Shown piece by piece: positions 1 to 47,348 of a stretch of DNA of 47,348 nt (its first letter is position 1; each line of letters opens with the position of its first letter). Below the pieces are notes generated by a model that was not told where the DNA came from, did not search any database, and worked only from the letters and a program-made list of their open reading frames with translations. The stretch comes from Kiritimatiellia bacterium (GTDB lineage Bacteria; Verrucomicrobiota; Kiritimatiellia; RFP12; UBA1067). The stretch spans positions 1-47,348 of the forward strand of contig JAFRSR010000394.1 in NCBI GenBank assembly GCA_017427485.1, in the 5' to 3' direction. The position numbers and the translations under genes were made by a program.

Positions 1-3000
1 CCCTGCACCGTCTCGCCCGCGCCCGCCGGCTGTTCGTTGACCACCATGAGGTTGCGGTAGTTCGCGAAGTTGCCGCGGTAGCGGATTTCGTCCACCTTGC
101 GGTTCTGCGCGATTTCCTCATCCGCAAGCGCGCGGTTGTAGATGCGTAGGGAGTAGTAGTCGCCCGTCATGCAGCGCGCCCTACGGTCGTTTCCCGAATA
201 GGTGGTGGCGGCGCCGATCAGCATCTTGCCGTCGGGAATGTCGAGGAAGAGCGAACGCGCGTTGTGCGTCCCCGCAAGCAGGTTCGTTCCCTGGGCCAGG
301 TAGTGGTCGGTCGGCGTGACCACGTTCACAAGGTACTTGCCGGCCCAGTTCGAAAGCTTGAGCCGTGGGGTTCCAAGCCAGTTGTCGCACTTGATCTCCA
401 GCGTCGCACCTGTCGTGCGCGTAAACATGCAGTAGTCGGCATAGCCGAATCCGAAGTAGAACGGGAAGGACGTGGTCTGCGCCGAACAGTCGACGTCCAT
501 CGCAGCCTCGACGGTGCACGCCTGGCCGAGCGAGATGTTATCCTGCATCCGGAAGCTGCTTTCCTCCGCCGCCGTGAAGTGGTGTCCCTTCTCGATCCAC
601 GCCGTGAAGCTGGTGTTCGAGGCGGCGATCATGTCGTCCACGCGATAGGAGAGGTCGCGCCAGAATATGGATCTCATCGAATGGGCGTTCCGGGCGCCAC
701 AGTTGCGAGTGCCGTCGTAGTGAGCCACGAGCCCCTGCTGCACGTAGTCGGAAACGTCGTAGTCCGCCGCCGCGCGCACGCCTGCGATCAGAGTCCAGAG
801 CCACGTGAGGCGGCGGTTGGGCTGGTTTGTGGTGCTCGTGATCGTTGCCGAGCAAAGTTCGGCCATCAGGACTGGGTTTTCCCACATTCGTTTCGTGGCG
901 TTCCAGGTTTCCAGGCGATAGCCCGCACAGACGTAGGTGCAGTGGCCGATGTTGGTCGTGGCAGGCGCGGAGAACGTCTTCGTGCCCGTGCCGCGTACGA
1001 GCCAGCCTCCCTCGTCCTCCAGGACGATGCCAGGCACCTCGGAACGCACCTCCACGAGGTCCGTTTCCGTCGAGAGTCCCGCCGTGCCGTAGAAGCGCAC
1101 GTAGTCGATCTCCTTGTTGCGGCGTAGCTCCGCCACCGTCAGCACGCGGTCGTAGACGCGGATGGCGTGGATACGGCCCTTGAACATGCGTCTCTCCCTC
1201 TCTGCGGCGCTCGACCAGGCGGTGCCGATGCAGTACCGGTACGAGACGGGCGGGGCATTGAACGTGCCGTTCCACCACGACTGCGACGCATCGCCTGTAA
1301 AGCTCACGCGGTTGTAGTCGACGACGGCGTTGGCGAGACGCCCGTTCCACGGCTGCAGCGTACGTGATGCACCGTTGATCGGATTCGACCTGAAGATCAG
1401 CCTGTCGCCGCGCCGGTCGTAGCCGTTGCCGGTGTACGGCGTGTACGTGTAGAAGCCGAACACGTCGCCATTGTTGCTTGCGCCGAACGGCGACGGCCAG
1501 TTGTTCGTCTGGTGCGTGGCATCATAGTCCGCGACAACCTGCACCGTCACCTGGTTCGTGAAAGGGACAGCCACGTCCGTCACGAAGCAGTCGCCGGCGG
1601 CGAAGTCGTAGCCGTCGGCCGTCCAGGCACCGGGCCGGTCGGCGATGACGACCGCGCGCGTCGCGTCGGGACCCGGACCGAGGTTCTTCCACGTCGCCGC
1701 CACCGGATCGTGGGACTTGTCCAGCCCCGCGTTGCGGATGCCGTCGAAGTTCAGGATCACGCCGGCCTGCACGTAACTGTCCGCGTCGAACTTCTTCACG
1801 CCGTTCTTCAACCGCCAGTTCCACGTCAGGCGTACTCTCGGACGCGCCGCGCAGTTCGTGTAGGCGAACGAAGATCCTTCATATTCACCGACAAGATTCC
1901 ACGTGCCCTTCTCGGCCGTCCACGCCTCCAGCTTGAAACCGGTCGGCTCCCATTCGTTGCCGTCCACGAGTGTGGCGGCGGCGCTGAACGTATGGTGTCC
2001 GTTCACGAGATACTTGCCGTTCAACTCCGTCCCCTCGACACCGGCGACGTTCGACTCGATGACGACGTTGACATTCTCGTCCGATCCGCGGAAGCGCACC
2101 TCGTCCACCATCCGGTTCCACGCCAGTTCCTCCTCCGACAGGGGGCGCGTGTACAGGCGCAGGCCGTAGAAAGTGCCCTTCATGCCGTAGGAGTTGCCCG
2201 ACGAGGTGGCGCCGCCCCATGTGAAGCGCTTGCCCGGAATCGCCGTGTTGGCCGTACGGGTCTTCCCGTTGGCGTAAGTCGTCCCCTGGAAAAGGTAGGT
2301 CTGGCCGTCCGCCATCACGGCGGTCACGTACTTGCCGCCCCACGACGTGAGCGAGGGACGGTTCTTCGTCCCCACGTAGTTGTCGTTCTTGAAGTTCAGC
2401 GTGGAGCTCTTCGTCCCGCTGCTGTTGTTGTTGGCGATGAAAAGCGAATACGAGTCGTCGGGCGCGACGAACACCGCCGGGAACCAGCTCGGCGACAATC
2501 CCGAGCTCTGTTCAGCCGTCTTCACGTCCGTCACCGCCTGAACCGTGGAAAAAGCGCCAAGCGCGATGTTGTCGTCGAGCTGCGCGTAGTCGTTGTGGGC
2601 CGTCCCCGAGAACACGTAGCCGTTCCCGATTCCGTTCCACGCGCCCCCGTTCACGTGGAACGTCGCGTCCGGACCTCCCGCGACGAGGTTTTTCCACGTA
2701 GCCGCCGTCGGATCGTGCGGCAGCGCCGCCCCCGCGTTGCGGATGCCGTCGAAGTGCGCCACAAGGCCGTTCGTCACGTAGGCGCCCACGTCCAGCCACG
2801 TCGCGCCGGCCGGCAGCGAATCGTCGTATATCTCGTCCCAGGCGACAATCTCCGCGGCGAGATACGCCTTCATCGCGCCGCCGCGGTCGGTGGTAATCGC
2901 GTCCACGCCCATCTGCGCGTACTTGAGCGCGTCCGCGTCGCTGTTCGGCGTCCACACGGCGAACGCGTATCCCGCCGCCTTCACGGCGGCGACGTCCGCC

Positions 3001-3665
3001 GCCGTGTACGTGGCCGCGTGGTAGATGTCCACGCCGGTGGCGTTGCAGTTGGCGAGGCTCGCGATCATGCCGGCGCCCGTGTAGGTGCCGGATCCGAGCA
3101 GGAGCCACGCCTCGTAGTCGGGCAACGCCTGGCGCACGGCGCTGATGAGGTTCGCGTCGAACGCGATGAACATCACGCGCTCCTTCGTGGCGAGCGGCTG
3201 CGCCTGGACGGCGGCGACGACAGTGGAGACGAGGTTGTTCGCACTGCTCTTCAGCTCCACCACGCACTTCGTCGTCGCGTTCGACGCGAGGAGCGCGAGG
3301 TAGTCCTCGAACCTTGGCAGCGTCTCGCCTTCCCACTCCGTGCCGATCCACTTGCCGAACGCGCCCACGCGCACATCCCTGAGGTCGTTCCACGAGGAGG
3401 CCGTCACGGTGAGGTTCGTGCCAGCACCGGCCGTGCGCCCAGTCGTGGGATCATGGATGATCACGGGCACGCCGTCGGTCGTGGCGTATACGTCGCACTC
3501 CACGCCGTCCACTTCGCGCGCGAACGCGAGACGGAACGCCGCCATCGCGTTCTCGGGACGGTCCTGCGACTCGCCCCTGTGCGAGACGATCTGCGGCATG
3601 TCGAAGGCCCACGTCGCGAACGCCAGACTAGCCGTCAAACAGGTCCCCCATTTTGCTTTTCCCAT
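1..3665 (-). CDS. Secreted glycerophosphodiester phosphodiesterase-LamG protein (3' end outside window)
   Basis: The gene runs off the left edge; at least 1221 residues are visible. After a signal-peptide-like N terminus (about residues 1-20), residues 24-275 form a GDPD domain with the expected active-site blocks: SHRGES, RPENA, VECDVYA and IIHDP. It should hydrolyse glycerophosphodiesters outside the cytoplasm. Then follow three LamG/concanavalin-like modules starting near residues 292, 632 and 972. Each opens with [LI]xxFDGxRNxG or HYDGTRNCG and closes with a VDEVRFRG-like strand, separated by a small Ig-like stretch; the unit is a regular ~340 residues. The ATG at 3665 lies 5 bp after the TGA of the upstream SUMF1-like gene and has GGAG about 8 nt upstream. 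An in-frame ATG at 3680 has a poorer site. Substrate is unknown; the LamG part suggests glycan or surface binding. The GDPD call is firm. Confidence 0.85.
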   Translation of the reverse strand, partial: MGKAKWGTCLTASLAFATWAFDMPQIVSHRGESQDRPENAMAAFRLAFAREVDGVECDVYATTDGVPVIIHDPTTGRTAGAGTNLTVTASSWNDLRDVRVGAFGKWIGTEWEGETLPRFEDYLALLASNATTKCVVELKSSANNLVSTVVAAVQAQPLATKERVMFIAFDANLISAVRQALPDYEAWLLLGSGTYTGAGMIASLANCNATGVDIYHAATYTAADVAAVKAAGYAFAVWTPNSDADALKYAQMGVDAITTDRGGAMKAYLAAEIVAWDEIYDDSLPAGATWLDVGAYVTNGLVAHFDGIRNAGAALPHDPTAATWKNLVAGGPDATFHVNGGAWNGIGNGYVFSGTAHNDYAQLDDNIALGAFSTVQAVTDVKTAEQSSGLSPSWFPAVFVAPDDSYSLFIANNNSSGTKSSTLNFKNDNYVGTKNRPSLTSWGGKYVTAVMADGQTYLFQGTTYANGKTRTANTAIPGKRFTWGGATSSGNSYGMKGTFYGLRLYTRPLSEEELAWNRMVDEVRFRGSDENVNVVIESNVAGVEGTELNGKYLVNGHHTFSAAATLVDGNEWEPTGFKLEAWTAEKGTWNLVGEYEGSSFAYTNCAARPRVRLTWNWRLKNGVKKFDADSYVQAGVILNFDGIRNAGLDKSHDPVAATWKNLGPGPDATRAVVIADRPGAWTADGYDFAAGDCFVTDVAVPFTNQVTVQVVADYDATHQTNNWPSPFGASNNGDVFGFYTYTPYTGNGYDRRGDRLIFRSNPINGASRTLQPWNGRLANAVVDYNRVSFTGDASQSWWNGTFNAPPVSYRYCIGTAWSSAAERERRMFKGRIHAIRVYDRVLTVAELRRNKEIDYVRFYGTAGLSTETDLVEVRSEVPGIVLEDEGGWLVRGTGTKTFSAPATTNIGHCTYVCAGYRLETWNATKRMWENPVLMAELCSATITSTTNQPNRRLTWLWTLIAGVRAAADYDVSDYVQQGLVAHYDGTRNCGARNAHSMRSIFWRDLSYRVDDMIAASNTSFTAWIEKGHHFTAAEESSFRMQDNISLGQACTVEAAMDVDCSAQTTSFPFYFGFGYADYCMFTRTTGATLEIKCDNWLGTPRLKLSNWAGKYLVNVVTPTDHYLAQGTNLLAGTHNARSLFLDIPDGKMLIGAATTYSGNDRRARCMTGDYYSLRIYNRALADEEIAQNRKVDEIRYRGNFANYRNLMVVNEQPAGAGETVQ

Positions 3666-3670
3666 TTCCG

Positions 3671-4963
3671 TCACTCCCATTTGCCGCCGAAGGACTGCGG
3701 CGGGCGCAGGTGGATCGCGAAGCGGAACGACTCGTAGTTGTTGGCGGCGAGGTTGTCGACGTTTTCGACCTGGATCGCCGAGATCGCGTAGTAGCGCAGG
3801 CCGTGGTTGTCCTGGCAGTGCTGGCCGCGCAGCGCGCGGCGGGTGCCGTCCGTCGGGCCGACCGGGTCGACTGTCTCGGCGGCGGCGACGTTCCCGTCCT
3901 TGAAGCGGTCCAGCACGTATTCGGGGCGCGCGCCGATCAGGTCGTACAGCCCGTAGGGGTTGCCCAGATAGGAGCCGACGGGGACCAGCGAATATTGCGA
4001 CACGCCCTCCTCCAGCCGCGTGCGCCCGATCTGCACCACGAGGTTCGTGCAGTCCGCGTAGGACGTCTCGACCGTGCCGCCGTTGTACCAGATCGTGCTC
4101 GTGCCGCCGCGCGCGGCCTTCTCCCACTGCGCGTTCGTGGGCAGGTCGATCCAGAACCGGTTGCCGCACCGCTCGCGGAAGGTGTCGACGATGCTCCCCT
4201 CCTTCACCGCGAAGCGCGTCGTCGGCCAGTCGATGCGGTCCACGTTGTTCGAGCCGCGCAAGTGCGGATAGTAGGTGGCCCCCGTGACGGCCGGACGCAT
4301 GTCCACGCGCGTGTCAGTCGCATCGAGGATGAGGTAGCGCTGGGTGTGCGTCGTCTTGAAGATGGCGATGTAGTAGTCGTGCGTGATCTCCATCGTCTTC
4401 TGGGGGATGTAGTAACCGACGCTTGTATTGCCGGCTGCCGCGTCCAGATACGCCACCTCGTCGGCCGTGAGGCCCGCCGTGAACGTCCCGGCCGGAATGC
4501 GGCGGAACACCATCTTGCCCAGCTTGTACATGTCCTGGTTCCAGCCGCCGGTAGGTTCGTCCGCCGCATACTCCCACGTGCCGTCCTTCAAGTCGATGAC
4601 GAGCCACTTGCGCGCGTTCGCGGCGTCCTCCACGGGCGTCACCTGCACGGCGAAGTCCTTGAGCGCCGTCCCGTCCAGCCCCGCCGCCGCCGGGTCCCAT
4701 TCGAGGTGGTACATCCCCGGCTCCAGCTCCCAGAAGTCGCCCTTCGCGCCTGCGCGCTCCAGGTCCACCGTCCCCGGCACGCCGTTCGTGGTGAACGAGG
4801 CCGTCACGGCCACGTCGCACTTCGCACCGCCGGAAAGCGCGAAGTCGATGTCCACCTTCGCGTTCCACGGCCACCGCTGCGTCCAGCTGACGTTCGCCGT
4901 CATCGCCGCGCCCGCGCCGTACGCGCCGAGCAGCGCCGCCATTGCCCAAGCCAACTTTTTCAT
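3671..4963 (-). CDS. Secreted SUMF1-fold protein, copy 2
   Basis: 430 residues. A signal peptide (about residues 1-21, MKKLAWAMAALLGAYGAGAA) is followed by an Ig-like beta domain of about 130 residues that begins with WPWNAKV. A SUMF1/formylglycine-generating-enzyme-type fold follows, with FRRIPAGTF, HDYYIAIFKTT, CGNRFWIDLPTNAQWEKAAR and NPYGLYDLIG. The two cysteines and the RGGSW block needed for formylglycine generation are not seen, and there is no sulfatase nearby, so I read it as a structural or binding use of the fold. It ends in RPPQSFGGKWE, almost the same tail as its upstream neighbour, to which it is clearly paralogous. The ATG at 4963 overlaps the neighbour's TGA (ATGA, 4 bp) and has GGAGG 6-7 nt upstream, so translational coupling is likely. 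A much longer in-frame extension to 5632 overlaps the neighbour and was rejected. Confidence 0.85.
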   Translation of the reverse strand: MKKLAWAMAALLGAYGAGAAMTANVSWTQRWPWNAKVDIDFALSGGAKCDVAVTASFTTNGVPGTVDLERAGAKGDFWELEPGMYHLEWDPAAAGLDGTALKDFAVQVTPVEDAANARKWLVIDLKDGTWEYAADEPTGGWNQDMYKLGKMVFRRIPAGTFTAGLTADEVAYLDAAAGNTSVGYYIPQKTMEITHDYYIAIFKTTHTQRYLILDATDTRVDMRPAVTGATYYPHLRGSNNVDRIDWPTTRFAVKEGSIVDTFRERCGNRFWIDLPTNAQWEKAARGGTSTIWYNGGTVETSYADCTNLVVQIGRTRLEEGVSQYSLVPVGSYLGNPYGLYDLIGARPEYVLDRFKDGNVAAAETVDPVGPTDGTRRALRGQHCQDNHGLRYYAISAIQVENVDNLAANNYESFRFAIHLRPPQSFGGKWE

Positions 4964-6360
4964 TGCGCGCCTCCTTCCGGCTCCTCGTTCACCCACTTCC
5001 CGCCGAACGACTGCGGCGGGTTGAGATGAATCACGTAGCGGTAGCAATTCTCGTTGTTGGAGTTTTTGGGGTTGTCCGAGTTCAGGGCCCCGGCGAACGC
5101 GATCGACCAGTTGGAGATCGTCCCGTTGCTGCTGAAACTGTTGTTCACCATGCGGCTGTTGCGGCTCGCGTCCGCCATGCCGACGGGGTCGACGCCGGCG
5201 GACGCAACGGCGGCCTCCGACGAGTCCCACTGGTCCAGGAGGAGTTCCTGCCGGCTTCCAATCAGGTCGTAGAGGCCGTAGGCGTTCGGAAGAAGGTCGC
5301 CGACCGTGTTCGGCGGGGAGTAGACCCCGCCAATGCCGCAGTATTTTCTCTGGTAACCAAAGGAGATGCGGGCGATGATGTTCGTGATGGTGTCGAGCGA
5401 GTCGCCCACCGTGCCGCCGGACATGCCGCCGGGGTACGACGAGGTGTCGTAGAACAGCCACTTCGTGTCCGGACGCGCCGCCCGCTGCCACTGGGCGCAC
5501 GTGGGCAGGTCGATCCAGAACCGGTTGCCGCACCGCGCGCGGAACCGGCCGATGATCGAAGTCGGCGTGACGGCGAATTTCGTGAACGGCCAGTTGACGC
5601 CTTCCACCGAGTTGCTGCCGCGCTGAAAACACACATGACCCGCGGCGAACATCTGGCCTGCGTCCGGCGTGACTTGGTTGTAATAGCCGTTGGACGACGG
5701 CACATCCATGATGCGAGCGACTTGGGCGCGCGTCGTCTGGTAGATGGAAATGTAGTAGTCGCTCGTGAGCGTCGTCTCCGTCGCCGTGAGCATCTTGCTG
5801 CTGCTCGTCGCGCCGAGTTCCCGGTCAAGTCCCTTGATGTAGTCCTTCTCGGCCGTCGTGTAGCCGCGCGTGAACGTTCCGGCGGGAATGCGGCGGAACA
5901 CCATCTTGGACGTTTTGTACTGGTTGTCCTGCCACGGCTTGCCGTTGGCGTCCTTCGGCTCGTCGCCGAGCGCCACGAATTCGCTCGCGCCCGTCGCGAG
6001 GTCGATCACGAGCCAGGCGCGCTTGTCGGGCGTGAACGCCTTCGCCGTGACGTCCAGGGACGTCAGCGCCCCGCGATAGCCCAGCGCGGCGGGATCCCAC
6101 ACGAACCGCTTCGCGCCGCCCGTCAGGAAATAGGTCGAGCGCGAAAGGCCGTTCGCGTCCGTGAGCAGCAGCTCGTGGTGCGCGCCGCCGCTGTCGAACG
6201 ACGCGGTGATCTCCACGTCGTTCGTGCCGGCGGGCATCGTCACGTCGATGATCACCTTCGCGTCCCACGGCCAGTTCTGCCGCACGGTGTGCGGCACGTC
6301 CGCCGCCGTCACCGACAGCGCGCCTACAAGGCACGCAAGAAAGAGTCTTTTCGTCATCAT
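4960..6360 (-). CDS. Secreted SUMF1-fold protein, copy 1
   Basis: 466 residues. Signal peptide MMTKRLFLACLVGALSVTAA, then an Ig-like domain opening with WPWDAKV, then a SUMF1-type domain with FRRIPAGTF, SDYYISIYQTTRAQ, CGNRFWIDLPTCAQWQRAAR and NAYGLYDLIGSR. It ends NPPQSFGGKW plus a short charged tail. The catalytic cysteine region of true formylglycine-generating enzymes is not recognisable. I chose the first of two adjacent ATGs (6360, 6357) because AAGG stands 8 nt before it; an in-frame ATG at 6399 would add a hydrophilic leader before the signal peptide and is unlikely. It heads a tight three-gene unit with copy 2 and the GDPD-LamG gene. Its leader holds the long hairpin at 6402-6501. 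Confidence 0.85.
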   Translation of the reverse strand: MMTKRLFLACLVGALSVTAADVPHTVRQNWPWDAKVIIDVTMPAGTNDVEITASFDSGGAHHELLLTDANGLSRSTYFLTGGAKRFVWDPAALGYRGALTSLDVTAKAFTPDKRAWLVIDLATGASEFVALGDEPKDANGKPWQDNQYKTSKMVFRRIPAGTFTRGYTTAEKDYIKGLDRELGATSSSKMLTATETTLTSDYYISIYQTTRAQVARIMDVPSSNGYYNQVTPDAGQMFAAGHVCFQRGSNSVEGVNWPFTKFAVTPTSIIGRFRARCGNRFWIDLPTCAQWQRAARPDTKWLFYDTSSYPGGMSGGTVGDSLDTITNIIARISFGYQRKYCGIGGVYSPPNTVGDLLPNAYGLYDLIGSRQELLLDQWDSSEAAVASAGVDPVGMADASRNSRMVNNSFSSNGTISNWSIAFAGALNSDNPKNSNNENCYRYVIHLNPPQSFGGKWVNEEPEGGAQ

Positions 6361-6401
6361 CGTTTCAACCTTACCTGTAGCTTCCTTTTGACTTCTCATA
6401 T

Positions 6402-6501
6402 TTGCTTTCGCTGCTGGGAGTCTTGGAGTTTAGGAGACTTGGAGGATTTTTTAATCTTCTCCGAAACTCCGAATCTCCGAACCTCCAAGTAGCGAAAGCA
6501 A
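6402..6501 (-). repeat. Long imperfect inverted repeat with 8-nt periodic GGAG units
   Basis: Two 47-nt arms (6402-6448 and 6455-6501) enclose 6 nt. The outer 11 bp are perfect (TTGCTTTCGCT/AGCGAAAGCAA). Inside, four GGAG tetramers spaced exactly 8 nt apart on one arm pair with four CTCC tetramers on the other; 36 of 47 positions are Watson-Crick and two more can be G-U in minus-strand RNA. The loop region can itself fold as GATT-AAAA-AATC. It sits in the 203-bp spacer between the small secreted gene (stop 6564) and SUMF1-like copy 1 (start 6360). It could be a leader structure, a terminator without a U-tract, or a small mobile repeat. Confidence 0.7.
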
Positions 6502-6509
6502 TCATCGAA

Positions 6510-6538
6510 GTTATCCTCATCTACCTTCCTGTGCACAA
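6510..6538 (-). promoter_or_regulatory. Weak candidate promoter for the SUMF1-like/GDPD-LamG unit
   Basis: On the minus strand TTGTGC (6533-6538) and GATAAC (6510-6515) are separated by 17 bp. The predicted start would be near 6503, directly before the 6402-6501 hairpin, which would then form the 5' end of the transcript. Only partial matches to the consensus boxes. Confidence 0.3.
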
Positions 6539-6563
6539 CGCGGACGGCGGGCTTTCAACCTTT

Positions 6564-7268
6564 CTACCGAAAGATGATTGAAAAGCCCAGCGCCTTCGCG
6601 AGCAGGTAGGCCGTCAAGTACGTCGTGCCGTCGAACGCGAGCGCGGCCGTCACCGGCCCGCGCTTGCCGCCGAACGTCTCCTTCACGCTCATCGCGCCGT
6701 AGCCGCCCGTCGCCGGGAGCGTCCAGTTCCCGATCGCCGCGCCGTTCTTCACGGACGTCGCGAGCGTGGCGGACGCCGCGCCCATCGATTCCTCCGCCCA
6801 CAGATCGGACCACGCGTAGACGCGCGGCTCCGTAATCGCCTGGAAATCCTTGTCCGCCTCATCGACGAAGACCGTTGCGGAGCTGCCGACTTTCAGGCGC
6901 ACTGTCTGTTCCGCGACGGTCGCCGTGCCGTCAGTCTGCGCGAGCGTGACATCCAGCAGCTGCTCCGCTTCGCCGGATGCGGGGAGCGCGCATGAGCCGT
7001 CCGCCGCCGCGCCCCCGCCGCGCGCGACCGTCGTCGCGGACGTCGCGCCGGAAAGCACGTTGGAAACCGTCACCGTGGCCGACACGGCCCCGTCGGCCCA
7101 TTGCCAGACAAGCGGCTCGGCGGCGTCAAGCGCCACCTCCCACGCCCGCCCGTCCGCCGGATTGCGGTAGACCACGGGCGTGGCAACGGCATGCGTCGCA
7201 AACAGCAGGGCAAAAAGCATGGCTGTTCGCCAACACCAGCGTTCTGGTTTCACTTGTATCTGAATCAT
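6564..7268 (-). CDS. Small secreted protein with FSIIFR tail
   Basis: 234 residues, no recognised domain. The N terminus has a signal peptide after a charged start (hydrophobic run AMLFALLFATHAVA). The mature part is rich in Ala, Thr and Val and looks all-beta. It contains PVVYRNPADGRAWEV near the start and ETFGGKRGPVTAALAFDGTTY near the end. It closes with LGFSIIFR-stop, the same seven-residue pattern as three other secreted proteins here. I start it at 7268 because GGAG lies 10 nt upstream and a good promoter ends about 27 nt before; an ATG at 7370 would lie upstream of that promoter and adds a non-signal leader. It is probably transcribed alone or with the SUMF1-like genes to its left. Function unknown; surface protein likely. 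Confidence 0.75.
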   Translation of the reverse strand: MIQIQVKPERWCWRTAMLFALLFATHAVATPVVYRNPADGRAWEVALDAAEPLVWQWADGAVSATVTVSNVLSGATSATTVARGGGAAADGSCALPASGEAEQLLDVTLAQTDGTATVAEQTVRLKVGSSATVFVDEADKDFQAITEPRVYAWSDLWAEESMGAASATLATSVKNGAAIGNWTLPATGGYGAMSVKETFGGKRGPVTAALAFDGTTYLTAYLLAKALGFSIIFR

Positions 7269-7301
7269 GATGCACTTTCTCCTAAAAAACCAAGCAGGTA
7301 C

Positions 7302-7331
7302 ATAATACCATTGATTGCCCTTGTTTTGCAA
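7302..7331 (-). promoter_or_regulatory. Sigma-70-type promoter of the small secreted gene
   Basis: Minus-strand TTGCAA (7326-7331), 18 bp spacer, TATTAT (7302-7307). The start would be near 7295, leaving a 27-nt leader that contains the GGAG ribosome site. Confidence 0.6.
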
Positions 7332-7339
7332 CGGCAATC
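7313..7339. promoter_or_regulatory. Candidate operator palindrome over the -35 box
   Basis: Perfect inverted repeat GATTGCC (7313-7319) and GGCAATC (7333-7339) with a 13-nt spacer. The -35 hexamer lies in its centre, the position expected of a repressor site. The protein that would bind it is not evident in the window. Confidence 0.4.
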
Positions 7340-7398
7340 TTGGAAAATCGCTCAAAATCGCAACACGCATGGGTGAGAAACGCGTCTATGTTTAGGTC

Positions 7399-7412
7399 GC
7401 GCGGGAACGCGC
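7399..7412 (-). terminator. Weak hairpin after the 1467-residue beta-strand-repeat gene
   Basis: GCGCG-GGAA-CGCGC stem-loop 15 nt past the stop at 7427, without a U-tract. It lies between that stop and the next promoter, so partial termination is plausible. Confidence 0.3.
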
Positions 7413-7426
7413 CCCTCCCTCGTACA

Positions 7427-10400
7427 TCACCTGAATATCAGCATCATACCCGATCCGTCACCGATAAAGTTCATGATGCCCGTGCCAGAGAATAACGCAG
7501 ACTTGTTGCGCGCGCTGCTCGCCGCAGAACCCCATTTGCCGAGATTCTGTCGTTGCCAGACGCCGTTGGCGTCCTCAAGATACAGGTACCCCATCTTCTG
7601 CTCAACGCCCGCCGCGAGGTTGATGACGCCCGCGCTCCCGTAGGGAACGTAAAGCGACGCGTACTGGTCGAACGCCTTGGCGTGGTTCACCTGCACCGTG
7701 CCGCCCGCAAGCGTCACCTTGGGACCCGCCCAGCTGCCGCCGTCCATGATGGACGTCGGCTGCGGGACGCCGTAGTACGCCGCGCCCGGCGCCTCCATCA
7801 CGAGCGTCCCGCTCACCACGCTCAGCTCGCCTGTGGACGTGCAGGCGTTGCGCAGGTAACGCGTCCCCGTGCCGGCGTGGATGTACGACGCCGCGCCCGT
7901 GAAGACGGGCAGGATCTGCACCGTCTGCGACCCGCTCAGCTTGAGACGGGAGCCGCTCAGTCCGCTCACCTGCCCAGCGGAGAGGTATTTCACCGTGCCG
8001 TCGTCGTTCGTCGAGACCGTGCGGAACGACCGCGCGAGCTCCTGCGCCGTGTCGGTGAGGTCGAGCTTGCCGTAGAGCGGGACCTTGTTGCCCCACATGC
8101 AGAACTTCACGGTGTTGTCCGAGCGGATGGCGTTGTCCACGCGCAGCTCCAGCGTGTTGCTCACGTGCCAGGTCTCGCCGCCCGTGAACGAGTTGCCCGG
8201 ACAGGCCAGCACGTTTATCGTCGCGTTCTCCGCGTCCGTCCAGTAACATTTCTCGGAGACGACGGGCGTGTTGGAGATGATGCAGGAGCCGCCGGTCTCG
8301 GGCTGCATGATCAGGAAGTTGCCCGGGGCCATCCCGCCCGCGAAGGTGATCTGGGAATTGGCAGCTGGCGTGATGCGGAAGTGACCTCCCACGTTCGACG
8401 CCCTGCCGAGAACGAGGTTCGTGGTGTTGGCGACGGTCGTCAAGGTCCTTCTGTCCTCGGTCTGGTTGCACACGACGTCACGCGTCACGACGGCATTGTT
8501 GAGGACAACCAGCGAGTAGTCGCCCATGCCGGGTCGCTGGTAGTAGCGGAACGTGCCGCTGCCGCCGAGCGGATCGGCGCCGCTCACGTAGAATAATCCG
8601 TTCGTGGCCACGATGTCGCCGTAGACGTTGTTGTCGTTGCCAAAGACGTACACCGGGCCAAGGCCTTCCTTGGAGATCACGACCTCGCCCACCGAGGTGA
8701 GGCGGTTCGTGAACACGAGCGACATGTTTCGGGTGGCGGTGTCCGTCAGTCCGCCGACGCGGATGCCGAGTCCCTGGGCGACGCACACCGGCACGTCCAG
8801 CACCACGCTCTTGGCGACGGCCGTCGCGCTCGTCACGACGAGCGTGCCGTTGCCGAACATCACCTCGCCGCCCGCGGAGACGAGCCGCGCCGTGTCCGCC
8901 ACGCCGGAGGAGAACACGAATCCCTTGGCGACCACGTTTGTGTCGACCGTAGCCGTGAAACCGTTGCCCGGGAACAGGTACGTGCCCGTGCCGGACGCGA
9001 AGTCAGGCAGTACGCCCCCCTCCCAGTTCGCAGCCGTCGAGAAGCGTCCGTCCCCCGCGCCGGTCCACACGTATGTCGCCTCCTCGCCGCCGGAGGGCGG
9101 AAGGACCACCACCACGGCGGGACCGGCCAGCCCCTCCAGCGCCCTCACGTCACCGGACGCCTCGGACGAGTAGCGCCCCGGCGCAACCGCGTCGCCGTTC
9201 GCGTCCGTGACCGACGCGAAACAGTACTCGCCGGCGGGAAGCGTCAGCGTGCCCGCCTTGAGCGCGAGCGAGGTATCCATCCCAAACGCCTCGGGCCCCG
9301 GCACGTCGAGGACGCCGCCGTTCACGACGATGCGTCCGTTCCACTTGGCGCCGGGCTTCATCACGATCTGGCCGGCCGATGCGATGAGGCCGCCCGTCGT
9401 GGAGCTGGCCGCCGTGAGAAACACCTTGCCCGAACCCGCCTGCTCCAGCGACACCGCGCCCGTATAGATCGCGGAGTTCGTGTACACGCTCGCGGCGTTG
9501 AAGGTGATGAGCGCGGGCGGGCCGCTCGTGATCACGCCGGACGCGATGGGAGTCCAGTCGGAGGTGGACTTCGTCATCGCCTCGATCCGCGAGATCGACT
9601 GCGTCGTGCCGCAGAGGTCGAGAAGACCCGGACTGCCCAGATAGAAATAGGAACCCGACGTGAAGGCCCCGTTCACCGTCGCCCGCACGTGGTTCTGCAT
9701 GCCACGATTGTGGTCCCCATTGTACTGGGTGTACGTGTTGCCTGCGACCGCCCATGTGAGCCAGCCGACCGTGGCCGTGTCCCCGTAAATCTTCTGCGTC
9801 GTCGGCACGTTGGTCACGATGACCTCCGCGCCCGACCCCATGCTGTAGAACGAGCTGGTGTTGAACGAAGCGCCGCCGGCAATGACGAACTTGGCGTTCG
9901 CTCCCGTGTACATGCGCAGGTACGAGTTGGGCAAGCGCAGGTGCCCGACGAGCGTGTTCACCGTGTTGTCCTCGATCTGCAGTTGATTCTTGTAAGAGTT
10001 GGATCCGTCGTCGAGGTTGCGGATGATCAGTTCCTTCCTCACCGTGACGCCGCCAAGGACGAGATTGTAGGCGACGGGGTCGTTCCGCTTCGACACGTCG
10101 ATCGCGCCGGTGGCGTTGTCGCCAAGCGCGTTCTCGCCGCGCGCCGTCACACGGCCCGCGTTGATGAAGAGGGAGCCGGTGAACGAATTACTGCCCGTCA
10201 GGACGAGTTCGCCCGCGCCGAGTTTTGTGATGTCGGGCGCTCCCGAGATGTTGCCGGAAAGCGTCACGGTCTTGCCCGAGGCGACGTTGATCGGACGCGG
10301 ACCGTCGAGCAGGATGTCGTCGGTGATCGTGACGCTGTTGGTGAAGAAGGCCGTGTCCTGCGACTCGGGCTTCTTGGCGTCCCAGTTTGCGTCGTCGTTC

Positions 10401-11830
10401 CACGACACGCCGTCGCCCCGACCCGTCCAGTAGCGGTCCTCGTGGGTGGTCACGCCACTGGCGGTGACCGTCACCACGCCCGAGCCCGTCACCCAGTCCG
10501 CCGGCGTCGCGCCGGCGCCGTAGCTTCCCGCCGGCACAGTGACGCCCTTGTAGAACACCTGGCTCACGGTGACGTCCGCATCCGTGTCCAGTGCGCCGCC
10601 CTCGGCGATGTACACCGACAGCATGCCGTTGGCGAACGGGTTGGTCGACGAGGCGTCCACCTTCATCACGGCGCCGTTCGCGATGTTGAGCGTGAGGAGG
10701 CCTGCGAGCGCGCCCGATTTCGAGGACGCCAAGTGGAAAGTGGCGTTTGTGTTGACGGTGATCGCCGTGAGGTTCGCAAACGTCGCCGTGCCCGATACCT
10801 TCACCATGCCCCGCTTCACGGTGATCGAGCCCTCCGTCGTGCTTTCCTTCAGGGCAAACTCCTGCGTGTAGTCGCCACGCGGGTCCCACACGATCGAGAC
10901 GCCGGTGTTCACATAGCAGTTCGCATAGCAGTCCTGCCTGCCTTTGAGGGTGAGGGTCATGGCGCCCGCCGTCGACCTCAGGTATCGACACTCGTCGCGG
11001 CCGCTCGTATCGACCCAGGTGTTCGTAACGCCTCCCGCGACCTGGTCATGTCCCATGAAGTTGTATGAATACAGATTAATGCTGTTCTCCCTGTAGTAGT
11101 TGCTCCAGGTGAGGCACAGGCCGTCGGGGAAGACATTATCGGCCTCGCAGATCAAGCTGCTGTACGCCACGTCGACGTAGCCGATGACGTTGTTCGAAGC
11201 GTGGAGGTAACAATAACCGTTCTTGTAGCCGCGCCCGCAGAGGAGCTTCGCCGCCGTCAGCACGCCGTAGAAATGCACCGGCGTGTTCTCCCGGCCGCCC
11301 GTGTCGCCCATTGTCATCGTGACGGTGGTTCCCGTGCCCGTAAACGTCTTGTGGAAGTTGATTCTGCCGGACCTCTGGTTGTTGAGCGTGTACATCGTCA
11401 CCGTCTTGGTCCCCAAGGCGGTCACGTCCTCGTAGAAGTCGAGATTGGTCTTCACGGTTAAGGAATTGTTGCCCGTCTTCAACGTGACCGGAACGTTCAC
11501 GTCCGTCGCGACTGAGGTAGTAAGCGACGTGAACTTCAAGGCGCCAGTGCCGGAAAACGTAAGCTTCGAGCTTCCCGTGATGGTGATCGCGGCGCATTCG
11601 CGGTCGGTCGCGCCGAGATTGATCGTAAGTGCGGAAGAGCCGGTCGCGATGGACACGGCCTCGGATGCGCCCGGCAGGGCACCGCCCCAGTTGGCGGGAT
11701 CGCCCCAACTCGTGCCGTCGCCCGCTCCGGACCACGTGGCCGCGCGCAACGCGGCGCACGCGCACACGCACGCGGCGAACAGCGCCGCCCTCACATCAAA
11801 GTTCTTTTTCATCGGCTTGGTCTTCGTCAT
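7427..11830 (-). CDS. Large autotransporter-type beta-strand-repeat surface protein
   Basis: 1467 residues. Signal peptide in the first ~31 residues (hydrophobic AALFAACVCACAALRAA). The mature chain is a long beta-solenoid type sequence rich in Thr, Asn, Gly and Val. It holds passenger-type repeats such as LTGSNSFTGSLFINAGRV, typical of autotransporter-associated beta strand repeats (PATR). Three copies of a W-x-G-x-GDG-x-[SF]-x4-NW motif near residues 33, 467 and 919 mark three large segments. No C-terminal translocator barrel is present; the protein ends GSGMMLIFR-stop. The ribosome site GAGGTGA precedes the ATG at 11830; M7 is an in-frame alternative without one. It has its own promoter at 11884-11912. 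Likely an exported adhesin or glycan-binding protein; ligand unknown. Confidence 0.85.
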   Translation of the reverse strand: MTKTKPMKKNFDVRAALFAACVCACAALRAATWSGAGDGTSWGDPANWGGALPGASEAVSIATGSSALTINLGATDRECAAITITGSSKLTFSGTGALKFTSLTTSVATDVNVPVTLKTGNNSLTVKTNLDFYEDVTALGTKTVTMYTLNNQRSGRINFHKTFTGTGTTVTMTMGDTGGRENTPVHFYGVLTAAKLLCGRGYKNGYCYLHASNNVIGYVDVAYSSLICEADNVFPDGLCLTWSNYYRENSINLYSYNFMGHDQVAGGVTNTWVDTSGRDECRYLRSTAGAMTLTLKGRQDCYANCYVNTGVSIVWDPRGDYTQEFALKESTTEGSITVKRGMVKVSGTATFANLTAITVNTNATFHLASSKSGALAGLLTLNIANGAVMKVDASSTNPFANGMLSVYIAEGGALDTDADVTVSQVFYKGVTVPAGSYGAGATPADWVTGSGVVTVTASGVTTHEDRYWTGRGDGVSWNDDANWDAKKPESQDTAFFTNSVTITDDILLDGPRPINVASGKTVTLSGNISGAPDITKLGAGELVLTGSNSFTGSLFINAGRVTARGENALGDNATGAIDVSKRNDPVAYNLVLGGVTVRKELIIRNLDDGSNSYKNQLQIEDNTVNTLVGHLRLPNSYLRMYTGANAKFVIAGGASFNTSSFYSMGSGAEVIVTNVPTTQKIYGDTATVGWLTWAVAGNTYTQYNGDHNRGMQNHVRATVNGAFTSGSYFYLGSPGLLDLCGTTQSISRIEAMTKSTSDWTPIASGVITSGPPALITFNAASVYTNSAIYTGAVSLEQAGSGKVFLTAASSTTGGLIASAGQIVMKPGAKWNGRIVVNGGVLDVPGPEAFGMDTSLALKAGTLTLPAGEYCFASVTDANGDAVAPGRYSSEASGDVRALEGLAGPAVVVVLPPSGGEEATYVWTGAGDGRFSTAANWEGGVLPDFASGTGTYLFPGNGFTATVDTNVVAKGFVFSSGVADTARLVSAGGEVMFGNGTLVVTSATAVAKSVVLDVPVCVAQGLGIRVGGLTDTATRNMSLVFTNRLTSVGEVVISKEGLGPVYVFGNDNNVYGDIVATNGLFYVSGADPLGGSGTFRYYQRPGMGDYSLVVLNNAVVTRDVVCNQTEDRRTLTTVANTTNLVLGRASNVGGHFRITPAANSQITFAGGMAPGNFLIMQPETGGSCIISNTPVVSEKCYWTDAENATINVLACPGNSFTGGETWHVSNTLELRVDNAIRSDNTVKFCMWGNKVPLYGKLDLTDTAQELARSFRTVSTNDDGTVKYLSAGQVSGLSGSRLKLSGSQTVQILPVFTGAASYIHAGTGTRYLRNACTSTGELSVVSGTLVMEAPGAAYYGVPQPTSIMDGGSWAGPKVTLAGGTVQVNHAKAFDQYASLYVPYGSAGVINLAAGVEQKMGYLYLEDANGVWQRQNLGKWGSAASSARNKSALFSGTGIMNFIGDGSGMMLIFR

Positions 11831-11847
11831 TCTTCACCTCGCTTGAC
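11831..11847 (-). promoter_or_regulatory. Ribosome-binding leader shared by the two beta-strand-repeat genes
   Basis: The minus-strand leader carries AAGCGAGGTGAA just before ATG. The same 12 bases stand before the ATG of the other beta-strand-repeat gene (16973-16989). GAGGTGA fixes the start at 11830. The identity beyond the Shine-Dalgarno core suggests shared ancestry of the two 5' ends, whose first codons also read MTK. Confidence 0.55.
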
Positions 11848-11883
11848 GCTCGAGGGGGAGTGCCCCTATCAGAAAACATGGAC

Positions 11884-11912
11884 AGAATACCACATTCCAC
11901 GGCCGACTTCAA
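11884..11912 (-). promoter_or_regulatory. Promoter of the 1467-residue beta-strand-repeat gene
   Basis: Minus-strand TTGAAG (11907-11912), 17 bp, TATTCT (11884-11889), with TGG directly before the -10 (extended -10). The start is expected near 11877, giving a leader of about 46 nt that holds a small GGGG/CCCC hairpin (about 11854-11866) and the ribosome site. Confidence 0.6.
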
Positions 11913-11923
11913 GCGGCAACCGC

Positions 11924-14794
11924 CTAGCGGTCGGAGCGCTGCGGGCAGGTGAGGCCCACGTCCTCGGGCGCGTAGTTGACCGGCCAGCCTTCCGACGGCT
12001 TGCGACCGAACGCCTCGCGCACCGACTCGAGGATGCCGAAGCCCTGCGCGTGGTTCGGATAGCCCAGCGACCCCTCGCCCCATTCGTCCAGCGGTCCGAG
12101 GAGGAAGGTCCGCACGCCCGACTCGTCCCCGAACTTCCGCGCCTCGCGGCAGATCCGCGCGAAGTCGGCCACATTGTAGCCGCGTATCTCCAGGACGCGC
12201 TCGCCGCGCCAGGGCCGGTCGTCGTAGCCCGTCGAGATGGACGGCCAGAACGGAAGCGTTCCGTTCTTGTGGAGCGCGCGCCAGTGCGCCGGCGAAAGAT
12301 CCGCCAGCTTCTTGAACGTGCGCTGCCTTGACGCGAACTCCTCGCTTCCCGGTATGCCGCCGCGGAAACCGTACACGGTCGTGACGTCGAAGCCGTAGTC
12401 GGCGAACTGCTTGAGGAACGCCGCGTCTTCGTAATCCATCCCCATGCCCCGCATGGCCACGAAGTACACGCCGGGGAAACCGTACGAACACGCGATCTCC
12501 CGCGTCCGCTCCAGGAGCCGCTTCGCCCCGCCCTCGTTCTTGGTGCGCTGCTCCATCCCGGCGGGTCCGCAGATCGCCACGACGGGCTTGCCGTCGATCC
12601 GGTGGTACTGGACGTCGTCAAAGCAGTTCGTGCACCAGTAGTGCGCCAGCTTCTCCTGGTCCGCGAGCGAGTTGTAGCCGTTGTCCCACATCACGTGCCA
12701 CTTCAGGTACTTGCGGTAGCGCGCCTGACGGAAGGCCTTCATCCAGTGGTTCCGCGAGGGGACGCCGTTGCGCCAGTACCAGCACACGGAGACAAAAGAG
12801 ATGCCGTTCTCGACGAGGAACTTGATCTGCCAGTCCACCGTCTCGGGCGCCTCTTCGTCATACCAGCCGAGGACCGGCTTGCGCGCGTGGTCGTGGCTCC
12901 ACACCGCGTGCCACTTGTGGTTGACCCAGCCGGGGAACATCAGCGCGCCGATTTCGTAGGGCGCGGTGTCGACCGGCTTCGGCTCCGCCGGATAGTCGAG
13001 GCGCGGAAGGTTCAGCGACGGTTTGACGTCGGCCACCACCTCGATTCGGCGTGGCGCGACGCCATCGGCCGAGACGGACAGGCCGAACACGTGCTTCCCC
13101 GCGCCCAGGTCGTCCAGCCGGAACTTGAACACGCGCTCGTGCGGAAGCTGCGGGCCGCAGTCGTTGTTCAGCGACTCTTCCCCATTCGATCCCGGAAGCG
13201 GCTCGGCGGGCGCGAGCGCGGCCGCGTCCAGCGGTTTCACACCGTCCGGCAGTCCGTCGAAGGAAAAGCGGAGGTGCTCGGCGGGCAATGTGCCGAAGTT
13301 GCGCACGACCGCCTCCACGACGAACGGACGCCCCGCGCGGGGAACCGCTTCGGACGGTATCGCGCTTGTGATGACGGGGTCGGGCGGCAGCGACGGGCGT
13401 TCCTTGAGAAACCTGAAGTTCTCAACCTTGAGCTCGCGGTCTGCGAACGGCTGGCGCACGGCGAAGTTCATGATCCGTCCTGCCCAGCCCTTCTTACCGC
13501 GTGATTTGGCGTTTTCAAGGTCGAACCAGTACGCGTGTTCCCTGCCGTCGGGCGGCGTCGAGAAATGGAGTGCGCCGGATGCCGTCTCGCTGCCGCTCCA
13601 TTCAAGCGCGTAGTAGTTGATTCCCGGCGGCGCCTTTAGTGAGAACGCGACGCCGCGGGCGTCCTGTGCGAGGAAATCAACCTCGTCGCCTTCCTCGACG
13701 ACCGCGATGTCCGCGAGCTCGAACGGCGTTCCGCCCGCGAAACCGGCCGGGAAGTCGAACCTGAGTACGGAGATCTTTTCGGGGCCGCACCATCCCGGAC
13801 GAATCTTGTAGTTGTGCCACTTGCCGTCCCCGATGACCCAGAACGTCTTCTGGAACGTCTCGGATGGTCCTTTGGCGCCACGGTGGATCCAGAACAGCTG
13901 GCTTTTTCCGTCGCGCGGCACCTTCATGCGGAACGTGAAGAAACGGTTCCCTTGGGGTTCAAGAGGCTGCGCGAGCTTGACATGGAGCTGCGCGTCGCGT
14001 CCCGTGACCAGTCCCTTGAGCGAGTTGCCCTCCACGTGCATCTCGGCGATGTCTTCGTTCTTCCACCAGTCGGCGAGGCGTTCGCCCTTCCATTCAATCG
14101 GCAGGCCGGGCGGAGGGAAGAAGGCGTCGAGGATGCGTTCGGCAATGAGGGCCATGCCCTTGTCGCCCGGGTGTCCCGCGACGCCCGGATGCCAGAACTT
14201 TCCGATGGCCTTGCATTCCTTGGAGACGCCGAGATCCCAAAACTTAATGTATTTCACTCCGGCTTCCTGTGCCGCCTCGCGCTGCAACTGTGCCTTGACC
14301 ATGCTGGGCGAGAACACGCTGCAGGCGACCATGTCGCCTCCGTTCTTCGGCTTGAACATCCGATAGAGGTCACGCATTTTCGTCCTAAAGAGCGCTTTCT
14401 CCTCGTCCGTCTTCGGCATGGAGCAGTTCTCGCCGATGAAAATCACCGTGTAGTCCGCACCCCACGCGCGGTCCTCCGCAAACTGTCCGGCCATGTCGAA
14501 GCCCGCGAGATTACGCTCAAACGCCGCGATGTTCCGGAGACGGATCTCCGTCTTGCGGCCGGTCTTCGCCTCGATGCCGCGCGCGACCAGATGGGCGTAG
14601 TCCTTCTCGCGCGCACTGGCCGCCATGCCCCAGTCGTTCGTCCAGCCGATCTTCTGCGCAGGTCCATGGCGCGTCATGGAGTGACCAAGGTACAGGACCT
14701 TCAAAGGTGCCTGCGTATCCGCCGCCGCGCCGAGCGCGACCATCGCCGCACATGCGGCAACCGCCAATTTCCGACCTAATGATGATAATGCCAT
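11924..14794 (-). CDS. Secreted SGNH hydrolase-GH99-like fusion
   Basis: 956 residues. Signal peptide to about residue 25 (MVALGAAADT). Residues ~33-225 resemble an SGNH/GDSL hydrolase: VLYLGHSMTRHG places the nucleophile Ser in a GHS instead of GDS motif, VIFIGENCSM matches the Asn block, and HPGVAGHPGDKGM matches the His block. The middle (~230-600) is beta-rich and may bind carbohydrate. From about 620 to the end it resembles the GH99-like/WbsX domain: GALMFPGWVNHKW, KPVLGWYDEE, ENGISFVSVCWYWRNG, MWDNGYNSL and LGPLDEWGEGS. The likely role is an exported esterase coupled to an endo-acting glycosidase-like domain. It starts 15 bp after the stop of the 720-residue repeat protein and has AAGGA 8 nt before ATG. 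It lacks the FR tail of its neighbours. Confidence 0.75.
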   Translation of the reverse strand: MALSSLGRKLAVAACAAMVALGAAADTQAPLKVLYLGHSMTRHGPAQKIGWTNDWGMAASAREKDYAHLVARGIEAKTGRKTEIRLRNIAAFERNLAGFDMAGQFAEDRAWGADYTVIFIGENCSMPKTDEEKALFRTKMRDLYRMFKPKNGGDMVACSVFSPSMVKAQLQREAAQEAGVKYIKFWDLGVSKECKAIGKFWHPGVAGHPGDKGMALIAERILDAFFPPPGLPIEWKGERLADWWKNEDIAEMHVEGNSLKGLVTGRDAQLHVKLAQPLEPQGNRFFTFRMKVPRDGKSQLFWIHRGAKGPSETFQKTFWVIGDGKWHNYKIRPGWCGPEKISVLRFDFPAGFAGGTPFELADIAVVEEGDEVDFLAQDARGVAFSLKAPPGINYYALEWSGSETASGALHFSTPPDGREHAYWFDLENAKSRGKKGWAGRIMNFAVRQPFADRELKVENFRFLKERPSLPPDPVITSAIPSEAVPRAGRPFVVEAVVRNFGTLPAEHLRFSFDGLPDGVKPLDAAALAPAEPLPGSNGEESLNNDCGPQLPHERVFKFRLDDLGAGKHVFGLSVSADGVAPRRIEVVADVKPSLNLPRLDYPAEPKPVDTAPYEIGALMFPGWVNHKWHAVWSHDHARKPVLGWYDEEAPETVDWQIKFLVENGISFVSVCWYWRNGVPSRNHWMKAFRQARYRKYLKWHVMWDNGYNSLADQEKLAHYWCTNCFDDVQYHRIDGKPVVAICGPAGMEQRTKNEGGAKRLLERTREIACSYGFPGVYFVAMRGMGMDYEDAAFLKQFADYGFDVTTVYGFRGGIPGSEEFASRQRTFKKLADLSPAHWRALHKNGTLPFWPSISTGYDDRPWRGERVLEIRGYNVADFARICREARKFGDESGVRTFLLGPLDEWGEGSLGYPNHAQGFGILESVREAFGRKPSEGWPVNYAPEDVGLTCPQRSDR

Positions 14795-14809
14795 GGATAA
14801 TTTCCTTGT

Positions 14810-16972
14810 TCAGCGGAAAAGGATGGTCAGTCCGGCGACGCCGACCTGGATGCGGCCGGAACCAAGGATGTAGCCGGGAAGGTTCGCGGAGGTGTAGACG
14901 CCATTGCGGCGGCTCTCGCCGTCCGTCACGAGATGCGCGATGCACACCTTCTTGCCAGCCGCCACCTCCACCGTACCGCCGTCCGCGAGCGTCAGCGTCG
15001 CCTCGGGATTGAGGTTGTTCTCCCCGTTGAGGATGAGATGCGCCGGTATGATAGTTTCCGCGCGACGCACCACGATGTTCGTGCCGCCCCAGTAGGCGGC
15101 CGCCGTCAGGCGATTCGTGCAGCCCAGCATCGTGAACGAATTCGCCGGATTCGGCGAGTTGCCCGACATCTCCATGATGGCCACGGCGCCCGTGAAGTAG
15201 TTCGACACCACGAGCGAGCAGTCGACGGTGTCGGCGAGTTGCGATGTCTTGTTGCTTGAATGACGTCCGTTGATGATGTATTTCATCGTTTTGCCAGGCG
15301 CGGATATGCCCCCGGAAATGTGCAGAGGACCGTAATACCCGCAAACGACGAAGTCGCTGTCGGATTCGATGCCCCCGCTCAACCTCATCAGGTTCGACTG
15401 CTCGACGACATTGTGTTTGGAGGGCGGATTGTCGGTGACCTTCACGTGGTTCTTCACGACCGCGTTCCAGGGTGCGCCGACCAGCTTGGGCGTCGTGCCG
15501 CCCGTGTAGTCGAGTTCGACCGTCCCCGTCGCGGTTTTGAAGAGCGCCTTGTCCTGGACGCACAGTTCGACGATTCCGTCCGTCATCTTGAAGCCTCCCG
15601 TCGACTCCAGTTCGGCGCGCTCCCTTAATCGGCCCTTCCCGAGCTTCGTCAGAAGGCCGCTTCCCGTGAAGACGTTGTTGTTCGTCAGGATGCACGACTG
15701 GCCGACGTACAGGCTCATGCCGTCCGCGCCGATGTCGGTGGACTCGGCCTCCAGGTTGACGGTCTTGTTGAAGACGAGCAAATCGCCCGTGACGGGCGGC
15801 TGGCCGTCCGACCAGTTGCCACCGCTTGAGAAAAGACCGCTCTTCCCACCCGTCCAGACCTTGCAAGGATAATCGTTACCGACGATCAGCACCCCGCCCG
15901 GCGCATTCACGCCCGTCGGCATGTTCGCGGCCGTGTACAGCCCGTCGCTCTGCCGTGTGTCGCCGATCCACAGCTCCGCCACGCGCATGACCACGCTCGG
16001 CATGCTGAGCGTACCGCCGTTGAGCAACCTGATGACAGGCGGTGTGGAGAAATTGCTTAAGGCTGTGAGCGTCAGCATGTTGGTCGCGCCGCTCACCACC
16101 ACGTTCGTACCGCCCCAGACGCCTGTCGTGTCGATCTTCACCTCTCCGTCGTTCACCGTCAGTACGGCGTCGATCTGGTCCGACACGCCGGAGATGTGCA
16201 TCGGTTTCGGGCCCGACTTAGTGATCGATGCGTCAACCGGCGACTTGAGGTTCAGGTAGGTTCCTGCTCTCCCATCCACGCAATAGGCCGTCACCGTATG
16301 CCCGTGGGCATGGATTGGCGCAGTAAACGCGAAGGAACCATAGCCGTTGTAGATGGTAAAGTCGCCGTCGGCGTAGACCGGGCCGCTGATGGTCGCCGCG
16401 TTGCTGCAGTAGAAGGCCGCATAGTCGCCGTGGGTGTTGACGACCCTCAATTCATTCGTGAGGCCCGAACCCCATGCGGCAAAATGAATCTGCGGACGAC
16501 TGTTGTATCCGGAACTGGTGCCGTTGTACACCACTTCGACCGGCCCCGTCCCGAACGTCTTGACACCGCTGATGATCATGACGATCCTTCCCAGCTCCAG
16601 CCGCGTGCCGCCCGTGTGAGTGGAGAGAGTACGAAGGTTCATGTCGCCCGTTCCCCTCTTCACGATCTTCCCCGAACCGGCAAACTTGACATAGTTGTTG
16701 AGGGTGGCCGAGTTCTCGATGGTGAGTCCGGCGGAGCCGATGTCGAACGTCTCCTCCTCAAGGTCGACGGCCTTCGTGAACTTCACGGTGTCGCCGGGTC
16801 GCGGGCCGTACGTCGACGTGCCGCCTTCGTCGGCGCTCGTCCAGTTGGACGGCGTCGTGAACGAGCCGGCATTGGAGCCGCTCCACGTGAGCGTGTCGCC
16901 CCACGCGGCGCATGCGGCGGCGAAAAACGCCGCCCGCAGGACCAGGGTCTTTCCCGAGATCACCTTCGTCAT
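14810..16972 (-). CDS. Autotransporter-type beta-strand-repeat surface protein
   Basis: 720 residues. Signal peptide to about residue 26 (LRAAFFAAACAAWGDT). It holds two W-[ST]-G-x4-[SL]-F-x4-NW cassette openers (TWSGSNAGSFTTPSNW near 27 and VWTGGKSGLFSSGGNW near 371). Beta-solenoid repeats with phrases such as IKRGTGDMNLRTLSTHTGG-type strands (here KIVKRGTGDMNL) and LTKLGKGRL are characteristic of PATR repeats. It ends VGVAGLTILFR-stop with no barrel domain. The GAGGTGA ribosome site is conserved with the 1467-residue relative. It begins 31 bp after the EF-hand/LamG gene's stop and precedes the SGNH/GH99-like gene by 15 bp, so the three probably share one transcript starting at 18968 or so. 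Confidence 0.8.
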   Translation of the reverse strand: MTKVISGKTLVLRAAFFAAACAAWGDTLTWSGSNAGSFTTPSNWTSADEGGTSTYGPRPGDTVKFTKAVDLEEETFDIGSAGLTIENSATLNNYVKFAGSGKIVKRGTGDMNLRTLSTHTGGTRLELGRIVMIISGVKTFGTGPVEVVYNGTSSGYNSRPQIHFAAWGSGLTNELRVVNTHGDYAAFYCSNAATISGPVYADGDFTIYNGYGSFAFTAPIHAHGHTVTAYCVDGRAGTYLNLKSPVDASITKSGPKPMHISGVSDQIDAVLTVNDGEVKIDTTGVWGGTNVVVSGATNMLTLTALSNFSTPPVIRLLNGGTLSMPSVVMRVAELWIGDTRQSDGLYTAANMPTGVNAPGGVLIVGNDYPCKVWTGGKSGLFSSGGNWSDGQPPVTGDLLVFNKTVNLEAESTDIGADGMSLYVGQSCILTNNNVFTGSGLLTKLGKGRLRERAELESTGGFKMTDGIVELCVQDKALFKTATGTVELDYTGGTTPKLVGAPWNAVVKNHVKVTDNPPSKHNVVEQSNLMRLSGGIESDSDFVVCGYYGPLHISGGISAPGKTMKYIINGRHSSNKTSQLADTVDCSLVVSNYFTGAVAIMEMSGNSPNPANSFTMLGCTNRLTAAAYWGGTNIVVRRAETIIPAHLILNGENNLNPEATLTLADGGTVEVAAGKKVCIAHLVTDGESRRNGVYTSANLPGYILGSGRIQVGVAGLTILFR

Positions 16973-17003
16973 GTTTCACCTCGCTTTGCGGAAAACTTGT
17001 TTT

Positions 17004-18935
17004 TTATCGGAACAGAACGTAGGTTCCGACGGGACGGGGGATGAGCTCAAAGTGGTGGTAGTCGAGGCAGCACCAGTAGATGCCCTGGCCGATGTCCTTG
17101 ACCTTGATCGTGTTCCAGCCGGGAGTCAACTCGCCGGGTGCGATGTCGAAAGAGAACACCGTGTTGTCCGGCACCCCGTTCGCCGTTCCGGTTGTCCAGC
17201 GCGGCGTCTCCTCGTCGTTCAGGAACGCCGCGAACGGCCATTGCTTTTCGGTATAGCCGTAGGTGGACGCAATGCCGGACACGTCGCTTGCGCCCTGTGC
17301 CATCACGCGACCGGAATACCTGTACCCGTACTTCGCCAGGGCCTTGCTCACCCAGAAGCGGAAAATGACCTGATTGACGCTGTTGTTCGAGTTCGGCATG
17401 CCGCGCTGGCAGCCGGCGAAGTTCCAGTCGCCCGGATAGTACACGCAGGGCGTCGGCATGACGCCCTCGACGGAAAACTCGGCGTTCTTTCCGTCGTCCG
17501 CGCCCACCGTCCACGACCCGCCGAGCTCCAGCATGTCGAACGACAGCGACGCCGCCGTCCCGCCCGTCCGCGTGAGCGTGATGGTGTTGGCCGCGTTCGC
17601 GAATGTGTTGGACCTGATGTCCCACGACGCTTCGTCTCCTGCGGCGAGCGTGCGCGTGGGATTGATCCTGTTGCCGTTGATTGCAAGCGCGAGCGTCGTG
17701 GTGCCCGCCGCGCCGGCCGCCGCCTTCACGCGCAGCACGTGCGCCAGCTTCGGCACGTCTACGCCGCGCGGCGTGAACGAGAGCGTCAGGGTCGGGTTGC
17801 TGGCAGAAATGCTCTTCGGCATCTCGCGCCACGGCGCGTTGTCGGCGTCGTACGCGGCCGGCGTCTCCTCGGGCAGGCCGAACTCGCCGTCCGACCCGTC
17901 CTCCACGCCGACCCTGAACGTCGTCGAGTCCTTCGTCATCACGCGTAGCAGTTCATCCTGGGAAAGCGCCCGCTTCCACATGATCAGCCGGTTCAAGTCG
18001 CAGCTGATCGCCTTGCCGCCCTGCCCGTTGCGGGCATGGCTCTCGCCGCCGATGCGAAGGAATTGCCCGGCGTTCAGCTCGTTGTAGAACACGTTGCTCA
18101 TCGTCTTTTCAAGGTAGCGGAAGCTGCGCGTCCCGCGCCCGTCCTTCACGTTGGGCAGAACTTTGTCGGGGCCGGGATCGCGGACCAGGAACGAGCATGT
18201 CGCGGTGTTGTCTCCGTTGTTCCGGACCGTCCACGCGACGTCATACCACAGGTTCGTATACAAATTGATCCCGGTGCTGCCAGACGTCGACGCGGTGCCC
18301 GCGCCCACCATGGACACGAGGCTCGCATTCGTGGCGATGCCGTTTGGAACGGTCGTGTAGACGAAGCCGAAACACGACCCTCCGGCCTGCACCGGATCCG
18401 CATTCCACTTCTGCCCATTGAACACCAGCCAGGCGTAGTTGCCCGCGCCGGATATCCCCGGCTGCGCGAAGCTCTGGACGCGCACGCGCGCCACCACCGT
18501 CACGTTTCCCGTGATGGCGCCGGTGGAATACTCGATCCGCTGCGACTGCGAGTTCGTCGTAAACGTGCCGTTTCCGTTGTCGACGATGCGCTGGTCGCAC
18601 CGGAAGTTGAGCGCATCCATTGTACGCGAGACGCCCCGGCTGGGATCCATCACGGGGACGTGCGACCAGCTGGCGCGGCCGTAGTCGTTTTCGTTAAAGC
18701 TCGCCGACGGCGAGGTCTGGGCGTAGCCGTTGAAGTTGGTGCTGCCCCAATGGCGGACGTCGCGGAGCTCCTCCAGCTGCACCTTGCCGTCGCCGTTGAT
18801 GTCCTTGTCGAACACGAAGTGGTGCACCGCGTCTGCAAGCGGATCCGCGAAGCCGTCCGCGAAGCATGCGGCGGCGAGCGAACAAAACGCGACAAGGGCC
18901 ATCCCCGGCGCTCTTTTGGAAAAAACCTCAATCAT
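17004..18935 (-). CDS. Secreted EF-hand/LamG protein with YVLFR tail
   Basis: 643 residues. Hydrophobic signal segment at about 10-26 (GMALVAFCSLAAACFA). Residues ~46-57 form a textbook EF-hand loop, DINGDGKVQLEE, so calcium binding is likely. Residues ~100-330 look like a LamG/concanavalin domain (NVTVVARVRV, YAWLVFNGQKW, LNRLIMWKRALSQDELLRV). The C-terminal ~280 residues resemble the galactose-binding-like domain found in rhamnogalacturonan lyases (LRVKAAAGAAGTTTLALAING, WNTIKVKDIG, CCLDYHHFEL). It ends PVGTYVLFR-stop. No catalytic residues were recognised, so it is more likely a binding protein than an enzyme. It heads the unit with the two genes to its left and has a promoter with a palindrome. 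AAGG lies about 13 nt before ATG, a rather long spacing. Confidence 0.75.
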   Translation of the reverse strand: MIEVFSKRAPGMALVAFCSLAAACFADGFADPLADAVHHFVFDKDINGDGKVQLEELRDVRHWGSTNFNGYAQTSPSASFNENDYGRASWSHVPVMDPSRGVSRTMDALNFRCDQRIVDNGNGTFTTNSQSQRIEYSTGAITGNVTVVARVRVQSFAQPGISGAGNYAWLVFNGQKWNADPVQAGGSCFGFVYTTVPNGIATNASLVSMVGAGTASTSGSTGINLYTNLWYDVAWTVRNNGDNTATCSFLVRDPGPDKVLPNVKDGRGTRSFRYLEKTMSNVFYNELNAGQFLRIGGESHARNGQGGKAISCDLNRLIMWKRALSQDELLRVMTKDSTTFRVGVEDGSDGEFGLPEETPAAYDADNAPWREMPKSISASNPTLTLSFTPRGVDVPKLAHVLRVKAAAGAAGTTTLALAINGNRINPTRTLAAGDEASWDIRSNTFANAANTITLTRTGGTAASLSFDMLELGGSWTVGADDGKNAEFSVEGVMPTPCVYYPGDWNFAGCQRGMPNSNNSVNQVIFRFWVSKALAKYGYRYSGRVMAQGASDVSGIASTYGYTEKQWPFAAFLNDEETPRWTTGTANGVPDNTVFSFDIAPGELTPGWNTIKVKDIGQGIYWCCLDYHHFELIPRPVGTYVLFR

Positions 18936-18949
18936 GCAGACCCGATACC

Positions 18950-18973
18950 TTTCTGTCCGTGATTGGACAGAAA
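18950..18973. promoter_or_regulatory. Perfect palindrome over the predicted start site (candidate operator)
   Basis: TTTCTGTCC (18950-18958) and GGACAGAAA (18965-18973) form 9-bp perfect arms around 6 nt. Because the predicted transcription start falls within one arm, a protein-binding site that blocks initiation is more likely than an RNA hairpin. Confidence 0.5.
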
Positions 18974-18974
18974 C

Positions 18975-19003
18975 AGTTTACCAATTCCCCCGCCCGCCCG
19001 CAA
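18975..19003 (-). promoter_or_regulatory. Promoter of the EF-hand/LamG unit
   Basis: Minus-strand TTGCGG (18998-19003), 17 bp, TAAACT (18975-18980), with TGG before the -10. The start is expected near 18968, inside the palindrome at 18950-18973. Confidence 0.5.
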
Positions 19004-19036
19004 TGCCAATTTTTGGGTGCGCAGCGCAGGATGGCA
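19004..19036 (-). terminator. Interrupted inverted repeat after the GH51 gene
   Basis: TGCCA (19004-19008) pairs with TGGCA (19032-19036), enclosing TGCG-CAG-CGCA (19018-19028). It lies 30-65 nt past the GH51 stop and just upstream of the next -35 box. No U-tract, so it may be a terminator or a second regulatory site. Confidence 0.3.
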
Positions 19037-19068
19037 AGATTTCCCAACTGGAAGAATGTTCACGGCTA

Positions 19069-21075
19069 CTAACGCGTGATGCGTAGAATCGTGAACGAGT
19101 AAGGCGCGAGATCAAGATTCAGCGTCTTGCCGCCGCTGAAAGGTAGCTCGTCTTTCTTCGGCACGACGCGCAGCGGCTCCTCGGGCGTGTTCTTCGCGCC
19201 CGGCTCGCCGCTGAGCACCTCGCGCGCGACTTTCCCGGCGGGAACCGCCACGTCGAGATTGAGCGTCACGGGACGCGCCTCGGCCGCCGCGTTCACGAGC
19301 TTCACCACCAGCTCGTCGCCCGCAAGTCCCGCGCCCGCGTGGAACGCCACCACGTCGATTGCCTCGCTCTTCGGGTTGAACGAACTCTTCTCGCGGTCCC
19401 AGCCAGCAGGCTGGCGCGTGGTCAGCTTCGGGTAGGAGACGGGCACGACGCGGTCGGGACGGTTGTGCGTGAACATCTTCTCGGCGTAGTACGTGGGGTT
19501 GCCGCAGACGGCGTCCGTCGTCACGTCGAGGAGCGAAAAGCCGTCGCGCGGCGCGCCCCGCCGTCGCGCAAGCGGCGCGTACGCCACCATCTTCACCACG
19601 TCGCTGTTCTTCTCGATGCCGATGCGGAACGCCGCCTCCGCGAGCGCCACGTAGAGGCCGTCGATCCAGTCGGGACGGATGTCGCGCGTACCCCACTCGC
19701 CGATGTAGACGGGCACGTTGTCGCGCGGGTAGGAATCGTAGCGGTCCGTATGGTTGAGCCAGTAGCTCGGCGAGGCGTACATGTGCTCGTCCGCGAAGTC
19801 CACCTCCCCCTTCCGGATCTCCGCCCAGCTCTCCTTCCCGCGCGGCGGATCGCGGATGACGTGCGGGTCGATGGCGGCGATCACCTTCAAGTCGGGATGG
19901 ACGGCCTTGACGCCCGCCGCGAGCAGGTAGAAGCGCGAGTAGTACTCCTTGCCCCAGTTCTCGTTGCCGATGCCGATCGTCTTGAGCGGGAACGGCGCGG
20001 GGTGGCCCATCTTCGCGCGGAGCGCGCCCCAGGTCGTGTTCGTCGGCCCGCGGATGAACTCGACGGCGTCGAGCATGTTCGTGACGAGCCAGCCGAGGTT
20101 CGACTTCGGGAAGAGCTTCGAGTCGCGGAACTGGCACGTGCGCCCGCCGATGAAGACGGGAAGCGGCTCCGCGCCGATGTCCTCGCAGAAGACGAAGTAC
20201 TCGTAGAACCCGAGCCCCACGTTCTGGTAGTAGCCCCAGATGTTCCAGAGCGGCTGGCGCGTCTCGGGCGCGCCCACGGTGCGCTTCCAGTCGAACCATC
20301 CCGCGTAGTCGCAGCTCTCCAGCATGCAGCCGCCGGGGAAGCGGAAGTTGGCCGGCTTGAGGTCGGCGATGAGCTGCGCGATGTCCTTGCGCAGGCCGTG
20401 TCCCTTGAACGTCTCCGCCGGCATGAGGCTCACGTAATCAATCTCTGCCGTGCCCGCCTTCGCCGCGAGGATCAGCAGGTGCGCCTTCCTGGCGGACGCC
20501 TTCGGCGTGACGACGGCGGAAAACTTCCGCCACGTCTCCTTCGGATGGAAGTGCTTCTCACAGAGGATCTTGTTGTCCGCCGACTCCACCCGCACGATGA
20601 GCGGCACGTCGCCGCGCGCGTAGAGCGAAAGGGCGAGCGGCACGCCGCCCTTCACGTCCATCTCGCCGAGCGGTCCCGTGTTGCGCACGCCCGCGAAGGG
20701 CGCGAACGCCTCCATGCGCAGGTAGGCGGGCGTGTCCGCCCGCAGCGGTTTCGCGTACTGGAGCGTGAAGCGCCCCATGCTCCCGCGGCGGCAGTCCACC
20801 GACCATCCGGGGATGCCCAGGTCCGTCGGACCCTTCAGGCGCTTCTCGAACCCATCGTCGCTCGGCGCGGGGCGGAACTCGAACCCGCGGTTCCACACGA
20901 GCTCGGGATAGAGGCAGCCATCCACGGAGAACGCGATGTCCTCCAGGAAGATGCCCCACAGCGAGTCGGGCACCTCGTGCCCCGGCTTCGACACCGCCAC
21001 GTCCACGGTGACCGCCCCCGCGCCCAGCGCCAGCGCCAACGACGCGGCGAGAACCTTCAGACTAGTTGCTTTCAT
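19069..21075 (-). CDS. Secreted GH51-type alpha-L-arabinofuranosidase
   Basis: 668 residues. Signal peptide to about residue 22 (MKATSLKVLAASLALALGAG). The order of blocks is that of GH51: VPDSLWGIFLEDIAFSVDGCLYPELVWNRGFE (in parts: LWGIFLEDI, GCLYPELVWNRGFE), a carbohydrate-binding-like insert, LKPANFRFPGGCMLES and WGYYQNVGLGFYEYFVFCED. The acid/base Glu is in IGIGNENWG near residue 370 and the nucleophile Glu in YIGEWGTR near 460. The C-terminal beta domain ends LAPYSFTILRITR. It should release arabinose from arabinan or arabinoxylan side chains. I start it at the ATG at 21075, not an ATG at 21117, because the signal peptide begins there and an extended -10 lies exactly 6 nt upstream; no Shine-Dalgarno is seen, so the mRNA is probably leaderless. 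Confidence 0.9.
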   Translation of the reverse strand: MKATSLKVLAASLALALGAGAVTVDVAVSKPGHEVPDSLWGIFLEDIAFSVDGCLYPELVWNRGFEFRPAPSDDGFEKRLKGPTDLGIPGWSVDCRRGSMGRFTLQYAKPLRADTPAYLRMEAFAPFAGVRNTGPLGEMDVKGGVPLALSLYARGDVPLIVRVESADNKILCEKHFHPKETWRKFSAVVTPKASARKAHLLILAAKAGTAEIDYVSLMPAETFKGHGLRKDIAQLIADLKPANFRFPGGCMLESCDYAGWFDWKRTVGAPETRQPLWNIWGYYQNVGLGFYEYFVFCEDIGAEPLPVFIGGRTCQFRDSKLFPKSNLGWLVTNMLDAVEFIRGPTNTTWGALRAKMGHPAPFPLKTIGIGNENWGKEYYSRFYLLAAGVKAVHPDLKVIAAIDPHVIRDPPRGKESWAEIRKGEVDFADEHMYASPSYWLNHTDRYDSYPRDNVPVYIGEWGTRDIRPDWIDGLYVALAEAAFRIGIEKNSDVVKMVAYAPLARRRGAPRDGFSLLDVTTDAVCGNPTYYAEKMFTHNRPDRVVPVSYPKLTTRQPAGWDREKSSFNPKSEAIDVVAFHAGAGLAGDELVVKLVNAAAEARPVTLNLDVAVPAGKVAREVLSGEPGAKNTPEEPLRVVPKKDELPFSGGKTLNLDLAPYSFTILRITR

Positions 21076-21081
21076 GCGGAT

Positions 21082-21090
21082 AGTATAGCA
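21082..21090 (-). promoter_or_regulatory. Extended -10 of the leaderless GH51 gene
   Basis: Minus-strand TGC-TATACT, then 6 nt (ATCCGC), then ATG. The expected start coincides with the A of ATG. No convincing -35 is seen. Confidence 0.55.
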
Positions 21091-21118
21091 CAGGACCTTC
21101 GGCCTCGGCACGCACAAA

Positions 21119-23104
21119 TCACTTGAGGGAGGCGACGGGAATGACGGCGAGTTCCGCGCTGTTGCGGAAGTTGCCGCCGCCGTTGCTGTTCGAATAGCCC
21201 ACGTAGAGCTTGCCCGCGTGCTCCACGGCGTAGGGATACGCGAGCGCCGCCTTGGGATGCGACGCGCCCGGCCCTTCGGGGAAGACGGCGTGCCGGATAA
21301 GGTAGACGCGCGAGTAGGCCCATTCGCCGGGACGGCTCACCGCGATCGTCAGCGGGGACCGGCGCGTCCCGCCGTCCGCCGTCGTCTGCGAGACAACGTA
21401 CCGCTGTCCCGTCGAGAGCACGCCCGTGAACGGCTTTGAGGTCGCGAGCGGCAGGTTCGTGGGCTTGAGCGCCGTCCAGGCGCGCCCGCCGTCCGCGCTC
21501 GTCGCCACATACGCGACGGACGGCCGGGCGTCCCAGCCGGGACGCATCGTGAGCGTCACGCACGGTCCCCACGTGTCCACCGTCGCCTCGCCCCAGCAGC
21601 GCGCCACCTCGCCCTTCCCGACAACGGACACGTCCCACTTCGTGAAATCGTCCCCGTGGCTGATCGCCGCCGCCGGACGCGCCCCGCCGGGCAGGTTCCA
21701 CCCGTTCGCCACGCGCAGGCCGCCCATGATCCAGTTGCCGTCCGGCAGCCGCTGCGGAGCCTGCATCGGCCAGAACCCCTCGCCCGCCACCACGCCGCGC
21801 GGAACCCACTTCCCGCTCGCCTCGTCGAGCGTGAACGCGCGCGTATGCACGAACGAGCACTTGTTCGAGAACGTCCCCGCAAAGCTCCAGAGCACGCCGT
21901 CGTGCGAGGCGAACGATCCGTGGCTGACGCCGCAGCCCGCGCCGCCGGTCGCCACCACCTGCACGGGCCCCCATGTCTTGCCGCCGTCGTCGCTCGCCCG
22001 CACGTGCATCTCCTCCGTCGGCGTGTTCTCCTGCCCGCGGTTGCGTCCGTAGGAGGCGTAGAGACGCCCCTTGTGCCAGCAGAGCGCCACGCCGTGCAGC
22101 CAGTTGTAGCCGTCCACCTGCGGCTCGTTCTTCGTGATGACGGAAAACTCGATTCCGGCGGGCTGCTTCAGCTCCGCCGCGCGCGGCACCGCGCCGCCGT
22201 TCCACAGCCTGACGGTCCCAGGCGGGGCGCAGAGCGCCTTCAGTCCTTCCCACACATCCAGCGGACAGTTCGAGCAGATGCCGTCCACGCCACGCTGGAA
22301 CACCTCCAGGGCGTCCTCGGGACGGTCGACGCACCACGTGTAGAACGTGCGGCCGCGCGCGTGGACGGCGTCGATGTAGCTCGTCGGCAGCAGGTCGAGG
22401 TCGAACATCGGGGAGAAGTTCGTGCATTCGGGGCGCGCGTCCAGTTCGGTCAGCTGCTTCTCCAGGGGGATGGGACGGCATCCCTTCCTCCAGCCGTTCG
22501 CGTAGCAGTTGACGCAATGCTGGTACGTGGCGCGCGGGAACGCCTTCACGAGCGCGGCGCGCGTGGCCTTGTGCGCGAGGAAGATGACGTTCTCCTCCTT
22601 CACGTTCGGATGGCGCCGCCACGCGGCCTGGATGAGCGCCACGATCTCCGGACGCGGATCCTTCACCTCCAGCGTGATCTTGCGCCCGTCGTCGGGAATG
22701 AGGGCGAACACCTCGTCGATGCGGGGCACGCGGCAGTCCGCGCGTCCCGCGAACTGCGGACCCTTGATCGCGCCCACGTCCACCTGGTCGAGCGTCCCCT
22801 TCCAGAAGACGTTCGTGGCGAGTCCGGCGATGCCGAACGTGCGCTTCAGGTTCATGTCGTGCACGCAGTACACCTCGCCGTCGTTCGTCATGTAGAAGTC
22901 GCACTCGAAGCAGAAGCCGTTGTCGACGGCGTGTCGGAACGCCATCAGCGTGTTCTCGGGCAGCGACCGCGCCTCGCCGCGGTGCCCCGTGAACTGGCTG
23001 CGCGTGACGCGCCGCCCGTTCGGCAGCACGACCGCCTCGTCCGCCAGCCCCGCCATCGCAAGCCCCGTCAGGCAAGCGGTCAACATGATAAGCATCATTC
23101 TCAT
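21119..23104 (-). CDS. Secreted GDPD-sialidase-like fusion
   Basis: 661 residues. Signal peptide to about residue 21 (MLIMLTACLTGLAMAGLA). Residues ~37-275 form a GDPD domain with FTGHRGEARSLPENT, FECDFYMT and YCVHDMN; VDGICSNCP closes the barrel. Residues ~300-661 form a sialidase/BNR-type propeller with Asp-box-like motifs SDDGGKTW, TSADGGRAW and SNSNGGGNF. The reaction of the first half is hydrolysis of glycerophosphodiesters; the second half could be a glycosidase or a binding propeller, since catalytic residues of GH33 were not traced. GGAG stands 11 nt before the ATG; a second ATG at codon 3 or 4 is possible. It lies 12 bp after GH9, at the end of the GH97 operon. Confidence 0.8.
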   Translation of the reverse strand: MRMMLIMLTACLTGLAMAGLADEAVVLPNGRRVTRSQFTGHRGEARSLPENTLMAFRHAVDNGFCFECDFYMTNDGEVYCVHDMNLKRTFGIAGLATNVFWKGTLDQVDVGAIKGPQFAGRADCRVPRIDEVFALIPDDGRKITLEVKDPRPEIVALIQAAWRRHPNVKEENVIFLAHKATRAALVKAFPRATYQHCVNCYANGWRKGCRPIPLEKQLTELDARPECTNFSPMFDLDLLPTSYIDAVHARGRTFYTWCVDRPEDALEVFQRGVDGICSNCPLDVWEGLKALCAPPGTVRLWNGGAVPRAAELKQPAGIEFSVITKNEPQVDGYNWLHGVALCWHKGRLYASYGRNRGQENTPTEEMHVRASDDGGKTWGPVQVVATGGAGCGVSHGSFASHDGVLWSFAGTFSNKCSFVHTRAFTLDEASGKWVPRGVVAGEGFWPMQAPQRLPDGNWIMGGLRVANGWNLPGGARPAAAISHGDDFTKWDVSVVGKGEVARCWGEATVDTWGPCVTLTMRPGWDARPSVAYVATSADGGRAWTALKPTNLPLATSKPFTGVLSTGQRYVVSQTTADGGTRRSPLTIAVSRPGEWAYSRVYLIRHAVFPEGPGASHPKAALAYPYAVEHAGKLYVGYSNSNGGGNFRNSAELAVIPVASLK

Positions 23105-23116
23105 AGCTACTTGCTC

Positions 23117-24736
23117 CTACTTAAGCGTTGCGGCGGCCCAGAGCGTCATGGTCACGGCCGGCATGTCGTATTCGCCATGATCCACGTGCAGGACCGCGCC
23201 GGGAAGCTGCGGCGTGGAGGGGAAGAACTGGCCGAACACCGGCCGCTGCCACTGGTTCTGGCCCACGCCCTCCACGTAGCTCGCGTTGTAGGGGTTCACG
23301 CCCAGGATCCAGTCGAAGGCGCGCTGCGCCCACACGCGGAAGTCGTCGCGTCCGAAAAGCGCCGCGCATTCCGAGAGATAGAGCGAGTTCGCCGCGGATA
23401 CGGTCGGCGACCCACGCGTGCCGGGCCGCATGCCGTTCTTCTGGTATTCGCGCACGATGCGGTCGGCCACGCACAGCGCGGCGTCCTTCCAGACGTCCTC
23501 CCTGAACTCGCGCCACATTTCGAGCGGCACGCGACTGCCGGAAATGCGCCAGCAGTAGCTCCAGTCGCGGAACGCGCGCTTGCCGTCCTTCTCCATGTAC
23601 CACCCCGCGTTCTCGCCCGTACGGGCCAGATGCGACACGAGCTCGGCCGCAAGCGACTTCGCCTTCTCCGCGAACGCCGCCTCGCCCGTGGCGCGGTACA
23701 GCTCCAAGGCCGCCCCCGCGCGTTCGGAGATCCCCGCCACGCTCGTGCGGTATTGGTCGAAATAGCAGCGTTCGGCCGGCTGCGCGCCGGCGGGGAGGTC
23801 CTTCTCGGGGGCCGGCTGCGCCTTCTCGAAGAACGGATTTTCCTCGATCTCGCGCCACACGCGCCGCGCGGCGACCAGGAGACGGACGGCATACGCCTTG
23901 TCGGATTCCCTGAAGAACCTCGACGCCCGCGCGAGCAGCATCGCGATGTTGCACTGCGCCCCCAGCGTCGCGGGCGCCATGTAGTAGTTGCGCGGCCCCC
24001 ACCCGATCGGCGCGAACTGCGCGTCGTACGCGTACCCCTCCGGCGCGACCACCTTCAGGAAGTAGTCGCACCCCCACCGCAGCTCCGCGGCGATCTCCCC
24101 GTCGTCCCAGAGCGGCTTCTTCATCTCGGCGTAGCGGAGGAGCGCGTACATGCTCATCGAGATGCCGTCATGCCAGTTCCTCAGGTCGCAGCTCTGATGG
24201 TAGCCGCCGCGCGCGTCCAGCAGGCGGACGGTCTTGCCGCTTGCGTCCTTCACGGGCACGGGGTCCTGGTGGCATACGCCCGCCCAGCCCTTCCTGGAGC
24301 CGCATCTCTGCCAGGTGATGTAGGTGACGAACATGCGCTCGGCGACGTCATACACGCCGTCTCTGATCGGGAAGTGGTAGGACTGCATGTCCTCCCGCCA
24401 GTCCGGCATGCGGAACTTCTCGTTCCCCTTCAACTCGCCGCAGAGGATGCGGTAGTCGCCCGGCTCGGTGATAACCGAGAAGTCTCCCAGCTTCTCTCCG
24501 CCGCCCTGCGGCGAATCGACCCACTTTCCCTCGTAGACCGTGTGCCAGCAGATGTCCGTATCGCCCTTCTGCACGAGGAACGTCGGTTTCGGCGGGTTCT
24601 TCGTGACGCAGATCTTCGGCGCGTTCGGCAGGTATCCCGCCTGGTTCACGCGGATGGGGTAGCGCTCCGCCGCCGACAAGACGGCGCACGCAAGCGATAC
24701 AAACACGATGTTTAGATTCTTCATAGTCATTCGCAT
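23117..24736 (-). CDS. Secreted GH9-type glycoside hydrolase
   Basis: 539 residues. Short signal peptide (KNLNIVFVSLACAVLSAA). The CelD-type N-terminal Ig domain starts with IRVNQAGYLPNAPKI and runs to about residue 105. The (alpha/alpha)6 catalytic domain follows, with LLDARGGYHQSCDLRNWHDG in the place of the usual Asp pair block, WGCDYFLKV, FDWILGVNPYNASYVEGVG, and a final GEYDMPAVTM in the place of the block with the catalytic Glu. The family usually cleaves beta-1,4-glucans or related beta-glycans; the divergent Asp block (CD in place of the usual D-x-G-D) makes the substrate uncertain. The ATG follows the TAA of the sialidase/GH28-like gene with no gap, so translation is probably by re-initiation. 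Confidence 0.82.
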   Translation of the reverse strand: MRMTMKNLNIVFVSLACAVLSAAERYPIRVNQAGYLPNAPKICVTKNPPKPTFLVQKGDTDICWHTVYEGKWVDSPQGGGEKLGDFSVITEPGDYRILCGELKGNEKFRMPDWREDMQSYHFPIRDGVYDVAERMFVTYITWQRCGSRKGWAGVCHQDPVPVKDASGKTVRLLDARGGYHQSCDLRNWHDGISMSMYALLRYAEMKKPLWDDGEIAAELRWGCDYFLKVVAPEGYAYDAQFAPIGWGPRNYYMAPATLGAQCNIAMLLARASRFFRESDKAYAVRLLVAARRVWREIEENPFFEKAQPAPEKDLPAGAQPAERCYFDQYRTSVAGISERAGAALELYRATGEAAFAEKAKSLAAELVSHLARTGENAGWYMEKDGKRAFRDWSYCWRISGSRVPLEMWREFREDVWKDAALCVADRIVREYQKNGMRPGTRGSPTVSAANSLYLSECAALFGRDDFRVWAQRAFDWILGVNPYNASYVEGVGQNQWQRPVFGQFFPSTPQLPGAVLHVDHGEYDMPAVTMTLWAAATLK

Positions 24737-27262
24737 TTAAATCGGGCGGACGCGGAACGGCTCCGTGGCCGGCGTGACCGTCGGGGCGATGCCCTTCAAA
24801 TCCTTCGTCTCGATCTTCGGCTCGCCGCCCCACGTGCGGAAGAACGGTTCCTTCACGCCCTGAACTTTCAGGTTCTCCGCCTTGATTCTCTCCACGTGCG
24901 CGCCGCGGATGAACTCCGGAGGCTCGCCGGCGAAAGCGATGGAGACGTCCTTAAACGACAGGTCGAACGGCACGTCCTTGTCGCCGTACGCGCAGAGCGG
25001 CAGCTTGATGCCCGTCGCCTTCACCTTCTCGAACCGGATGCTCTTCAGCGGCATGCCGCGCTGCCAGGTCTCGTTCCCCGAATAGTTGTAGTGGAGGAAA
25101 CGGTCCACGTCGCGGCACGTCACGTTGCGGAACACGATGTTCCCCGGCGTGCGGCGCACCTGGATGGAGAAGTCGGCGTAGTACGTGAAGAGCGAGAGCA
25201 TGTTGCGCCGCTCGTGGACGCCCGCCATCGCGCCCGCCGCCTTCTCCTCCTGCGTGAGCGAGCCGCGGAACAGGTACTTCGCGGGACCGTGGCACACCGT
25301 GTTCTCCACGAGCACGTCGTACCCGCCGAAGCGGAACGCGCTGCACGCCGTGTTGAGGTCGCAGTTGCGCACGCGCACGTGCTCGTTGTCGAAGCCCGCG
25401 ATGCAGTCGTCGCCCGTCGCGATGCGGCAGTTCTTCACGACCACGTCGTTGCACATCGAGAAGTGCGGGCCGTCATGTCCCGCGATGATGTCGAGGTCGT
25501 CGAACGTCATGTTGCGCGCCTCGCGCACGGAGAACGACCAATTGCCGGTGTGACGGATCGTGAGGCCGCGGAAAACGACGTTCGTGGCGTAGTGCACCGC
25601 AATGCCGTGCACGCCGCGGTATCCCTCCTCGTTCGTCGCGTCGTAGCTGTTGCAGCCGTCGATCACGCTCCCCTTCTCGCCGATGATCGCCACGTCCGTC
25701 GCGTCGTAGATGCGGATCATCGCGTCGTTCCACCGGCTGCCGTAGATGTTGGAAAGCTTGACCTTGCCGCGCAGCGCCGGGTCTTTCTTCACCTGCTGGT
25801 TGGTCAGTTCCAGGTGCTGCAGATCCTTCGCGCGCGCGGGCTCCAGCTTGTCGCCCGCGAGGATGCGGTAGCGCTCGCAGTCGCGCGCGCCCTTCAGCAC
25901 GGCACCGCTCTTGAGGTGGAGCGTCGTGCGGCTGCGCAGACGCAGCCCGCCCACGTTGTACGTGCCGGGCGCAAGCGTCACCGTGCCGCCACCCGCCTTG
26001 AAGCAGGTGTCGAGCGCCGCCTGGATCGTGGCCGTCGCGTCCGCGCCGTCCGATGGCGCCGTCACAGGGAAGTCGCGTCCGCCCACGGCCGGCTTGCACG
26101 CGGACGTCACCGTCACGCCGATTTTCGTCTGGGGCGAGACGAACTTGCCCGCGCGGACATCCGCCTCGGTGAAGCGTCCGAAGAGGATTTCGCGGTCGCC
26201 GCAGCGGTCGTAGTCCCACACGGCGTAGACCGTGCCGTCCTGTCCGAGGGCGAAGTCGGGATAGGTGGCGCTCGGACGCGGATCGAGGAGCAGGCCGCCC
26301 TTCCAGGTCTTGCCTTCGTCGTCCGAGACGTACGCCGTCAGGTTGCACCGTCCCTGGTTGGCGTTCGGCTTGTCGCCGTTCTTGATGAGCAGCAGACTGC
26401 CGCTTGCGAGGCGCGTCACCGCGCGGCGCGTGGGCGTATTCGCGAACGTGCCCTCGACCACGGGCGACCACGTGTAGCCGCCGTCCGTCGAGAACGATTC
26501 CTTCGCGCCCTTGTTCGTGCGGATCCAGCTGTGGATGGAGCCGTCCTTCATCAGCACGACGCTGTGCTCGTCGAAGGTCTGGCCTTCCTCGGGCGCGACC
26601 GTCGCGCCGCCGCGCCGCGTGAACGTCCGGCCGCCGTCCTCCGAGACGAGCAGGCCCGCGCTCGCCTTCGTCCACCAGATGGAGACGGGGAACATCCACT
26701 CGCCCTTCGGCCCGACGATGGGCTTGCACATCATCACGCCCGTGCCGATCTGACGCGGCGCGGGATACGGCGCGCACGGCGCCTTCGACGCGTCGAGCGT
26801 GAGCATCATCAGGCGGTCGCTGGATGCGAGGGCGCGGTCGTCAGAGCCCGAGAGGCGGGCGTAATTCCACTTTCCGTTGGTCGGCGTCTCCACCACGGGT
26901 ACGGCGCGCTCGGTCCAGGTGATCTGCAGCTTGCCGTCGGGCGAGACCCACATCTCGGGGTCGAAGGCGCGCACGGGGCCGCCGCCGTCGGGATCGTACA
27001 CGAGCACTTCCTTCCACGTGTCGCCGTCGTTCTCGCTCGTCGCGATCATCAGGTAGTTGTTGGAGTCCTCACAGGGCGTGACGCCGCCGTACCACAGTGC
27101 CCAGAGGCGTCCCGTGGCCGGATCGCGCGCCATCGAGGGGATGCCCTCGTGCCGGCGCGTCGCGTGCGCGTGCTCCGCGTCCGGCGCGCCGAGGTAGTAC
27201 GCCTCCGCCGGCACCGCCAGCGCCAACGCGGCGCCGAGTGCCATTCCGTATATCTTCTTCAT
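24737..27262 (-). CDS. Secreted sialidase-like/GH28-like fusion
   Basis: 841 residues. Signal peptide MKKIYGMALGAALALAVPAEA. Residues ~25-375 form a sialidase-type propeller with four Asp-box motifs: SENDGDTW (~77), SEDGGRTF (~205), STDGGYTW (~258) and SDDEGKTW (~315). Residues ~395-841 form a right-handed beta-helix of the polygalacturonase kind: a start typical of GH28 (TATIQAALDTCFKAGGGTV), LHLKSGAVLKGARD, VVVKNCRIATGDDCIAG and NCDLNTACSAFRFGG. The GDDC block is kept, but the usual NTD and RIK blocks are not evident, so the exact reaction (hydrolase or lyase) is open. AAAGGA stands about 9 nt before the ATG at 27262; an in-frame ATG at 27382 would overlap the GT2 gene. Confidence 0.8.
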   Translation of the reverse strand: MKKIYGMALGAALALAVPAEAYYLGAPDAEHAHATRRHEGIPSMARDPATGRLWALWYGGVTPCEDSNNYLMIATSENDGDTWKEVLVYDPDGGGPVRAFDPEMWVSPDGKLQITWTERAVPVVETPTNGKWNYARLSGSDDRALASSDRLMMLTLDASKAPCAPYPAPRQIGTGVMMCKPIVGPKGEWMFPVSIWWTKASAGLLVSEDGGRTFTRRGGATVAPEEGQTFDEHSVVLMKDGSIHSWIRTNKGAKESFSTDGGYTWSPVVEGTFANTPTRRAVTRLASGSLLLIKNGDKPNANQGRCNLTAYVSDDEGKTWKGGLLLDPRPSATYPDFALGQDGTVYAVWDYDRCGDREILFGRFTEADVRAGKFVSPQTKIGVTVTSACKPAVGGRDFPVTAPSDGADATATIQAALDTCFKAGGGTVTLAPGTYNVGGLRLRSRTTLHLKSGAVLKGARDCERYRILAGDKLEPARAKDLQHLELTNQQVKKDPALRGKVKLSNIYGSRWNDAMIRIYDATDVAIIGEKGSVIDGCNSYDATNEEGYRGVHGIAVHYATNVVFRGLTIRHTGNWSFSVREARNMTFDDLDIIAGHDGPHFSMCNDVVVKNCRIATGDDCIAGFDNEHVRVRNCDLNTACSAFRFGGYDVLVENTVCHGPAKYLFRGSLTQEEKAAGAMAGVHERRNMLSLFTYYADFSIQVRRTPGNIVFRNVTCRDVDRFLHYNYSGNETWQRGMPLKSIRFEKVKATGIKLPLCAYGDKDVPFDLSFKDVSIAFAGEPPEFIRGAHVERIKAENLKVQGVKEPFFRTWGGEPKIETKDLKGIAPTVTPATEPFRVRPI

Positions 27263-27281
27263 CGTTCGTGTCCTTTCTGGC

Positions 27282-29111
27282 CTACGCGTGATCGCGGCCG
27301 ATGTACTCGCAGGGGGCTTTCGCGGCGCAGAGTCCGCAGACGAAGCGGATGCCGTACCAGATGTGCGAGGCCACGACGCCAAGCCACGTCATGAGCCACA
27401 TCGCGGGATTGAGCGCAAACGAGGCGAGGAGCGTCGCGAGCGCGTAGAAGCCGGTGACGCCGAAGTACGCCCAGCGGAGCACGTTGACCGCCGTGCCGTG
27501 CAACGTCGCCGTGGCGCCCACGGCGATGCCGCCGAGGACCAGTCCGAGCACGAAGAGCGACGGCACGAAGTACGAGAGCTTGAAGCTCGTCTTCGGCGAT
27601 TTCTTCACGAAGTAGCCGCGGTGGAAGCCGTAGCGCCCGAGCTGGCGGAGGTGCGGACCGAAGAGGCGCCGCCGGTGGTGGTAGACGATCGACCACGGGT
27701 CGTAGACGAGGCGCTTGCCCTGTCCGTACACGATGTCCTCGCAGAGGAGCGTGTCCTCGCCGGGCCAGAAATCCGTCCGGTAGCCGTTGATCGCGCGCAG
27801 CACGTCCGCGCGCACAAGCAGGTTGCAGCTCGGATAGTCGTCCACGTCGCGGCGCACGCGTCCGCCCAGGTAGCGGTAGCGGTAGCCGCCGCTCACGAGC
27901 ACGTTCTCGTAGACGCGTCCGCCGGCGCGCGCGAGGAAACCGTCGCCCGGCGGCGTCACGCCGGGGCCGCCCACGGCGCCGATCGCGGGGTCGCTGAAGT
28001 ACTTCACCGCGTTTTCGAGCCAGCGCGCGTCGGGGTAGGCGTCGTCGTCGATGAACGCCACTACGCCGCCCTTCGCGGCGGCGATGCCGGCGTTGCGCTT
28101 CTCGGCTGGACGCACCTTGCCGGTCGAAATCACGGAAAGGGGGTAGTCCTGTCGCCGCCACGGCGTCTCAGGCGCGGCGTCGGGCAGCACGATGACCTCG
28201 AATTCGCGGTAGGTCTGTTCGGAGAGTCCCTTCAGGCATTCATCGAGCATCCACGACCACGCAGGGCACGCGATCACCACGCTTACGAACGGGTTCTTCT
28301 CCAGCGGCGGCGGCACCTCCACCTTGGCGTAGTAGTTCAGGATGCGGAGACGGTAGAAGATGGCGAGCGTGTCGTGCATCATCTCGCGCACGGTGCGCGG
28401 CTTGAGCGCGCCGAATTTCTCGCCGAAGCGGATCTCGACAGGCGCCTCGCTCACCTTCGCCCCGCGTCCGTAGGCGATGGACAGAAGTTCGAGGTCGAAA
28501 GCGTACGCCTTCACGAGCATACGGTCGAGCGCGTCGCCGAGCACCTGTCGGCGGAAGAGCTTCATTCCCGTCTGCGTGTCGGTGACGGGAAGTCCCACCA
28601 CGAGGCGCACGAGGCCGAAGTAGATGGCGCTCGCTATGCGGCGGTGCCAGGGATACTGGACGGTCGATTCAGGATGGCGCTTGGAGCCGATGACGATGTC
28701 GGAGCCGTGCTTCGCCATCGAGTCGAAGAACTTCGGCAGCATGCGCGGCGCGATGTCGAGGTCGCCGTCGAGCAGCAGCACGTAGCCGCCCGTCGAGGCG
28801 CGGAAACCGGCCTTGAGGGCGTTGCCCTTCCCGGCGTTCTTCGCGATCAGCACGGGACGGCACGCCGCGCGGGAGGCGTGCAGTGACGTGAAGCCGTCCG
28901 CATACGCGCGGATCGCCTCCGCGCTGCCGTCGGCGCTGCCGTCGTCCACGGGCACGAGCTCGTAGCGGAAACCGCCCGCGTCCAGGCAGGCGGCGACCGA
29001 CTCCAGGTTCTCGGCGATGGAGGAACCGAGGTTGTAGACGGGCAAGACGACGCTCAGAAGATCCCCGCTGAGGATCTTCTGCGCGTTCGTCCAGTCAAGC
29101 CCGTCCGCCAT
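27282..29111 (-). CDS. Membrane protein with two GT2 glycosyltransferase domains
   Basis: 609 residues. The first domain (~18-230) is of the dolichyl/polyprenyl-phosphate sugar synthase kind: SVVLPVYNLGSS, VPVDDGSADGS, GKGNALKAGF, LLDGDLDI and TDTQTGMKLFRRQVL. The second (~270-500) is a chain-forming type: VSVVIACPAW, AEKRNAGIAAA, VAFIDDDAYPD, SCNLLVRADVL and GEDTLLCED. Hydrophobic segments near 515-590 anchor it in the inner membrane. The two active sites could charge a lipid carrier and then extend a glycan, but acceptor and sugar cannot be read from the sequence. The gene lies 4 bp after GH97 and 19 bp before the sialidase/GH28-like gene, a biosynthetic enzyme inside a degradative operon. 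Only a weak ribosome site is visible. Confidence 0.85.
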   Translation of the reverse strand: MADGLDWTNAQKILSGDLLSVVLPVYNLGSSIAENLESVAACLDAGGFRYELVPVDDGSADGSAEAIRAYADGFTSLHASRAACRPVLIAKNAGKGNALKAGFRASTGGYVLLLDGDLDIAPRMLPKFFDSMAKHGSDIVIGSKRHPESTVQYPWHRRIASAIYFGLVRLVVGLPVTDTQTGMKLFRRQVLGDALDRMLVKAYAFDLELLSIAYGRGAKVSEAPVEIRFGEKFGALKPRTVREMMHDTLAIFYRLRILNYYAKVEVPPPLEKNPFVSVVIACPAWSWMLDECLKGLSEQTYREFEVIVLPDAAPETPWRRQDYPLSVISTGKVRPAEKRNAGIAAAKGGVVAFIDDDAYPDARWLENAVKYFSDPAIGAVGGPGVTPPGDGFLARAGGRVYENVLVSGGYRYRYLGGRVRRDVDDYPSCNLLVRADVLRAINGYRTDFWPGEDTLLCEDIVYGQGKRLVYDPWSIVYHHRRRLFGPHLRQLGRYGFHRGYFVKKSPKTSFKLSYFVPSLFVLGLVLGGIAVGATATLHGTAVNVLRWAYFGVTGFYALATLLASFALNPAMWLMTWLGVVASHIWYGIRFVCGLCAAKAPCEYIGRDHA

Positions 29112-29115
29112 CGAC

Positions 29116-31173
29116 TCATTTCCAGAACTGGAGCTTGTCCGTCCAGCTCGACGGATGCGCGATGCGGGCCGTCCAGCCGCCGCCGGGCGCCAGAACGGCC
29201 TTCAGCTTCTTTCCGGGGGTCACGCTGCGCACCTTGCGGCGGTAGTCGGACGGCGCGTTCCCGGCGTTGGGTCCGTCGGAGAAGATTTCCGCCTCCCATT
29301 CGCCCGCGCCGAGGAAGGACGTGTCGATCTCGATCTCCGCGCCGTCCCAGGACGCGATGGCGGAGACGTACCACACGTCGCCCTTCCGGCGCGCGATCGC
29401 GGCCACGCGGTCCACGTCGCCGACGAGGCCGCGCGTCTCGTCCCACGTGGTGGGCACCGCCGCCATGAAGCGGAAGCACTCCATGTTCGCGAGGTACTGC
29501 GAGGGACTGTCGCACAGCATCTGGAGCGGGGCCTCGTAGAGGGTCATCAGCGCCATCTGGTGGACGCGCGTCCCCTGCACGTCGGGCTGGTTCCAGTTGG
29601 GCTGGAACTTCGCGGTGTCGGGGTTGAACTCCTTCTTCCAGCCGTCGTCGCCGAGGGGACGCGCCCGGTAGCGCATCGCGCCGGGCGTGTAGTCGAGCGG
29701 ACCGGCCACCATGCGCGTGAAGACGACCTTGAGGTCGTTCGCGGGCATGTTGAAGCTCTCGTGGAACTTCGCGGTCTCCAGCCCGTGCACGCCCTCGTAG
29801 TTGATAATGTTCGGATAGGTGCGGGAGAAGCCGGTGGGCTTGTACATGCCGTGGTAGTCGACCATGAGGCGGTACTCGGCGGCGATGCGGGCGGTCTGCT
29901 CGAGGAAGGACACCACGAACTGGTCGTCGCGGTCCATGAAGTCGATCTTAAAGCCCTTCACGCCGAGCGCGGCGTATTTCTGGAAGACCTCGTGCTGGCG
30001 TCCGACGAGCTGCGGCCAGCTGCACCAGAGGATGATGCCCACGCCCCTGCGCGCGCCGTAGTTGACGAGCTCGGCCACGTCGATCTCGGGATTGATCTCC
30101 ATGATCTTGAGCTTCACGCTCCAGCCTTCGTCCATGATCACGTACTCCACGCCCGTCTTCGCGGCGAAGTCGATGTAGTACTTGTAGGTGGCCGTGTTGC
30201 AGCCGGCCTTGAAGTTGACGTCCGGGCCGAACACGTTCCAGCAGTTCCACCACTCCCAGGCGACCTTGCCGGGCTTGATCCACGAGAGGTCGCCCGCGAG
30301 TTTGTTCGGCGTGGCGAGCGCGTAGACGGCGTCGCTCTCGACGAGCTTCGCGGGCGTGTCCGCGAGCAGGAACACGCGCCAGGGATACGTGCGCGTCCCC
30401 TTCGTGGCGGCGAGGTAGTCGAAGCGGCCGCCCACGCGGCGCTGGCGCTGGTTGTTCGTGATCTTCGCGGGGTCGGGGAGCTTCGCGAGGTTCGCGTCGA
30501 GGCGCGGCGCGCCGTCCGTCGCCGCCACGAGGTTCCAGCCCGGATAGTCGAGGAGGTCGCTCTCCGTCACGCAGAGGCTCGGGCCCTTCGGGTACTGCAC
30601 GAGCAGCGGGAGGTAGACGAGCTTCGCCTTCTTGTCCTTCAGCGCGCCGACGGTCGTCTTCTCGTAGATCGACTCCCAGCTGCACTCGTGTCCGCCCGCG
30701 AGTCCGGCGTACACGGTGAGGTCGCGTGACGGAAACACGAGCGGCGCCTGCTCGTCCTTCACCTTCACCTGCGGGTCCTTCCACGCGGTCGCGAAGCGGT
30801 ACGCGACGCCGTCGTTGCGCGCGTGCAGGTGGATCTGCCAGTCGCCCTTGAACGAGACGACCGTCTCCGCGCCGTCGTCCTGCACGCACGCCTTCTTGTA
30901 GATGGGCGTGGGGATCGTCGCACGGTGCGGGATGCTCCGCGTGCCGATGACCTTCAACCCCGCGCCTCCGATGACGCCTTTGCCTTCGAAGGTCATCGCG
31001 ACAGGGGCGGGACCGAGCAGGGTCTTCCCGTCGCGCGCCACGGAAACCGTCAGCGCGGGCTCGGTGGCGAGCGTGATTTCGTTTCGTCCGTCAGGGGACT
31101 TGAGGATGATGGACTCCGCAGAGGCGGAGGCGCAGGCGGCGAAGGCCGCAACGGCTAGGAGGGTGTTTTTCAT
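29116..31173 (-). CDS. Secreted GH97 alpha-glycosidase
   Basis: 685 residues, the usual length of GH97. Signal peptide MKNTLLAVAAFAACASASA. The N-terminal beta-sandwich begins SPDGRNEITL. The barrel shows WEWWNCWNVFGPDVNF (~304), YVIMDEGWS, GIILWCSWPQ, GVKGFKIDFMDRDDQF (~406) and NYEGVHGLE (~456). The KIDFMDRDDQ block, with Asp at the end of the strand, resembles the retaining alpha-galactosidase branch more than the inverting SusB alpha-glucosidase branch; this is an inference. It heads the operon of GT2, sialidase/GH28-like, GH9 and GDPD/sialidase-like genes. The ATG at 31173 has an extended -10 exactly 6 nt upstream and no Shine-Dalgarno. Confidence 0.9.
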   Translation of the reverse strand: MKNTLLAVAAFAACASASAESIILKSPDGRNEITLATEPALTVSVARDGKTLLGPAPVAMTFEGKGVIGGAGLKVIGTRSIPHRATIPTPIYKKACVQDDGAETVVSFKGDWQIHLHARNDGVAYRFATAWKDPQVKVKDEQAPLVFPSRDLTVYAGLAGGHECSWESIYEKTTVGALKDKKAKLVYLPLLVQYPKGPSLCVTESDLLDYPGWNLVAATDGAPRLDANLAKLPDPAKITNNQRQRRVGGRFDYLAATKGTRTYPWRVFLLADTPAKLVESDAVYALATPNKLAGDLSWIKPGKVAWEWWNCWNVFGPDVNFKAGCNTATYKYYIDFAAKTGVEYVIMDEGWSVKLKIMEINPEIDVAELVNYGARRGVGIILWCSWPQLVGRQHEVFQKYAALGVKGFKIDFMDRDDQFVVSFLEQTARIAAEYRLMVDYHGMYKPTGFSRTYPNIINYEGVHGLETAKFHESFNMPANDLKVVFTRMVAGPLDYTPGAMRYRARPLGDDGWKKEFNPDTAKFQPNWNQPDVQGTRVHQMALMTLYEAPLQMLCDSPSQYLANMECFRFMAAVPTTWDETRGLVGDVDRVAAIARRKGDVWYVSAIASWDGAEIEIDTSFLGAGEWEAEIFSDGPNAGNAPSDYRRKVRSVTPGKKLKAVLAPGGGWTARIAHPSSWTDKLQFWK

Positions 31174-31179
31174 GCCAGT

Positions 31180-31188
31180 ATTTTACCA
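31180..31188 (-). promoter_or_regulatory. Extended -10 of the leaderless GH97 operon
   Basis: Minus-strand TGG-TAAAAT, then 6 nt (ACTGGC), then ATG. A TTGACA further upstream is 23 bp away, too far for a normal -35. Confidence 0.55.
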
Positions 31189-31214
31189 AAAAATTGGCGT
31201 TGGCGCATTGTCAA

Positions 31215-32985
31215 TCAGTCTTCCTTCGACGCGTCGGGGTCCTTGAGCTTGATGCCCACGTCGTTCATCGTGAGGGTCTTGAGCTGCTCGGGCGTGGGGT
31301 TCTCGACCTTCCCCACCCGCACGGCCTGGCGCGACACGGCGTTCTCGAAGAGCGTGCGCGCCCAGCGGCCGTTGCCGAACTTGCGGTCGCGCTTGGCCGT
31401 GCGCACGCGGACGAACGCGTCAAGCCACTTCTCTACGTCGGGCGAGAGGACGTACTGGTTCTTCTTCGCGTTCATGCGGAACATCGCGGCGAGCTCTTCG
31501 GCCGTGTAGTCGGGGAACTCCACGTAGTGGGTGAAGCGCGAGGCGAGGCCGGAGTTCGCGTCGATGAAGCGCTTCATCTCCTCCGTGTAGCCCGCCACGA
31601 TCACCACGAGGCGGTCGCGGTCGTCCTCCATGCGCTTCAGGAGCGTCGAGATCGCCTCGTCGCCGTAGCTGTCCTGCGGGCCGTTCACGAGCGAATACGC
31701 CTCGTCCACGAAGAGGATGCCGTCCAGCGCGAAGTCGATCACCTGCCCCGTCTTGATCGCGGTCTGTCCCGTGTAGCCGGCCACGAGCCCGCTCCGGTCG
31801 CACTCCACGAGGTGCCCGTTCTTCACGACGCCGAGCGCGCGGTAGATCTTCGCCATGATGCGCGCGACGGTCGTCTTGCCCGTGCCGGGGTTGCCCGTGA
31901 ACACCATGTGGTAGGAGATCGGGGCCACCTTCAGTCCCGCCGCCTTGCGCTGCTGCGCCACGCGCACGAACGACGCGAACTTCTCCACCTCCGCCTTGAC
32001 GGGCTTGAGGCCCACGAGCTCGTTCAGCTCCGCGAGCGCCTCCTCCACCGAGACCACGTTCGTGGAGGCGGGCGTGTAGCGGATGCCCGGCGGCGGCGTG
32101 CGCGCGAGGCCGCCGCCGATCGCCGACGTTCCCTTCCCCAGTTCGCCGATGTCGCGCATCTCGATCGTCATGAGCTGCTCCGCGGTCGGGTTCGCGATCT
32201 CGGCCACGCGCTCCGCCTGGTGCGCCACGGCCTGCTCGAAGAGGTTGCGCACCCAGCGTCCGTTGCCGAAGCGGCGGTCGCGGTTGGCCGTCTTGTCCGC
32301 GATGAAGGCGCCGAGGCCGCGCTCCACGTCGGGCGAGAGGACGTACTGGCTCTTCTTCGCGTTCAGCCGGAACATCGCCGCCAGCTCTTCGGCGGAGTAG
32401 TCGGGGAACTCCACGTAGTGGTTGAAGCGCGAGGCGAAACCGGAGTTCGCGTCGATGAACTTCTTCATCTCCTCCGTGTAGCCCGCCACGATCACCACGA
32501 GGCGGTCGCGGTCGTCCTCCATGCGCTTCAGGAGCGTCGAGACCACCTCGTCGCCGTAGCTGTCGTTCGAACCGTTCACGAGCGAATATGCCTCGTCCAC
32601 GAACAGGATGCCGTCCAGCGCGAAGTCGATCACCTTCCCCGTCTTGATGGCGGTCTGTCCCTCGTATCCGGCCACGAGCGCGCCGCGGTCGCACTCCACG
32701 AGGTGGCCCTTCTTAACCACGCCGAGCGCCTTGTAGATCTTCGCCATGATGCGCGCGACGGTCGTCTTGCCCGTGCCGGGGTTGCCGGTGAACACCATGT
32801 GGTAGGAAATGGGCGCGACCTTCAAGCCCTTGGCCTTGCGCTGCTGCGCCACCTGCACGAACTTCGCGAACCGTTTCACCTCGGCCTTCACGGGCGCGAG
32901 GCCGACGAGTCCATCCAGCTCCGCCAGCGCCGCCTCCACGGTCACCTCGTTCGTGGACGCGGCCGTGTAGCGGACGCCCGGCGGC
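31215..32985 (-). repeat. Internal tandem duplication of the AAA+ module
   Basis: Two units of about 890 bp (near 32985-32110 and 32098-31215) encode the two AAA+ modules. Long stretches are almost identical at DNA level too, pointing to recent duplication or ongoing gene conversion. Confidence 0.85.
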
Positions 32986-33320
32986 ACCTCGACGTCCGCG
33001 GATGCCGACTCCACGATCGCGTCTTTCTCGGCCTTTTTGCCTTCTCCCGGCTTCTTCTCCGTCGAGAGGGGCACGAACTGCGCGAGCAGGAAGCACCCGA
33101 GGACGAACAGCGGCCCCGCCACGGCCCCCACGACCGGCGACCAGAGGTCAAACTTGTTCAGGAACCACCGCACGAAGAAATACGGTCCCGCGAGGACGGT
33201 GAGATAGGCGAGGGCGCTGGCGTTCGCGTCCGCGTTCTTCAGCAGGACCAGGCCGACGGCCAAAACGACCAACTCGCCGAGACAGCCCAGACCGATGATG
33301 TGCTTGTCACTCAGTTTCAT
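31215..33320 (-). CDS. Membrane-anchored tandem CbbX/SpoVK-like AAA+ ATPase
   Basis: 701 residues. Two or three transmembrane segments in residues 8-87 (IGLGCLGELVVLAVGLVLL, AYLTVLAGPYFFVRWFL, VVGAVAGPLFVLGCFLLAQ), then a charged linker. Two nearly identical AAA+ modules follow at about 112-405 and 408-701. Each has Walker A GNPGTGKTT, Walker B ILFVDEAYS, a sensor region VVIVAGYTEEM and an Arg-finger-like SRF. The family includes the rubisco activase CbbX, SpoVK and the N-terminal part of type VII EccA; these remodel protein complexes. With both sites intact, the protein could assemble as a two-ring machine facing the cytoplasm. It lies 11 bp after the esterase gene with GAGGA 8-9 nt before ATG. 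The target is unknown; the envelope-signalling neighbours suggest a membrane complex. Confidence 0.88.
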   Translation of the reverse strand: MKLSDKHIIGLGCLGELVVLAVGLVLLKNADANASALAYLTVLAGPYFFVRWFLNKFDLWSPVVGAVAGPLFVLGCFLLAQFVPLSTEKKPGEGKKAEKDAIVESASADVEVPPGVRYTAASTNEVTVEAALAELDGLVGLAPVKAEVKRFAKFVQVAQQRKAKGLKVAPISYHMVFTGNPGTGKTTVARIMAKIYKALGVVKKGHLVECDRGALVAGYEGQTAIKTGKVIDFALDGILFVDEAYSLVNGSNDSYGDEVVSTLLKRMEDDRDRLVVIVAGYTEEMKKFIDANSGFASRFNHYVEFPDYSAEELAAMFRLNAKKSQYVLSPDVERGLGAFIADKTANRDRRFGNGRWVRNLFEQAVAHQAERVAEIANPTAEQLMTIEMRDIGELGKGTSAIGGGLARTPPPGIRYTPASTNVVSVEEALAELNELVGLKPVKAEVEKFASFVRVAQQRKAAGLKVAPISYHMVFTGNPGTGKTTVARIMAKIYRALGVVKNGHLVECDRSGLVAGYTGQTAIKTGQVIDFALDGILFVDEAYSLVNGPQDSYGDEAISTLLKRMEDDRDRLVVIVAGYTEEMKRFIDANSGLASRFTHYVEFPDYTAEELAAMFRMNAKKNQYVLSPDVEKWLDAFVRVRTAKRDRKFGNGRWARTLFENAVSRQAVRVGKVENPTPEQLKTLTMNDVGIKLKDPDASKED

Positions 33321-33331
33321 GGGCTATTTCC

Positions 33332-34849
33332 TCAGTCTTCCGTCGTGAAGCACGACGCGGGCAGTCCAGCCGCGTTGTAGAGGTTGCCGAAGCCCTGGCA
33401 TCCCCAGTTGTAGCGCACGGCGGTGGGGTTCTTCGCCCCCGCCGCCCACACGCGCACCGTGTCGGGCCCCGTGATCTTCGCGTCCGCCCAGTGCCACGCG
33501 CCCGCGCCGTCGCGGATCGTGAAGCCCTCGAGCTCGCTCGCGGGGGAGGACCGCCGTTCCAGGCGGATCAGGTTGTTTGAATGGACGTTCCACGTGAACG
33601 AGGTGCGGATCGGACCCGCCTTCAGGGGCGAGCCGTCGATCGCGAAGCGGATGTCCGCGCCGTCGGCCCGGAACTCGGCGGCCGCGTAGTCGGGCGACGC
33701 GCAGACCACGTCCTTCCGTCCGTAGACGCGGTTGAGCGCGAGCGCGGCGAGGCGGTCGCCCGCCGGTCCCTTGAAGCGCCCGTGGATCTCGTACTCGCTG
33801 TTGTCGAGGATCACGGCCATCGCGCTGTGCGGGATGATCTTCTGCGCGCGGCGCTGTCCTTCGCGCAGGCCGGCGCGGGACGGATCGGCGTCCGGACGCT
33901 TCTCGGCCGGGCCCCACCCCGCGAGCTGGCAGTAGAGGAACGGAATGTCGGGGCGCTTCATCTCGCGCCGCCACTCCTGCACCATGTAGCTCATCCACTT
34001 CGGGTACACGTGCCGCGCATCGCGGAGACCCGAGTCGCAGCACCCCTGGTACCAGATCACGCCGCGGCAGCTCATCTGCGAGACGGGGAAGAACTGGTTG
34101 TTCCAGCAGCGAATCACGGGCTTTCGCACCTGCTTGCCCTCGCCCTTCGCGATGAGCTCCTCCTGGCGCAGGCGCTCCGCCTTCAGCTCGGGCACGGCGT
34201 CGATCCGCTCGCGCGGCATCCACGCCCAGCAGCGCGTGCCGCTCCACGAGATGTCCACCACGCCGGCCGCGCCGCCGAGGTTGCGCTGGAGCGTGTCGAT
34301 GAACGTGTAGCCCACCGCCGTCACGCTGCCGAGCGTCTCGGGCGAGACCACGCGCCACGTGCCCTTCGCGTCGCCCTTGATCGGCGCGGGCTCCGAACGG
34401 CGCGCGAGCTTGAACATGCGGATCGGACGCCCCGCGCAGGCCGCCGCGCGCGCCTTGTAGTCCATGATCGGGCCGAACCCGCCCTTCATCGTGAACTCCA
34501 TGTTGCTCTGCCCGGCGGCGAGCCACACCTCGCCCACGAGGATGTCGGTGGAGGTCACCGCGCCGGAAGCGCCGCGCGCCGTGAGGTCGAACGGCCCGTC
34601 CCCGAGCTTTGACGTGTCGAGGCGGGCCAGCCACCAGCCGTCGTCCGCCGCACGCGCCGTGGCCGAGACGCCTCCGAGCGCCACCGTCACCGTTTCGCCC
34701 GGCGCGGCCCGTCCCCACACGGCCGTCGCGCGTGAGCGCTGCACGATCGCATGGTCGCCGAACAGGTCGGGCAGTTTCACCTGGGCGGACTGTGAATGTA
34801 CGAACTGCGCCCCAAGAACAAGGGCTGCGACAATGAGTGGCTTTTTCAT
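33332..34849 (-). CDS. Secreted sialate-O-acetylesterase-type esterase
   Basis: 505 residues. Signal peptide MKKPLIVAALVLGAQFVHSQ. Beta-domain with LFGDHAIVQRSRATAVWGRAAPG (in parts: DHAIVQR, VWGRAAPGE), then the SGNH catalytic domain with VGEVWLAAGQSNMEF near 110, whose Ser is the nucleophile, and VIWYQGCCDSG as the Gly/Asn-type block. Members remove O-acetyl groups from sialic acid or from xylan and pectin; with GH28-, GH51- and GH97-type enzymes next door, plant glycan deacetylation is as likely as sialic acid. Length is normal for the family. ATG 34849 has an extended -10 exactly 6 nt upstream and no Shine-Dalgarno, so it is probably leaderless; the promoter overlaps the sigma-factor stop codon. 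Confidence 0.88.
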   Translation of the reverse strand: MKKPLIVAALVLGAQFVHSQSAQVKLPDLFGDHAIVQRSRATAVWGRAAPGETVTVALGGVSATARAADDGWWLARLDTSKLGDGPFDLTARGASGAVTSTDILVGEVWLAAGQSNMEFTMKGGFGPIMDYKARAAACAGRPIRMFKLARRSEPAPIKGDAKGTWRVVSPETLGSVTAVGYTFIDTLQRNLGGAAGVVDISWSGTRCWAWMPRERIDAVPELKAERLRQEELIAKGEGKQVRKPVIRCWNNQFFPVSQMSCRGVIWYQGCCDSGLRDARHVYPKWMSYMVQEWRREMKRPDIPFLYCQLAGWGPAEKRPDADPSRAGLREGQRRAQKIIPHSAMAVILDNSEYEIHGRFKGPAGDRLAALALNRVYGRKDVVCASPDYAAAEFRADGADIRFAIDGSPLKAGPIRTSFTWNVHSNNLIRLERRSSPASELEGFTIRDGAGAWHWADAKITGPDTVRVWAAGAKNPTAVRYNWGCQGFGNLYNAAGLPASCFTTED

Positions 34850-34855
34850 GCCAAT

Positions 34856-34864
34856 AGTATATCA
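34856..34864 (-). promoter_or_regulatory. Extended -10 of the leaderless esterase gene, sharing the sigma-factor stop codon
   Basis: Minus-strand TGA-TATACT, then 6 nt (ATTGGC), then ATG. The TGA is both the stop of the ECF sigma gene and the TG motif of the extended -10. Confidence 0.55.
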
Positions 34865-35497
34865 GATTTTGCCGTACATCTTGAGGACATTGTCGATCAG
34901 CGTCTCGACGCGGCATTTGAACTTGCTCACGGTGTTGGCGGGTATGCCCAGGCGCTTCGCCGCCTCCTTCACGGAAAGCCCTTCGCGCGTGAGCAGGCGC
35001 CACACGTCGCGGCTCTGCTCCGAAATGGCGGATTCCTCCATCACGCGGCGTTCGGCGGCCATACGGCAGGCGACGCGCCACTTCGCGTCCATCCACGCGC
35101 CCGGGTCGTCGTCGATCCCGATCTGTTCGGCCGCGTCCAGCTCGACCTGCCGGTCCCGCCGCCGCGCCGCGGCTTCGCGGTAGCGGTCGATGAGGAGACG
35201 CCGGACGAGCGTCGAGAGGTACGTCCTGAACTTCCCCTTCGCGGAATCGTACGCGCCGGACCGCAGGATGTTGACGAGTTTCACGAACACGTCCTGCACC
35301 GCCTCGTCCGTGTCGGCGTCGGAAATGCCGGGCGAAAGGAGGCGCACGAGATGGTGCACCACGGGTCCGTACATGTCGACGAAACGGGCCCAGGCCGCGT
35401 CATCGACGCCGCTCCGGGCCTCGCGGAGCGTCCGGAGGAGCGTCGCCGACGTCTCCGGATAGCTCCACGCGCTGGATTTCCTCGATTCGTCCGTCAC
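34862..35497 (-). CDS. ECF-type RNA polymerase sigma factor
   Basis: 211 residues, normal for ECF sigma factors. Region 2 is at about 35-105 (WARFVDMYGPVVHHLVRLL, DEAVQDVFVKLV, FRTYLSTLVRRLLIDRYRE). Region 4 is at about 155-205 with a helix-turn-helix (GLSVKEAAKRLGIPANTVSK). A long, Arg- and Asp-rich linker joins them. No anti-sigma factor gene is adjacent. The start overlaps the stop of the STN-domain gene (ATGA), so the two are translated together. Upstream lie a Ser/Thr kinase and an alpha-2-macroglobulin; I infer that envelope or kinase signalling controls it. Its target promoters are unknown. Confidence 0.9.
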   Translation of the reverse strand: MTDESRKSSAWSYPETSATLLRTLREARSGVDDAAWARFVDMYGPVVHHLVRLLSPGISDADTDEAVQDVFVKLVNILRSGAYDSAKGKFRTYLSTLVRRLLIDRYREAAARRRDRQVELDAAEQIGIDDDPGAWMDAKWRVACRMAAERRVMEESAISEQSRDVWRLLTREGLSVKEAAKRLGIPANTVSKFKCRVETLIDNVLKMYGKI

Positions 35498-36636
35498 TTC
35501 AACGACTCAATCACGATTTCCTGTTGTTTGCCGAAACGGTACGCCAACCCTGTCACTTCGCACACGAGATTAAACACATTATAGAGAGAAAGGTTTTTTG
35601 CGGCGAGTTTGGGTACAGGCGTTTTCGCCAGTTTGTCGGCATCTCCTCCCTTCAGGATGAAGCGGATGCCACGTTTGTCCTTGGGCAGGGTCGGATCGTC
35701 ATGCTCGACGCTTTGATCGCGGAAAAACTCGATGGCATCCGCAACTGTCGCCGGGGGTTTGAAAGAAATTGATGGGATCATAATCCTCTTCATCCGCCCG
35801 ACAAGCCCGATTTCGGCATGCGTGCGCGGGACCGGCGGACGGAAGGCGCGGATGTTGTGCGAGCGCCCGTTGCCGGCCACGTCTTCGGCACGGGTGGACT
35901 CGATCACGGCAATTACCTTGCCGGTTCCTTCCTGAAGGAAGAAAGATGTTTCCGTCGATTGGCAAACGAGATTCAAGGCGTCATAGAGCGAAATGTTCTT
36001 GGCAAGCAGCTTCGGCACCGCCCTTCCCGCCAGATTGCCCTTCAGAAGGAACGGAATGCCGCGTTCGCCTTTGGGCTGGGTGGGATCGCCGTGCTCAATG
36101 CTTTGCTGCCGCAGGTAAGTGATGACATCCGGCAAGGTCGTCGGAGGCTTGAAGTCCAAGACCGGGATCACGATTCGCTTCATGTGTTCGGCCAGCTCGA
36201 TTTGCGCAGTCGAACGGCCGACTTCGGCAAAACGCTCCGTCAACGAACGTCTGAAAGTCGCCGCTTTTTTGCCGTTAGTCGTGGCGAGTGCCTTGTCCAT
36301 CACGCGTTTCTCATGTTGGGCGGAGAATCCGTCAACTTCGGACCGCATCTGCTTCAGAACCCTCGCCGCGAATGCCGCGTCTCCGGCGCGCACGGCGGCC
36401 GCGAAGGCGGCCTGGAGGCAGGCGTAATGCCGCGGTTCGTCTTTGAACTTGCCGGCATGGCTGAGCATGAGCGCGGCCAAATCGCCGTCGGAGATGTCGC
36501 CGCTCTGCCAGGCGGCGATCTGCTTCTTGAGCGATGCCTGCACGTCCTTGTTCGCCTGTGCGATTTGCTCGTTTGTCGGCATCGCCACGGCCGTCAGCGC
36601 CGCGAGAACGGCGACCGCAATCAGTTTCAACTTCAT
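35494..36636 (-). CDS. Secreted protein with two STN-like domains
   Basis: 380 residues. Signal peptide MKLKLIAVAVLAALTAVAMP, then a helical region (~20-145). Two repeats follow at about 151-275 and 280-380. Each opens with MKRI[VM]IPxxxFKPP, then [ED]FxRDQS or TYLRQQS, P-x-GI-x-F-LKG, KNLSLYN or KNISLYD, and closes with NLVC-x-x-T. This layout resembles the secretin/TonB short N-terminal (STN) domain as found in many PVC-group proteins. Such domains pass signals or dock partners in the periplasm. It is coupled by a 4-bp overlap to the ECF sigma factor, which suggests a sensing or regulatory role. The domain assignment rests on pattern resemblance only. Confidence 0.7.
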   Translation of the reverse strand: MKLKLIAVAVLAALTAVAMPTNEQIAQANKDVQASLKKQIAAWQSGDISDGDLAALMLSHAGKFKDEPRHYACLQAAFAAAVRAGDAAFAARVLKQMRSEVDGFSAQHEKRVMDKALATTNGKKAATFRRSLTERFAEVGRSTAQIELAEHMKRIVIPVLDFKPPTTLPDVITYLRQQSIEHGDPTQPKGERGIPFLLKGNLAGRAVPKLLAKNISLYDALNLVCQSTETSFFLQEGTGKVIAVIESTRAEDVAGNGRSHNIRAFRPPVPRTHAEIGLVGRMKRIMIPSISFKPPATVADAIEFFRDQSVEHDDPTLPKDKRGIRFILKGGDADKLAKTPVPKLAAKNLSLYNVFNLVCEVTGLAYRFGKQQEIVIESLK

Positions 36637-36719
36637 TTCAATCCTTTCCTTGTTCCTTCGAGTGCGACCATCGCCCTCGTCTGTTGCTATATACGGAATG
36701 TTTCGAGAAAAAGGACAGT
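36637..36719 (-). promoter_or_regulatory. Spacer before the STN-domain gene with a -10-like box
   Basis: 83-bp spacer after the kinase stop. TATATA at 36688-36693 could be a -10, but no -35 is found at normal distance. AAGGAAAGG stands just before the ATG at 36636. Confidence 0.25.
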
Positions 36720-37745
36720 TCAGGGGACAAAGAAAATACTCTCGATCGAACGTTCAGTCGCGCGCCCGCCTTTTTCCGAAGGGGTGTCCTTGTTGCCAGG
36801 AGCCTCACCCTCCTTGACCGAAACAACACCTTCACTAACTGAAACAACACGAACCTTGCCTGAATGCAGAAAATGGCAAGCACAGACCGTTGCCACGGCG
36901 ATCACGGCGGCGGCAAGAACGAACCAGGCCCACAGTCGGTGCGTACGACGGCATGGCGGCAGGGAACGGCGGTGCGGGTCGGCGGCGAGCAAGGCGGGGA
37001 AAATCCTGCGCCACACAGGGTCGAAGGACTTCAGCAGTTCCAAGGCGTTGGTGTCAGGCTCGTACCAGACGCCTGTCAGCAAGCGGAAGAACGTCACGCC
37101 AAGCGCGTAGAGGTCGGCCGCCGCCGTGGCGGCATCGCCGCGCCGGACCTCGGGCGCAAGGTAGTTGGCCGTACCGAAGACGATCCGCGAAAGCGTCGGC
37201 GCGTCCGTTGCCATCGTCGCGTCGATCGACAGCTCCGTGCGGAGGTCCTTGTCGCTCACGCGGGACACGCCGAAGTCCGCAAGGACGGCATGGCCGTCGG
37301 CGGCGACGAGGATGTTCGACGGTTTGACGTCCCTGTGGACGACGCCTGCCGCGTGGATGTAGGCGAGCGCGGCGGCGAGGTCCGCGTACCAGCCCAGGAG
37401 CCTCTCTTCCGTGATCTGGTGTTCCCCGTGGAGCGAGGCGAGCGTGTGCGGCTCGCCGTCCGCCCCCACGACAAGGTCCATCGCGAGATACGGCCGCCCC
37501 GTCGCCTCGTCCACGCCGCAGTCGTGCACCTTCACGAGACGCGGATGGTCGAGCCGCGCGAGGAGACGTCCCTCGGCGAGGAAGCGCGATTTCAGCAACT
37601 CCGCCTGCTGGCCATCGTTCACGAACACCTTCATCGCGCGGCGCACGCCGGGCCGCTCGACCTCGTACACCTCCGCCATGCCGCCCCTTCCCAGGAGCCG
37701 CACCACGTGGTATCCGGCGATCTGCTGTCCGCACAGGTCGTTCAT
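36720..37745 (-). CDS. Membrane Ser/Thr protein kinase
   Basis: 341 residues. A Hanks-type kinase domain fills about 1-270: LLGRGGMAEVYEV (Gly loop), AMKVF (ATP Lys), VVHRDVKPSNIL (catalytic loop), LADFGVSR (Mg loop) and NYLAPEV (APE). The activation segment is long and rich in Thr and Ser (TELSIDATMATDAPTLSR), offering autophosphorylation sites. One transmembrane helix near 281-300 (LWAWFVLAAAVIAVATVCAC) is followed by a short external tail of about 40 residues with a repeated VVSV-x-EG unit; there is no PASTA or other sensor domain. It lies 17 bp after the alpha-2-macroglobulin gene. In-frame starts up to 38501 would overlap that gene and were rejected. Likely phosphorylates a regulator in this cluster, possibly the ECF sigma. 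Confidence 0.88.
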   Translation of the reverse strand: MNDLCGQQIAGYHVVRLLGRGGMAEVYEVERPGVRRAMKVFVNDGQQAELLKSRFLAEGRLLARLDHPRLVKVHDCGVDEATGRPYLAMDLVVGADGEPHTLASLHGEHQITEERLLGWYADLAAALAYIHAAGVVHRDVKPSNILVAADGHAVLADFGVSRVSDKDLRTELSIDATMATDAPTLSRIVFGTANYLAPEVRRGDAATAAADLYALGVTFFRLLTGVWYEPDTNALELLKSFDPVWRRIFPALLAADPHRRSLPPCRRTHRLWAWFVLAAAVIAVATVCACHFLHSGKVRVVSVSEGVVSVKEGEAPGNKDTPSEKGGRATERSIESIFFVP

Positions 37746-37762
37746 GCGGTCACGGACATCTC

Positions 37763-40700
37763 TTACTTTGCCTCGACGCGCTCGGCGGAGGAATGGGCCG
37801 TGAACTCGGGCGCGTACATGCACTGCACCGTCGCGAGGCCGCCCACGAACGTGCCGCGCTGCTGCACGCGGAAGGACGTCTCGAGCACGAACGTGCCCTT
37901 GCCGAGACGGTCGATGTAGTAATGCGTGGCCGTATCGCGCGTGGACTGGTAGTAGCCCACGCCGTCCTGCCAGCGGTAGCGCGAGAGCACGTCCACCGGC
38001 TCCGCGCACGCCGGACGCTCGTCCTGCACGTGCACGTACTCGAAGATGCGGTCGCTCGTGAGGACGATTCGCGCGACGAGCTCGTCGCCGACCTCCAGCG
38101 CCCCCTCGATCGGCGCGAGACGCGTTCCCTGCGTCCCGCGCACCTTGCGGTAGTACTTCTTCACCACATGCAGCTCCTTCGGCTCGTGCGCGCGCACCTT
38201 CAGGACATCCTCGAAGTACGACCAGTGTACGCCGCCCCAGGCGACGCCGCCCTTTGCGTCGTTCGAGAACGTGATCGCGCCCATCTCCGGCTTGATCTCC
38301 TTCACCGGCACCTTGTGCGTGTAGAGCCCCGTGCCCGCCTCGGCGTTCGCCTTCGGCACCTCCTTGCCGCCGAGCGTGACCGTCGCGAGCGTGTCGCCCG
38401 CGAGCAGGTCCGTGCCGCCGCCCAAGAGGATCGCGTAGATGGCGTCCACCGTGGACGCGGTGGAGCTCCAGTTCTGCGTCTGCTTCTGCTTGAGCAGCCA
38501 CGCGCGGCAGGCGTCCACGCTCTCCACGTCGCCCGTCACCTCCATGAACGCCTCGATGATCACGGCCTGCGTGGAGACGGGCGCGGCGAAGAGGCTCGAC
38601 GAGTAGAAGCTCGACCGCTTCCAGTACATGCCCATCTCGTCCGAGACGATCGCGCGCTCCTTCAGCGAGGCGATAATGTCCTTCGCCGCGCCCTTCTTGC
38701 CGAAGCGGTGCAGCACGATGGCGGCATACGCCTGCGTCTCAAGCCCGAAGTCGAGCCACTCGTCGGCGATGTGCTTGAGAAGAAGCTTTTTCGTTTCCGG
38801 ATCGGCTTCGGACACGCCCGTGAACGAATGCAGGTACAGCCACTGCACGTCCCATCCGCAGGCGTGGAACTTCATCTTCAGCTTCTTCGCCTCCTTCACG
38901 CGCCGCGCGATGTCCGCGACCACTTCCCTGTCGAGCGCGATGCACGCGGATTTGAAGAAATCGGGATACGCCACGCCGGCGAGGTGGTTGAGGCGCGCGA
39001 AGCCGGCGAGGATGTAGAGCGTGATGCCGTCCGACGAACGTCCGCCCGGGAACCACGGCCATCGGCCGTCGCCGTTGCGGTCCTTCGCGAGCTTCTCGAT
39101 GCAGCGCGCCTGCTCCGACGCAAGACGCTCCGTTTCGAACAGCTGGCCCACGCGGCGGCGTGAAGCCGTCTCGCTCGCGGCCTCGCGCACCCACGGCGTG
39201 GAGTCGAGGGCGATGGCCTTGAGGTCCTCGTTCTGCTCCAGCGGACTCTTCAGCGTGTCGCCGCCCGCCGCCTTCCACGTCTCGAAGGTCGCGCGGATGC
39301 GCGGGTCGGAATTCGCGATGTGCGCGCCGAGCGCGTTCGCGTAGAAGCGGCTGAACGTCTGTTCGCAGCACTCGTGCGGGAACTCCATCAGGTAGGGGAG
39401 CGCCAGGACCGCGTACCAGGCCGGACGCGACACCGCGCGCACCGTGAGGTCCACGTTGCGGATCGTATCCGACTTCGCGCTCGCAAGCAGGTTGGTGAGC
39501 GCGAACGTGCGCGTGCCCGCGCCGCGCACCTGCAGCTGCACGGCCTCGCGCACGAAGATGCTGCGGGAGAGGACCGGCAGCCAGCCCTCCTCGCCGTCGG
39601 CGAACGTGTCGCCCTTCGCGCGCGCCGTGTACTTGAGGAATCCCTGTCCGTCCGGGATCTTCACCCGGAACGAGAAGCTCTTGGACTCGTGCCCCTTCAG
39701 CTCGAAGGGCTGGCTGCCGCCGCCGACCGGGGCGGGCACGAGCGTCTCCGCGTCCTCGAACGCGAGCGACACCGTGCCCTTCTGCGGTTCGTCCTCCGTG
39801 TTCGTGACCTTCACGGCGAAGAGGAAGTCGTCGCCCTCGCGCACGAAGCGCGGCGCGTTCGGCTCCGCCATGAGCGATTTCGTCGTCACGATCGTGTCGT
39901 CGCGCAGGATGCCGCTGCGGAGTCCCTTGTCGTGCGCGAACGCGACGAACTTCCAGCCCGTCAGCGCATCGGGCACGGTGAACGTGAAGTTCACGCGGCC
40001 GTCCGCGTCGGACTCCAGCGTCGGCAGGAAGAACGCCGTCTCCTGCAGGTTCTTCCGCGCGGGGACGTCCGTCTCCGGCTTGGCGGGGGCCTCTTCGCCG
40101 CCGGCCGTGGCCCTCGCCGCCGGTACAGCAGCCGCGCGGGGTGCCGCCATCTTCTGCAGATCTCGCCCGCCGGCCGCTGCGTCATCCTCCGGTGCCGCGC
40201 AGGCCACGTCCGCCATCACGCCGAAACCTCGACTGCGGTAGGAGTTCATCCTGATCGCGCGCGTCTGGCTCTTCCACGTCCGCCATGACGCGCTCGGCGA
40301 GTATCCCCCGCCGGGGAAGTGTCCGTCCAGGTGGTAGAGGCTCTGGTAGTCGTTCTGGAGATGCGGCGTGCTCGGCCAGCGCGTCCGGGGCGTGAAATAA
40401 CGGCCGAACGACAGAAGCGGGTTGTGCCAGACGAACGCGTCAAGCGACTTGTCGTACATGAGCGCCACCATCTCGGACGGCGCGCTCACGGTGAACGACC
40501 ACTTCTCCTCCGTGCCCGGCACGAGCTTGCTTGTGAAATGTTCGCTCTTGATTTTGATGTCCATGTTGTCCCACGGCACCGAAATGCGTGCGCTCTGGTG
40601 GTAGAGGCGGTTCTCGCGCAGGAACTCGGTCTCGACGTAGATGTCGCCGCGGTTCGCATCACCTACGGGGAACTCGAGATAATGGACCGGCTTCGACGGA

Positions 40701-43633
40701 TCCGTCGTGCGGTCGTAGATCTTCTTGCCGTTCTGCGTGAGCGTGAGGCGGCCGTAGCCCGTCGCGTAGCCAGTCGCCCAGTAGAGACGGATCGCGTCGC
40801 CGGCCTTGACGCTGTGGTCCTTCACGCGGAAGAACTCCGGCACGGCGATCACGCATCTCTCCCCGGACGTGTCGAACACGGCGCACGTGTCCATCGCCTT
40901 GACCGTCTTCCCCTGCGGGTCCTGCGCCTCGAACACGAGACGGTACGCGCCGGCGGGCAGGTCGAGCGTCCCCTTCCATCCGCCCTTCACGTCCGTCTCG
41001 ACGGCGCGCGACAGTACCTCCGCGCCCGGCTCCCAGCGTTCCCAGTTCCACGGCTGCGGCGCGGGCTTTTCCTTGATGCGACGGCCGTTGTAATCATAAT
41101 AGCGACCGCTCTCCGCCGGCTTGCGCACGGGCAAGGCCGGACCCTTCAGCGCGAAAACGCGCAGTATGCCCTTTCCGCTCACGGGCTTGCCGCCGAGCGT
41201 GTGGAGGTTGGCGTAGGCCGGCACGGACGCGCGCTTCTCCGCGCCGTCCACCGCGAGCCACCGCTCGGATACGCCCGCATGCGCGCTCCACGTGACCGTT
41301 CCGATGCGGAAATGCATCTCCGCCGCGTGCGTTTCGCCCGCCGTGTCCACCACCGTCGCCGAGACGTCGAAGAGGAACGTCGGCTCGCCAGAGAGGTCGG
41401 CCGTCGGCGACGGTTCCGGCACGAACGACACGGCGAACGCGCCGTCGGCGTCCGTCTCCGTCTCGCCCGTGGCGAAGTAACCCTCGTCGTCACTCCGGCT
41501 GGAATCGCCCCAGAGCCAGCACCACCACTCGGAATAGGAGGTACTCCGCTTCACGCGCCATGTCACGCGCGCGCCCTGCACGGGCAGTCCGGAGTATGTG
41601 CGCGCGCGCCCCTTGACGGTCGCCGTCTTCCCCAGCACGCCGTCCGCGCTGCCGGACTCGAACTCGGCGCGGAACTTCGGGCGCTTGTACTCCTCCACGC
41701 GGACGCTGCTCCGCGCGTTCGCCCACGTGTCCTCGGCGTGGGCGCGGACCCTGATTTCATAGCTTCCGGTGAGACGGCCGCGCGGCGCCGTGAGCTCGCC
41801 GTGGAACGATCCCCACGGATTCGTCGTCAATTTCACGGAGCCGACGGGCTTGCCGTTGGGATCCTTGAAGTCGACGATGACCTTCGCATCCGGCAACACG
41901 CGGAAGTCCCGTGTGTGCGGGTTCGTGTAGTAGGCCACGCCCTTGAAGCGGATGGTCTGCCCGGGACGGTAGATCGCCCGGTCCGTGAGCAAGTCGACAT
42001 GGCCGAACGTCTCCTTCTCCTGATAGTTCGACCCGGATCCGACAGTTGAAAGCGAAAGCACCTCGTGCGCGCCGTCCCGCACACGCAGGTAGCCGTAGGT
42101 ACGGTCCTTGCGCAATTCGAACGAGCCGTCCGCGCCCGTCTTGAGCGTGTGGGGGAGTTCGTATTTGCGCCCCGACTTGCTCTCCCAGCACTCAACCGTG
42201 ACGCCGGCGGCCGGTTCGCCGCTCTCGGCGCGCCACACGCGGCCGCGCACGCTGCCTTCGCCGCCCGCCTGCGCGAGCGCGAGATCGGTCACGGTCACGA
42301 TGCGGGTAAAGAGAGGCGTGTCCTTGTCGCCGAAGCGGTCGTCCATCGCCGCAAAGAGCACGTAGTGTCCGGGCGCGAGGTCGGACGGCACGGGGAACTT
42401 CGATTCATGCATCTTGAAGTCGCGGGGATCCTCCACGGCGACCTGCCACGTCCGCGCCCCCTTGTCCTTCGCCAGGTTCCTCAGCATGTCCGACGCGCGG
42501 TAGTATCCGTTGTCCCACACGCTGTTGTCGCGGATGTCGTCGAACGTGACCGGCACGATGCGGAACCAGACGTTCGTCATGTTCTTCGACTTCAAGACGA
42601 GGTCCGGCCACGGCGCGTTCCACGTGCGTTCCGTCTTCACGGTGAAATCCGGCTGTTCCAGTTTTCTCATCAGGCTTGCGCAGAGCCTCCCGCCCACGCT
42701 CTCCGGCCAGCGCTTCGCGCCGGTCTCGGCCTTGGCGTACGCGTCCACAAGGTCGCCGGCGCGCTCCATCAGCTCGGCGCGGGCGTGGACGGCGAGCGCG
42801 GACACATCCGTCACGTCAAGGTAACGGGCGATGAACGCGTCGAGCGCGGTGGCATAGTGCGCGTCGCGTTCCTTTTCCGGCATCTGGGCGAAGGAATGCT
42901 CGTGGCGGAGACGTGCGAGCTCCGCGTCCGCAAGGGCGTCCTTCATGTCGTCGCCGCGGTGGAACTCGACGAGGCGGTCGAGGAGCGCGAGGCCCTTCTC
43001 CAGCGTCTTGTCGGGAATCGTCCGGCCGTAGAACCCGAGCATGTCGTGCACGGCGACGTCGAAGAGCGTGGGACGGTAGGAATCGGGCAGGGTCCCGCGG
43101 GACGTGAGGAATCCCCACGTGTCCACGCGGCACGCCTTCAGGTCTTCCGCGTGCGCGAGCACCTTCGCGAACTGCGCCTCCAGCGTCTCGTTGAGGCGCT
43201 CGGGCGCCCAGGGCGGCTGGTTCGTGGCGGCCGCGTCGGAGAGCTTCGTGGGACGCGCCCCGCCCCAGCGCCACGGCTGCGACTCGTCGAGGTACACGTG
43301 CGCGAGGTGGAGCTGCAGCACGGCCTGCAGCTCGGCGGGGGCGGCGTCGATGCGCGCGGCGAACGCGGGCAGCCAATTCTTCGTCGTGTCGTCGCGGATT
43401 CCCCGCTCCACGTTCGCGCGCGTGATGATGGCGCGCGCCGCGTTCGGCCAGTCCTTTTTCGCCAACGCCTCGCGCTCGATCTTCGCAAGCACGTTCGTGG
43501 CGGTGCGCGGAAGTCCCTTGTTCACGGCCTTGTCGTAGTCCTTCCACGAGGAACCCGACAAGCCGAACAGAGACAGGGCGAATGTGTTTCCCGCTAAGGC
43601 GACGGCGATTGCTGCAATGAGAAGTCTGCTCAT
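37763..43633 (-). CDS. Secreted alpha-2-macroglobulin-like protein with thioester
   Basis: 1956 residues. Signal peptide MSRLLIAAIAVALAGNTFA, no lipobox. A helical N-terminal region (~25-330) is followed by macroglobulin domains: a CNA-B-like insert (~505-545), MG2 with LTDRAIYRPGQTIRFKG (~548), the A2M block VPDALTGWKFVAFAHD (~1230), and the thioester motif CCEQ at 1422-1425 (EFPHECCEQTFSRFYANAL). After that come the alpha/alpha barrel (YILAGFARLNHLAG, VDAIYAILLGG) and a C-terminal receptor-type beta domain. Bacterial members trap proteases and are thought to guard the envelope; they often sit beside a PBP1C gene, which is absent here. AGGAG lies 6-7 nt before the ATG at 43633. It lies between GH2 (20 bp) and the kinase (17 bp), so it is likely in one transcript with them. 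Confidence 0.92.
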   Translation of the reverse strand: MSRLLIAAIAVALAGNTFALSLFGLSGSSWKDYDKAVNKGLPRTATNVLAKIEREALAKKDWPNAARAIITRANVERGIRDDTTKNWLPAFAARIDAAPAELQAVLQLHLAHVYLDESQPWRWGGARPTKLSDAAATNQPPWAPERLNETLEAQFAKVLAHAEDLKACRVDTWGFLTSRGTLPDSYRPTLFDVAVHDMLGFYGRTIPDKTLEKGLALLDRLVEFHRGDDMKDALADAELARLRHEHSFAQMPEKERDAHYATALDAFIARYLDVTDVSALAVHARAELMERAGDLVDAYAKAETGAKRWPESVGGRLCASLMRKLEQPDFTVKTERTWNAPWPDLVLKSKNMTNVWFRIVPVTFDDIRDNSVWDNGYYRASDMLRNLAKDKGARTWQVAVEDPRDFKMHESKFPVPSDLAPGHYVLFAAMDDRFGDKDTPLFTRIVTVTDLALAQAGGEGSVRGRVWRAESGEPAAGVTVECWESKSGRKYELPHTLKTGADGSFELRKDRTYGYLRVRDGAHEVLSLSTVGSGSNYQEKETFGHVDLLTDRAIYRPGQTIRFKGVAYYTNPHTRDFRVLPDAKVIVDFKDPNGKPVGSVKLTTNPWGSFHGELTAPRGRLTGSYEIRVRAHAEDTWANARSSVRVEEYKRPKFRAEFESGSADGVLGKTATVKGRARTYSGLPVQGARVTWRVKRSTSYSEWWCWLWGDSSRSDDEGYFATGETETDADGAFAVSFVPEPSPTADLSGEPTFLFDVSATVVDTAGETHAAEMHFRIGTVTWSAHAGVSERWLAVDGAEKRASVPAYANLHTLGGKPVSGKGILRVFALKGPALPVRKPAESGRYYDYNGRRIKEKPAPQPWNWERWEPGAEVLSRAVETDVKGGWKGTLDLPAGAYRLVFEAQDPQGKTVKAMDTCAVFDTSGERCVIAVPEFFRVKDHSVKAGDAIRLYWATGYATGYGRLTLTQNGKKIYDRTTDPSKPVHYLEFPVGDANRGDIYVETEFLRENRLYHQSARISVPWDNMDIKIKSEHFTSKLVPGTEEKWSFTVSAPSEMVALMYDKSLDAFVWHNPLLSFGRYFTPRTRWPSTPHLQNDYQSLYHLDGHFPGGGYSPSASWRTWKSQTRAIRMNSYRSRGFGVMADVACAAPEDDAAAGGRDLQKMAAPRAAAVPAARATAGGEEAPAKPETDVPARKNLQETAFFLPTLESDADGRVNFTFTVPDALTGWKFVAFAHDKGLRSGILRDDTIVTTKSLMAEPNAPRFVREGDDFLFAVKVTNTEDEPQKGTVSLAFEDAETLVPAPVGGGSQPFELKGHESKSFSFRVKIPDGQGFLKYTARAKGDTFADGEEGWLPVLSRSIFVREAVQLQVRGAGTRTFALTNLLASAKSDTIRNVDLTVRAVSRPAWYAVLALPYLMEFPHECCEQTFSRFYANALGAHIANSDPRIRATFETWKAAGGDTLKSPLEQNEDLKAIALDSTPWVREAASETASRRRVGQLFETERLASEQARCIEKLAKDRNGDGRWPWFPGGRSSDGITLYILAGFARLNHLAGVAYPDFFKSACIALDREVVADIARRVKEAKKLKMKFHACGWDVQWLYLHSFTGVSEADPETKKLLLKHIADEWLDFGLETQAYAAIVLHRFGKKGAAKDIIASLKERAIVSDEMGMYWKRSSFYSSSLFAAPVSTQAVIIEAFMEVTGDVESVDACRAWLLKQKQTQNWSSTASTVDAIYAILLGGGTDLLAGDTLATVTLGGKEVPKANAEAGTGLYTHKVPVKEIKPEMGAITFSNDAKGGVAWGGVHWSYFEDVLKVRAHEPKELHVVKKYYRKVRGTQGTRLAPIEGALEVGDELVARIVLTSDRIFEYVHVQDERPACAEPVDVLSRYRWQDGVGYYQSTRDTATHYYIDRLGKGTFVLETSFRVQQRGTFVGGLATVQCMYAPEFTAHSSAERVEAK

Positions 43634-43653
43634 ACCTGCTCCTTGCCTCCCGA

Positions 43654-45369
43654 TCACTCGGCCTTCGCGGGGGATTCGCCGGCGGCTTTGCGGGCGAAGC
43701 CCTCGCGCACGGCCGTCGTCACAACCTTCGCGCGGCGGTAGCCGTCGTAGAGGCCGGCCATGTTCTCCGCGAGCAGCTTGGAGCGGATGTTCGAGCCGTC
43801 GCGGTGGTAGGTGCGCGCGTCGGCGAAATGCCAGAACGTAAGGCCGGCCATCTCGGGATCGGCGAAGATGCGGTCGAGCACGTCCCTGTTGTAATAGAGC
43901 TGGAACTCCTCCGTGCCCTGCCCCGCCGCAGGGTCGTGGTAGCCGTAGATGGCGGTGGTGCCCATCTCCGAGACGATGATCGGCTTCTCGGGGTAGAGCT
44001 TGCGGAAGCGCGTGACGATCTTCGTCACCGCCGCGTCGATGAGGTTCTTCTGGTTCTCGAACGTGCCGGCGTTGGAGCCGATCCAGCCGGGGTAGGTGTT
44101 GAACGAGACGAGGTCCGTGTTCGCGTTCGAGATGTCGTCGGCGTTGTGGTTGCAGGCAAAGGTGATCAGGCGGCCCGAGTCCTGCGACCGGATCGCCTCG
44201 ATGAGCGCGTCGTTCATCTTCTTTCCCTCCTTCGTCTGCGAGGCGTTCTCGTTCTGGAACGCGAAGATGATCACGGACGGGTGGTTGAAGCTCGCGCGCA
44301 CCATCGCGCGCGTCTGCTCCACCTGCAGGCGGAAGTACTCGGGATCGCCCATCTGCTTGGCGTTGTTGCCCCAGCCGAGCGACTCCTCCCACACAAGGAC
44401 GCCCATCTCGTCGCAGTAGTCGAGAAACCGCTGGCTCTGCTGGTAGTGGCAGCCGCGGAAGAAGTTGCCGTTGAGCGACTTCAGGAGCTGGATGTCCTGC
44501 AACATCAGCGCCTCGGGCGTGGCCGCGCCGAACTGCGGATGCGCCTCGTGGCGGTTCGCGCCCCTCAGGAACAGGATCTCGCCGTTCAGCCACAGGCGCT
44601 TCTTCTCCGCCTTGATCTCCCTAATGCCGAAGCGGGTCGACACGGCGCCTCCCAACGAGACGGTGTGGAGGTTCGGGGATGCGGGGCTCCAGAGCTTGAA
44701 CTCGGGCACGCGCACGGTCGCGCGGAAGTTGCGGAACGAGGCCTTCACCTCGTTCCTGCCGTCGAATACGAGCGTCGCGTCGAAGTCGCCCTGCGCGAAG
44801 TTCACGGCCTCGACCTCCACCATGCCCGTCTTGTAGTCGCGCGTGCGGACGAAGAACTTGCGGTTGTCGAACTCGAGGCCCACGCCGTGGTAGAAGCCGC
44901 CGTAGAGGTAGAAGTCGTAGTACGGCAGCGCGAGCTTCTGCGTGGACCAGTCGAGCACGTTGTCGAGCGCAGCGAAGAGCGTGTGCGTACCGGCGGCGAG
45001 CGGGCCGGTCGGGATCTCAAGACGGCCCCACGGGAACGGCAGCACGCCGCCCGCCGGCTTGCCGTCGACGGCGAACCGCGCGCGCAGGCCCATGCCGTCC
45101 ACCACGATCCACGCGTTCTCCACCGGCTCGGCGAGCGTGAACGTGCGACGGTAGAGACCCGTCCCGCGCTTGCAGAGCCACTTCGGGAGCATGTCCCAGC
45201 AACCAGGCACGGACATCCGGTCCGTCGCGGCGAAATCAGCTTCGCCCGCCGTCTCGAGCGTCTTGCCCTCGGCGAACGCGAACTCCCAGCTCCCGTTCAG
45301 GTTCAGCGGTTGCTGCTGCGCGCCGAGCGCGCCAGCCACCATTACAACGAGACACATGAGTTTCTTCAT
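43654..45369 (-). CDS. Secreted GH2 beta-glycosidase
   Basis: 571 residues, short for GH2 and lacking extra C-terminal domains. Signal peptide MKKLMCLVVMVAGALGAQ. A jelly-roll sugar-binding domain (NLNGSWEFAFAEG, RMSVPGCWDMLP, GTGLYRRTFTL) is followed by an Ig-like domain and the TIM barrel from about 265 (FLRGANRHEAHPQFG, LKSLNGNFFRGCHYQQS). The acid/base Glu is in FAFQNENAS (~375) and the nucleophile Glu in IIVSEMGTTAIYG (~465). The SEMG/NEN pattern fits the beta-glucuronidase/beta-galactosidase group. AAGGA lies 9 nt before ATG. It starts 119 bp after the stop of the truncated LamG protein, across the hairpin at 45399-45473, and precedes alpha-2-macroglobulin by 20 bp. Confidence 0.9.
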   Translation of the reverse strand: MKKLMCLVVMVAGALGAQQQPLNLNGSWEFAFAEGKTLETAGEADFAATDRMSVPGCWDMLPKWLCKRGTGLYRRTFTLAEPVENAWIVVDGMGLRARFAVDGKPAGGVLPFPWGRLEIPTGPLAAGTHTLFAALDNVLDWSTQKLALPYYDFYLYGGFYHGVGLEFDNRKFFVRTRDYKTGMVEVEAVNFAQGDFDATLVFDGRNEVKASFRNFRATVRVPEFKLWSPASPNLHTVSLGGAVSTRFGIREIKAEKKRLWLNGEILFLRGANRHEAHPQFGAATPEALMLQDIQLLKSLNGNFFRGCHYQQSQRFLDYCDEMGVLVWEESLGWGNNAKQMGDPEYFRLQVEQTRAMVRASFNHPSVIIFAFQNENASQTKEGKKMNDALIEAIRSQDSGRLITFACNHNADDISNANTDLVSFNTYPGWIGSNAGTFENQKNLIDAAVTKIVTRFRKLYPEKPIIVSEMGTTAIYGYHDPAAGQGTEEFQLYYNRDVLDRIFADPEMAGLTFWHFADARTYHRDGSNIRSKLLAENMAGLYDGYRRAKVVTTAVREGFARKAAGESPAKAE

Positions 45370-45398
45370 CGATATTTTCCTTTCGCTTTCAATGTTTC

Positions 45399-45473
45399 AG
45401 GACAGAGGACAGAGGACAAAAGACAAAGGATTGAGGTTCCCGCCTTTGTCCTCCGTCCTCTGTCCTTTGTCCT
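45399..45473 (-). repeat. Long inverted repeat with 7-nt periodic GGAC units
   Basis: Two 31-nt arms (45399-45429 and 45443-45473) around a 13-nt loop. In minus-strand RNA, 27 pairs are Watson-Crick, three are G-U and one is an A-C mismatch; on the plus strand those three would be A-C mismatches, so the structure is better as sense RNA. The first sense arm repeats GGACRRA at 7-nt steps. It lies between the LamG/beta-strand gene (stop 45489) and GH2 (start 45369). Confidence 0.75.
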
Positions 45474-45488
45474 TCCCATAAACAACCC

Positions 45489-47348
45489 CTACTGCACCAC
45501 GACCATCGTGCCGCCGCCGGCGCCCCTGTAGACGAGCTTCGTTCCGTTGTCCTCGACGATCACCTGGCCGCGTTTCCGCGCGGGCGTGTTGACGAACTCG
45601 ACGTTCGCCGCGAGCATCTCGAGCGAGGCGGTGGAGTCCGTCGCGCACGTAAGGAGCGTCTGCCTGCGGCCAAGGCGGTCCGGATCGAACGCCGAGGCGT
45701 CGATCACGATCTTCGATGGGACGACAGAATAGGTCTGCACGGACTCGTCCGCATCGGCGACGACTCTCACGCCGCCCGCCGTCGTGATCGGCGTCGCGGC
45801 GAAGCCGTTCGCCGGAAGCGTGAACCGGAGTTGCGCGCCCGCGCGCAGCTTGATCGAGTCGGCGTCCGTACCGGTCACGCCGACGCTCGCCGCCGTGCCC
45901 GACACGTGGAAGTAGTCGTTCGAGCTGCAACGCCCGTTTTCCTTCGATCCGATGTAGAGGACCTTGCAGCCGGACATCGTCGAATCGTCTACTTGGATGC
46001 CGCTGTACGACGTATCGCCGGTAGCGCCGATCTCGACCTTCGCCGATCCCGCGGCGAACGTCGAGCCGCCCTGCACGTTCAGGACGCAGTTCGTCGAATT
46101 GATGGCCAATCCGCTCACATACCGCGCCACGCCCACGAAGAAGCGCTGCACGCCCGAAAGCGTCAGCGTGCCGCCGTTCCGCACCGTCATCGACGTGCCA
46201 GGGCCGCCCGAACCCTTGTACGAGACGCCGACGCCGAAACCCGTGCTCTTGAGCGTCAGCGACGCGTTGTCCACGACCAACCTCGTGCTGTTGCCGCCCA
46301 CATCCTCAAAGCTCCGCCCGATGCAGCCGATGTAGCAACCGACCGAGGCGAAATATTCCGAACTGGAGGGGATCGTGACTGTCGCGCCGTCGCTAATCGT
46401 GAAGTCCACGTCGCGGTGTATCCAAGGGTCGTTGATGTTGGCCGTCGTCCCCGCGCCCGTGATCTCGATCTGCATCCTGTCGTACACGCCGGCGGGATAT
46501 GTGCTCATCCGGTCCTGCTCGGCGTAGGCGCGGATTCCCTTGCAGGCGAACGTCGCGCCGCCTGCCACGCGCAGGCTCGTGAACGCGCCAAGCATCGTGA
46601 TGTCCTTGCGGATCGTCGCTGTCGTGCCCGGCCCCACCACGCTGAGCGAACCCGAGCCGGCCAGGAAAGGCCGAGCCGAGGCGGGATCGGGCCCCGTGTA
46701 GCCGATCGTGGTTGACGTCCGGTCGACAATGTAATCGGAGAAGGCTCCCAGCTTGAGTTCCTCAGCCTGGAACGTGCCGTTGGTGAGCGCGAGGCGGGCA
46801 AAGCGATCCGACGAGTAGCCGTATGTTCCCTGCGCCTCGACGTTGCCCATGACCGTGAGCTTATGTCCGCCCATGTCAACCGTCACGTCGATGCTCGGGG
46901 CGTAGCCGATGCGGCCGTTGCGCGCGCGCAGCGCGCCGATCGTCTGGTTCTGCCCAAGCGCGATCGTGTAGGTGCCGAGCGGCAGCTCCACCGTGTTGTC
47001 CGTGCCGGGGAGCGCGTCCGCCGCGTCGACCTCGCGCCAGTTGCCGAGCGTCTCGAACGCGCCGTCGCCGCCGGCCCACCTGAGCGCGTTCGCGTAGCGC
47101 ACCTTGTCGATCTTGTTGTTCTGCCACACCCGCTCCCTAGTAAGCTCGCCGTCGTAGAGACGCGCGGCGTAGATGCGCCCCTTGAAGGTTTGCCCGCCCG
47201 TCGAGCGGCCGCCGACGCCCACAACGCTGCCCGAAGCCCAATTGTCGAGGTCGGCCGGGCGGCCTTTGTTCTGCTCGTAGTTCATCTTCTCGCCGTCGAG
47301 GTACACGGTCGCGTTCGTCGGCACGTCATACGGGGTCGCGCACGTAAG
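45489..47348 (-). CDS. LamG/beta-strand surface protein (5' end outside window)
   Basis: The start lies beyond the right edge; 619 C-terminal residues are visible and read in frame from the last base. The first ~80 residues are the end of a LamG domain (DVPTNATVYLDGEKMNY, GRIYAARLYDGELTRERV, NNKIDKVRYANAL), close in pattern to the LamG modules of the GDPD-LamG protein. RWAGGDGAFETLGNW then marks the same cassette opener as in the beta-strand-repeat proteins. A beta-solenoid type region rich in Gly, Thr and Val follows to the end. It finishes YRGAGGGTMVVVQ-stop, related in shape to, but not the same as, the G-x-x-[ILV]-[IL]-F-R tails. No catalytic motif seen; a surface binding protein is likely. 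Confidence 0.75.
   Translation of the reverse strand, partial: LTCATPYDVPTNATVYLDGEKMNYEQNKGRPADLDNWASGSVVGVGGRSTGGQTFKGRIYAARLYDGELTRERVWQNNKIDKVRYANALRWAGGDGAFETLGNWREVDAADALPGTDNTVELPLGTYTIALGQNQTIGALRARNGRIGYAPSIDVTVDMGGHKLTVMGNVEAQGTYGYSSDRFARLALTNGTFQAEELKLGAFSDYIVDRTSTTIGYTGPDPASARPFLAGSGSLSVVGPGTTATIRKDITMLGAFTSLRVAGGATFACKGIRAYAEQDRMSTYPAGVYDRMQIEITGAGTTANINDPWIHRDVDFTISDGATVTIPSSSEYFASVGCYIGCIGRSFEDVGGNSTRLVVDNASLTLKSTGFGVGVSYKGSGGPGTSMTVRNGGTLTLSGVQRFFVGVARYVSGLAINSTNCVLNVQGGSTFAAGSAKVEIGATGDTSYSGIQVDDSTMSGCKVLYIGSKENGRCSSNDYFHVSGTAASVGVTGTDADSIKLRAGAQLRFTLPANGFAATPITTAGGVRVVADADESVQTYSVVPSKIVIDASAFDPDRLGRRQTLLTCATDSTASLEMLAANVEFVNTPARKRGQVIVEDNGTKLVYRGAGGGTMVVVQ

Follow-up and report, generated by a model that had tools for sequence, protein, structure and literature searches.

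Bacterial C-terminal sorting signals known to date fall into two kinds, tripartite signals that include a membrane helix (PMC11980579; PMC1569441) and folded domains of at least 43 residues (PMC11969387). Among the former, the PEP-CTERM/exosortase system (TIGR02595, PF07589; EpsH, PF09721) marks the C terminus of many unrelated exported proteins per genome with a 24-residue signal that occupies the anchor slot, opens on an early proline within a near-invariant Pro-Glu-Pro and continues into a transmembrane helix and a basic tail; in published signals of this kind the hydrophobic stretch is 14 residues long (PMC1569441). MYXO-CTERM, GlyGly-CTERM and LPXTG signals likewise end surface proteins with a short motif, hydrophobic residues and a basic residue, and each has a transmembrane helix along with a membrane-bound protease (PMC11980579). 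The C-terminal domain (CTD) of type IX secretion (Por_Secre_tail) is a beta-type signal on surface proteins that contains a G-x-hydrophobic strand, folds over at least 43 residues and requires SprA, PorV and PorU; even the short signals of Prevotella intermedia still span 43 to 55 residues with motifs B, D and E (PMC11969387).

The tag described here has seven residues, a size similar to that of the eukaryotic SKL and KDEL signals. Like the beta-signal of outer-membrane proteins, whose general form is x-x-G-x-x-hydrophobic-x-hydrophobic, it is an exactly C-terminal hydrophobic strand with a conserved Gly; unlike the tag, however, the beta-signal is part of a barrel, alternates in pattern and ends on an aromatic residue. 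The 24-residue length, Pro-Glu-Pro, helix and basic tail of PEP-CTERM are all missing from the tag, as is the sortase-like tripartite architecture of motif, transmembrane helix and basic tail. The original prediction had known of no named sorting signal of this form. Tagged proteins scanned against NCBIfam and Pfam gave no match, and nor did the literature searched; no earlier description of the tag was found in the literature and families searched.

C-terminal heptapeptides in the window and its genome

The window is a stretch of 47,348 nucleotides that makes up one complete contig (C361) of G000, a draft genome of 6.3 Mb in 446 contigs with 7% contamination. The four C termini of the original prediction all lie where it had placed them, on the minus strand, and its fifth, truncated protein was found as well, in a frame that leaves the contig (Table 1). 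A window-wide check of reading frames found no ending of this kind beyond these five.

Table 1. Tags and tagged proteins of the window.
Feature	Position	Strand	Basis
Tag GTYVLFR-stop, after linker PRPV	17004..17027	-	Sequence; beyond the folded part of the AlphaFold model
Tagged exported protein, 643 aa, EF-hand-like and CBM-like domains	17004..18935	-	Domain scan, relatives, AlphaFold model
Tag GLTILFR-stop	14810..14833	-	Sequence
Tagged exported beta-strand-repeat protein, 720 aa	14810..16972	-	Weak TIGR02601 match
Tag GMMLIFR-stop	7427..7450	-	Sequence
Tagged exported PATR beta-strand-repeat protein, 1467 aa	7427..11830	-	TIGR02601, PF12951
Tag GFSIIFR-stop	6564..6587	-	Sequence
Tagged small exported protein, 218-268 aa by choice of start	6564..7370	-	No family match
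Tag GTMVVVQ-stop	45489..45512	-	Sequence; matches the wider consensus GTxΦΦΦ[RKQ]
Tagged protein, ORF runs off the contig end	45489..47348	-	Sequence

Across the whole of G000, the pattern GxxΦΦFR-stop (Φ, hydrophobic) has 108 matches (54 + 54) and the reversed-pattern control 2 (0 + 2), while a typical count elsewhere in the phylum is 0 to 5. Among called genes, the motif is C-terminal in 16 of 259 proteins, from contigs partly picked for containing matches, where its frequency inside proteins predicts 0.008; on unselected contigs of genome G260, its wider form (see below) ends 8 of 181 proteins and is never found internally, over 70,610 residues. At 27 of the 30 loci opened, the match is the true end of an open reading frame of at least 100 codons (of the other three, two end in TGG and one is a very short frame). 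Among complete genes, N-termini resembling signal peptides, as called by a crude detector that was home-made like the gene calling, occur in 41 of the 48 that are tagged and in 334 of the 753 that are not (Fisher p = 1.3e-8). Chance, the first of the two counter-explanations named with the original prediction, fails against these figures, since both the genome count and the enrichment at the C termini of exported proteins lie far above its level. The tag itself is solid; its function and its receptor are what we infer.

The stop codons that follow the tag are TGA in 12 cases, TAG in 12 and TAA in 7, five Arg codons are in use, and the 60 bases 3′ of the stop have nothing in common between loci. 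Because all three stops and five Arg codons occur and the downstream DNA is not conserved, selection acts on the end of the protein, that is, on a protein C-terminal signal. The diversity of codons rules out a DNA-level element, and the use of all three stops, together with the lack of a conserved downstream frame, rules out that a membrane helix lies hidden behind the stop and is reached by recoding or read-through.

Wider form, range and dialects

The C termini of relatives' exported proteins yield a more general form, [P-x]-G-T-x-Φ-Φ-Φ-[R/K/Q]-stop, whose sequence logo gives G 98 and T 100, with P at -9 in 33% (4% in the background) and at -10 in 20%. Matches to this wider pattern and to its reversed control number 120 and 2 in G000, 82 and 2 in G333, 109 and 3 in G260, 27 and 0 in G101, and 38 and 1 in G397. 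Other families of the class carry it too (21 and 2 in G110, 12 and 1 in G509, 15 and 2 in G501, 16 and 2 in G202), and the endings at opened loci of G110 and G509 include PPAGTLILIR, PPPSGTLMIIR and QPPAGTLMMIR. Phylum genomes outside the class Kiritimatiellae have 0 to 4 matches, similar to the control. The distribution within the class is uneven, with few or no matches in many small genomes (genera g3 and g8). When the tight pattern was run against 84,980 species genomes, repeated matches came from rumen MAGs of this group (RUG572, RUG10884, RUG11483), and most other taxa were matched once, as expected by chance. By analogy with these congeners, the window would come from a gut or rumen member of the class. 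In gut and rumen Kiritimatiellae, dozens to more than 100 mostly unrelated exported proteins per genome share the tag.

The last two positions are spelled differently in each lineage: F in 92% and R in 97% in G000, L in 58% and K in 54% in G101, I in 67% and Q in 44% in G260. The G000 logo set was partly selected by its FR pattern, and the genome counts nonetheless agree with the dialects, an Arg-type last codon being present in 108 of the 120 wider-pattern matches in G000, 48 of 109 in G260 and 9 of 27 in G101. Such concerted change of many unrelated proteins within a lineage is as expected from one common reader per lineage. The motif first proposed, GxxΦΦFR, is therefore real but too narrow, FR being the local dialect of GTxΦΦΦ[RKQ]; likewise, the cluster within 12 kb from which it was read does hold tags, but tags are spread over the whole genome and over several families of the class.

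Carriers and the position of the tag within them

Tagged proteins are long, with a median of 1078 aa against 451 aa for other exported proteins, and their domains are PATR and other beta-strand repeats, LamG, PMP repeats, right-handed beta-helices and CBM-like modules. The 193 residues that precede the tag place 31 of these proteins in 17 sequence clusters, the one large cluster (14 members) being the beta-repeat group. The 643-aa protein of the window was modelled with AlphaFold2 from a 19-sequence alignment (mean pLDDT 78, pTM 0.81); in this single model, the last strand stops at residue 632, and linker and tag (633-643) form a coil whose pLDDT declines from 67 to 50. Its tag is thus predicted to hang free as a low-confidence tail instead of forming the final strand of the domain. 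A common last domain, the second counter-explanation, is ruled out by the clusters and by the model, and the carriers are mostly unrelated.

Relatives of the same protein occur in 8 of 16 genomes of the genus, with the tag present in the copies that were read. Diverged relatives and paralogues (26-39% identity) keep it as well and vary its spelling, as in RPVGTYVLFR, PIPNGTMILMR, DRPHATMLLVK and YNPATFLIVR. In a few tagged proteins, a choice-of-anchor Q domain (NF041518), which owes its name to its place ahead of alternative anchors, stands immediately N-terminal of the tag (L020 in G000; L243 and L261 in G110, which belongs to another family), and L007, also tagged, has a weak choice-of-anchor C match. 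Since a choice-of-anchor domain directly precedes it in several proteins, the tag occupies the anchor slot.

The enzymes of the window (GH51, GH9, GH97, GH2, SASA esterase, WbsX/GDSL and FGE-sulfatase-like) are all untagged, in agreement with the original prediction for the enzymes next to the tagged proteins. The absence of enzymes is a tendency only, because a 2226-aa tagged protein of G101 (L188:8111-14788) has weak FAD-oxidoreductase-like matches at two places besides a PATR repeat, an uncommon combination of enzyme and adhesin features.

Other features of the window and of related genomes were recorded alongside. On the minus strand, two adjacent exported proteins (3671-6399), one with an FGE-sulfatase match, share an unrelated conserved end, PPQSFGGKW, in one case with a short extension; a 661-aa exported protein (21119-23104) combines GDPD phosphodiesterase and BNR sialidase-like domains; and a 701-aa protein with two AAA ATPase domains and AAA_lid_6 (31215-33320) lies among carbohydrate enzymes. 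A second C-terminal region that recurs within the family is found on untagged exported proteins that end in GRSDGYVAGGGPGYTG... or similar (L192:6629 and 4614 in G101; L134:1786 and 17394 in G260).

Candidate readers and the possible route to the surface

A beta-signal read by BAM, in which the tail would mimic the last strand of a barrel and recruit the protein to BamA, agrees with the exactly C-terminal position and with the spacing of Gly and hydrophobic residues, and a BamA-type Omp85 is encoded in all genomes tested. We nevertheless regard it as unlikely: the hydrophobic residues of the tag are consecutive, not alternating, and the basic residue comes last, after the aromatic one, whereas the likely true barrels of the same genomes end in ..SYRF or ..VTW. 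Moreover, NCBIfam and Pfam scans detected no barrel family in the tagged proteins scanned, the tail lies outside the folded domain in one model, and tag-negative genomes have the same BamA. An extra Omp85/BamA copy as the receptor was ruled out, as nearly all genomes have one copy, with no correlation with the tag.

It is improbable, too, that the tag is a reduced PEP-CTERM signal, namely the start of the P-x-[AG]-T-hydrophobic signal with a shortened helix, handled by exosortase. The proline-rich opening and [GA]-T-hydrophobic core do look like the way a PEP-CTERM signal begins, the tag fills the anchor slot behind choice-of-anchor Q, and exosortase is present in 56 of the 58 genomes of the window genome's family. 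However, the tag has a single Pro at -9 or -10 in place of Pro-Glu-Pro, and it runs through only three or four hydrophobic residues and one basic or polar residue to the stop; with so few hydrophobics and no basic cluster, the tag is unable to cross a membrane. Classical PEP-CTERM proteins with a full helix exist alongside, 1 to 15 per genome in 53 of the 58 family genomes, and tag-negative genomes have exosortase too. Exosortase, being near-ubiquitous and supplied with its own classical substrates, was accordingly ruled out as the reader, and its equal presence in tag-rich and tag-poor genomes marks exosortase/PEP-CTERM as a separate system. On contig C103 of G000, a PEP-CTERM protein (VPTVPEPGAVLCLVLAALVLVFALAFRARRARA; L041:11398-13759) lies directly upstream of an exosortase (C103:13809-14528), the two being likely a dedicated pair.

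PDZ and tail-specific proteases recognise free hydrophobic C-terminal tails, and the hydrophobic C terminus is free in the AlphaFold model. This would suit a tail that governs stability or quality control in the periplasm, with a chaperone or a PDZ protease as its reader. The conservation of Gly-Thr, proline linker and terminal basic residue on more than 100 proteins favours a dedicated address instead, and PDZ domains usually prefer a hydrophobic last residue, so that we give this reading a low probability. A type IX signal cut down to one strand is very unlikely, for although the G-x-hydrophobic-[KR] of the tag resembles motif D (GxY then Ile; PMC11969387), SprA_N is absent from the 58 family genomes and from 15 tag-positive and tag-negative genomes (Sphingobacterium control, 7.9e-153), and the tagged proteins share no folded CTD.

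The tag is probably an address label for the cell surface, one that matches no known sorting signal tested. On balance, we lean towards a short C-terminal sorting or anchoring signal of the Kiritimatiellae that would serve surface display, for which the docking strand of an outer-membrane secretion or anchoring system, suggested in the original prediction, would still be the best mechanism. On this docking model, Sec would export the tagged protein, consistent with the signal-peptide-like N-termini observed, and the last domain would fold while the tail stays free, with its proline-rich linker of two to four residues, Gly-Thr, three or four consecutive hydrophobics and terminal basic or polar residue. 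In the periplasm, a dedicated outer-membrane receptor or translocon, one partner per lineage, may then accommodate the tail in a groove as an added short beta-strand and would also read the terminal carboxylate and the last side chain. Large beta-rich, adhesin-like or lectin-like proteins would thereby be brought to, or held at, the cell surface; most enzymes lack the tag.

More tentatively, and with somewhat less confidence than in the signal as such, we propose that a separate outer-membrane sorting or anchoring machine exists in the Kiritimatiellae, for which a free seven-residue C-terminal peptide, lacking both a membrane helix and a folded domain, may be the sole cargo address, recognised by strand addition and carboxylate, with dialects that would have coevolved with the receptor. 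Searches of related genomes for SprA, exosortase/PEP-CTERM and an extra BamA copy yielded no receptor, peptidase or transport machine that fits the tag. Tag-poor genomes seem to have fewer large beta-repeat proteins as well, so the presence or absence of the tag gives no pointer to a machine.

If this reading is true, an exactly C-terminal address of seven residues, free of any helix and carried by up to about 100 proteins per genome, would represent a new solution to surface display. It would also explain where hundreds of giant proteins that lack annotation end up in rumen and gut Kiritimatiellae, and the tag would offer a simple bait in the search for its receptor.
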